From Bryoerythrophyllum caledonicum (taxonomy: Eukaryota > Streptophyta > Bryopsida > Pottiales > Pottiaceae): a stretch of DNA of 64,000 nt. The translations under genes were made by a program, and so were the position numbers. Below, one piece after another: positions 1 through 64,000 of the stretch. Position 1 is the stretch's first letter, and each line of letters begins with the position of its first letter. The notes beneath the pieces were generated by a model. That model made no database searches. It worked only from the letters and a program-made list of their open reading frames with translations, and had not been told where the DNA came from. The stretch lies in contig OZ020518.1 in NCBI GenBank assembly GCA_963971425.1, forward strand, positions 28,712,770-28,776,769. The letters run 5' to 3'.

Positions 1-4
1 CTAT

Positions 5-22
5 TAGCGTCAAACAACGCTA
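5..22 (+). other. Hairpin after ORF1 stop, L-A copy
   Basis: TAGCGT (5-10) and ACGCTA (17-22) form a 6-bp stem with loop CAAACA. The matching spot in L-C makes a 7-bp stem. It sits directly after the ORF1 stop position and before ORF2. A role in reinitiation is only a guess. Confidence 0.5.
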
Positions 23-174
23 CAACCAAACACACTATAGTATATATATATATACTAAAAATATATATATCAAAAAAAGTCAAAAGATATATAAAAATAC
101 ACATGGATGGAAAGAAAAAACCGTCATAGTATACTTATATACTACAATATATAATAAAAACAAAAGCATAAACA

Positions 175-392
<218 letters not shown>

Positions 393-421
393 TGAAGAGA
401 AAACTACTACTTCTCTTCACT

Positions 422-448
422 GGAGACATAGAAACCAACCCGGGACCA
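422..448 (+). other. 2A-like ribosome-skipping motif, L-A
   Basis: Encodes GDIETNPGP followed by Met (ATG at 449). This fits the 2A consensus D-x-E-x-N-P-G-P, in which the ribosome skips the bond between the last Gly and Pro. The preceding residues (KLLLLFT) are hydrophobic, as is usual before 2A. It would release a leader peptide from the endonuclease-RT protein. 2A sequences are known from other non-LTR elements (for example trypanosome and sea-urchin ones). Skipping itself is not shown here. Confidence 0.85.
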
Positions 449-3400
449 ATGCCCAATATACTAAAAAGACACCCCACTACACATAAGAAAAACGCCAAAA
501 TATATTTTGTACCAAACACCATAAAACTTTGCACCAAAATACACATACATCGCTCAAACATTTGCACCTCTTCTGAAAACCATACATACACTACATCATC
601 CACACAACACTATACACCCAAATATTGCCCAATACATACAACAACAAAATACACCCATCATCACATATTTTATATGCCCTAATAATTACCACCCACCCAA
701 ACATAGATGAGTGTAACAACATTTTAAACCCACAAAACTTGAACACAATTACATGGACTGACACAATATTACAAACTTTAGCAAACTTACAAAATCCACC
801 AGAAAGACATATTCATACCCCACACCCATATACAAAATTTATTGAAGAAAATCAGAATATTACAAACCACGCAAACTCAATACATAAAGAATTATATAAA
901 TTCTTACATAGCCAAACCATATCGCCCTCAAGTGACGCAATAAAACAGAAATTCCCTTACCTATCCAACAATTTTATTTACAAGACACTAAAGTGCTTTG
1001 ACCCTATAACAAAATACACCCATCCACCTCCCCCCCTTCTTTCCTTCCACCACAGAACCAAAACACTAACACAAACAATGAGAACACAAGTTTCATTACA
1101 TGGAATGCGGCATCTCTAAACACCACTCTACCTAGTTTACAAGCTTTAACCACATTTACGGAAACACCACCAGCCCTCATAACCATTCAAGAAACAAAAC
1201 TATCCGCCACAAAATCTATTAAATACATACAAAACATTTTTCAAGGCTATAAACTTATTTTCAACAATACACATGCACTAACAAGATGCATTCAACAACG
1301 AAGACCATACACACTGGGCGGCGGCGGCCTCCTTACACTAATACACAAAAATATGCTTTTCCGGGCAACATTAAAAAAATCCCTACCCCAATGCACATAT
1401 CCCCTTACCTTCAAATAATTAGAATTACCAATCAACCACTACAACCATGGCTAATCTTCCACATGTACATGCCATCCCATCCTAAAGATACTAGATTTAT
1501 AATAAACATACAAAAAACTATTACATCTCAAATGAATAATAACGATAATCACATTTACATGTTATGTGGCGACTTTAACAAAGATATAGCATTAATTGGT
1601 CGACAAAGTGGAAATCATAACACCCCTCCTCAAACAATAGATTACCAATGGTGCTACTTTACAAAAAACGTAAACTTCACCTACATAAATACTGATACAC
1701 AATACTCTAGACAAGGCAGCTATTACTACAGCGATTGGAGCCTAATAGACGGCTTCTATATAAACACAAATAATTATACACAATACACTTCCACAACAAA
1801 TAAAAACATTATTCTCAACTTGGACCACTCACCTGTACAACTCCACATTCCAAATAATATACTAATAAGTCGGACCCCTATAACCACAGATAACACCACC
1901 ATACGTATACTTAATCCCATCCCAAAAGATAACTTAGAAAAATTTAACACAAAATTCTTCGAAAAAAACTCTATACAAATTGACTCCCTCATAAACATCC
2001 TTGAAAATAATAGTCAACTCTCTCAAACACAATGGCACGAAACGTGGCACATCCTAGATACACTTATTAATAGTATCACCGATACATTGGAACAAACTTA
2101 TAAAGCCCAACCAATACCTAAAATGACAAATAGAACATCACAGCAAGGCGGGTATTTGCCCCGCAAACTTTCTAAAACATGGAACCAACATCTAACCATA
2201 TATCATACAATACGAAAAACTATTAGAATCGTAAAAAACAACTGACAATGGCGTAGCCATCCCATATGTAACGAATTAATAAATTTGCACCACACCCAAA
2301 TCCATGCCCCACCCCCTCTCGACTTACCCCACGATATATGGGTAAAAGACATTGCACTAATCGCAAAAAACATAGAAAATTATACGAAATTAGCCCTAAG
2401 AAAATATATAGAAAAGTTTTTTAAAAACAAGAATCTCCACCACTAGATTGTATCACTGACCAATATAATAATATCTTAACGAGTCCAGAAGACATTGCAA
2501 ACGAAATATTCAAACAACAGACCAAAAAAAATAGACCAACAGTTTCAACATGTAACTACCAAGCACAACACCCAATCAAATGCACATGCGCAGTATGCCA
2601 ATATCCATGGCATGATCTTGATGGATTTATCTTAGACAAACGTGGCAAACCCAAAATTCTACTATGTACATATTTCAATAGAGCCATATACGACACATGC
2701 CTCCGCAACCTCGGGAATAACAAAGCCCTTGGACCAGACCGTATACCAAACTCAATACTCAAAAACATGCCACCAAGATTTCATAAACTACTATTTTTAT
2801 TCTTCTCTCATTGCTATAAACAAAAATAAATACCAACCTCATAGAAAACAAGTGCAACCATCTTATTATACAAAAAAGGAGATCCTTCAATACTTCCAAA
2901 CCATAGACCAATTGCATTAGCCAATACAATATATAAACTATACACTAGTGCGCTTACTTCAGTACTATCCTCATATGGTGGAAAGTTTAAAATCCTACAT
3001 GACAGTCAAGAAGGATTTAGAGCATAGAGAAGTACATTTAGACAAATTCAAAACATAATAGCAGCACTAGAAGACGCACAATGCACTAACCAACATATAT
3101 ATATATATAATATGTTGACTTCAAAAACGCATTTGGCTCTATAGACCACGCCCGACTATTAGCGGTTATGATGGATATTGGATACCCAAAAGACGCAACT
3201 ATTCTAATTGGAAATATCTACTCCCAATCATCTACTTACTACACCGGGGAGCACTTCGGTAAAATTAAATCTATCCCTATTTATAGACGAACTATACAAG
3301 GAGACACCCTTAGCCTATACCTATTCATTATATTCTTAGAACCACTACTTAGATGGTTAGAACGAGGAAATAATGGATACACTTTTGGTACATCATAAAT

Positions 3401-6400
3401 CACCATAAACTTCGCCGCTTACGCCGACGTCTTGCTACTATAACTAACAAAATAAAATCACTACAAACACAAATAAAAAAAAATAGATAGATACTGTAAA
3501 TGGACTCGTATGGACGTAGGCGTCCCAAAGTGCGTTGCTACTGGATGCCCAAATAAATCCAAAATAAATCCAATCACATTTAAAGCTCTAATGCAAGCTT
3601 CGAACCTCAACTACCGTGGCCAACCAATCCCTATACTACACCAAAACGAACCATATGTATATCTAGGCACAAACCTTGTTCCCTCCCTAAAATGGAAAAT
3701 CCAAATTCACACTACAACCACAAAACTCATTAAACAATGCAAAAAATTAACAACATGCCCGGCCACTATGAAACAAAAAATTAAAATGGTTGACACGGTA
3801 ATACGACTAGGCGTAGCATACAACTTCTACGTTGTACCATACTCTATGCCAGCTATCAAAAAACTTGATAAAAAAATCATTGCCATACAAAAAACCATTT
3901 GCGGTCTGCCAAAATGCATGTCCAACGCAATAACCCAACTCCCACACAATCTATTTGGACTTTAAGCTCTCTCCCTAAAAAATGCCCATCTTCGAATTGT
4001 AGAGGAACAACTACAAAATGCTCTAAATGACAAGGGAAGGCTCGGGAAAATATACAATGGACTAGCTTACTATGTCCTTGCTCAATATGGTGGTGCCAAA
4101 AATATACCCCGAATTATAAAAACGGATTGTGTAAGATCACCAATAACTCTTACACTTTTCCTTTTAAAAACGTAGCTAAAGTTCACCTCATGAGTACACT
4201 TTCAAATTTTCTCCTAGATCGAACACCACTAGAAATAGTATGGCGCCAAGAAACACAAAACATAACACACTCAACGACCAACTCTCCCAAAAACTTTCAC
4301 AAAAACTCCTCTCAAAGAATATTTTCGAATTAAAACACATCACTTTACCAAACGGCACACACGTCATGAATAATGAGGAATTCAAAGCCTCCCACTTCAC
4401 CCCATCCAAACTAATCAAGAGTCCCTTTCATGTTGCCAAACAACTCTTTTGCCATCCAACATGCTCCACCAGATGTGAAACCCCTTGCAACATACACCCA
4501 TATTCCTACACACTCCAAGACCCATTCATCACCATCAACAACAACACCCTTCCAAGAAATACTATACCACCAATCCACTCCTCCAACCCATTACACCCAC
4601 ACCACCCCCGACCTCCAACATACATCCCTAAAAATCCCAACATGTATCCTAATAACATCATAAGCCATGAGCATATACAACATCTAGATACCAACAATAT
4701 AAAAATACCTATACAAGATATTTATGCCAATGGCAACACAATAACAACACATTCAACAAATGGCTTCCTCAAAGAAACCTCTTTCCAAGACATAAGCATA
4801 ATACTTCCACACACTACACCGAAAAATTAAAACAATACTATCAACAAATTAGAAATAAACTACACCTGGGAATCATTCAAGCCCACCACCCCCAAGAACA
4901 ATTTCAACACCAAGATCTGTAACTCCACCCATAACAATTCCACTCCTAAACATTTATACAACAAAATGTAACCCCTAAAACGACATTCTCACATCCTCGA
5001 ACAAAATTAAAATAGAGAACAACCAAGCCCATCTATATGAAGAAAATGGCCGACATTTATACTCTATTCCCACCACTAGACTCCAATGGCTATGGAACCA
5101 ATATAACTTGAAACTACAAACTCTTACAAACATTGAACCAACAACCCAACCATTTGAAACATAACTAATTTGGTTATATCAAAGATATAAATATCGCATC
5201 CCAAAAAATAATCCCCTCAAAAGTGCACAATACACAATATCCACACCCATTCTAGACTCATTAATCTCATCCTTTAACATCGAACAATCTTACTTCTCCT
5301 CCCCCGTCACATGTCCCATCAAATTAAAAAATTCTACTCCCCTTCGAGAGAGATAAAATATTTGGCTCCTTGGGAAAGGCCTTTAACTATAAATGGGCCG
5401 GTAATGGTATAGCTCACCTCCACAATGAGGAAGAAACTCAACAAGCACTACATTGGGCCCGCCTTGTTGCCAAAAATGACCCACACCACACATCTAAACT
5501 CATTATCACACCGGACAAAAACTAGTACCAAAACTTTAACCAACAAACAAGCCCATTCCCAGACTCCCATATCATTGCACTATTTGAAGATGACTCAATT
5601 CCATACATAGAACGCACTATTCCACCCGAGCTAAAAAAGCCACGAATTGAACCGTCTACATTACAAATAATATGTGTCCACCACCAAAATAAAACCCTTG
5701 GCACCCCAGAAGAACTTGCCGAACTCACCTCCATAGCAAATTCTCTAAACATACACCGTCTATACTCAAAATAGCCCCATCATCAAGTATACAAACCCAT
5801 GTAAACCGGAGTAAGAAATGGTCAAAACTAAACCACATCAGGAAATGGTCAAAACTAAACCACATCAATAGTACATTAGATTACCTTGCAATACCTCCAC
5901 CCCTCCCAAACTATCAAACCCCAACCTCACCAAAATTTGACCCGACATATAGCTATTATACCGCTGGCTCCTTCAAGCCACCTGATCAAATTAGCCCAGG
6001 AAATTGGCGCAAAGAAAAAGCTGGTTATGGCATATATAATCTTATTCAAGAAATTAAATTAGCCAAAAGACTCCATGGGCTACAAAACATCCTTAGAGCA
6101 GAATTCATGGCCATACACAAAACACTACAAATCATCACAACAAAATACAACAATGAACCCGCACACATATTCACTGGTTGTATCAATGCACTTTATTTAC
6201 TAAACACACAAATAACACACCCTACCCTCCACAATAGCCACCCCGGCAAAACCATATTAGTGTCAATGGTCCAAATGTTTCCAACGCGAACACAAACAAC
6301 AACCCTCCACAAAGTTAGAGCCCATGCCAATATCGATGGAAACGAACAAGCAGATAAACTAGCCAAAGAAGGCTGCAAAAAATTGCATATAAATGCCAAA

Positions 6401-7427
6401 GATCCATACGAACATGCCCATGCTACCCTGTACTACTTCCAAAAAGAAGATTGGCCTTCTAAAGAGGATTCCCCCGATAAAGGCCCGGTTAGATTCTTGA
6501 ACAAATATCTCAAAAAACAAGACCTCTATAACAACCTTGACACAATCACAGAAAACTTCCCCAATATAGAAAAATGGACTCGCAACAACAAAATAGACAA
6601 TGAACTCTCTACCAATTTCTGGAAGAATTCCATCATCACTGACTCACAAATAACGTGCTTCATCAAATTTCGTACTGGTCAATATATAGGAAACGCCCGA
6701 AAACAACTATTCTTCGGAACATAAAGATTCCCATCTATAACATGCCCCATATGCACTTCCACGGACCCCGACACATGGTTACATGTATTACTTACATGTC
6801 ATAACCACCACATACACTCCCTAATTGTCAAAAGACATAACAAGGCCGTATGGGAAATCCGCAAATTAATCACCTCCCATAACAAATCAAGATGTTTCAT
6901 CCTCATGAATGCCGGCACCTTTAACAACAATCCACAAGAAAATACAGTCTCATCATGGCTACTCCCATGTACCTCAGAAACCCAACGATGCCACTGCAAT
7001 GCTCGTCTCAAACCGGACATACTTTGCGTTAGAGGCCTACCATACAATGATCCCCCACCCGATCACATTAACCAAAGCTATACCATTCAATTCGTTGAAT
7101 TTACATATTGTAATGACAGATTCTCCCCATAAACAATTGAAAATAAAATCAATAAATACCAACCCCTTATTGATAACATTACTAGATCCCCTTATTGTAA
7201 TCGCAGTCGGCGCTCGTGCCACCACCTTTATCCCATCTATAACAACCCTAGAAGATACCTTCAAAATCCCCATTGATACCGTTACAAACACTTTCAGAAA
7301 TATTAACACCATTGCCATACAACATACTATGTCCATTCTACTAAATAAACGCAAAATTGAAAACAACCAAGCCCTTCCCAACATACAAGACCTTCCATAT
7401 AAAACTACCTCTTTATCTCATCCTTAA
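449..7427 (+). pseudogene. LINE ORF2 remnant (EN-RT-RNase H), L-A
   Basis: Homologous throughout to the ORF2 of L-C but broken. Recognisable parts: endonuclease start (ITWNAASLN-like, about 1095-1130), QETKL (about 1187), CGDFNKDIALIGR (about 1566-1605) and DHSPVQLHIP (about 1823); RT from about 2700 (GPDRIPNSILKN) through QGDTLS (about 3297) to a damaged ADD box near 3423; Cys/His knuckle near 4440-4500; RNase H from about 5950 (YYTAGS, where L-C has TDGS, so the first catalytic Asp is lost) through AHANIDGNEQADKLAKEG (about 6324); C-terminal MPICTS zinc remnant near 6740. Examples of breaks are a TGA at 2243 where relatives carry coding sequence, and frame changes near 1119, 2400 and 3430. 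Last stop at 7425-7427. Confidence 0.85.
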
Positions 7428-7591
7428 AACCCGGACATTGCAAAACACACTCTCCTCACCCATTTTTCCCTCCTCCCTCTTCCCTCTCCTCCCCCTCTCT
7501 CCCCTTCGTCTTTTCTCACCCCTTCCTTTTTTTTCTCCCCTTGCTATTCCTTTGACTAATTGGTTCAGTGGTCTATGGTTACTTGTTACAT

Positions 7592-7722
7592 AGTGTCTAC
7601 CCTCGAGAGGGGGAAGTAGTTCCAGCTTACTAATTCCTTGTCCGGTGGGCATGGTCTTAGTAGTGGTATGAACAGACACTTTATTCTTGCCGGCCTCCTT
7701 CGAAGACCGGCGTTCTTCTTCT
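7592..7722 (+). other. LINE 3' UTR hairpin module, L-A copy
   Basis: An outer stem AGTGTCT (7592-7598) pairs with AGACACT (7674-7680) across an 89-nt unit. Inside is CCCTCGAGAGGGG, which can fold. A second hairpin follows, GCCGG (7689-7693) with CCGGC (7707-7711), then GTTCTTCTTCT. The same unit occurs after ORF2 of L-B (22786-22912, minus strand) with both strands of the stems changed together. LINE reverse transcriptases often recognise a 3' stem-loop, so this may be the template-recognition signal; that is inference. Confidence 0.6.
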
Positions 7723-7749
7723 TCTGCAGATCTCGGTCATTAGCATGAA

Positions 7750-9170
7750 TTAAAAGCAATGTTGCATTGTCATGGAGATAATTGTCAGAAACTCAAAAAT
7801 TGTATCTATGTACTTCTCCGGCCTAACATTCCACAAAGGAATGGCTGAACTTGGAACAACAATATCTGGAACCGATAAATTCTCTGGAATGTCGGCAATT
7901 ATAAGATCCAATCGAGAGTGCTTCCACTTTTCACTTGACACTTGACGTGATCAATCTGCACCAACCTACAAAGCAATTAAATTCTAGATTAGAAACAATG
8001 CCATACGATAATTTCAATGGGCAAAGATGATAGGAAAAATATGATACCTTTGATATGAAGTCATGAAGATAAATCCAAGGCCGAGGTGGACCACTTGGTT
8101 GAGAAAGAGATTGCATGAGGGAAAATAGAGAAGCATTCTGAATTGAAGACTTGAAAGAGACGAGTTGCACTGGTGCAACGGATGATTCAGAAAGTTGGCC
8201 AACCCCCATACGTGTGGCTTCAATAAGGCTAGATCCAACAACTTGAGAGGATGCCGTGATCGGTGATTAATTCCAAGCAATTTCATCATTCCTAGGAACA
8301 TCTATAGGATTTGGTAGAACAGATACATTGGCATTTGCCCTTAATGCTAGGGCAGCAACAACAACTTGCTCAATCTTGGCCTTCTTAGCTGCCACCGCCT
8401 TCAAGCCTCTTCCTTCTCTAGCTTTGCCTTTTCGGCCTTGGTCCGGCGTTTCTTTTTGTTGGAAGTTTCATCTTGTAGAATGGTTGGTGGCAGGGATGAT
8501 TGCTCCTCTTCTATATCCTCATTATTAGTTGACATCGGAATAGATGTAGAACCATGAAGATTATTGTAAAGTTCAATCTCTTTGTCCGGAATAAATTAGA
8601 GCTACATATGAGGTACCAACCACCACCCTGGAGAAGAAGGATGGAGAATCTCTTTTTCTGAATATTTGTGAAAATACAGATATCGAAAGAAGGTTGAATC
8701 CACGGAGATAGGAAAGCAGGGCAGGAGAGTACTCCAAGCGCAATTTTAGGCATCAATTCCCTGATGATGTACCTAAAATAATAGAAAACAAGGTAGCAAG
8801 GTATAAGTAAACAAGTTTGAGATGTACAAATAGTTAAAAACTTAAGAGTTAGAATATATTAAACATGTAGAAGAGCCGCTAGATGAGAAGGTCAACTTCT
8901 TATATGTCATCGAAGCTTGAGCCCTTCAAAAAGGATGGCTTGACGGAAGGATGGACAAAAAGCATGAAAGCCTTCTCCCACAATATTATACGCCATTTTT
9001 CTACATAGTCTAAAGGACACATAATTCTAGCGGAAGCGTTCCAGGCAACGGTAATTACGCCCAAATTGCAAAGCTTTTTGAATTTAGCAATAAGCCTATC
9101 CTCAAGGTAAACCATATAGAAAAGCATTAGAAAATAATCAAAACCATATGCTTCTATAAAAACAACCATT
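7750..9170 (-). pseudogene. Unrecognised broken gene or transposon remnant
   Basis: Read on the minus strand, several stretches look like real protein: an exon-like piece at 9169-8900 (containing FKKLCNLGVITVAWNAS), then from about 8600 a hydrophilic stretch with DETSNKKKRRTKAEKAKLEK, a 1-nt frame slip near 8401, AAKKAKIEQVVVAAL, an in-frame TAA near 8270, and GPPRPWIYLHDFISK ending at a good donor (AAAG/GTATCA, about 8046). After a probable 80-nt intron comes KHSRLDLIIADIPENLSVPD (about 7915-7860) and a stop at 7750. Stops and the frame slip mark it as dead. I do not recognise the family. It could be a host gene remnant or an old DNA transposon ORF. Confidence 0.45.
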
Positions 9171-11388
9171 GAAAGTAAAGATCACTTGAGCCCAAAATGA
9201 TGCTCGATTCAGGAATAAGCCAAGTGTGCTATCTTTAAAACACGCACTTGGAAACCGAAAGGCGGATCAAATAAATGGTGGAGAATTCTAGTGATGAAGC
9301 TACCTTGCTTTGAAACGTGACTCAACTTTAAAGGTTGGGACCTTTTGCAATCTCTCAATTGTCATTTCAGTTGTTTTCAAATAACTAAAATGAAAGATGA
9401 TCTGCAAAAAAAAAATCCAACAAGAAGTATGTAAATATTTATGTTAGAATCAATGATAAGTCAAAGCAAATATTCAAATTCGTAGAAAATACTTAGCAAT
9501 AAAAATACCAATTCAATGAATCCTTCACTATGCTTTGGATTGCCAACATAATTATTTTTTTGAAAATCTTTGTTTTTTTAAGACTTTACCATTGATGCCT
9601 CTACTGCATTCATTATCCTCCAAACGCTTTCCGCCGTTTTCTCTTCAGCACGGGTGGTTTTTTTGAATAAGGGTTAAAATAATTTAATGATAACCTTTAA
9701 TAAAAGTTCAATTCTTTTTGGTAGATTTTTAGACTTGAGACAATGTTAATATGTTGAAATTAGACCGAAGTCAATTCAAGGATTGAAGATAAAAGTGCCA
9801 AGATTACAATTCGAGCAATGTTTCAAAATTGAGTAAATTTAATAACTTTTGATACCACATTGTACCTTGGAGTTCAATGATTCATTTTCGAGAGGTAGAA
9901 ATTTCTATCTATCATTGGAATTCGTCATTTTTGCACTCGAATAAATAAAGTTTATGATTTTCATTATGAAGACTACCTTTGGCAATATATACTCATAGGA
10001 GAAGTTAGTACAAAATAAATCCAACTAGTAATTAATTTACTAAGATTAACTCGAAGTTGAAGGAACACACTTCAAATATTAAGACCAAAAATTGAAGCCT
10101 TCTCTTGTGACTTAAAAATTAACAAAAATAAATCTGTGGTAATAACTTCCAAAATATCTACAATATTATTTTAGATATCTATTATTGTAATATTTAGATA
10201 TATCAAATAGATTTATCAATAAAATGTTTAAATTTAAAAGCAAGTTTATGTCAATAAGTGTATACAAGACCTCATAGATAATAGGAGTCAGAGTCTTATT
10301 GAATATTGCATGTTCAAATTGGTTAGAAATAAATGAACTTGGATAGAAGTACAAAAAGTTGTTATTATAAGTGGGTTGCCATGTAATAATGGCCAAAAAA
10401 TGAATGATATTTTTTTCCAAATGAAAAAATTGAAACGTTGACGAGTGCAAGATTGTTTTGTATTTTCACTCTAGGTAAAAAATTATCTACAAATTTCAAA
10501 GTCAATACTAAGCCAAGCCTTCTAGTTATTTCATAGGCTCAATGATCCACTTTATATGACATATAAAGTGGATCATAAAACTCATTCAAAATCAACAATG
10601 GGTTTATGTACCATTATATCAAGAATAGTAAACATACAAAAAGCCATATTATTGATGCAATTTTTTAAAAATCATTCGGTCCATATTCAACCGTTTTGAT
10701 GCAAGATTAATGCTTAGGTAGAGGATGTCAACGGCCTAAAGGCACCATTTTAACTTTTCTTCATACACAATATAGACATTTAAAAAAATTCTTGAGATTA
10801 TTCCACAAATATATATCTTCAATGGTAAAAACTATTCATTGAACACATCCTTGACCATTTTCATTGCACCATTGAAAAAACAACCATAGGTTTATAGCAT
10901 AGTTGTTAAAAAACAATCATGAAAAAGAATGAAAATGTTTGGTCTTTGGAAAACAAGAACAAAATAGAATAATTTATCTTTTATAATAGAGGCTAACCTT
11001 CATAATATCACCCTTGGTAATAGCACACTTGGATATTATCACCCAAACCCTTAAAATCAATTTTTCTAGTTTAAAACTCACTTGTTAATATCCCCACAAC
11101 TTTCAAGAAATACCACTTTTTTCCCTCAAAATTGTAGTGTTAGTGTGACAAGAACAAGAGGTGGATGGCTAAAAAATCTTTGAAACGACAAGAAATCCAA
11201 AGTTTTCCAAGGATCCCTAATTCCTTCATTGTACTTGTGGATATCTATAATAATATATTTACTTATTGCATGATTTTGGTCAAATCATTCGGAGGTCTGT
11301 CAAATTTGAGGATCTCATATATGATCAGGCTACTAGATTAAAATTTGGTGTAGCAATCAAAGACAAGGTTTTTTAGTATAGTGACAAG
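9171..11388. other. AT-rich intergenic stretch
   Basis: No open frame here has a protein-like composition. The sequence is AT-rich with homopolymer A and T runs, and a short palindromic stretch around 10543-10577 (ATATAAAGTGGATCAT next to its near-complement). I see no RNA gene and no clear transposon end. Confidence 0.6.
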
Positions 11389-11390
11389 TA

Positions 11391-11606
11391 CACTAAAGAT
11401 GATATTTAGTGTTAACCACACTAATTTGTTTAAAAGTGCTATAAGTTTTTACTCTTGATGAATATTTTTACCAACTATGTTAACAATGATCACTCTCTTT
11501 AGATACTATTGATAGTTGTTCCCTCGGTAAAAATCTTCTTCAAAAGTAAAAAGTTATTGCATTACAAAAAACATTAGTGTGGTTACACTAAATATCATCA
11601 TTAGTG
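11391..11606. mobile_element. Foldback MITE, copy 1
   Basis: A 216-bp element with long imperfect terminal inverted repeats. The left end CACTAAAGATGATATTTAGT matches the reverse complement of the right end CACTAATGATGATATTTAGT, and the pairing continues inward for about 80 bp (both arms include CACACTAAT, a TTTTTACT stretch and ATTTTTACC). It is flanked by TA on both sides (11389-11390 and 11607-11608), which fits a TA target duplication as made by Tc1/mariner-type transposases. It has no coding capacity, so it would be moved in trans. Confidence 0.75.
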
Positions 11607-11608
11607 TA

Positions 11609-12945
11609 GTGGGTTTGTATTTGGGAGAAGTATACTAAGTAAATACAATGTTGCAACGACATGTTGTCATACTAAAGTTTTTAAAAGCCCCATTGTAGCC
11701 ACTGGTTTTACCAAAAATACACAATACATTTACTCTATGTCTGTTACAGTTTGACACAGTCTCAAATGAGATATTTCAAACCTTAATTGTATAGTCAGCT
11801 CTTTTTACAACAACCTTAATGGTTTTGTCTACTATATATAAATAATGCTATAATGGATGGTTGTTACATGGAAGGGGGTGGGTAAAGATTGTAATGTGGG
11901 TGTATTACATGAATGGTGATGGCTTTTTCAATTTGGTGGGAGTGATGACAACTTGGAAGTGTACGGATAAAAAGGCCTTGGGAAGGGATTTGATGATGAA
12001 TGAGGTTGTAATAGCCAATGGCTCTTGTAATAAGCAGAAATTTGTTCTTAATCTAAGCCGCCTCTTCTAATGAGATTGCTCTGCTATCATATGCTTTATT
12101 TAGGAGAGCTGACTGTATATAGAAGTTTTATTCACAATATGTACCATCAAACATGTAAGGTAAAAAGCTGCTAAATATTTGTCTTGAGCTTCAGGTGAGT
12201 GAAAAGTATAACTACACAAAAGGTAATTTTCCACCTTTATTTTTGTATTCACTTCTATTTTTCTATGGACCTTGATATTATCTCATTATACATAAATCCT
12301 CTGGATGTCACACCTTATTTATATCACGTTTTGAGTCAAATAGACGGTGTGATTTATCAAGGTTAGACCGTCTTGATATATTTCTTTACAATTAACGCTA
12401 TTTCATTAAATTCAATGTCCAATATCTAAAACAAAAGACAATCCGTATATATGGTGATCAAACCCAAATCCACCATGTTCCTATCACCGCCACATGACTT
12501 GACATCAACCATCAGACAATATGCCACCACCACTGCCCATCACCGTCATATGTCAATGCCCAATTTCACCACATTTCTATCCATCTTTGCCCCATCTCCA
12601 CCCCCTTTTATGACTCCATTTCCACTCATCTATCTCACAAATCCAAATCAAGGCTTGCTATTCCCTCTTGATCATTGCTAATGAAGATACCTAGTGGCAG
12701 TAATATGCTAAATATGACATACCACATTGAAGATTCACAACCAAGTCACATTTAATTAGAAAAATATGAAATCACTTGAGCGGCGGAAATTGTAATACTC
12801 AGTACTATCATTGAAAATTATTTCATCATTGTGCAACCCCTTGAAATTTATTTGATCGTTATGCAGCCCCTCCAGATATGGACATTGCTTAAATTGGCGG
12901 TCATAGGCTGGTTTACCTTGGAGATGATTCGCCTTACCCATCCAC
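11609..12945. other. Intergenic stretch upstream of the TAF15-like gene
   Basis: Small frames at 11861-12070 and 12451-12681 have no recognisable protein pattern and I do not call them genes. Composition is AT-rich up to about 12430, then more mixed. No RNA gene or repeat end was recognised. Confidence 0.5.
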
Positions 12946-12949
12946 GGTC

Positions 12950-13075
12950 ATAGACTCGCTGCCACGGCCACAGGTCCACGAAGTCACGGTCATAGACACG
13001 AATCCACGGCCACAGGTCCACGAAGTCGCGGTCATAGGCACGAAGCCACGGTCATAGGTCCGCGCGGTCACAAGG
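12950..13075. repeat. About 42-bp tandem repeat upstream of TAF15-like gene
   Basis: Roughly three imperfect copies of a 42-bp unit built from CCACGGTCATAG, CCACGGCCACAG and GTCCACGAAGTC. It lies about 430-550 bp before the start codon of the TAF15-like gene, in its upstream region or 5' UTR. A regulatory role is not shown. Confidence 0.6.
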
Positions 13076-13501
13076 GGAAGTGCAGCGATTAGGGTTGGCG
13101 TAGGAGGACTTTCGTGCTCCAACAACCTAAGCACTCACTCCACAGATAACACCGAGAACACCGAAGATCACCGGAGCGAGTGTACGACGGACCGACGACA
13201 ACGGCCACGACGGGAGATTCCACGACTTGATCTGTGTATAGGACCCGCGAATTCACGGGGTCAGCATCAACGAGGGGAGCTCACTGGAAATCAACGTAAG
13301 CTTGCAGTGTTCAGGGTTTTAGACTATGGCGAGGGTTTCGAGGGACGAGGAGATGGTGTGGACTGGGGGTTAGGGTTAGTGATTCAAAGCGGCGTAAGGC
13401 GGGGGTGGAAGGTTCAGGGTGGTGTCTGGTGGCATCGTTTCGTGGAGGGAAAGAGGGAGGGGCGTGTGGATTGACAGCGTGAGCGGTTGCAGGTTTAGGT
13501 G

Positions 13502-16500
13502 ATGGGGGAGCGCGACATGCAGTTCGGCGGAGGGATGGCGGCGATGCACCACCACAGGGACTACCACCACTCGCCGCACCACAGCCGCAGCAGTCGGGAC
13601 GGCGGCGGCCGCGAGTTCGATCCATATGGAGACAAGGACCGGGACAGGGGGGGGCGGGATAATAGTAGGTGGAGGGACCGCGAGCATGACAAGGACAGGG
13701 ACCGGGGGTTCAAGGACAAGGAGCGTGGTGGAGGTGGTGGAGGAGGAGGAGGAGGAGGAGGGGGTCGGGACTACGACGTCAAGGAGCGGGTTGACAGCCG
13801 CAATCGGGAGAGGGAACCCTACATTGAGCGCCACAACAACGGGCATCATCATCATCATCATGTGGGCAGCAGGCCTGGGATGGTGGGAGGCTTTAGTGAC
13901 GTTGGTGGGAGGCCCGGCAGTCGGGACCGGGACCTCGTCGTTCATGGCCCTCGCGACGATCGGGATGACAGACACGGCTCTGCAGGTTTGGCTTCCACTG
14001 CATTTGATGCCAGTAGGCCGACGTAGATGTTTTTTTTCGTGAGGACGACGGGTTTGCATCGATTCTGGAACTCAGAGATCGACGCGGCATATTCATATTC
14101 GTTGGGCGTAGCTATGGATCAGTCTCTACCTTAACGATGGGTTCTCTCTTCCTCCTGATGGCCCAGATCTGTGCAGTAGTGTGTTGGTTGGGCGTTTCGG
14201 AACTGCTCTTAGAGAGCTACTACGGTATCAGCACGGTTTTCCCCCCTCCAGTATGGACCTGGTGTGTTGATTGGGTTCTCATACCTGCACTTATCGAGTA
14301 GGATTTTGCCCTGGGTTGAAGTGTTCGGGGGTGGAACTGGGACACTGGTAGATTCGGACCATGCTTATGTTGAGAAGCGCCGATCGAAGAATGCGTGTTA
14401 GATTGATGTCAATCTAGAATGTCGTGGACGTAAGTTTTTTCATGGGAAAGAACGAGGGGTTGCTGGGATTCATTGGTTGGGAAGAACAACAAACTACACT
14501 TATAAGAATATGCTTGAGGATTATACGTTGGGGAATACTACGGAGTCAAGAGGTTGCGGATCACCAGCATCATGGGGTTCTAGATTCAAGCTAACCTGGA
14601 CTCGTTTTTTGATCTCAAGAGCCCTGATATCTCACAAGTTATATCCCGGTGTAGGGCATGTGTTCAAAATTAGGCGACGTTCTTGGGGTAAATATTGGCG
14701 TATGATATTGCCGGGTCGACTTTGAGGGTTGCAAACGTAATGGGGTTTCAAGGATCTTTGTCTCTTCGATTGTGTTGGTTTTGCAAGAAGATGTAGCTGC
14801 GATATTCATGGTTATTATTCGTGCGGCTTCAAATGATTTCGATATCAAGTCTTCATGGGGATTGTGGAGGTTATGTTTGGTGTGGACTTAAGTATACTGG
14901 TCTTCGATATAGGCCTGATAGAGCATCAGCAACGATTCACAGTTTTGCTAGCCTCAATATGAGAAAAAAAAAGCCTCTGGTCGCTTGGCTCTTGCCACGT
15001 TGAACAATATCAGAGGTGCTGGATTCTGGCTGAAGCACACAAATTTTTGGGTACATGATAAACACCCAATGCTTTTTGGAATAGTTTCTTAATTAACTTG
15101 TGAGACTGTCGACATTGTTTGGGTGCTGTTTTCAATGTGTGACAGTACCGATTGCTAACTCTGTCTAAGGAGAGATTATCATTCCTGTTTTGTGGGAAGA
15201 TCGAAGCTCTGAAGAATGTGTTGCCACGTTCTTACTTGTTTCCCTCTCGCAGGGGCAGCAGGGGCCCTCGAGGCAAACACAATTTACATCTCGAATCTTC
15301 CAGAGAGCGTCACCGAGGACAGCCTTGCCGCCTTGCTGAGTGAGACAGCAAATATCAAGGTTTAACATCTTCACCTCTTGATCATCTCACCTGGTTTAGC
15401 AACAACTTTTTAATTTCGTATAGTCTGTTCCATTTCGGGGTACGTGGTAAAAGCTTCATTTAAACATTTTCGACTTGCAGATGGACAGGAAGACTGGAGC
15501 TCCTATGGTGAAATTATTTGAAGACAAGATGGGTGGTCGAGAGGCCGAAGTGGTTCTAGATGATCCTCGATCTGGAGCAGGCATCGTCAGTTGGTTTAAC
15601 GGTACCCGGTGGCCACCTTTCTATTGGTTTTATTGAGTCTGACGTTCGAGGAATCTGCGTCCTTGCTTGTAACAGTGCGGGGAAAGAAGTAGAAACAGCT
15701 CTTCTGATTTCAGGTACTCAGTCTATCTATGTTATGGAACCCGGAATGAAAATCTCTTTCTGTTTTTTACATGGCAGGTTACGATTTCAAGGGGAGCAAG
15801 ATCCAAGTTTCCCTCGGGCACGCGCAACCACCAGTATCCCGTTCCAGTCACGAAAGGCAAGGTGACATGTACGGTTCTCACTTCGACAGGGACGGCCACC
15901 GATCAGGTTACAGGGGCGGCAGAGGCCGTGGGAGATATTCAGACCGCATGCCAATCCCCGGCCCAGCTCCCCGTGGCATGGGTGGGCGCGGAGCCTCTAT
16001 GTTCGGTAGAGGAGGAGGAGGAGGAGGAGGAGGAGGAGGAGGAGGATTCGCTTCACCTGGATTCAATGAGTTCCCAACAGGCGGCGAAAGCTTTGGTCGC
16101 AACAACCCGAACGTGACTCCCCGAGAAGGCGACTGGATATGCTCAGAACCCACGTAAGCGAACTCGTTTCCCGAACTCTAGATCAAGTTCTGAAGTGTAG
16201 CGTGTTACCTGGTTGATAGATCCTAAAAACGAAATGCTCTGATTTCTCCCCACGAAGTTGTCAAATTCTAGATGAAGAGGTTTTTCTGCATGTGGTTTCC
16301 CTCTTATCCTTACCCTTGGTTTGATCATGTTTTTAGGTGCGGCAACCTGAACTTTGCGAGGAGGACTCACTGCAACAACTGCAACAAGCCGCGGAGGGAT
16401 CTGGGCGACATACCGGGAATGCGAGTGAACGGCGGCGGCTTCAGTCAGGGTGGGGGCGGGTTCGGCGGGCCGCCGCACGTCCCATTTATGGGAGGGCCGG

Positions 16501-16988
16501 TGAGGGACCTCCCGCGAGGCTTCAGCGGAGGGCCAGGGGAGCCGCCAGGCGTCTGGGGCCCGGGACGAGGCAGGTCTAGCGAGTTTGACTCCCTCCCTCC
16601 CATCTCAGACCGCGGCATGTCCGACTTCCGACCAGTTCGGGAGATGCGAGAGCGCGACCTCTACGGAGGAGGAAGCGGGCGTGAGATTTTCCGGGAGAGG
16701 GAGCGATTCTCTCGGCCGCCGCCGTTTGAGAGGGCCCCCCCCATGGACCGGATGCCGGTGGATCCCTTTGTGGACAGAGACAGGGACAGGGACCTGTATC
16801 GTGAGAAGCGGATGATGGACGTGGTGGATCATCACCGAGGGAGACCCGGCAGTCCGCCGAGCTCGCGCTGGGGGTCGCGGGAGGACAAGGATCGCAGCAA
16901 CTCGCCTGGACGTAGCATGTACCGTCCGGACAGACACCGAGACGTGCGCCGAGAAGAGAGGAGAGACCGAAGAGACGCGCCTTACTAG
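13502..16988 (+). CDS. TAF15-like: TAF15/FUS-type RNA-binding protein (RRM plus RanBP2 zinc finger)
   Basis: Five coding exons with GT-AG introns and matching phases: 13502-13985, 15253-15359, 15481-15601, 15778-16153 and 16337-16988, giving 579 residues. Residues 1-161 are rich in Arg, Asp, Gly and His (a Gly run near 80 and a six-His run). An RRM follows at about 165-252: RNP2-like IYISNLP in exon 2, then FEDKMGGREAEVVLDD. A Gly-rich linker leads to a RanBP2-type zinc finger, [20 protein letters not shown] plus NNC, split by intron 4 inside a Thr codon. The tail of about 200 residues is rich in Arg, Asp, Glu and Gly. Plant TAF15/TAF15b proteins have this plan and act in transcription (TFIID) and RNA processing in the nucleus; function here is by similarity. 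Start: first ATG in frame before the conserved part; intron 1 is 1267 nt. Confidence 0.88.
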
Positions 16989-17040
16989 ATTTGTGTAGAG
17001 ATAGTTTGTTGAAGGCCTTGTTTAGAGCTCGGGGACGAGA

Positions 17041-17046
17041 AATAAA
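17041..17046 (+). terminator. Poly(A) signal of TAF15-like gene
   Basis: Canonical AATAAA, 53 nt after the TAG stop at 16986-16988. It lies before the convergent neighbour's stop codon at 17322, so the two transcripts end tail to tail within about 330 bp. Confidence 0.7.
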
Positions 17047-17321
17047 CGTTGTACTATTGGTCTGTGTCAATTACGGAACAGTCTCCCCCCTTTTTTTCCT
17101 TCTTTTTAATCAAATCTCTTAAATAGTCGGTTATCTTTGTGGAGATACTCAGTCCTGTAGAGATTGTTGCGCTAATACCGTAACCATACAAGTCATTCAG
17201 AGGAGACAATGAGATTGAGAGGCTGCAACATCTTTTATAATACAAGGTAGACATAAGAATAGCTACCTCCAAACTAAAGACTCCTTTCCGGCTACCCACA
17301 ACTACTATGACATCTTCTTCA

Positions 17322-18683
17322 CTAGTCAAACTGCTGGCGCAAATGCATTTCTGTTTCACTCTTCCATGTCGAATGTGCAGACTGACCTTTCATTCGTTTA
17401 CTATGTTCCTTGTCTTTCACTTTGTTCCCCCGCTTGTTCTTCTCCTCGGCACCTGCTACGACGGGCCGGTCACCACACAAAGGGCAAACCATGGCCTCTT
17501 TGGCCCCAGAATAGGTCTTTGGAACTCCACAATTTGGACACACCCTGGCAATTTGGACACATTGAAATCAGCTCTCAATCAAATCTAAAAGGTCGCTAAT
17601 ATTCACGATATCTCATGCAAACTCAAAGATGGTTAAAACGACTTTGACTTCAGTTTAGAGACACCGAGCTCATCCTTGAAGGATGAGATCTACCATTGAT
17701 CTAATGACTATTTGGAGTGGGGAAAGAGAAGTCTAAAGATGGGGTATATACAAATGACTCCACTGTGCTGAGGTTAGATTCAACGCCACATAAAAACTTG
17801 CAATACCAAATGAGCCAAGCAAAGAACAAGCTATTACCGAAGAAGGTTAGCCGCGTCATCGGCAGGAGGGAAGTCGGCTCCGGGAGCACGCTTCTTTGCT
17901 GTCATGGCTGCTTTCGCAGCGTCCTGTTCCACGTTGGAAACTTGCGGTTTCGCTTGTACAACCGCCACTGAGTTCATTCATAAGCATTAGAGATAGCTCC
18001 CTCGCATGATTCTCATATAAAACTCCCAGTAGTGCAGCCAAGTCCTCATATGAAGCAGGGAATTTGAAACATCGCTCCCTCTCGTCTCAGAATAAACACC
18101 ACACCCGGAATATGGAACCAGATTGACTACTTTTCAGATTGTCTTTATAAATAAGAGTAGAATGTTGCTTGAATAAGCAAGTACCTGCAGTGGGAGTATG
18201 CTTCGGCTTCGGCTGCTTTGGTGCAACATAAGCTCTGGAAAAGTCTGACGATGTAAGATCTCCATCTACGCGAGCAGTGACGCTGTGCTTGAGAAAATCA
18301 GGAGGTCCAGTGACCTGCACACACCATCACATAGCTTAAGAAGATGTGGTGCTCATGGTGAGAAATAGCTGTAGTGCAAAAACTAGAACATACGGCATTG
18401 CAGCAGAATGATATTGTGTAAAGACATCCCTAAAAAAAAAAAGAACAATATTTCCACAAAACACACGCAATGGAGTGATCACCTCCGTGAACATCTCAAA
18501 CGCTGTCGGCAAGTCTGACGTGCGGGGCGGCGGCTTCTCTGGCTGCAACTTACTCGGTTTCACCACGGGAGCTCCCGTCTCCTTAAACCCCTGCCCAGCG
18601 TACTCCTCATCGCTGTCGCTGAAACAAACCTGCGGCTCCTCTTCTTCTGGCGAATCGTATCCTTGCACCAACGCTAAACTCAT
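17322..18683 (-). CDS. Conserved plant protein of unknown function, C-terminal zinc ribbon
   Basis: Four coding exons on the minus strand with consistent phases: 18683-18483, 18314-18185, 17967-17838 and 17544-17322, giving 227 residues. The N-terminus is acidic (SPEEEEP, SDSDEEY). Exons 1-2 join at FEMFTE/VTGPPDFL, a pattern I recall from a conserved plant family annotated only as a putative transcriptional regulator. The C-terminus has two CxxC pairs (VCPNCGVPKTYSG and MVCPLCGDRP), a likely zinc ribbon, then a basic stretch (KDKEHSKRMKGQS) ending WKSETEMHLRQQFD. A 212-nt 5' UTR intron (18895-18684) has a consensus donor AAG/GTAAGT, and its acceptor AG directly precedes the ATG, which supports this start. 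Function unknown; a nuclear role is inference. Confidence 0.82.
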
Positions 18684-19203
18684 CTGATAGCAAGAATCAA
18701 TTTTTACATTAAGCCCTTAAACCCTGTTTCAATCTGGAAATTCGCCAATGCGGATGCCTTCCGTTTCGCATAATTCTCTCGCTATCCACGATACATTCAC
18801 ATTGGTGTGAGGGAACAAGAGAAGTGGTGGTGGGGTTGAAACCCTAACTCCAGACCGCACCAAATGAAAAACTGGAGTTAGTTTCCGATACTTACCTTAA
18901 AACGATGAGCGGAAGAGGTTGGAGCAAAGGCGTAGCGTTGGAAACGACAGACGTGAGGTGCTCGCAAGTGACAAAGTGAGCTCCACAGACAGGCTGCCTT
19001 CGTCGTTCCATCGCCATCGCCATCGCCGTCTCACGTTCGTCGAAACGGAGACGACGAAGTTCCCTTCTTGAGAACCTACGTCCCCACGTTCTCTTCCAGG
19101 GTTCCCATCAGCGATCCCAGTACTTTCTAGTATTTAGTCCAAATGCGACATCCAGAAAAATTGATAGAACTGTAACCCTAGTGGCCCAAGTATTCACATA
19201 CTA

Positions 19204-19395
19204 CACTAGTAATGATATTTAGTGTTGTCTACACTAACTTTTTTGAAAGGTTATAAGTTATCACCCTAGGTAAATATTTTTACCTACAACAGACACGTCC
19301 ATAAAAAAGCTTCATGACCATGGTTGGTAAAATGGAGCTTCATGACTATAGCTGGTAAAAAACTTCATAAAAAATAAAAAGTTATACAATGTGTA
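19204..19395. mobile_element. MITE copy 2, right end lost
   Basis: The left arm from 19204 (CACTAGTAATGATATTTAGT, then CTACACTAAC and ATTTTTACC) matches copy 1 at 11391. The right arm keeps only its inner half, the reverse complement of TATAACTTTTTATTTTTTA near 19370-19390; the terminal 40 bp or so are missing or diverged. The middle differs from copy 1 and contains two CTTCATGAC segments. Confidence 0.6.
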
Positions 19396-19399
19396 AGGT

Positions 19400-20005
19400 A
19401 ATATATTGAACTACTTAAGCATTTTCCTTTAGTTAGATATTAAATGTTGAAGTAGACATTTCCATTTTTAGCATGACATTTAGGGGTTAAGCAAAATGTA
19501 TATTGCAGAACCAATGTAAATTTCAAATAGAGCATAAAATTTATATGTTATTAGAACTATTGGAATAAGATTGGAAGAGGTTTATGAAAATGAAGCAATG
19601 GGGCATAAATGGATGAAGGTGGTGTGCATCAAGGAAGAAATGCGCATGGTCCGTTAGAAAAGGAATTAATTTCCATATTGAATTCCAAATATCCACACCC
19701 TCTTCAACATCGTCCTTGATTTCAAGTAATATCTTGTGATTGAATAGGAGGAGAATGAGTGAGGAGTAGCTCCACGTTTTCTGGTGAGGAGGGACTTGGG
19801 TGTTAGGCGCAAACAAGGGTCACAAGAACATTGAGAGTTGTTGGGCCTCATTGTAGATCCCGCTTGTGCACCTTCTTTGTTGCTAATGGACTTTAGCATT
19901 GTATAGAATGTTGGTAGGCATAAGAGCTTTAGATCTGGCTGATTTGTAGTTGGATAGGTGATACATTGAACTTGGGAAAGTGCTGGCAAGGATCTGAAGC
20001 GGGCT
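19400..20005. other. AT-rich intergenic stretch
   Basis: No supported gene. Frames of 91 and 107 codons on the minus strand (19541-19816, 19666-19989) overlap each other and show no recognised domain. Confidence 0.5.
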
Positions 20006-20009
20006 TGGT

Positions 20010-22620
20010 GTTGGAACAGCCTAGATCTAGTTTGATAAACACTTATTCACAACCGCAAGCACCAGATCTAGATCTTAGTTACCAGAAAATGCTAAACCAT
20101 CAAACGCCCAAGTCCCTTAGGCCTGAGGCAAGCACAACAGTAACAACATGCAGAAAACACAACACAACTACCCCAGACAAGGAGGCACTCGCGACACAAA
20201 GCCAGGTAAGTTTCACTGACCACTTGTTATTTCACTTTGTTTAAAAGTAGCTTTTAGAGAATGAATGGTAGGTTTTCCAATCCTAGAGAAGTAAGTGCAC
20301 AGGGTATTGCCAAGACAAGACTCGCAACACTCAGCATCGACACCAAGAAGACTGGACACACCTACGACGGCAACACAACCCGAGAAACACAAAAGCAAAA
20401 CAACGACATACACAGACTGTAATCAACAAGATCAGGCCGAAGAGCGAGTACGTCTTTAACAAAAGCATTAGAAGCTGCGCCAACACCCGGCGCTGCAGGT
20501 GCAAGAAAATGTACGACCTAAGGCTACAACATTGAAGCACCAGAGCTCCTAGAACAGCTACAAAAAGACAGACAACAACCCGCACATGGACAACAGCTGG
20601 GGAGCACGAACGGAGTGCCTCAGGGACATCAGCTAGGGAGCACAAACGAAGCAGTGGAGCTCCTGGAGCAACTGCGAAGGGACAATCAGAAGAAAACATG
20701 GCATCAGAAACAACAACATGGGAGCGCGAAGGACTCACAGCTAACGAGACAGAGGAAACAAGGGATTGGATCCGCACACTCATCCACCTCTCCACTGAAG
20801 TGAACCACGAGATTGAAAACAAAGCTGGGCAAGAAATTGCAAAAGCGACACGGGCAACAACAAGGACAGCAGCAGCAGCAGAGGCAACCGGAATGGCAGC
20901 AGCAGTAGAAGGAGCAGCACCAAAACGACACCATCACCTACAACTCCAAGTACACCAACGCCAACAAAAAAAACAAAATATCAAGACACCATACAACACC
21001 TTGGTACGTGCACACCAAGGTAAGCACCCTAACCGCTCTAGCACCTTTGTCCTTCTTTCCCTGCAAATCTTTTTTGAATATAGATTGGTGCACCATAAAA
21101 ACCACAAGCAGGTGTCGCCAACGGCTACTGCAGCAGAGCCGTAGCCGACACAACAAACGGCGCAGAGGGAGAGCTAACCCTAAACTACCACAAGCTCAGC
21201 AACGAGGACTTTCATCAACTACATCCACCAAAAGACAACACACCACAAGGTATATTATACGCCTCTACCCCACTCTCAAACCCTTTTACTTCGTGCTACT
21301 GCACACATACTCTCTCTGTGCTCTTCGCGACCAGATCTACACTTGCACACTTCAAGAGAAGGACACGCACATGAGGAGAGACCGACAGGAGGAGGAACCG
21401 TCGCGCCCACAGCCCTCAAGGACGCCCCCCATTTGTGAAGTTTCACCTACGCCTCTCCTGCAGATTTCAATGCCTTGTTTTTTTATTGTTCTTAGACTGA
21501 CTAATGCTTACTTGATGATGATACACTCCTCCCAAATCTCACGGTACCTGCAAGAAGTCACGCTACACGGATTAGAAGACGCTCAAACGTATCAGCCAAA
21601 GACCAAGAGAAGACGCGGACACGCGCATACACTCGGAGACCAGCAGCATACACACAAGGCAAGATAGCAACGCCAAATCCTACCCGCATCATGGGAGGCG
21701 TCTCTTACACCGCCAATAGTTGAGATCGGAGGCCGAGGACATCGAAGCACGTCCCCGCAACTGGCAGCTAGAGAGATCAGTTCCAAGATGCCCCTCACAC
21801 CCACGCCACAATTCGAAGTGCTCGAAGCCCCTCCCACTCATGAGCAACCTGCAACCCATAAAGCCCACACCGAAAAAAGTCAGTGTAGGAGGACGACAAG
21901 ACTGCAACTTACATACATCAACCATCACCGACACACCGGCAAGACGCAGCGCAAAGGAAGGAAGCATGCACCTTCTAAGAGTGAACACCATCACAGAAGC
22001 ACCGGCAGCATGAGATCGTCAAACCCGCACACGCTCCACAGCCTCGCAAGTCCCGAACCTACACAAGTAAATGCCGTAAGTCCCGCGCCCATAACCCGAT
22101 CTTACATACAAAGCACACCTAGCAATGTACAATGATAGGAAATGCAAGTCAGTGACACAAACTGCAGGAACAACAATAGTAGTAGGAGAACTCCATAACC
22201 CTACAGGTACAAGAATCGACAGAAACTGCCTGCTCAACACAACAACAGAAAGACCGCACTATCAGTACACTCCGAACAAGATGCCGCACAGCATGAAGCG
22301 GGAATCGGCACCCCCTAACCCTACAGGAACAGTAATGCTCAGCAGCTGCCTGTTCAACATAGTCCGAAAGGTTACTCCAAAACTGCAGCAGATCACCAAG
22401 ACGAGACAACAAAGTCCACCAAGAACGACTCCACGCCCACACAGGAACACCTGCAGCTCCCCAGAAGTTACAACATAATGTCAACACCAGCTCCGCACCG
22501 AACTCGGAGTCGTATCCAGTTAAAGACACAAGCACACACATGAAGACCGATTACCGCCCACAAAGTGTACAAGTCCAACGCCAAGATACAAGATTAGTCC
22601 ACAAGATTAAACACTCCCAA
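20010..22620 (+). repeat. AC-rich LINE leader-like fragment L-D
   Basis: Resembles the region upstream of ORF1 in L-C (about 52440-54950) in composition and order of signals: AGATCT-rich start, then three donor-like sites after CAG or AAG (GT at 20206, 21020 and 21250), each followed by a pyrimidine-rich stretch and AG, then AC-rich exon-like sequence. A 120-bp direct duplication sits at about 22192-22373 (shared CCCTACAGG, AACTGCCTG or AGCTGCCTG, and TTCAACA or CTCAACA). No ORF1 or ORF2 follows on this strand; the right side meets the 3' end of L-B. The frames inside are low-complexity and I do not call them genes. It may be the leader of a LINE cut off by the L-B insertion. Confidence 0.5.
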
Positions 22621-22785
22621 GGATCAACTAAGTCTCATTTGTGTATTATGTACTTAGAAAAGTTTCAATACTGCCTTTGCAAATTTGGTAATAAGCTGCT
22701 AGTGACTGCTGATGTTGTTTCAGTCATACCTAATCTCTATTACCAGAAAACACTAAGATGTCACAGAACGAGAAGACCAGCAATA

Positions 22786-22912
22786 GAAGAAGAACACCAG
22801 ACCCCTATGGGTTGGCGTGAATATAGTGTCCGTTCGACCTACCCTTGATGATATGCCCACAGGACATAACAACAGTGGTATAGGACTACTAACCCCTCTC
22901 AGGGTGGACACT
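22786..22912 (-). other. LINE 3' UTR hairpin module, L-B copy
   Basis: On the minus strand AGTGTCC (22912-22906) pairs with GGACACT (22831-22825), enclosing 88 nt with CCCTGAGAGGGG and GTGGGCAT as in L-A. A second hairpin (CCAACCC with GGGTCTGG, 22815-22797) and GTTCTTCTTCT follow. The outer stem differs from L-A at a paired position: C-G here, T-A there. Confidence 0.6.
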
Positions 22913-22989
22913 GTATAACAGAAACCAAGAACCAGTACTCTGTAAAGTGATTGTTTGCGGTGTATTCAGTTGTATAGAAGTAGAAAGTT

Positions 22990-23085
22990 GGTTTCATTGG
23001 TCGTCACATTGTTGACATTGCCAGGTTGTTTGGAAAAATACATGGTTGTGTTGTAGCGGTGGTCCGGGTTCGATTCCCGTTGTTC
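22990..23085 (+). other. tRNA-like box A/box B remnant (possible SINE piece)
   Basis: CCGGGTTCGATTCCCG (23064-23079) is a perfect tRNA T-arm with a box B match. TTGGTTTCATTGGTC, about 75 nt upstream, resembles box A. No acceptor stem or anticodon arm can be folded, so it is not a tRNA gene. It lies between the A-rich tract and the hairpin module of L-B, on the opposite strand. It could be a decayed tRNA-derived SINE. Confidence 0.35.
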
Positions 23086-23210
23086 TCGTTTGAGCATCGT
23101 TACGTTCATTCGGCGCTATCGAGCTAGAGGAACAAGAAATTTCAACACCTTGGGCCCCTATATTGTGATAAGGTTACTATTATAAATAAAAGTGATTATA
23201 TTTCATTACT

Positions 23211-23321
23211 TTTTTTTTTGTTTTTTTGTTTTTTTTGTTTTTTGTTTTTTGTTTTTGTTTTGTTTTTGTTTTTTTTTTGTTTTTTTGTTTTGTTTTGTTT
23301 TTTTGTTTTTTTTTTTTTTGA
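23211..23321 (-). repeat. A-rich tract after L-B ORF2
   Basis: On the minus strand this is A runs broken by single C residues, beginning 12 nt after the ORF2 stop. It may be the LINE poly(A)-like tail or an internal 3' UTR tract, as L-A has a C/T-rich tract at the same place and both share a hairpin module further on. Confidence 0.75.
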
Positions 23322-23331
23322 ATAGTTGGGT

Positions 23332-26300
23332 TTATGGTGGTTGTACGCCTATTGGTAGTGGCTCTCCGCTTTCTATTTTTCTTTTGTGTAGTATTGTGGA
23401 CATGGCATGGTGTATAGCAATTGTGTTTATTTCTCTAAATGTATTTTTTATAAGTTTCTTTGATATTTTGAGTTTGGTTTTTAGGGTTTTCATAGGAGGG
23501 ATGTGTGTAGATGCTCTGGCACCAGCTGTAATTACTATTAGTGGTTCAACTATCCAACCTTTGTTGATAATATCGTTGATGAGAGGTTGGTATTTTTCTA
23601 TCTTTCTCTCAATGGTATCTGGTGAGAATCTGTCATTACAGTGTGTGAATTCTATAAATTGTACCTTTAAATTGATGTTGGGAGATGTAGGGGGGTTTGA
23701 TTGGTAGGATAGTCCTTTTATGCATAGTAGGTCTGGTTTTAGTCGTGCATTACATTGGCATCTTTGTTGTACGCATGTACATGGTAGTAGCCATGGAGGG
23801 ACTGTATTCTCTGGTGGTTTATCATTACATGTGCCCGCATTCATGAGGGTATAACATCTTGAATTTTTTGATGAGACTAGTAGTTTTTTAATTTCCCAAA
23901 CTGCTTTATTGTGTCTTTTTGTTCTAAGCGCATGTATATGGTGTTGTTTGCATTTTAGCAGTACATGTAACCATGTGTGTGGATCTTGGGAGTCGCATAT
24001 TGAGCATGTGATTGATGGATATAGTTCTCTACCAAAAAATAGTTGTTTTCTAGCATTGCCCATATATTGACCATGTCTTAGTTTTAGGAGGCATGTTTTT
24101 TGGGAGTCTGTTATCTGTTTATTAGTCCAAAATTCATTGGATAGTTTATCGTCAATGTCAGTGTTACTTATCCATTTATTTATATTGGAAAAATTTGTTG
24201 CAATGTCTGTTAAGTTGTGTTCTTTGTCATATTTAATAATATGCTTTTCAAGGAATCTTATAGGGCCTTTATCTGGGGTTTTGTCCATAGAATGCCACCA
24301 GTCTCTCTGAAAGTAATATGGTGTAGAATGTGCAAATTCATGTGGTAGGGCTGCATTGTGGTAATCTTTGTCTCTACCTTGTTTGGCTAGTTCGTCAGCT
24401 TTTTCGTTGCCATCTATATTTGCGTGAGCTCGTACTTTGTACAATGATGTAGGTTGTGTTCTTTGTTGCAAAAGTGTTACTATATCTTGTAGAATGGTTT
24501 TGTCCGGATAGTTATTATGTTGGGTGGGGTGTTTGAGTTGTGTTTGGATATTGTACAGGCCATTTAAACAGTCTGTGAAAATGTGTGCAGGTTCATTAGG
24601 GTATTTGGAGGTAATGATTTGTAGGGTTGTGTATATTGCCATTGTTTCAGCTCTAAATATGTTTTGTAAACCTGGGAGTCTTATGGCTAGTTCTATATTT
24701 TTGGATTGATTGTATATTCCATATCCTGCAGTTTCGCGAGTCCAGTGATCGCCCATATCTTGTGGTGGGAGAAATGAGCCATCAGTATAGTAGCAGTATT
24801 GTGGTAAGAATTTGGGTTGTTTATCATTTATGAAGTTAGGAATTGTTGTTGTATTGTAGTTTGTGACTAAGTTGTTTGTAGGATATGTGAGTGTGTTCCA
24901 TTCTTTGCTTTTGTTAACTTGTGTATTTAGTTGTGTTGGCGGGACAATTTGTATGTATGGTTGAGGGATTTGGAGTTTGTTAAAAATTGTGGTTAGGGCA
25001 GTGATTTGTTCATTATTTCCAACACTGGTGTTTTTATGGTGTACACATAATATGTGAAGAGCCAAAGGTTCTATTCGTTTTTTAGTAAATTTGGGTGGTT
25101 TTGTTGGTTCTTCATATGTTATTGTATCTGCTGGTATGTATGTAACAACATGTGTGTCTGGATAGGGGCCTTTATGCGGTGTTAGGTTATGGTACCAATT
25201 GTTGTCGGGAGTAGTTATTATGGTAATGGTGTTTGGATTGTTTTTTGCTGCAAGTCTAGCCCAGTGTATAGCTTTCTGGGTATCTGTTTTGTTATGTGGG
25301 TGAGCATAGCCTATTCCTTTCCATTTGTAAGAAAATGCTTGTCCCATAGATCCAAAAATGTTGTCTCTTTTAAATGGTGAGTAAAACTTATCCATTTGAG
25401 TGGAGCAAGTTATTGGTGAGGAAAAATACGTGTGGGTTATATTGAAAGATGTTATGATGTGGTCAAGTAATATTTTTGGCAAGGAGTAATGTGCAAGTTT
25501 AAGTGGGTCGGTTTTTGGAATTCTATATTTGTATCTTTGGTATAGCCATATTATTTCTGTTTCAAATGGTTGTGTGGGAGGTGTTAGTCCGTGTGGTGAA
25601 TCTTTTGCTTTGGAGTATTGGTTCCATAGCCATTTTAGTCTGGCTATAGGTATAGTCGTGAGGTGTTTGCCTGTTTCATCGTAAAGGTGTGCCGTTTCAT
25701 CTTTTATTTGTATGGTGTTTTGGTTGGTGTTGATATCTTTTGAGGGATTGCATTCATTTACATTGATATGTTTATAAGGGGGAGGGGCATGGTTGGAAGT
25801 ATGTATCTTGTATCTCGGGTTTGTTCCTCTACAAAATGGGTATTTATTAAATTTCTATAATGTGTATGTTGTTTTGTGGTGTAATATTGAGCAAGCAAGG
25901 AGGTGTTGTGTTGTATAGTTATTGGTATGTTTAGTGGGAAGAGGCCACTTTGTGGTATCCATTTATTATATGTAATATCGTTTGGTAATTTCCATTGGCA
26001 TAGGTAGGTGTGGTATGTTTTTGGAATTTTGTATTTGTCTTTTGTTTTGTTTTCTTTGTGGTCTAATATTGAGTGTATGGGAAATGTAGTTGGGTTATTG
26101 GTGATTTTAATTGGTGGTTTCAAATAAGGGGGATGTGGTGGTGGTAGGCGGTGTATAGGATTTGTACCAAGGTTGGGTAAAATATGATGGTCGTGTGTTA
26201 TATATTCATGTTTTAGAGTTCGTGGTGTAGGGTGCTCACTGCATGGGTTTTGACATTGTGGGTTGCATGTAGAATAGCAGAAAAGTTGTTCAGCTATGTT

Positions 26301-26779
26301 AAGGGCTTGTTTGATTGCTTTAGTTGGTGTACTGTAGTATATTTTGAATTCACTATGTGACATTAGATTTAGACCATTTGGGAGTGTTAAATGTTTAATC
26401 TCATGTATGTTTTGAAGTAATAATTTGTTGAGGAGTTTGTGATTTTGCTTAAGGGTGAAGTGTGGTAATATTTCTGATGATAGGTTTAGCCACATTTGTT
26501 CAAGAGGTGTGGCTTCAAGTGGAAAGTTTCTTGTTGTACTTCTCAAGTGAGCGCCTCCACATCGTTTGATAAGATAGAGTGTTCTTGTTGTAGGTGATCT
26601 TAAACAATTGTATTGTTTAATTCTGGGAATCTCTTGCGCTCCGCCGTATTTAGCAAGTATAAAATGTGTAAAACCTCTATAGATTATTCCCAATTTTCCT
26701 GTGTCATTAAGAGCATTGCGTAGTTGTTCACCTATGCACCTTAGGTATGCGTTCTTTAATGAGAATGCTTCTATGCCAA
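23332..26779 (-). pseudogene. LINE ORF2, C-terminal part, L-B
   Basis: Two long frames, 26693-25758 and 25482-23332, carry the post-RT region. A Cys/His knuckle lies in EQLFCYSTCNPQC plus NPCSEH (about 26290-26240). RNase H spans about 24790-24380: YYTDGSF, RAETMAIY, HIFTDC and AHANIDGNEKADELAKQG keep all four acidic catalytic positions. The C-terminal zinc motif CSICDSQDPHTWLHVLLKC is at about 24000-23940. A frame change lies between 25758 and 25482. The last residues are IGVQPP before the TAA at 23332. With the 5' part it is the same gene split by the LTR element. Confidence 0.87.
26775..26779. other. Target site duplication GCCAA, left
   Basis: GCCAA directly left of the LTR end. The same five bases follow the right LTR at 43191-43195. 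On the minus strand they are TTGGC, inside the FG codons of L-B ORF2. Confidence 0.88.
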
Positions 26780-26999
26780 TGTCGTAGTACGTGATGGCAA
26801 GTATTCACATCTTAACACAAAGATACCCTTAAGGTAATCGTTCCCACAGAGAGTCACCGAGAACTACAACGACTAACATCAAGCCAAAAATCTATACCAT
26901 GTCAACTATACAATCGGTATATCAAAAAGAAAGGAGGGAATAAGGGTTTAGATCACAAAGCCTGGGTGTTAATTACACCAATTCCCCATTCTTCGTACG

Positions 27000-27112
27000 C
27001 GTGTTGTCTCCTTGTACGTCGTAGGTCGTACATTCGTACGTCCTACATTCGTACGTCCTACCTTTGTACGTCCTACCTTTGTACGTCCTATCTTTGTACG
27101 TACTACCTCGCA
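27000..27112. repeat. 15-bp tandem array near LTR end (3' LTR)
   Basis: About seven units of GTACGTCCTACCTTT and variants (ACATTC, ATCTTT endings), ending at GTACGTACTACC. The same array is at 38613-38725 in the 5' LTR. Confidence 0.85.
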
Positions 27113-28184
27113 CGGGTAGTAAAGACTTCTATTACTCAAACCTTAGATTAGATCTGAGACTTATAGTAACACCTATGCACAATGTGGACAGCCTGAGTAC
27201 ATGCGTACCCGGCAAACGGGGGGGTTGTATTACCAAGGATGTTGATCCGAGGACTCACAGAGATTTTAGTGTTTGACACAAGTAACCGAGACTCTTCCTC
27301 CCATTCTCTCCTTCTACCTCTACTCACTCACTTAGATGGTTATGGCGTCACTGAGATCCCCCCGAGGGGGTGTTAGACCCGTGTTTCCGAAACTGTGAGT
27401 GGCGTAATGTAAGTGAGCAAGGGGTCTACCCGCCCACTATCCGTCCTCCTCTCAGTCTCCCTCCACATCCAATGTGGCTGGAGGTAAGATGTTCAGGGGA
27501 TGATACGAGTCTTCACAACCGACACCAATCGGTACGCCGGAAGGTCACTCAAGACTCATTGGGACCCTTATCCATCCGTCACTCCCCCCTCGTCCTTCCC
27601 TAGACACGTACAATCTCACCTGTTATTCCCATCCACCCCAACTATTCTACTTGATGGAACAAGGAAACAACTGTAACGGTTTAGAGTTAGAGTCACGCCC
27701 CTACTAACTATCCTCTCACCTCACCTGTTATTCCCATCCACCCGGACTAATCTACTTGATGGAACAAGGAAACGATGATTAGATAATTAGTATAGACTTG
27801 AGGAGTGGACTACTTGAAATGGCACTCACAGTCATATATGCAATCCGAGCTCTCCAACCTTCGAAGGTCTTCTCAGAGCGTAGGTTTAGAATTAACATTG
27901 AAAGCAAATACACACATCAAGCAGTGAAGAGAGAGGCCACGAGGCTTCTCTCTTATACCGCCAAGGACCCACACAAGAGTCCAAACTCAAAAGATACCTA
28001 AAACGGCGCATTAACTACTCTTGGCGGCGGTGGCCGCCACTACTCACGACGTGCACCTTCAGAAGGTGACTTATTACACAAATCCCAAGGCAAAACCAAG
28101 TCAAAACCAAAGTCAACCGGGGGCCAAATCCCGGAATGAACAGTGACCTACGAAACAAGATCCTTATCCTATAGGCGTAAGTTT

Positions 28185-30179
28185 TTACCTACCCTGCGCC
28201 AACTCCTCGAGCCTCTTCTTCTCCTCCTTCCTTCTACGTTTCTTGGAGCTTCGGCTTGAAGACGGGGTGGGTGCGGCCGTAGCAAGTGCCATCAAAGGTG
28301 CCAGAGTGGCATCCGTGGGCTGAGTCGGAGTGGCAAATGAACGGGACATGGTTTCTCTTGTAGAGAAAGTGGTGGCCATCCCGGTGGAGGTAACGGGTAA
28401 GGATACTAGAACTGGAGGAAACTCGGACCGAGATGGGAGGATTGATACCTGGGTCGGAGTTGTCATGATATCCGGGCCGGATGTAAGAACCGGGAGGTGC
28501 AAATGAGAAGAACTCTCACTGGTAGTCTTCCCAAGGGGAAAGACACTCGATAAAGGTGCCATAATTGGCGCAGAGCGAACGGTGTCACCTCGGGGTGGCT
28601 GGCGATGACGGATCAAGGGTGGAGGTTCCACCCCTGCATCTGAGCTCTCCTTCCATCCACTTTGCGTCTGGGTGGTGATTTCTGAAGGAGAGGGTCTCGC
28701 CGGAGTCCTCGAAGGTCGTACGAGAGGAGATGGACTGTCAAGGTCCACCACAGCTTTCCCCTTGTTGTTACCCGTACCACGATCTTCCGTATCGGAGTCC
28801 GAATCTCCGTCCTTGCTTGAGCTGTCGGAGTCATCCACGAACTTGGGTAAGATATGTGTGAGGTTGCTTACCAATAACCTCATGCTGGCATAAGCCTCCT
28901 CAACCTTCACGGTTTGCTCCATCATGAATGCGATCACCCTCTTGCTCGAAACGTGGTCATCCCTCTCCAACCTAGCATCGAACATCCGGGCCTTGAGTAC
29001 AACATCTGCAGGTAGGTGCAGGGCATCCTCCACTCGTTGTAATGCCTCCGCAGAAGCATTGGCTTGGAGAAGAGCTTCCTTCTGCCTCTTCTCTGCCTCC
29101 AAGGCCCGACTCTTCATCTTGGTCATCTCCAAGGTGAGCCGGTGGACCTTCTGTTCCATACTACGGAGGTCGCTCGCTCCTCCTATACTTTCCTTGACCG
29201 CCGCGACTAGTCCTTGGATGGGTGGATTACCCACCAAACTACTCACATGTGCCAAGGTCTTGTCGGTGTCATCTACGTATACCCGTAGGGCCTCAATGAG
29301 TTCAGATGCCCGGTAAGTCTTGTCTCCGAGGTGTGCGGGCCCTGTAACTGCTGCGCGGAGTGCGGCTCGGGTCCGAGTGGCAGGGGCTCCTCCTTCTCTC
29401 CTTTTCTGACGCTTGGGGGGTGGAGGCGCCTCTTCTGCTGATGGGGAGGAGGTGCTTCCTCCCTCAGAACCCGACTCGTACTCCGACTCTGTCCCCTGGA
29501 ACTTCTTCATCATCAAATGGGTCCCGTACGCCGTTGTCTCCTCTGGCGTGGTCTCCTTGAAGTGATGATAGAGGTGGATCAAGAAGGGACAAAGAGGAGA
29601 GCGCTTGGCATTGCTAACACTCTTGGTCAACCGGAGTACTACGTCCTTCACAATGATGGCCCAATTTACCATCCTCTCTCCTAAATACGATCCGTACACG
29701 GTGTTAGCAAGAGTCATAGTAACTCTCGTGGGTTTTTCAGGGTGTAGAATGGGTATGAGGAAAGCAAAGACCCGTCGGGCTCGAGAGTCTATGCAATCCT
29801 TCAAACCATAACCGTTCTTGGAGTCCTTGGTGTCGAATCGTCCCTTGCCATACTCCTCCTTCTTCAAACTCGTCCATCCTGCACCCTGTCGAGGGAACTC
29901 GTACACCTCCTGCCACTTACCCATAGTCCACCGGTCTGGACAAGCCCGGATACTATCACCCTCAGGTTCCGGTAATGGGTCTTGCCTTAGTTCTTGCACG
30001 GTAGACTCGATGCAGAAACTCCAACAAAAGTTAAAGAGGGAGAGACATCCCATGCGAAGGAGGTCCTCCTTGAGTTCGGTAAGCTCAAGGGGATCCTTGG
30101 GGATGGCGGGGGAAATGGCCTTCACCGAAGACAGGGTCGGGTTGGAGGAAGCCATGACCCCTCCCTTGTTGCTAGACAT
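28185..30179 (-). CDS. LTR-encoded protein of unknown function (3' LTR copy)
   Basis: An open frame of 664 codons lying wholly inside the LTR, in the same sense as gag-pol. I take the ATG at 30179; the frame stays open 11 codons upstream but without another ATG. Seen: a globular N-terminal part (about residues 25-225, with CLSLFNFCWSF, MVNWAIIVKDVVLRL and CPFLIHLYHHF), a Ser/Glu-rich stretch, a basic PPPPKRQKRR cluster near 255, a likely coiled coil (about 340-385), an acidic Ser/Asp block near 450-468, a Ser/Thr/Pro-rich region, and a basic tail SSKKRRRKEEKKRLEELAQ. The basic clusters suggest nuclear entry. The N-terminal part faintly recalls putative plant transposon-associated proteins; I cannot name a family. 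Confidence 0.72.
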   Translation of the reverse strand: MSSNKGGVMASSNPTLSSVKAISPAIPKDPLELTELKEDLLRMGCLSLFNFCWSFCIESTVQELRQDPLPEPEGDSIRACPDRWTMGKWQEVYEFPRQGAGWTSLKKEEYGKGRFDTKDSKNGYGLKDCIDSRARRVFAFLIPILHPEKPTRVTMTLANTVYGSYLGERMVNWAIIVKDVVLRLTKSVSNAKRSPLCPFLIHLYHHFKETTPEETTAYGTHLMMKKFQGTESEYESGSEGGSTSSPSAEEAPPPPKRQKRREGGAPATRTRAALRAAVTGPAHLGDKTYRASELIEALRVYVDDTDKTLAHVSSLVGNPPIQGLVAAVKESIGGASDLRSMEQKVHRLTLEMTKMKSRALEAEKRQKEALLQANASAEALQRVEDALHLPADVVLKARMFDARLERDDHVSSKRVIAFMMEQTVKVEEAYASMRLLVSNLTHILPKFVDDSDSSSKDGDSDSDTEDRGTGNNKGKAVVDLDSPSPLVRPSRTPARPSPSEITTQTQSGWKESSDAGVEPPPLIRHRQPPRGDTVRSAPIMAPLSSVFPLGKTTSESSSHLHLPVLTSGPDIMTTPTQVSILPSRSEFPPVLVSLPVTSTGMATTFSTRETMSRSFATPTQPTDATLAPLMALATAAPTPSSSRSSKKRRRKEEKKRLEELAQGR

Positions 30180-30312
30180 CCTCCGTCTTTCCTTCCTCCG
30201 CCTCGTGCACAACCTCCGGGCTCTCGTCCTGCGGACACCTTGTACGTACCTTTCTTACCTCGCCGGCATGGATTTCCTCCGAGGGTCGTTTCTTCCTTAG
30301 ACAACCTCCTAG

Positions 30313-30848
30313 TTCTTGTGTACAGGCTGCTCGTGGTCGGGTTCGCTTCCGGGCTCCTGTGTACACAGCGTGCTGGTGGTCGGGTTGCCTCCGGGCTCGT
30401 ACCAACAGCTTGGTCGTCGTCGAGTCGCCTCCGGGCTCTTGCAAACCGCCTGGTCGTCGTCGAGTCGCCTCCGGGCTCGTACAAACAGCGTGCTGATGGT
30501 CGGGTTGCCTCCGGGCTCGTACAAACAGCGTGGTCGTCGTCGAGTTGCCTCCGGGCTCGTACAAACAGCGTGGTCGTCTTCGAGTCGCCTCCGGGCTCTT
30601 GCAAACAGCCTGGTCGTCGTCGAGTCGCCTCCGGGCTCGTACAAACAGCGTGATGATGGTCGGGTTCGCCTCCGGGCTCTTGCAAACAGCCTGGTCGTCG
30701 TCGAGTCGCCTCCGGGCTCGTACAAACAGCGTGCTGATGGTCGGGTTCGCCTCTGGGCTTGTACAAACAGCCTGTTGATGGTCGGGTTCGCCTCCGGGCT
30801 CGTACAAACAGCCTGGTCGTCGTCGAGTCGCCTCCGGGCTCGTCCTGA
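30313..30848. repeat. 40-bp tandem array R1 (3' LTR)
   Basis: About 13 units with a 40-41-bp period, each holding CCTCCGGGCTCG followed by TACAAACAGC or TTGCAAACAGC and GGTCGTCGTCGAGTCG or GATGGTCGGGTT. Long Arg/Ser-rich frames exist on both strands only because the units lack stops. Copy in 5' LTR at 41926-42461. Confidence 0.93.
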
Positions 30849-31107
30849 TTCTAGTCTACTTCCTGTTGACTCTCTCTCGCTCTATGTCACGGTGTAGAGC
30901 TGAATGGGAGAGTTTGTTAAGTAGTCGGTGTTGGTGCGACTAGGAAGATTCCTTCTGCCCGCGGTTGAAGCATCCGCGTCTCTTCCTTTCGCTCTTGCTT
31001 TCCAGGTTGTATTCCTGATCTCCTTATCTTGAGTACGATTGTAGTCTCCAGGTTCCTCGTTGCCTTTTCCCACTTGGTGGACAGCCTTTACGTAGTGATG
31101 ACCAGTT

Positions 31108-31470
31108 CAGCCTAAGGGCTTGGGTATGGAGTAGCCTCCGGGCTCGGGTAGGAAGCAGCCTCCGGGCTCGGGCAGGGAGTAGCTTCCGGGCTCGGGTAGG
31201 GAGCAGCCTCCGGGCTCGGGTATAAATCAGCCTCCGGGCTCGGGTATGAAGCAGCCTCCGGGCTCGGGCAAGGAGTAGCCTCCGGTCTCGGGTATGAAGC
31301 AGCCTCCGGGCTCGGGCAAGGAGTAGCCTCCGGGCTCGGGTATCGGGAGTAGCCTCCGGGCTGGGGTATCGGGAGTAGCCTCCGGGCTGGGGTATCGGGA
31401 GTAGCCTCCGGGCTCGGGTATGAAGCAGCCTCCGGGCTCGGGCAGGGAGTAGCTTCCGGGCTCGTCCTTC
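31108..31470. repeat. 24-26-bp tandem array R2 (3' LTR)
   Basis: Fourteen units of AGCCTCCGGGCTCGGGTA plus a 6-8-bp variable end (TGAAGC, AAGGAGT, TCGGGAGT). It shares the core CCTCCGGGCTCG with array R1. It lies near the start of the LTR in element sense, where U3 enhancers are expected. Confidence 0.93.
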
Positions 31471-31632
31471 GTGTTTTTAGGATACTTAATCGGTCCTCAC
31501 TAAGGGTTGTCCTTAACCTATCTAATAAACCATACTAAGGTAGTATTAACCCAATCCCTGAACTAATTAGCCTAAGATTATTATAATTAACTTCCTAACC
31601 TAAAAATTTTCGAAATTCGTGGTATGACATTA

Positions 31633-31642
31633 CCCCCTTCTC
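31633..31642 (-). other. Polypurine tract
   Basis: GAGAAGGGGG on the minus strand, three bases (TAA) before the 3' LTR. This is the expected primer site for plus-strand DNA synthesis. Confidence 0.8.
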
Positions 31643-32909
31643 ATATGGGAGCGTCCTCGCGAGCAAACCACTCGTCCTCCAACTCGTCCTCGGTTGTTTC
31701 ATCCTCGCGTTATAATTTAACCCGTGAAACGATGGTTCTGGTCTCCAAGAAGTTTCCTTGTAAATCTTTTAATTGTAAGGATCCGTTCGGAAATACCTCA
31801 TGTACTTCAAAGGGTCCCATCCATTGGCGATGTAATTTACCTGGAGAATCTTGGTGTCTGCTATCGAAGAGCAGGACAAGGCTCGTAACCTCAATGCAAT
31901 TGTTGCTGGTCAACTTCAGGTCGTACGTCCTCTTTCTCCGAGCTTGGACCTCTATCGTTTGTTGCAGCGCGTCACTCCGGGCTTCTTCCAAGGCATCAAG
32001 TCCAGCAAATCGTGCTTCTAGGGAGGTACCTCTAGTAGCGTGTCTGGAGGCCAAGACCCGGTGGGTCTCTATGTCCGTCTCGATGTGTTGTAGCACCTCT
32101 TGTCCATGGACGAGGAAGTAGGGACTCCTTCCGGTGGTGGTCTTTCTTGTCGTGTTGTAGGCGTATATGGTGGAGAAGAGCTTCTTATCCCAGTCCGTTT
32201 TGTGTGCCGCGACCACTTTGTTGAGGATTCCCCCTACTATACCATTTGCACGCTCGGTAAGACCATTGGCCTTCGGGTTGTAAGGCGTGGTCTTCCTATG
32301 CTTTATGGAGTACCTGGTGGTTAGATCCTGAATTACTTCATTCAGAAAGTGAGTACCCCTGTCACTAACAATCTCAAGGGGATGACTGAACCTCATACAT
32401 ATTTGCTCGAAGAGGAAGGCGGCCGAGGTGTTGGCATCATTTCTCCTGGTCGCTCGAGCTTCGACCCACTTGGTGGCGTAATCCGTGGCCAGGATGATGT
32501 ACCTACTCCTGTTCTTGCTCACCGGGAAGATGGGGCCGATGAAATCTATTCCCCATTTTTCGAAGGGTGCCAAGGGAATGATGGGAGTCAAGGGCCAATG
32601 ATTCCGGGTGGCCGGATTGTCGGTTCGTTGGCACGGGTCGCAACTTTGGACGAAAAGCTTTACGTCCCGATGGAGGTGCTGCCACCAGTATCCCGCCGCT
32701 CGAATCCGCTCCACGGTGCTCATCACAGCGAAGTGTCCTCCCGCAGGGTCATCGTGTAAGGCACGGATGACATGTCTCCTCTCTTTCAGTTCTAGACACC
32801 TTCGTAACTTCTTGTCGGGTCCAAACTTGAAAAGTATCCCTTCAATGAGGGTGTAAGGAGCTACCTTGTGCTGGAATACGGCCTTCTCTTCTCTGCTACT
32901 CCCTTCCGG
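31641..32909 (-). pseudogene. Integrase region of pol
   Basis: Open frame from the stop at 32910 to a TAA at 31710, then in the same frame to a TGA at 31641 next to the polypurine tract. An HHCC zinc motif precedes the core (HDDPAGGH ... CDPCQ). The D-D-E core is visible as KWGIDFIGP, SDRGTHF and NGLTERANG. Beyond it lie GPFEVHEVFPNGSLQLKD and, after the TAA, an acidic tail with EDEWFAREDAPI. The enzyme joins element DNA to the host genome. It is in frame with gag but separated from RNase H by a TAA. Confidence 0.9.
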
Positions 32910-33491
32910 TTACGTGTGATCGCGGAGATAGGATCGTATGTCTTTGTACTCGGAGTCCGCGTCGGAACCTGTTTGGAAGATTAACACTTCTTCCGTGGTT
33001 TGTCCTTCTTCTTCAACGTGGTGCTCTCTCGCGGTGCTTGGCTTGAAGGTATGATGCTGGGCAGGGCATTGAAGGGTATCCGGGTTCTGATCCGTGTTGT
33101 CTTCCTGGCGGGAGTCCGACGTAAATTCAGGGAATTCGTCGGGGAATTCTATTTCGAGGTCGTTGGCACTCTCCGATCCTCGTTGTCGCGATAGGTAGTC
33201 GGCGTTTTGGTTGGCCTTGCCGGGCTTTACTCTCACCTCGTAGTTAAACTCTTGAAGCAGAAGTATCCAACGAGCAATCCTCCCTGAAAGGTCGGGCTTG
33301 TTCACAAGGTACTTCAGTGAGTCATGGTCGGTGTGGAAGACGATCTTGTATCCCAGAAGGTAATGGCGGAACTTCTTACAAGCGTACACCATTGCCAAAG
33401 CTTCCCTCTCGGTGGCGGTGTAGTTCCTCTCCGCTGCGTTCATCTGTTGGCTAGCGTAGTAGATGGGCTTCTCTCCGCCACTTGGTCCTTC
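32910..33491 (-). pseudogene. RNase H region of pol
   Basis: Continues the pol frame after the TAG at 33492-33494. Shows the Ty3-type RNase H pattern: YTATEREALAMVYACKKFRH, FHTDHDSLKYLV and NQNADYLSR; the first Asp (TLDASG) is in the preceding segment. Followed by an acidic linker and a TAA at 32910-32912. It removes the RNA strand after reverse transcription. Confidence 0.9.
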
Positions 33492-35567
33492 CTACCACAA
33501 GATTGCTCCTAGGCACCATCCAGATGCGTCAAGAGTAACGTGAAAATCCTGCTCCCATTGGGGTGGGGATAGGATGGGCGCGGACGATACTCGTACCTTG
33601 AGTTCTTCAAAGGCCGCTTGTCTTTGTTCTGTCCACGCAAACTCTTTATCCTTCTTGAGTAGTTCCGTGAGAGGGGCGGCCAGTTGGGCGTACTTGTGGA
33701 TGAAACGTCGGTAGTAGCCTACGCATCCTAGGAACCCTCTTATTTCTCGCACATTGGTCGGTGCCAATAGCTGGAGTATCGCCTTTACCTTGTCGATGTC
33801 TACGTGCAGTCCATCCCTACTGACAACATGCCCTAGAAGTACGCCGGAGAGCATCGCAAAGAAACACTTACCCGGGTGTAGTTTCAGGTTGGTTTCTCGG
33901 CACCTCTCGAACGTCTTCCGTAAGTACCCCAGGTGGTCCGCGTGAGTACTGAATACCGCAAAATCGTCTATGAACACTTCTAGGAAATGCTTAAGGAAGT
34001 CGTGAAAGATATCCATCATCAGGCGCTGAAAAGTGCCAGGCGCGTTGCATAGCCCGAAGGGCATGCGGTTGAATGCATAGGTGCCCCATTCCGTGGTGAA
34101 GGTTGTTTTCAGTTGGTCGGCTTGTCTAATGGATACCTGATTGTACCCAGAGAACCCGTCCATGAAGCTAAAGCACTCATTCCCTGCTACGTGATCCAAC
34201 ACCATGTCAATGAAAGGAAGGGGGAAGTAGTCTTTCTTGGTGGCCGAGTTTAACTTGCGAAAGTCCTGGCACACACGGATTTTTACCTTCCCATCTCGTC
34301 CTATCTTCTTGGGTACGATCACTATGGGTGATACCCACTCCGAGTTGTTGACCGAGTATATGAACCCGGCCTCCAACAGTTTGTCCAACTCCTCCTTTAC
34401 CATAAGTGAATACTTAGGGTTCAGGCGGTATTGGCGTTGCCTGACTGGTACGGCACCCTCCATTAGATCTATCCGGTGCTCTCCTAGTCCGGCGGGTATA
34501 CCGGTCAGGTCGGAAGTCTCCCACGCAAATACGTCCACAAACTCTTGCAGAAGATCGGTGTACAACTTCCTCTCTCCCTTTGTTAAGTTCTTTCCGAGGT
34601 TGAACGACTTGCCTGGAAGGACTTCGAGGGTGTCGTAATCTTCAGGTGATACGACGGGTTTGGTGCGATCGGCTCCATCTAACCCGATCAGGCTTGGGTC
34701 GCTCCATTGTGGAGGTGTTTGTAGATGTTCACCCTCTTGTATTGGCAGGGTCCCTCCTTCTAGTTGTTTCCTTACCCACTCTTGAGTAAGGAGGTGCGAA
34801 GCCTCTCCTAGTGAGCGATCTTCCTGTGGGTACAGGTTGGCGTCCGGTCTGGGCTTCTCCTCGTCCAACTCCTCCACCTCTCCTTGCTCCTGGACTGCCT
34901 CCACGAATCCGTAGTCCGTTTCGACTTGGTCCCTGAAGTTTTCTACAAGGTAGGACGAGATAGAATCATCCCCTTCCTGGTCTGACCAATTGGAGGTATA
35001 ACCTTCGTTGTCACTGGTCTCTCCCATGGCTTCTTCATGTTTCCATGGAAGAGAGGTAGGTGGGTTACCAAAGGTGAACTCCTTCTTACCCCAGTTCACT
35101 CGTACGTCTGCAAGATACAACCAAAGGCGTCCAAGGAGCAATGGGAAAGGCTTACCCATTTCGACTTTAAGTATGACGTAGTTGAGAGGATAGGTGATGG
35201 GGCCTATCTTGGTGGGAATACTAGACAACCTTCCTAAGGGTAAGACTCGAGATTGGTCGGCCATCCGTAGGACTTGATTTGTAGGATCAAAGGCAGTATA
35301 CCCTAAGTCATTGGCAAACTCTTCTGTCATGAGGTTGACTCCCGATCCTCCATCGACAGGTACATTACGGATCAGGCACCCATCTATCTTTACGGATATT
35401 TCTGGGGCACCGTAATCTTCTACTGCGGAAAAGTTTACGGCCACAGTGGGGAGTCGGATCCTACGCCGCCTAGAGTGGGTACAAGCTTCTTTGACTATCT
35501 TCTGGTAGTTGGGGTTGTCGCGTAGGAGTTGGCCTATAGTCACATTGGCCTGTGATCCTCTAATATC
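33492..35567 (-). pseudogene. Protease and reverse transcriptase region of pol
   Basis: Same frame as gag; open from the TAG at 35568 to the TAG at 33492. Counted from 35543, an aspartic protease box (VPVDGGSGVNLM) is at residue about 62-73. An acidic linker follows (about 165-245). RT spans about 385-560: PIVIVPKK, RVCQDFRKLN, FSFMDGFSGYNQ, MPFGLCNAPGTFQRLM and VFIDDFAVFS, the last holding the catalytic Asp pair. Then LGHVVSRDG and the start of RNase H. The protease box DGGS departs from the usual DTG/DSG but is seen in some plant Ty3/gypsy lineages. Confidence 0.92.
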
Positions 35568-36089
35568 CTAAAGGATGTCATATTCGTCTACTCTGAGATT
35601 CGGTTCCTTCCCTATAGTGAGACCGGTCGCAAATCTAACTTGGCGTCCGATTCTCGTTTCCTGCTCTCTTGGACTCACTAACTGTCTTCTTACTTCCGCA
35701 CTAATGTCTGGGCAGGTGGTATCTACCCCCTTCTCGGCCTCGGCTAAGGGGTCTCCTATAGGGCTCGGGATAGCTCGGGGATAGCTCTCGTATGGGTTTG
35801 CCCGGATAGGTTCCAGGCCAGCCCGGATAGGATCCGGGCCAGCTCGGATAGGATCCGGGCTAGTCTCTTGATTTCCTTCTTGCTCTGTTTGCGGGGTGTC
35901 CAAAGGTTCGGGATCAGAGGTCCCGTGATCGGTATCCGAACTAGAAATACTACTACTTCTTCCCTCCGACCTTGCTAAAGGTCGGGACGTTCTACTCCTA
36001 TGCTTGTGACGATTGGTTCGGGTGGAACTGCGAGTACTAACCTTCTGGACTACTTCCTCCTTAATGCCTGGCTGTTCCACCTCCTCCCG
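35568..36089 (-). pseudogene. Gag-pol linker region
   Basis: In-frame continuation after the gag TGA at 36090-36092, to a TAG at 35568. The sequence is basic (STRTNRHKHRSRTSR) then Ser/Asp-rich, with a short tandem (GPDPIRAGPDPIRAG). No domain is recognised; it joins gag to the protease. Confidence 0.7.
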
Positions 36090-37826
36090 TCATTTTGGGG
36101 GGTTCTCCACCCCTTGAGTGTTGCCGTAGTTTAAGGCCGTCTGACTCCGGGGAGGGGTCTCCACCTGTTTGTATGTTACCTTTGGCACCGGCGGTTGTGG
36201 ACAGTGGGGTGCGTCATGTCCATACTGCTGACAGTTCTGGCAAGGTAGCTCCAGCGGTGCCCCTTGTCCACCTCTTCTTGGCTGGTCACAAGCATTAGCA
36301 AAATGGTAGGGGGAACCGCAATTGTAACACACCGGCGTACCTGCTGGAACGGAGTACGGGGGGTACAACGTTGGGGTCGGGACGTACGAAGTTACGCCTT
36401 GGTAGGCCGGTTGTTGGTAGGCTAGTTGCTGAAAGGCCGGCTTGTACCCGAGTTGTCGCAAAGGTGGGTTGGTGGCTCGGTAGGTGGGAGCTGCACCTCG
36501 TCCTCGGCCGTAGGAGGGGAGTACTTGGTAGACGGGGGCTTCTTCCTCTAATACCTCTTCCTCTTCTTCAGCCCAGTAGCTCGTCGTTCCGTCGGCATTG
36601 ACAAGGTGCACCCTCTTTGGTCCGTATTTTGGGCACTCCCGGTTGGCATGTCCGGCCTCTCCACACTTGGTACACCATACATTGTTTCGTACCGTAGGTA
36701 TGGACCTTCGTGGTGTCGGGTTGGCTGCTAGGTTGACCTTGATTGCCTCCATGGTGTCTCGGAGGCTCTTTAGTACCTCCTTTGATTCTTGGGCTTCCAC
36801 CTTGACCTCCTTCAGCCGCCGTGCTGTTTTCTCGTCCGCTCGAGACAGGTTTCTGTGGTGCGTGGTTTTTGCGGGGGTATCACTAGAAGATTCCTCACTT
36901 GAGGACGAGCTGGAGGAGCTATCCTCCGAACTGGACGAGTCGCGCTTCGACATCTTCTTCTTCTTCTTGGTGTCGGTGGTGGCGTATTTGTCGCGCGACT
37001 TCCTCATCGAGTGAAGGGAGTCCTCATAATCTTGGGCTGCATCTATGGCTTCTGCAAGGGTCGTAGGTTTGGCCATTCTTACCGCAAACCCCATAGCGGA
37101 GGGGAGGCCTCCGATAAACCACTCCTTCTGCAATCTCGGGCTTCCCTCCGTCGCACACTTCTTGATGAGGCTCTTTACTCTCTGGTTGTACCTGCGCACC
37201 AGCTCTTTGTCCTTCATGGTGATCTTGTTCAACCGACTTAGAGCACGTGATTCTCCTCCCGATTCGCGAAAAGCTTGGATGAAGTGGTCCTTGAGCTCCT
37301 CCCAATCTGCCTTCACCTCGTCCGACAACCCATGGTACCAATTGAGAGCTTCGCCCTTCAACAACCCGGGAAAGACCCGAAGTCGCGAGGCATCATCCTC
37401 CTGGTTGGCCATGGCAATTGTCTCGAACTCCCCGAACCATTCATCGACGTCCGCCTCTCCATTTCCTTTGAACGAGCTATATCTCAGGCGGGTGGCGGGT
37501 CGAGCCATGGTGGTGGGTGTTTCGCCTTCTTGGACCTCTTGGTATTTAAAGTTGAATGACGTGGCCTGTCCTAGGGGGCTTACTTCAAAGTTTTCTAAGA
37601 AGGGCTCAAAAGACGGAGTTAGAGGTGGCGTGTCACTCCCTACATAAGTGTGTACTTCCAGGATGTCTACTAGGGGACTTACGACCCTTACTCCTCTACT
37701 TGGCCTACGGGTTGGGGTATTTCTAGGACTAGGTTCGGCAAAGAAGGGCTGGCTTCCTCGTCTTGTACCTCTATTTCTACGTTGGGACCGACGTACTCCT
37801 ATTTCGCTAGGTTCTTCCTGACTCAT
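36090..37826 (-). CDS. gag: Gag polyprotein
   Basis: 578 codons from ATG at 37826 to TGA at 36090. The N-terminus is basic. A retrotransposon gag core lies at about 105-260 (FKGNGEADVDEWFGEFE, GEALNWYHGL, RYNQRVKSLIKKC, EWFIGGL). A Lys/Ser-rich stretch follows (about 285-320), then three CCHC zinc knuckles: CTKCGEAGHANREC (about 385), CYNCGSPYHFANAC (about 500) and CQNCQQYGHDAPHC (about 529). Gag forms the particle that packages the RNA. Three knuckles are more than the usual one or two in plant Ty3/gypsy. The frame is open and looks intact. Confidence 0.93.
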   Translation of the reverse strand: MSQEEPSEIGVRRSQRRNRGTRRGSQPFFAEPSPRNTPTRRPSRGVRVVSPLVDILEVHTYVGSDTPPLTPSFEPFLENFEVSPLGQATSFNFKYQEVQEGETPTTMARPATRLRYSSFKGNGEADVDEWFGEFETIAMANQEDDASRLRVFPGLLKGEALNWYHGLSDEVKADWEELKDHFIQAFRESGGESRALSRLNKITMKDKELVRRYNQRVKSLIKKCATEGSPRLQKEWFIGGLPSAMGFAVRMAKPTTLAEAIDAAQDYEDSLHSMRKSRDKYATTDTKKKKKMSKRDSSSSEDSSSSSSSSEESSSDTPAKTTHHRNLSRADEKTARRLKEVKVEAQESKEVLKSLRDTMEAIKVNLAANPTPRRSIPTVRNNVWCTKCGEAGHANRECPKYGPKRVHLVNADGTTSYWAEEEEEVLEEEAPVYQVLPSYGRGRGAAPTYRATNPPLRQLGYKPAFQQLAYQQPAYQGVTSYVPTPTLYPPYSVPAGTPVCYNCGSPYHFANACDQPRRGGQGAPLELPCQNCQQYGHDAPHCPQPPVPKVTYKQVETPPRSQTALNYGNTQGVENPPK

Positions 37827-38369
37827 GAAGGTTCATGGTATTGCCTAGGCACTCACTACGTCTATCTTTTGATCTAGGAGGATTGGTCACAACTACTAAC
37901 TATTCTAATGAGCTAGCTGTCTTGCTTAGAAAGTGCTCGAATCTCTGCTTGGATCTGTGCGCGGACACGGCTTGGGCATGGTACGGGTGTGTATTGAACA
38001 CGGCACGGACACAACACGAGTACAGCTACTTTCGCAAGATCTAGACAGACTTCACTCACTTGAGGTCGGACAGTCACCTCGGATGATATACCTTCCACCG
38101 GCGTTTCCATTCCAAGAATGGAGTTCCGGCCTTCGTTGTCCGCCGGTTCTGAGTAAGGTACTTGAGCCGCTCCCCTTATAGACACCGCCACTCGGGCAGT
38201 TCGGGAGCGAACTTGGAAGCGATCGTGATGGAAGGTTAATGCTCCTTCACTATCTCCCACGCTATCTCTCTTCGCCTCGAAGCTGCTAAGTATCCAAGGA
38301 TCACAAAATTAGTTTCAGAAAGAATATACAACAAGACAAGCTATTAGTCTTTGAGTTCAGCGAAGTGAA
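37827..38369 (-). other. Untranslated leader between PBS and gag
   Basis: About 540 nt with no conserved frame; expected to hold packaging signals, none of which I can point to. Confidence 0.6.
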
Positions 38370-38387
38370 TCCCCGGCAGCGGCGCCA
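38370..38387 (-). other. Primer binding site (tRNA-Asp type)
   Basis: TGGCGCCGCTGCCGGGGA on the minus strand starts five nt after the 5' LTR. It is complementary to the 3' end of a plant tRNA-Asp (CCCCGGCARCGGCGCCA). This primes minus-strand synthesis and fixes the orientation of the element. Confidence 0.85.
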
Positions 38388-39797
38388 CTTCGTGTCGTAG
38401 TACGTGATGGCAAGTATTCACATCTTAACACAAAGATACCCTTAAGGTAATCGTTCCCACAGAGAGTCACCGAGAACTACAACGACTAACATCAAGCCAA
38501 AAATCTATACCATGTCAACTATACAATCGGTATATCAAAAAGAAAGGAGGGAATAAGGGTTTAGATCACAAAGCCTGGGTGTTAATTACACCAATTCCCC
38601 ATTCTTCGTACGCGTGTTGTCTCCTTGTACGTCGTAGGTCGTACATTCGTACGTCCTACATTCGTACGTCCTACCTTTGTACGTCCTACCTTTGTACGTC
38701 CTATCTTTGTACGTACTACCTCGCACGGGTAGTAAAGACTTCTATTACTCAAACCTTAGATTAGATCTGAGACTTATAGTAACACCTATGCACAATGTGG
38801 ACAGCCTGAGTACATGCGTACCCGGCAAACGGGGGGGTTGTATTACCAAGGATGTTGATCCGAGGACTCACAGAGATTTTAGTGTTTGACACAAGTAACC
38901 GAGACTCTTCCTCCCATTCTCTCCTTCTACCTCTACTCACTCACTTAGATGGTTATGGCGTCACTGAGATCCCCCCGAGGGGGTGTTAGACCCGTGTTTC
39001 CGAAACTGTGAGTGGCGTAATGTAAGTGAGCAAGGGGTCTACCCGCCCACTATCCGTCCTCCTCTCAGTCTCCCTCCACATCCAATGTGGCTGGAGGTAA
39101 GATGTTCAGGGGATGATACGAGTCTTCACAACCGACACCAATCGGTACGCCGGAAGGTCACTCAAGACTCATTGGGACCCTTATCCATCCGTCACTCCCC
39201 CCTCGTCCTTCCCTAGACACGTACAATCTCACCTGTTATTCCCATCCACCCCAACTATTCTACTTGATGGAACAAGGAAACAACTGTAACGGTTTAGAGT
39301 TAGAGTCACGCCCCTACTAACTATCCTCTCACCTCACCTGTTATTCCCATCCACCCGGACTAATCTACTTGATGGAACAAGGAAACGATGATTAGATAAT
39401 TAGTATAGACTTGAGGAGTGGACTACTTGAAATGGCACTCACAGTCATATATGCAATCCGAGCTCTCCAACCTTCGAAGGTCTTCTCAGAGCGTAGGTTT
39501 AGAATTAACATTGAAAGCAAATACACACATCAAGCAGTGAAGAGAGAGGCCACGAGGCTTCTCTCTTATACCGCCAAGGACCCACACAAGAGTCCAAACT
39601 CAAAAGATACCTAAAACGGCGCATTAACTACTCTTGGCGGCGGTGGCCGCCACTACTCACGACGTGCACCTTCAGAAGGTGACTTATTACACAAATCCCA
39701 AGGCAAAACCAAGTCAAAACCAAAGTCAACCGGGGGCCAAATCCCGGAATGAACAGTGACCTACGAAACAAGATCCTTATCCTATAGGCGTAAGTTT

Positions 39798-41792
39798 TTA
39801 CCTACCCTGCGCCAACTCCTCGAGCCTCTTCTTCTCCTCCTTCCTTCTACGTTTCTTGGAGCTTCGGCTTGAAGACGGGGTGGGTGCGGCCGTAGCAAGT
39901 GCCATCAAAGGTGCCAGAGTGGCATCCGTGGGCTGAGTCGGAGTGGCAAATGAACGGGACATGGTTTCTCTTGTAGAGAAAGTGGTGGCCATCCCGGTGG
40001 AGGTAACGGGTAAGGATACTAGAACTGGAGGAAACTCGGACCGAGATGGGAGGATTGATACCTGGGTCGGAGTTGTCATGATATCCGGGCCGGATGTAAG
40101 AACCGGGAGGTGCAAATGAGAAGAACTCTCACTGGTAGTCTTCCCAAGGGGAAAGACACTCGATAAAGGTGCCATAATTGGCGCAGAGCGAACGGTGTCA
40201 CCTCGGGGTGGCTGGCGATGACGGATCAAGGGTGGAGGTTCCACCCCTGCATCTGAGCTCTCCTTCCATCCACTTTGCGTCTGGGTGGTGATTTCTGAAG
40301 GAGAGGGTCTCGCCGGAGTCCTCGAAGGTCGTACGAGAGGAGATGGACTGTCAAGGTCCACCACAGCTTTCCCCTTGTTGTTACCCGTACCACGATCTTC
40401 CGTATCGGAGTCCGAATCTCCGTCCTTGCTTGAGCTGTCGGAGTCATCCACGAACTTGGGTAAGATATGTGTGAGGTTGCTTACCAATAACCTCATGCTG
40501 GCATAAGCCTCCTCAACCTTCACGGTTTGCTCCATCATGAATGCGATCACCCTCTTGCTCGAAACGTGGTCATCCCTCTCCAACCTAGCATCGAACATCC
40601 GGGCCTTGAGTACAACATCTGCAGGTAGGTGCAGGGCATCCTCCACTCGTTGTAATGCCTCCGCAGAAGCATTGGCTTGGAGAAGAGCTTCCTTCTGCCT
40701 CTTCTCTGCCTCCAAGGCCCGACTCTTCATCTTGGTCATCTCCAAGGTGAGCCGGTGGACCTTCTGTTCCATACTACGGAGGTCGCTCGCTCCTCCTATA
40801 CTTTCCTTGACCGCCGCGACTAGTCCTTGGATGGGTGGATTACCCACCAAACTACTCACATGTGCCAAGGTCTTGTCGGTGTCATCTACGTATACCCGTA
40901 GGGCCTCAATGAGTTCAGATGCCCGGTAAGTCTTGTCTCCGAGGTGTGCGGGCCCTGTAACTGCTGCGCGGAGTGCGGCTCGGGTCCGAGTGGCAGGGGC
41001 TCCTCCTTCTCTCCTTTTCTGACGCTTGGGGGGTGGAGGCGCCTCTTCTGCTGATGGGGAGGAGGTGCTTCCTCCCTCAGAACCCGACTCGTACTCCGAC
41101 TCTGTCCCCTGGAACTTCTTCATCATCAAATGGGTCCCGTACGCCGTTGTCTCCTCTGGCGTGGTCTCCTTGAAGTGATGATAGAGGTGGATCAAGAAGG
41201 GACAAAGAGGAGAGCGCTTGGCATTGCTAACACTCTTGGTCAACCGGAGTACTACGTCCTTCACAATGATGGCCCAATTTACCATCCTCTCTCCTAAATA
41301 CGATCCGTACACGGTGTTAGCAAGAGTCATAGTAACTCTCGTGGGTTTTTCAGGGTGTAGAATGGGTATGAGGAAAGCAAAGACCCGTCGGGCTCGAGAG
41401 TCTATGCAATCCTTCAAACCATAACCGTTCTTGGAGTCCTTGGTGTCGAATCGTCCCTTGCCATACTCCTCCTTCTTCAAACTCGTCCATCCTGCACCCT
41501 GTCGAGGGAACTCGTACACCTCCTGCCACTTACCCATAGTCCACCGGTCTGGACAAGCCCGGATACTATCACCCTCAGGTTCCGGTAATGGGTCTTGCCT
41601 TAGTTCTTGCACGGTAGACTCGATGCAGAAACTCCAACAAAAGTTAAAGAGGGAGAGACATCCCATGCGAAGGAGGTCCTCCTTGAGTTCGGTAAGCTCA
41701 AGGGGATCCTTGGGGATGGCGGGGGAAATGGCCTTCACCGAAGACAGGGTCGGGTTGGAGGAAGCCATGACCCCTCCCTTGTTGCTAGACAT
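39798..41792 (-). CDS. LTR-encoded protein of unknown function (5' LTR copy)
   Basis: Same 664-codon frame as 30179-28185, with an identical translation. In this copy the ORF lies downstream of the U3-side arrays R2 and R1 and upstream of the primer binding site and gag, so transcription starting near the arrays could give a message with this ORF first. No splice site linking it to gag is evident. Confidence 0.72.
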   Translation of the reverse strand: MSSNKGGVMASSNPTLSSVKAISPAIPKDPLELTELKEDLLRMGCLSLFNFCWSFCIESTVQELRQDPLPEPEGDSIRACPDRWTMGKWQEVYEFPRQGAGWTSLKKEEYGKGRFDTKDSKNGYGLKDCIDSRARRVFAFLIPILHPEKPTRVTMTLANTVYGSYLGERMVNWAIIVKDVVLRLTKSVSNAKRSPLCPFLIHLYHHFKETTPEETTAYGTHLMMKKFQGTESEYESGSEGGSTSSPSAEEAPPPPKRQKRREGGAPATRTRAALRAAVTGPAHLGDKTYRASELIEALRVYVDDTDKTLAHVSSLVGNPPIQGLVAAVKESIGGASDLRSMEQKVHRLTLEMTKMKSRALEAEKRQKEALLQANASAEALQRVEDALHLPADVVLKARMFDARLERDDHVSSKRVIAFMMEQTVKVEEAYASMRLLVSNLTHILPKFVDDSDSSSKDGDSDSDTEDRGTGNNKGKAVVDLDSPSPLVRPSRTPARPSPSEITTQTQSGWKESSDAGVEPPPLIRHRQPPRGDTVRSAPIMAPLSSVFPLGKTTSESSSHLHLPVLTSGPDIMTTPTQVSILPSRSEFPPVLVSLPVTSTGMATTFSTRETMSRSFATPTQPTDATLAPLMALATAAPTPSSSRSSKKRRRKEEKKRLEELAQGR

Positions 41793-41925
41793 CCTCCGTC
41801 TTTCCTTCCTCCGCCTCGTGCACAACCTCCGGGCTCTCGTCCTGCGGACACCTTGTACGTACCTTTCTTACCTCGCCGGCATGGATTTCCTCCGAGGGTC
41901 GTTTCTTCCTTAGACAACCTCCTAG

Positions 41926-42461
41926 TTCTTGTGTACAGGCTGCTCGTGGTCGGGTTCGCTTCCGGGCTCCTGTGTACACAGCGTGCTGGTGGTCGGGTTG
42001 CCTCCGGGCTCGTACCAACAGCTTGGTCGTCGTCGAGTCGCCTCCGGGCTCTTGCAAACCGCCTGGTCGTCGTCGAGTCGCCTCCGGGCTCGTACAAACA
42101 GCGTGCTGATGGTCGGGTTGCCTCCGGGCTCGTACAAACAGCGTGGTCGTCGTCGAGTTGCCTCCGGGCTCGTACAAACAGCGTGGTCGTCTTCGAGTCG
42201 CCTCCGGGCTCTTGCAAACAGCCTGGTCGTCGTCGAGTCGCCTCCGGGCTCGTACAAACAGCGTGATGATGGTCGGGTTCGCCTCCGGGCTCTTGCAAAC
42301 AGCCTGGTCGTCGTCGAGTCGCCTCCGGGCTCGTACAAACAGCGTGCTGATGGTCGGGTTCGCCTCTGGGCTTGTACAAACAGCCTGTTGATGGTCGGGT
42401 TCGCCTCCGGGCTCGTACAAACAGCCTGGTCGTCGTCGAGTCGCCTCCGGGCTCGTCCTGA
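41926..42461. repeat. 40-bp tandem array R1 (5' LTR)
   Basis: Same array as 30313-30848, without visible change in unit number. Confidence 0.92.
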
Positions 42462-42720
42462 TTCTAGTCTACTTCCTGTTGACTCTCTCTCGCTCTATGT
42501 CACGGTGTAGAGCTGAATGGGAGAGTTTGTTAAGTAGTCGGTGTTGGTGCGACTAGGAAGATTCCTTCTGCCCGCGGTTGAAGCATCCGCGTCTCTTCCT
42601 TTCGCTCTTGCTTTCCAGGTTGTATTCCTGATCTCCTTATCTTGAGTACGATTGTAGTCTCCAGGTTCCTCGTTGCCTTTTCCCACTTGGTGGACAGCCT
42701 TTACGTAGTGATGACCAGTT

Positions 42721-43030
42721 CAGCCTAAGGGCTTGGGTATGGAGTAGCCTCCGGGCTCGGGTAGGAAGCAGCCTCCGGGCTCGGGCAGGGAGTAGCTTCC
42801 GGGCTCGGGTAGGGAGCAGCCTCCGGGCTCGGGTATAAATCAGCCTCCGGGCTCGGGTATGAAGCAGCCTCCGGGCTCGGGCAAGGAGTAGCCTCCGGTC
42901 TCGGGTATAAATTAGCCTCCGGGCTCGGGCAAGGAGTAGCCTCCGGGCTCGGGTATCGGGAGTAGCCTCCGGGCTCGGGTATGAAGCAGCCTCCGGGCTC
43001 GGGCAGGGAGTAGCCTCCGGGCTCGTCCTT
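42721..43030. repeat. 24-26-bp tandem array R2 (5' LTR)
   Basis: Twelve units against fourteen in the 3' LTR. Two 26-bp TCGGGAGT-type units are missing and some units carry TATAAATT endings. Confidence 0.92.
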
Positions 43031-43190
43031 CGTGTTTTTAGGATACTTAATCGGTCCTCACTAAGGGTTGTCCTTAACCTATCTAATAAACCATACTAAG
43101 GTAGTATTAACCCAATCTCTGAACTAATTAGCCTAAGATTATTATAATTAACTTCCTAACCTGAAAATTTTGAAAATTCGTGGTACGACA

Positions 43191-43195
43191 GCCAA
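43191..43195. other. Target site duplication GCCAA, right
   Basis: Matches 26775-26779 across the LTR element. Removing one copy and the element restores codon continuity of L-B ORF2. Confidence 0.88.
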
Positions 43196-46100
43196 ACATA
43201 TCATGTGGCAATTGGGTAATTACGTTGGGAGTGCAATTCGGTAGCCCACAAATTTTCTTTTGTATCGCTATAATTTTTTTGTCTAGTTTTTTAATAGCAG
43301 GTAGTGAGTTTGGTACCGCGTAAAAACTATATGCAATGCCTGCTCTTATAACTGTGTCTACCATGCTGACTTTTTGTTTAATAGTAGCTGGACAATTTGC
43401 TAATTGGTTGCATTGTTTAATTAGTTTGGTGGTTGTTGTGTGTGTCTGTATTTTTCAATTGAATGATGGAACTAGTTGTATTCCTAGATATACATATGGC
43501 TCATTTTGATGTAGTATGGGAATCGGTTGGTTTCTGTATGATATATTTGCAGCTTGTATTAGTGCTTTGAAAACTATTTGATTTGCTTTGGATTTGTTTG
43601 GGCATCCAGTAATTGCACATTTCGGAATTCCTAGGTCCATTCCTGCCCATACGCATAATTTGTCCATTTTATTTAGTTGATTTTTTATTGAGGGAAGTTT
43701 GTTTGTTATGATTGCAAGATCATCTGCGTATGCTGCTGTATTTATTGTTGTTTTTGAAGTTCCCAAGGTATAGCCGTATTTTCCTCTTTGTAACCATCGT
43801 AAAAGTGGTTCTAGAAAAATAAGAAAGAGATATGGGCTAAGTGTATCTCCTTGTATTGTGCCTCTTTGTATGGATATTTTTTGGGTTTGGCCAAAGTATT
43901 CACCAGTAAAAATGGTGTTAGACTGTGAGTAGATATCTCCCACTAGCATTACCGCGTCCTCAGGGTATCCTAAATCTTTCATAATGGTTAGTAGACGGGC
44001 GTGGTCAATCGAGCCAAATGCATTTTTGAAATCTATATAGAGTAAATATATATCTTGCGTTGTTAGTTGTGCATCTTCTAAGGCCGCTATTAGTAATTGT
44101 AATTGTCTGGATGTGCATCTTTCGGCACGGAACCCTTCTTGGCTGTCATGTTGAATTTGGTATTTTTCTCCGTATGCTGAGAGTATTGATGTTAGTGTAC
44201 TTGTAAAAAAATTGTATATAGTGTTGGCTAGCGCTATAGGTCTGTGATTTGGTAGTTGGGATGGGTCACCCTTTTTGACATTTGTATAGTAGTATTGTGA
44301 GGCTTATTTTCTATGATGCCGGAATTTGTTTTTGTTTATAGCAATGTTTAAAGAATAGGAATAAGATGCGGTGGAAGTTTGTAGGCATGTTCTTCAGGAT
44401 AGAGTTGGGTATTTTGTCCGGTCCTGGGGTTTTGTTGTTTGCAAGGTTTTTTAGGCATAAGTCAAAAGTTTCTTGATCAAAGTATGCATGTAGCGGAGTT
44501 TGTGGATGACCTCTTTTATCTATTACAAAGCCTTCTAGGTCATGCCATGGGTATTGTCTAACTCCGCATGTGCATTCAGGAGGGTGATCTGGTAAGTAAT
44601 AACATGTTGGAACAGTGGATTTATTGATAATTGATTGTTGTATGTAAATTTCATTGGCAATGTCTTGTGGGCTCGTTAGTATGTTATTATTACGATCTGT
44701 GATGCAATCTAATGGTGGTGTTTCTTGGTTTTTGAATACTTTATTGATTATCTTTTTTGGGCTTATTTCGTATAATTGTCTGTATTTGGATATAGCCTTT
44801 TTTATACATTCTTTTGTGTAATTTGACCTGATTTTTCTTGCTTTTTTGTTTGCGGTTTTGGCTAGTGTAGCTAGATCATTTATCCATGGTTCAATAAGTA
44901 AGTCGTCATTTGGGGGTGGTGGGATCTTGACATGGGTGTGTTTGTTTAATTCATTGATAATTGGATGTGATCGCCATTGTGGTGTGTTTTTTGTGATATA
45001 TATTGCTTTTCTAATTAGGTGGTATGTTGCAACATGTTTTTTCCATGTTTTTTGGATTTTGCGTGGTAAGTATCCTCCTTGTTTTGAGATTCTATTATTC
45101 AGTGTAGGTATGGGTGGCACGCTACACGTATTTTCTATAGCTTCTGATATTTTTTGAGTGATTTCGTCCATATGGGAGCATGCTAGTTTCCATTGATCCG
45201 AATTTAGATGTTTGTATGATAATATGGTGTCTAGGTCATTTAATTGTAAAGCGTTGTTTTCATAAAAGTTTGTGTTGAGTTTATCTAAATTATCTTGCGG
45301 TATAGGGTTGAGTATTCTAATTGGTCTCGAGGTAGGTGGTGTGGGGTGGCGTGCAATAAGTTTGTTTTGGGGTATGTGTAGTGAAATGGGTGCATGGTCA
45401 GAGTTAAGATTGGCTTCTGTGATTGTGGTACATGTGTATAGATTGTGATTTTGTGTTTTGATATAAAAGCCGTCTATTAGACTTGTATGTGTATAGTTGT
45501 ATCCACCTTGTCTAGAGTAGTTTGTATTTGTTGGGATATATGTTAGTGCTAAGCTATCAATATATGTTTTCCATGCAAAATCTTCATCTTGTGGTGGTGT
45601 GGTATTATGTTCATTTTGTCGTCCTATTAAAGCTATGTCTCTATTAAAGTCTCCACATAATATGAGAGTGTGGTTAGGATATGTGTTAATTTGTGTTGTA
45701 ATAGTTTGTTGTATTATTGGGATTAGTTCAATATCATCATGATGTGAGGGCATATATAGGTGTATTAATAGCCATGGTTGTAGTGGATGGTTTTTTATGT
45801 GTATAATTTGTAAGTAGGGTGAGATTTTTAGAGGGGTTACTATTTTGGTGATATTTCCTGGGTATGCATATTTGTGATTTATTAGTGTAAGTAGTCCTCC
45901 TCTAGCGGGTGTGTAAGGGATCCGTTGTTGAATGCATCTAGTTAGTGCGTGAGTATTGTTAAATACTAGTTTATAATCTGGGAATATATTTTGTATGTAC
46001 TTTATTGATTTGGTGGCAGTTAGTTTAGTTTCTTGGATGGTGATAATGGCCGGGTTTGTATGTAAGGCAAGTTCTTCTAAACTAGGTAATGCAGTATTTA

Positions 46101-46763
46101 GTGTAGCTGCATTCCATGTAACAATGTTAGTTTGATGGCTATTGTTATGTGTATTGGATTGGAGTGGTGGTGAGATATGGGTCAATGGAGGGGGTGTGTG
46201 TACTCATCTAGGGGTTCATAAATTCTTAGTGTTTCTTCGAGAAGATTGTTTGGTAGAAAAGGAAATTTAATTTTTAGCATTTGTATTGATGGTGCATTTT
46301 GTGTTTGGTGTATGAAATCATATAATTCTTTGTGTATTCAAGATGAGGGGTTTATTACTTTTTGATTATTTGTAAGATATTGTGTATATGGATGTTCGAT
46401 GTGAATATGCCTTTCGGGTGGGTTTGGTAGTGTAGACATCTTGTTTAATAGCTTGGCGGTCCAATCCGGTTCGGGGAAATTTATTAGTTGGTGTTCACAC
46501 GAGTTTATGTTAGGGCTGATGGTTGTTATTAGTGCAAATAATATTTGTGCTAAAGGGTAATTTCTTATTCGGTTGAGATATGTGTTTAAGTGTGGAAAGT
46601 CTCTAATAGTAATTTGGTGGTATTGGTGATCTTGTTTTAGGATGGGGGAGAAACTTTTTGCAAGGTGTTGATACTCAGGTTGGAGTTTGATTGTACAAGA
46701 AATGAAGTACGTTTTGTATCTACGTTTATGAGCTGATGGGTGGGTTTTAAACACATCAGGCAT

Positions 46764-46790
46764 AGGGCCAGGATTGGTTTCAATATCCCC
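46764..46790 (-). other. 2A-like motif, L-B
   Basis: GDIETNPGP preceded by HLIKC and followed by MPDVF. Identical in the nine core residues to the L-A and L-C copies although the sequence upstream is unrelated between copies. Confidence 0.87.
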
Positions 46791-47310
46791 GCATTTGATT
46801 AGATGATGTATATCATTATATTTGTAGTAATATGTATTGATGGTTGTCTTGGATACATATTTTGAGGTAGTGTTAAAAATAGATTTTTTATAACAATCTC
46901 TTTTGGTCAAAAAGTAAGTAGGTTGAAATAGTGAGTTTTCTAAAAGATTTGTTTCTAAAAATATTTTGTCTAAAAATATGATTTCTAAAAACAGATTGAT
47001 ATTTATTTCAGAAAGATTCATATATATTCTTACTGTTATTAGAATTTCTATTTTTAGTAAGTCTATTTTTGGGTCCTTCGGCGCCCCTCCGGCCGGCGAG
47101 ACAAAATTCCCACCTTGTATTTTTATTCTTCTACACATTCCCAACAAATTTCTACTCTTTAATCGCAAACTCTTCTCATCTTTATAAATATCAAGTTTAC
47201 TTATATTATTACCTTTCCTTTTATCTCTATAATTTATATTCCAAATTCTATTATTAGTATGTACTATTTTATTTTTACTACCTTTTCTTCTTCTTTTTAC
47301 TCTGGAATTT

Positions 47311-47935
47311 TTGTTTCTCATTACTAGTTTGGTTAATTTTCCATCCCTTATTTTGGATTCCCTTAGGCAACATATTCTATTTTTTGTACTAAAGTTTGTT
47401 GTTATTTTCTTATTATTTGAGTTCTTATGATAACTATTTCTCATTACTAATTTGGTTAATTTTCCATCCCTTACTTTTTGTTTCCTTATGAAATATTTTC
47501 TATTTTTAGTACTGGTGTTTGTTGCTATGTTCTTATTATTTGTATTCTTATGATAATTATTTTTCATTATCAATTTGGTTAATTTTCCATCCCTTATTTT
47601 TGATTTTCTTAGGAAGCATATTCTATTTTTAGTACTGTTATTTGTTGTTATGTTCTTATAATTTGTATTCTTATGATAACTATTTCTCATTACTAATTTG
47701 GTTAATTTTCCATCCCTTATTTTTTGTTTCCTTATGAAGTATTTTCTATTTTTAGTACTGGTGTTTGTTGTTATGTTCTTATTATTTGTATTCTTATGAT
47801 ACTTATTTCTCATTATCAATTTGTTTAATTTTCCATCCCTTATTTTTGGTTCTCTTAGGAAGCATATTCTATTTTTAGTGCTGTTGTTTGTTGCTATGTT
47901 CTTATTATTTGTATTCTTATGATAATGGTTTTCTA
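47311..47935 (-). repeat. Five in-frame 123-bp (41-residue) tandem repeats
   Basis: The marker CCATCCC recurs at 47341, 47464, 47587, 47710 and 47833, exactly 123 bp apart. Each unit encodes a Lys/Asn-rich 41-mer with HKNTNNKNI, STKNR and IRDGKL. Units alternate between two types (ICFLRE-like and KYFIRKQ-like), so the real period is 246 bp in an A-B-A-B-A array. All units stay in frame and free of stops. It lies in ORF2 upstream of the 2A, so it would be released as part of a leader protein. Confidence 0.92.
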
Positions 47936-48724
47936 CCTTACCCTTTATTTTTTCCTTATATATCCTCTCCGATTTTGTTCTTTTATTTTTAATATTACTT
48001 GCTCTATTTGAAACCTTTGAAATTTTATACATATCTATCTTCTTTAATTTATTATATTTCTTTTTACTCTCCTTGATTTTCCTATTTTTTGCCATTTTAA
48101 TATTCCTTGTTTTTTGATGATATGTAGTTATAAATGTGAGTGTAGTTGCTTCTGATTTAAAGTTTATACATGTGTTTGTATTAGTATATATCCCAGTTTT
48201 AGTCTTAGTATTTGTAACAGTATTCGTAGTAGTATTTTTTCCAGTATTCGTTTTAATGTTCGTATTGGTAGCAGTATAAGTATCCATATCCGTATCTGTA
48301 TCTGTATCTGTATTTGTATATATACCAGTATGTGTACCAATTTTTTTATTCTTTTCTTTGTAGTTTTTGGCGGGGTATTCATGTTTGTTAGTATACTATA
48401 TACTGTATGTCATATAGTATATTGTCGACTCAATCACTTTATATAAAATTTGGAGGATGTGTAAGGAATTTTTTTCTAATATGTGTATGTTTTTTTGTAT
48501 TTTTGTGTGGGTTTTTTTGTACAGTAGTATGTATTCTATTTTGGATATTTTTTTGGACGTAGTATTATGTATGTTTGTATACCTTTGTAGACATAAATGT
48601 ATATGTTTGTATTTATACTTGCAAGGAATACAATAGGTGTAGGTCATGTGTAGGATGTAGTCTAATTTATCGTCCTTATCACATAGTATGAGAGAATTAC
48701 TAATTACCCTGTAGTCTTTGGACG

Positions 48725-50359
48725 CTACATGTTTGACGGGTTGCCCTCCAAGCTTGGCTTGCCAATTGAGTTTGTGATGGCTTGCATTGTTGCATATGCG
48801 GCTCCCATGGACTCTTGGATACTTAGCATTTGGACCCTTAGTTCTTCATTCTTTGCATCCACATACTCCTTCACTTCCAATCTCATCTTCTTGTTGCTTT
48901 CCTCCACAATTTCCACTATGTCCTCCTTTGTCAAAGAGGGAGGTGCTTCTTTCATCTTGTATGTTGCCACCGTGTTGACCATGGCGGAGTTGATGTCGTC
49001 AAAGCCAAATTGTTGGATTTGTTCTTGTGAGGGCGGCTCTTCGCCTTCCAAACTCCTTCAATGTGGTGCAAAGTCCACATAATTACCTTCAATGTTGTAT
49101 GTTTTTCCCACAAACTCACGGTACACAATGGGGTTAGCACAATGTATATTGACACTACCATTGTGTCTAGTTCCAACAACTTTATGGAACCAAGTCTCTT
49201 TAATGTTGCTTGCACCTATGATTTTGTGGATTATGTTGGTAGTGTCAATGACACTTATGCGTAGAGGTAAAGGAGAGAGAGTTAAGGTTAGAGCGTCTTT
49301 CTTAGCTTTGGAAGTTTGCGTGGCTCGTCCTCCGGAGATGTGCTTGACATGGAGTACTTCGTGTTGAGTTGTGATTTGGTGGAGGTTGATCCTTTTCGCT
49401 TGCTCCGGGGTTGTAGCCATGATGAAAGCATGAGAGTCCTCCTTAGACTTGTGTACTCCCGTGACTTCGATTTCTTGCCCTCTTGTGAAGCTATTGTGTA
49501 GAATGTCCTTGAAGAGTGCTTGTGCTGAAATTCCTACAATGGAGTCACTTTTCACTTTCACGGATAGGTTAGAACTTGCAATGTGATGGAAGCTCTTGCA
49601 AACCTTACCTATGGTGTTGTGGCCATCAATTTTGAGTATAAAAGGTCTAATGCCTTTGAGCATCATAAGACCATCAATTTCTGGTTTTAATAGGTGCAGT
49701 TTAACAATACCCGCCCATACTCCTTTTTTCCCCCCTCTTTTAATACTAAGGCATTGTATGGAGATAGGATCAATGAGGTCCTCACCAAGTTCAATTTCCA
49801 TAAGTTCTAGTCTTTTAACAACCATGTTTTTAACTTCATCATGCATCATGGGGGAGGTAGGAGGCTCAAAATGAATAGCAACTTGGAAGTCTAATGTCAA
49901 ACCTGAGGTGTTATTGACAATAATATCACAAGGAACCTGGGTTATGTTGAAATGTTGGCCCTCCACGCCGTTTCTTGTACTTGGGTATAATTGTTGAGGA
50001 ATCCTTGGAAAGGCAACTTTGGCAATGCTTGCTTCCTCTGCCTCCTCCTTCTTCAGGCCCCTAACCATAAGATCTTGAGCTGTCTCTTTTCTAGGGAGCT
50101 CCTCCATGCCCTCCTCTTGTGCAAGAGTTTCCATCACCTCAAATCCAAACCAGAAGTTAAAACCCATGTTCAAGGGTTCGAGTGTGAGGGACTTATCTCT
50201 TCCTTCTGTGGTGTTCTTGTATTTCTTGGAGCTGCTTGTCACTTCCTCCTTTTTTCTTGCAAACTTCTCCTTTATAGATGTGGTGGAGATTGCCGCAGGG
50301 GACTCTATTTCCATGGCTTCCTCAAAGAATAAGTTTCTTTTGGGGTCCCCATTGGACAT
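48725..50359 (-). pseudogene. LINE ORF1, L-B
   Basis: 545 codons in one frame from ATG 50359 to TAG 48725, with one premature TGA at 49058-49060 where L-C has a Pro codon. The central part matches L-C ORF1: HFNITQVPC, LDFQVAIHFE, RPFILKIDG, GKVCKSFHHIA and EIEVTGVHKSKE. The last 100 residues (EDIVEIVEESNKKMRLEVKE) look like a coiled coil. ORF1 proteins of LINEs usually bind the element RNA. No zinc knuckle is visible, and the coiled coil is at the C-terminus rather than at the N-terminus as in mammalian L1. Confidence 0.78.
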
Positions 50360-52430
50360 TTTAGAAAATGAAGGATCGTAGGTGGAAGTTGGAGGGTCGC
50401 AGGGAGGGTTTGGGGGGTCTCTATGGGAAGCTAGTGGGTCGTTGAGGGAGGCTATAGGGTCGCTATGCCGAATTGGGGGGCGCTGCCTTGGTTGGGGGGT
50501 CGCTGCGGGGTTCTGCAGGTCGCTACAGACTTATTTCGGCAACTGCGGAGTTTTGCGGGTCGCTGCAGGGGGTTACCAATACTTCTCTTCCTTCTGTACC
50601 AATCTCTTGTGCGCGGGAGAGGGAGTTCAGGGTTGAGAGGTGGAGGTTTTTTCAGGGAGTCGTGAGGGAGGGTTGTGAGGAGGGGTGAGGACAGTTGGGG
50701 TTTAAGTGAGGGCGGGGAGGGGTAATCGGGGAGGAGGGGGGGGTTAGTTTGGAGTTGGGAAGGGGGCTGGGAAATGGCAGGGGGGAGTGAGGTTGAGAGG
50801 GTGGATAGTGAGGGTAGGGTTAGGGAAGGTCGGGTGGGGAGGGAGAGTAGCAGTAGTAGCAGGAGCGCGGGGAGGTGTACTGAGGTTGATAGGAGGGAGA
50901 GTGAGGGGAGGGTCAGGGAGGAAAGGAAGGAAAGGGATGGGGGTTTTAGTGAGGGCGTGGGGAGATGTTCAATGGGGAGGTGAGAGAAGATCAGCTGAGG
51001 ATGAGGGAGGACGACGAAGTGGTAGAGTAAGGTTGTGGGGAGGGGGGATGAGATCTGGGAGTGGGGATTAGGAGAGATGGAGTTTGCGATCTGGGGTGTA
51101 CCTGGATGGTTCTGTCTTGCTCCCGCGTTTGCTGTTGCGTCTGCTGTTGCTACGTTTGCTCGGCCTCGCACCTGCTGCCGCTCGCCCCCGCGTCCTCTGC
51201 TGTATTTGCTGCCGCGGCTGTCTCCGATCTTCGGACCTGTTGTTCGCCAAATTCGTCCTCGCGTCTGCTGCCTTGTGCCGATCTCGCCCTTGTATTCGTG
51301 TCCGCTCTGCTGCTGTCTTTCGGCACTAAGTCCGCTGCAGCTCTTCAGTCTTCTTCGCAGGTACTGTCCGCGAGCTCTCCCCACTGTACTTCCTTCGTGG
51401 TTCGCAGGTACTGTCCTCGAGTTCTCTATTTCGCGGGGACTATCCGCGAGCTCGCCCTTATGTCTGCTGCCGCTCTTCAAACTGCTCCGTCTTAGTTTGT
51501 TCAGGGTTTCTAACACTGCCTATTGATGGTTTTTTTATATTATTATTTTTTTTTCTTTGTGTCTACTGGGGAATGGACAGCGCTTCCGCTCGTGATGGGA
51601 CGCTCTGGGCCACAGGATGTTGGAAGAGGTGTGTGGGGAGGAGGTAGGTCTATCACTTAAGGTATTGTGTCTATTTGTTACTGTGTGTGAGAGAGTAGTG
51701 GTGTGTTCTAGGGATTGTCTAATTGGTGTATTCTGTCTATGTGTTGTGCTTCTTGTGGTGTATCTAGATGTGTAGATCGTAGTGTTAAGTGGGAGAGAGG
51801 CTGAGGTTTGTGGAGTAGGGATGATTGTGTAAATACAACAAAGAAAAAAATGGTAGTATTGGTTATTGAGAGACGTACCTGGGTCCGTTCAAGCTGATTT
51901 GTTTGGTTGTGTGCGCAGATCTGTCGATGGGGATGTAGTATGTGCTGCAGCTCTGTTTCGATTCAGATCCGCTATGCTGCGAGGTGTACTCCTAGTTGCT
52001 GTAGGGTTTGATGCTGCTGCTCCGGCCTATTTGGGGACAGCTCTGCTGCATGGGGTCACGGGTGCACTTCTGCGCTGTGCCGATTGTTACTGTCCTGCTC
52101 CCACTGCGGGCAGTCCTTCTGTTCCTACACTTACTCCACTTAAGAATACATGTTAATATATGTACACGACTACATAATGCAAAAAAAAATCTACTTCTAA
52201 CCATGAAACTTTGCAATAGATGGGAGGGTAAGGGATAGCCTGTGGTGTCGAATTGGAGCTGCGTAGCAGCAGTGTTGAGTGATGACTTCGCCCTATCTTG
52301 AGACTTGGGTTCCTGGGTTGGGGAGAGGGAGACTTGTTGGAGAGGTTTCCAGATATGATCCCTGTGCTCCAGATCTGGGATGGGTCATGTTCTATGTGGT
52401 CTAAGTGGTGGCAGATCTAGCCCCAACACT
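50360..52430 (-). other. L-B leader with splice-like sites
   Basis: On the minus strand, exon-like AC- or purine-rich pieces are followed by donors CAG/GTACGT (GT at 51878-51877) and CAG/GTACAC (GT at 51101-51100), then pyrimidine-rich stretches. The one from about 51060 to 50620 is strongly C/T-rich and ends in CACAAG. A 354-codon frame (51516-50452) covers this Pro/Leu/Ser-rich region; I regard it as a by-product of composition. No gene is called. Confidence 0.5.
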
Positions 52431-52439
52431 AAGTTCCCC

Positions 52440-55353
52440 GCTTCAGATCGTACTTGCACAGATCTGCACCTTCTTGAGACAACCTTCAACTCCCCTCCTC
52501 AGATCTGGTGTTGAGCCATCCAACACGTCTACTGCATCTCAAATCTCACCAAACTACCACAGATCTGCACACTATGGGGGGCCCCCAATAGGGCCAGCTA
52601 ACTCCTATTGCACGCAGTTTGCAGCTCACAGGCTAAGTCCCCTACCTCCCCTCACCAGGAAATACAGAGCTCACGCACTGGTCATCTCTGCTCTTTTCCC
52701 AGCAATAGAACACAAGGCACAATGCAGGAAGTAGCAGCACTCGAGGATGATCACCAAGTCACCTACGACATTCACAACACACCAACGTCAACACTCTGCA
52801 TCCAACGTAACCATCACCAAACGTAAGACACACAACAACAACAACGCAACACCACTCGTGGCCAAGGTACGTTTCCAAACCTCCCATCTAACCATTTTTC
52901 GTTTACTGCCACATACCATCAGAGAAAACCGCATACCTTCCAGCGGGGCAGCGCGCAACAGAGGGATACACAGACTTCACAAACAGGAGAAGAACAAAGA
53001 CTCAACACCGAGGAACCCACCGAAATCAGAAATGAACGACGAACAGATCTCTGGACTCCACAACTCGAGTAGTCCTAGGCAACACACCCAAACCAGCTCC
53101 ACACACCAAGCATCACAACGCCACCATCAACCTCAGCCCCAAACATACCAACGCCAGAGTACAAACAAGACCTCAAGACAACACACAAAACCAAGATATG
53201 AGCACAACCAGGTAAGTATCCTCACCAACTCATCATTTTTGCCTCTCTTCCTTAGCAAGTCTTTACTAGGTCACAGGAACATTGAAAAACGCACACGAAA
53301 CCACCACCAACTGCTGCTGCAACAAAACCCTAGCCGTCACAACATTTCCAAAAAGGTCAAATCCATGAAAGATCAAGATCCAAACTTCCACATGCAACAT
53401 TACAGCTGCCAAGAGGTATTCGAACGGCACTACGCAGGAGCCGACCCTAAACGACCAAAAAAATATCGACGTTCATCGAACACAACGACATCCGCCAAAC
53501 GGCAACCCATCACAAGGTATAAAACGTGCTCCTACCCATCTCTCAGATCCTCTCACTTTGCTCTACTGCGCAGACGCATTCCCTCTGCCCTTGGAAAACA
53601 AGGCCCTAGTTTCACAACTGGAGGGGAGAACACACACCTCAGAGGAGACCTGCGGGAAGGAGATCGGACACTCTTACTGGAGTCGCGCTGCATCTGTGAA
53701 GAATCTCTCTCCTTTGTCTTTCAGAATACCTTGTTGTGCGTTTTGATCATTCCAAACCTAGCTATGGCTAACTTGTTGTTGTTGCATTCCCACCAGATCA
53801 CCGAAGTCCAAGGCAACACAGAATCGTGGTTCAGATCGGAAGCTAACACTCTTACACCACACAAAGGAGTAACACCATCGCCAACGCCAGATGAAGAAGG
53901 AGAACGTACCAGCCAATCTTGGAAGACCAGCAACCAAGATCTTGAAGAATTCGGCAGCCATCCCAAGCGACGGGTCCCTGCAGCCCACATAGACAGTGTT
54001 AAGAGTCACCAAGATCCCGACAATATTTTAACCCACAAGGTCGGCGGACAGAAACAACAAGACTGTGGCAAATCAACAGCCAACAAATACGCAAGATTGG
54101 ACGTGTGCGGACTAAAGACGAGGCTGCTGATTGTGGACGAGGCCGACGTCGGAACTACAAATCTGATGTCTGGAGACGCCAGGACACTGAAGGTTTGCGT
54201 ACCTACCACAGAGGCAGTCACAGATGCGAGATCTTCGACGAGTCATTGCGAGAGATCAGAGCAGACTTGCCGCGCGCGCACAATCCGACAAAGGCACAAG
54301 ATCCTTGCGAAGCTGAGAACCGAGGGTGTTGGTTGGCGGCAGCCCAACAACGCAGCGAAGCTGCGAACCGAGGGCGTTGGTTGGCGGCAGCCCAATCCAC
54401 TGAACCCCACGAACCTGAAGTCCCGAGCATCAAACCCTCAGTCCACAGCGGACGATTCGCGTACAACAATCCTGCGTACCAAGTCTAAACCCACGCCAAG
54501 CCCTAGGCAGCCGACCCAAACCCTAGCGAGGAAGAAGGCAGGCGCTTCAACATTCATAATCACCGTGTACGAATCGACGCCAAGCCCTGGACAGTCGATC
54601 CAATCCGAAGCAAGGAAGAAGGCTGGCGGCAAGCTCTCATACGAGAACCAGGATGACTGCAGACGATCACTAGCAAGACGAGAGGCGATCTGCATCCGAA
54701 GCCTGGTGAGGAGAAGCTGCAGACTAGAGGCGTCTTGCAACGTTCCAGTCAGGGGTCAGAGTAGGAGGAGCCCTAAGCCCGTCATAAACGGTGTCAGGCG
54801 CTGGCAAAATTCGAACGTGCGAGCCAGACCGCAACCAGGGAGTAGACCCCGCAGAAGCCCAGAAGTCTACCACAGGGCAGCTTCACACCAGTATACCGAA
54901 GGGCAGCTTCACACTAGTACGCTTCAACTCCCAAGACCCACTCCAAGTGAAGTACCAGGTCATAGCTCCTTATCACTCCCTTTGCAATTTGTTATCTTAT
55001 GTAACCATCGGGTTTATTGTGAAAACCCATGGTCATGCACACAAAGTTTAATACTATATGTATTTTTTTGGGGAGGTGACCACTCTTATGGCACCTCTCA
55101 TGGTTGTGTATGTGTACATCTCACTTATCCTCACAGCCTTGTTTCCTCTCATTTAGAGTCAAAAGTTAGAGGTCAATTCAACTTCTTGCATGCCATATAC
55201 ATTGTTAAAACCCACTCCTTCTTGATCATTCTAACTTCATCAAGCCCTCAATGCATGTTGAGGGGAAAAGTTAGAATCAAGGTGATAAGGGGTAATGCTA
55301 CAGCGAGGCTTTACAACTCTTTTAGTAACATCTCCATTCTTGTTATCTACAGT
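52440..55353 (+). other. L-C leader with splice-like sites
   Basis: AC-rich, with donor-like sites at GT 52867, 53212 (CAG/GTAAGT) and 53517, paired with AG at about 53276 and 53796. Short direct repeats occur at 54306-54398 (GAACCGAGGG..GTTGGTTGGCGGCAGCC, twice), 54490-54628 (CGCCAAGCCCT, twice) and 54886-54925 (GGGCAGCTTCACAC, twice). The last stretch (55000-55353) is AT-richer and ends CTACAG/T just before the ORF1 ATG, an acceptor-like site. The long frame crossing this region is Thr/Gln/His-rich and I do not take it as a protein before 55354. Confidence 0.5.
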
Positions 55354-56911
55354 ATGTCTCAACTTCAAGCCGCGGTGAACCCCTCCAAGCGTTTGTTTGT
55401 TGAAGTATTAGATGAAAACCATTGTCCAATGGCTACAAGTGAAAATGCCTTGATTGTTGCAAGTGCCCTCCAGAAAAAGGTTAAGGCAACAAGTTTGCCT
55501 TACACCAAATACTGGTTAGGCTTCCACACAATGAACATTCTAGCTAAAAAAAATGGCAGTCCGAAAGTACCTTTGCATGCTTTAGAAAATTTGGTCAAAA
55601 ATGGGCTAAGTTGCAAAGAAGTAGCTGAAAGTATCGAGTCAATGCCCTCCTTCCCATTCGTCCCCCAGGAAGAATGGCCCTCCAAACGAGTGGATGGAAA
55701 GAATGGCAACCACTTCAACCTCACTCAACTTCCATGCCTTGGATTACCAAGTATCAATCCACTTTGAACTTGGTGATCAAAAATGGGCGAAGGATGTGAT
55801 TTTAGACATGATAAAATCACGCCTTATAGATATGGAAATCCCTACTGGGACCCGCATTGGTGAACCAATAGCCGTCTTCTGCTATCACCAATCAGAAAAT
55901 TGGAGCGGGGCTATTAAATTACACCTAAAAAATCCAGCTGTGGATGCCAAAGGATTATTGCAAGGAACAAGGCCCTTCATTCTCACTATAAATGAAGGAA
56001 TCCCACACAAAGGCAAAATATGCAAGTCATATGATGCTTTGGCATTCTCACATCTCTTGTCAGTCAAAATATCCGGTCCAAACCTAGCCAACAAAGAAGC
56101 ATATGACTTGCATGAAGAAATTGTGAGAGATAGCTTTGCTAGGGGATATGATTTTGAAGTAACGGGGGTAGAAAAAAAGGGATTTTCAGAGTTTGCATGG
56201 GTCAAAACCCCCTCTCCGGAGCAAGCAGCCAAAGTAAAGGATTACAAAGTCTCTTTCAACAATGAGATTTTTGTGCTAACCTTTGCAACCCGGAAAATGG
56301 ATGAGGATGAGATTGCAAAGAAGAATTGCTTAATTCTAATTGCAAAAAACCTCAACAAAACAAAGAGTGAAAAAGAACTAGCAGATGGCATCAAGTCTAT
56401 TCTTGGGGAAGAGAATGTGGTAGATATATTCTTCAAACTCAAGCATGGGAGACATGTCGGCACTTGCAATATTGAGTGTCTAAACGCTGCGGTATATAAG
56501 AAATTTGTCAAACAAAGTAAAAAACTTCATGGTAAATACATCATGTTTTCCCCCCACCCTAAGAGTTTGGATGGTAGCAACAAGCCAAGTATTGATGAAT
56601 TGGCAAGACTAGGATTCACGGATGTAAACTCGGCTGTAGCTAACGCGGTAATTGCCATGGAAAATGGTCCAAACAAAGGCAATGGTGTTACTCTACAACA
56701 ACTCCGGAGAGAAATGAAAACCATGAAAGGGGAAATTGTGGAAGAAGCGAGACAATATGCGGATATGGTGCAAGCAAACACAGTCAAATCCCTTCGAGGG
56801 GAAATGTCGACTCTCCGATCCCAACTAATTGCAACCATCATGGCGGCGGAAACACAAGCATCGGAACGAGAACAACGGGCCATTGAAGGCAAAATGGACA
56901 CGTCAAACTAA
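55354..56911 (+). pseudogene. LINE ORF1, L-C
   Basis: Starts MSQLQAAVNPSKRLFVEV at 55354 in one frame, which stops at 55767. The homologous frame runs from about 55739 to the TAA at 56911. The switch falls at HFNLTQLPC, where about 11 residues present in L-B are missing, so a deletion shifted the frame. The rest reads LDYQVSIHFE, GTRPFILTINEG, GKICKSYDALA, YDFEVTGVEKKG, then a C-terminal region with heptad-like spacing (LQQLRREMKTMKGEIVEEAR). Probable RNA-binding ORF1 protein by position and likeness to L-B. Confidence 0.78.
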
Positions 56912-56929
56912 TAGCGTTAAACAACGCTA
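56912..56929 (+). other. Hairpin directly after ORF1 stop, L-C
   Basis: TAGCGTT, loop AAAC, AACGCTA: a perfect 7-bp stem that begins one base after the TAA. Two more AT-only hairpins (TAGTATATATATACTA near 56945 and TAGTATATCTATATACTA near 57024) follow before and just after the ORF2 ATG. Confidence 0.55.
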
Positions 56930-56983
56930 CAACAAACCACACTATAGTATATATATACTAAAATATATATCAAAAGCATAAAA

Positions 56984-64000
<7,017 letters not shown>

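Follow-up and report, generated by a model that had tools for sequence, protein, structure and literature searches.

The analysed stretch of DNA, in the following called the window, comprises 64,000 nt of Bryoerythrophyllum caledonicum (assembly GCA_963971425.1, contig OZ020518.1, positions 28,712,770-28,776,769 of the forward strand). In agreement with a land plant, 14 MIR166-like hairpins were obtained, none of them above the cut-off of Rfam; a search for MIR168 provided no hit, which carries no information. It contains a Ty3/Gypsy LTR retrotransposon, as seen from gag, reverse transcriptase (RT), RNase H and integrase in Ty3 order, a pair of long terminal repeats (LTRs) and a 5-bp target site duplication. 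The LTR boundaries were obtained by self-comparison and inspection of the ends. The 5' LTR (38393..43190, minus strand) has a length of 4798 bp, starts with TGTCGTACCA and ends with TACTACGACA; the 3' LTR (26780..31629, minus strand) has a length of 4850 bp. The duplicated target site TTGGC is found outside the 5' LTR at 43191..43195 and outside the 3' LTR at 26775..26779. Between the LTRs there are 9 substitutions and a single 52-bp gap, confined to the first ~335 bp, while the remaining 4516 bp, including the open reading frame (ORF) described below, are identical.

The internal region is likewise read on the minus strand. A primer-binding-site-like sequence TGGCGCCGCTGCCGGGG (38371..38387) is followed by the gag frame with Ty3 capsid and CCHC (36093..37832), whose pol part (31710..36092) provides RT, RNase H and integrase. 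The protease match in pol is weak, and the pol of this copy is broken by in-frame stops. The polypurine tract (PPT) GAGAAGGGGG (31633..31642) lies between pol and the 3' LTR and hence precedes the ORF. An additional, archaeal-type RNase H is described as a feature of the Tat lineage in PMC10508981. At E 0.1 the pol pieces matched no second RNase H family, such that this feature was not found in the element.

A selected gene inside both LTRs

As claimed in the earlier note, a frame with the same translation of 664 aa occurs in gag-pol orientation in both LTRs (28185-30179 and 39798-41792, minus strand). Diverged copies can only be aligned from about codon 9 (MASSN.. / MASNL..), so that the protein is likely 656 aa rather than 664 aa long. 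The true start is thus probably Met9, which places the ORF at 39798..41768 in the 5' LTR and at 28185..30155 in the 3' LTR. The longest stop-free run comprises 689 codons compared to 276 in 500 simulated first-order Markov LTRs. A suggested structured-looking composition could be retained in part: acidic and basic blocks are present in the form of two basic clusters and an acidic serine-rich stretch, whereas a globular start and a coiled coil were not confirmed by structure prediction. AlphaFold, applied without alignment to 230 residues of the N-terminal part, reached a pLDDT of 36 and the model was set aside. The ORF accounts for 2.0 kb of the 4.8-kb LTR. It therefore explains the LTR length of nearly 5 kb only partially, the rest being ~1.4 kb of arrays and leader ahead of the ORF and another 1.4 kb located 3' of it.

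The LTR carries a protein-coding gene that is held by purifying selection along transposing lineages. The dN/dS test that had been proposed for related copies provided values of 0.09-0.19 for each of the 16 retrieved copies whose dS exceeds 0.2. At this depth the ratio is not near 1 and the frame is not broken at random, despite in-frame stops in 47 of the 69 matches listed. Members of a second subfamily share 69% amino acid identity with the window ORF at a dS of about 1.5, and indels across the ORF body are all in-frame in 7/7 subfamily-2 loci. Among 17 clade-1 copies, shared changes were mostly synonymous and without stops (nonsynonymous:synonymous:stop 22:42:0), compared to 86:52:4 for private changes (p = 0.00026). 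The list of matches is incomplete: at least one LTR (C3) that was found by its 3' part holds the ORF and is missing from it, so that absence from this list means little. A chance or dead open frame would be in agreement with the frequent stops among the listed matches and with a subfamily-2 tandem on C2 that carries two stops in each ORF, but is contradicted by dN/dS at depth, the in-frame indels, the length relative to simulated LTRs and the contrast between shared and private changes, leaving it practically negligible. The ORF almost certainly encodes a selected accessory protein, and the idea that such a protein is copied twice per insertion holds, as the ORF is present in both LTRs and is under selection.

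Location of the gene in the putative U3

A TATA-like box TATAAGAGA is found in the 5' LTR 228 bp past the ORF stop (39562..39570, minus strand) and is unchanged in 10/10 aligned copies. We infer that it represents a putative core promoter and that U3 ends just after it. With this conserved box on its 3' side, the ORF likely belongs to U3. Such a position would make it the final reading frame of the genomic RNA, in the order gag-pol-ORF, and reverse transcription would copy it into the 5' LTR. A gene inside the LTR is therefore doubled at each insertion and can outlast the rest of the element. At least 11 of the 20 copies examined are solo LTRs. One fragment in locus L017, first read as part of the window element, comes from an adjacent family next to a solo LTR.

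Plant LTRs are commonly taken as non-coding, and solo LTRs are usually regarded as inert remains. A large selected gene wholly within the LTR alters the meaning of a solo LTR, because an intact gene may survive the loss of gag-pol. Genes within or reaching into U3 are known from retroviruses, namely sag of MMTV and nef. With these the ORF shares the sense orientation and the doubling of a protein gene into both LTRs, provided that it lies in U3. It differs from them by its plant Ty3 context, the far larger LTR, the motif arrays, the many solo copies and the missing Pfam match. By sequence, Pfam scans to E 10 provided no match to the MMTV sag family. Within titles and abstracts of a limited open-access literature no case of a plant ORF inside an LTR was found.

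Word arrays upstream of the ORF

The region between LTR start and ORF contains tandem arrays of the word AGCCCGGA, all in one orientation. In the 5' LTR there are a 24-bp tandem array (42722..43025, minus strand) and a 40-bp tandem array (41978..42456, minus strand), both with the word; the 3' LTR contains a 24-bp tandem array at 31109..31464 and a 40-bp tandem array at 30365..30843 (both minus strand). Near-copies of GAGCCCGGAGGC occur 25 times in the 1.4 kb preceding the ORF, and none were found on the opposite strand, inside the ORF, 3' of the ORF or elsewhere in the window. In 18/20 other copies, 12-52 near-copies each were counted. Two loci (L022 and L023) have unlike repeat units, yet contain AGCCCGGA 20 and 8 times, respectively.

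Genome-wide, a three-fold AGCCCGGA pattern provided 596 matches compared to 0 for the reversed pattern. Arrays of this word with unlike spacers precede 14 of the 17 ORFs of the first subfamily type. Within 5 kb upstream of four subfamily-2 ORF loci checked the pattern was found at none, such that the arrays of this subfamily, if any, use a different word. Of the listed pattern clusters, 15/29 are not followed by a listed ORF, possibly owing to the gaps in the ORF list.

Proposed regulatory role and alternative origins

From the two basic clusters and the acidic serine-rich stretch, the ORF product may be a nuclear regulatory protein. Such a regulator would act on the AGCCCGGA arrays that precede the ORF in the LTR, and would activate or de-silence its own LTR in cis as well as other copies in trans. 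Its mode of action would resemble that of the VANC proteins of VANDAL DNA transposons, whose targets, according to PMC5735166 and PMC10398659, are motifs arranged as rapidly evolving tandem repeats in the non-coding portions of the elements. As in this Arabidopsis system, an element-encoded protein adjoins rapidly changing tandem arrays of a single short motif that lie outside the coding regions of its element, and the array units vary between relatives. Unlike VANDAL, however, the element is an LTR retrotransposon, the ORF matched no known VANC domain in Pfam scans to E 10, and anti-silencing by its product is a prediction.

Of the roles suggested in the note (silencing suppressor, regulator or transport factor), the motif arrays would favour a regulator. 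Pfam scans and a PDB profile search recognised no DNA-binding domain in the ORF. More generally, Pfam scans with the ORF and 11 aligned members to E 10 provided only matches below the curated cut-offs, and the PDB profile search provided none. That the product acts on the arrays as a regulator or anti-silencer is a plausible reading to which we lean somewhat less than halfway. For the explanation as a whole, i.e. a U3 gene for a nuclear, VANC-like regulator of the element's own U3 with a function deduced from the above features, we see the chances as evenly balanced.

A rather unlikely, though the strongest, alternative is that the ORF encodes the accessory protein (env-like, or with a role in transport or import) that plant Ty3 elements can carry after pol. 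The arrays, which could bind a host factor, would then be ordinary enhancers, and the ORF would have become part of U3 once the PPT had shifted to directly behind pol, where it is located here. Accessory ORFs in either orientation between pol and the 3' LTR are a known kind and are described for Retand, Grande and RIRE2 in PMC7264820, which also reports that some of the proteins are nuclear. Like these, the ORF is an extra protein of a plant Ty3 element that follows pol in RNA order. While the described ORFs lie in the internal region, one per element, PPT and LTR start here separate pol from the ORF, which resides within the LTR, on the 3' side of the PPT. Sister Ty3 families in the genome carry a sense ORF after integrase that matches PF20167 (Transposase_32), albeit weakly, at 19/20 fetched loci. 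In contrast, the U3 ORF had no hmmscan match to PF20167, and its profile comparison was not significant and no better than shuffled columns (116/200 column shuffles scored as high, with shallow alignments). Membership in PF20167, which its consensus had led us to expect, was therefore not substantiated by these comparisons; by eye, the part that can be aligned runs in the same order. PF04195 (Transposase_28) was matched neither by the genome at E 0.1 nor by the ORF. An accessory protein of this kind is further opposed by the absence of a transmembrane or env family match, and it leaves the pairing of the protein with the arrays unexplained.

A captured host gene carried as LTR cargo is very improbable. 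Accessory genes can be transduced, as stated in PMC7264820, and the protein is without a Pfam family. However, no separate host gene of lower identity was seen among the matches listed, and the more distant ones are repeated families, in a six-frame search without introns that could miss one.

Returning to the regulator, the most far-reaching version, which we put forward tentatively and think doubtful, is a self-contained LTR cassette in which U3 unites the gene for a sequence-specific activator or anti-silencer with the array that it targets. Each insertion would then deliver two cassettes, of which one would be kept per solo LTR. Solo LTRs would form a dispersed, trans-acting gene pool serving the family, including copies with broken gag-pol. 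This would make the element a candidate LTR-retrotransposon counterpart to the VANC system, with protein and candidate target word both named.

Long LTRs together with an extra ORF are also found in the plant element Retrosat2, with LTRs over 3 kb and an ORF0 of unassigned role according to PMC3485330; there, ORF0 is located in the internal region upstream of gag-pol. A tandem whose integrase is 91% similar leaves space for no more than ~3.1 kb of LTR, and the arrangement of the window element is thus not present in every relative.

The open reading frame in the LTRs and its selection

Translation of both frames gave the same 664-codon product on the minus strand at 39798-41792 and 28185-30179, as the earlier note had described. 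They lie in the 5' LTR (43190-38393) and the 3' LTR (31629-26780) of the Ty3-type element. The longest stop-free run was 689 codons, against 276 in 500 first-order Markov LTRs. 5' of codon 9 the copies could not be aligned between the subfamilies, and the second, diverged subfamily (subfamily 2) carries a matching ATG in those rows that reach this place, which makes MASSN/MASNL the most likely protein start, with a length of 656 aa. The acidic and basic blocks previously pointed out were recovered as basic clusters at residues 256 and 646 and an acidic serine-rich stretch at ~449-467 (numbering of the earlier note); they may represent nuclear signals. All 10 copies that could be aligned past the 3' end of the ORF have TATAAGAGA in common, which in the window lies 228 bp past the stop. 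We infer that R begins here, which would put the ORF in U3.

The genome contains at least 69 matches to the U3 ORF. Among the matches listed, 22 of 69 had no internal stop, one of them being a short fragment, and 47 of 69 had a stop. For dN/dS we used 20 of the best-ranked copies at ~8 kb each and 12 ORF-only pieces, i.e. 32 in total. This comparison of related copies, proposed beforehand as a check, provided values of 0.09-0.19, not near 1, in 16 of 16 fetched copies with dS > 0.2 relative to the window copy. For the same 16 alignments four of the five other frames gave dN/dS ≥ 1.00; one antisense frame gave 0.16-0.32, above the real frame in every copy. The 15 fetched copies with dS < 0.1 ranged from 0.12 to 0.94, and 1 further copy was identical to the window. 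Subfamily 2 has 69% protein identity to the window ORF at a dS of 1.4-1.7, and from nt 25 to nt 1987 frame-breaking indels were absent in 7 of 7 loci.

In clade 1 (17 copies), changes present in at least two copies comprised 22 nonsynonymous, 42 synonymous and 0 stops, while private changes comprised 86, 52 and 4, respectively (Fisher p = 0.00026 for shared versus private nonsynonymous and synonymous changes). For the 7 subfamily-2 loci the corresponding ratios were 13:39:1 (shared, thus including one shared stop) and 56:79:2 (private). These contrasts argue for a purifying pressure that acts mainly along the lineages that transpose. The U3 ORF is a genuine accessory gene under selection, lying within a plant LTR. 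The classic case of a gene in an LTR is sag of MMTV. In titles and abstracts the literature on ORFs in LTRs mostly concerned MMTV or other animal retroviruses, and no plant LTR-encoded ORF was found there, at limited open-access coverage. Accessory ORFs of plant Ty3 elements are described in the internal region (PMC7264820).

Element structure and genomic copies

The window element is flanked by TTGGC target site duplications, with a PBS-like TGGCGCCGCTGCCGGGG 5 bp inside of the 5' LTR and the PPT GAGAAGGGGG immediately before the 3' LTR. Between its LTRs there are 9 substitutions and one 52-bp gap, all of which fall within the first ~335 bp (31629-31296 versus 43190-42909); the LTRs are identical over the other 4516 bp. 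This clustering points to gene conversion or template switching where U3 begins. Gag-pol forms a single frame matching Ty3 capsid, CCHC, RT, RNase H and integrase, with a weak protease match. In the window copy it is broken by in-frame stops, in pol (31710-36092) without a frameshift, whereas the U3 ORF is open. Two of the pol stops could be compared with the element on contig C15, where neither was present.

Of 20 copies examined for their ends, 11 were single LTRs with identical 5-bp flanks and 2 more matched at 4 of 5 bases; the remainder comprised 2 LTRs that belong to a single element, 1 copy with unlike flanks and 4 for which only one end was found. A solo LTR on the small contig C884 (L012) has nearly the flanks of the complete C15 element (L010/L011); both are probably two (allelic) states of one locus. 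At L028 (55-1299 and 6394-7563) an older LTR has its ORF interrupted by a solo LTR of the same family.

Among the matches listed, 11 of 69 ORFs had, by position, a same-strand integrase at a distance of at most 20 kb. Two ORFs bracketing an integrase were seen for the window element on C6, on C15 and in a subfamily-2 tandem on C2, with two stops in each ORF of the latter. In an element on C3, two LTR 3' parts enclose an integrase, and the 3' LTR contains the C-terminal part of the ORF, broken by one stop. A distance of 5-6 kb separates the integrase from the ORF that follows it at C3:26.0 Mb and C1:26.06 Mb. For a tandem on C14 (integrase 91% similar, PPT and LTR start matching), the period of 9.88 kb would accommodate a ~3.1-kb LTR, and an 801-bp sample after another integrase of 89% similarity held no ORF. 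Both count against a general ORF-in-LTR arrangement.

Motif arrays upstream of the ORF

The stretch from the LTR start to the ORF includes two tandem arrays, one of 24-bp and one of 40-bp units. Both contain GAGCCCGGAGGC, with 25 copies at ≤1 mismatch within 1.4 kb, all in the same orientation; the ORF, the sequence 3' of it and the rest of the window had none. Near-copies numbered 12-52 in 18 of 20 other copies; L022 had 2 and L023 had 0. These two are mosaic LTRs (dS to the window ~0.8 in the N-terminal and 0.03 in the C-terminal part), with diverged N-terminal half and arrays and a near-identical C-terminal end. They carry AGCCCGGA 20 and 8 times, respectively, within different repeat units. 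Three AGCCCGGA with 8-37 bp spacers occurred 596 times genome-wide, the reversed pattern 0 times. Among the matches listed, which cover C1 and the part of C2 up to 22.1 Mb, 14 of 17 sub1-type ORFs had the three-fold pattern on their upstream side at a distance of ≤5 kb, compared with 0 of 4 for subfamily 2. Of 29 pattern clusters, 14 precede a listed ORF.

According to PMC5735166, the targets of VANC, the anti-silencing proteins of VANDAL DNA transposons, are likewise one motif re-amplified in arrays with unlike units. By this analogy self-regulation would be the most likely mechanism: the U3 ORF product would regulate its own element through the U3 arrays. Alternatively, the arrays may be an enhancer for a host factor. 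Within pol, a 21-bp repeat (35800-35860) includes a sequence close to that of the LTR word, GCCCGGA, together with its reverse complement TCCGGGC.

Possibly related families and LINE copies in the window

A second repeated family (150 scored matches of 4011 candidates; L061, L062) has an ORF that is similar to the U3 ORF in the N-terminal region, with ~38% over 124 residues in part of it. PF20167 matched at 92 places in the genome with E-values from 7.6e-6 to 0.027, none of them reaching Pfam's cut-off, and 19 of 20 fetched places had an integrase just upstream on the same strand. The U3 ORF gave no PF20167 match in Pfam scans, and profile comparisons from shallow alignments were not significant. 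If both are related, one may conjecture that a PPT shift to the pol end made a post-pol ORF part of U3.

The window element appears nested in a LINE copy, since its flanks (23332-26779 and 43191-46185) align with adjoining segments of the LINE at 56.9-64.0 kb. The latter has a LINE-like ORF of 2296 aa (56984-63874, plus strand) that contains RT, matches RNase H and scores above the cut-off for a PCIF1_WW-type domain (PF12237, E 6.6e-10); phmmer found no PCIF1 match in PDB. A second LINE-like ORF (23332-25482, minus strand) matches PF12237 with a score under the cut-off. It would be unusual for a LINE to carry a domain related to cap methyltransferases.
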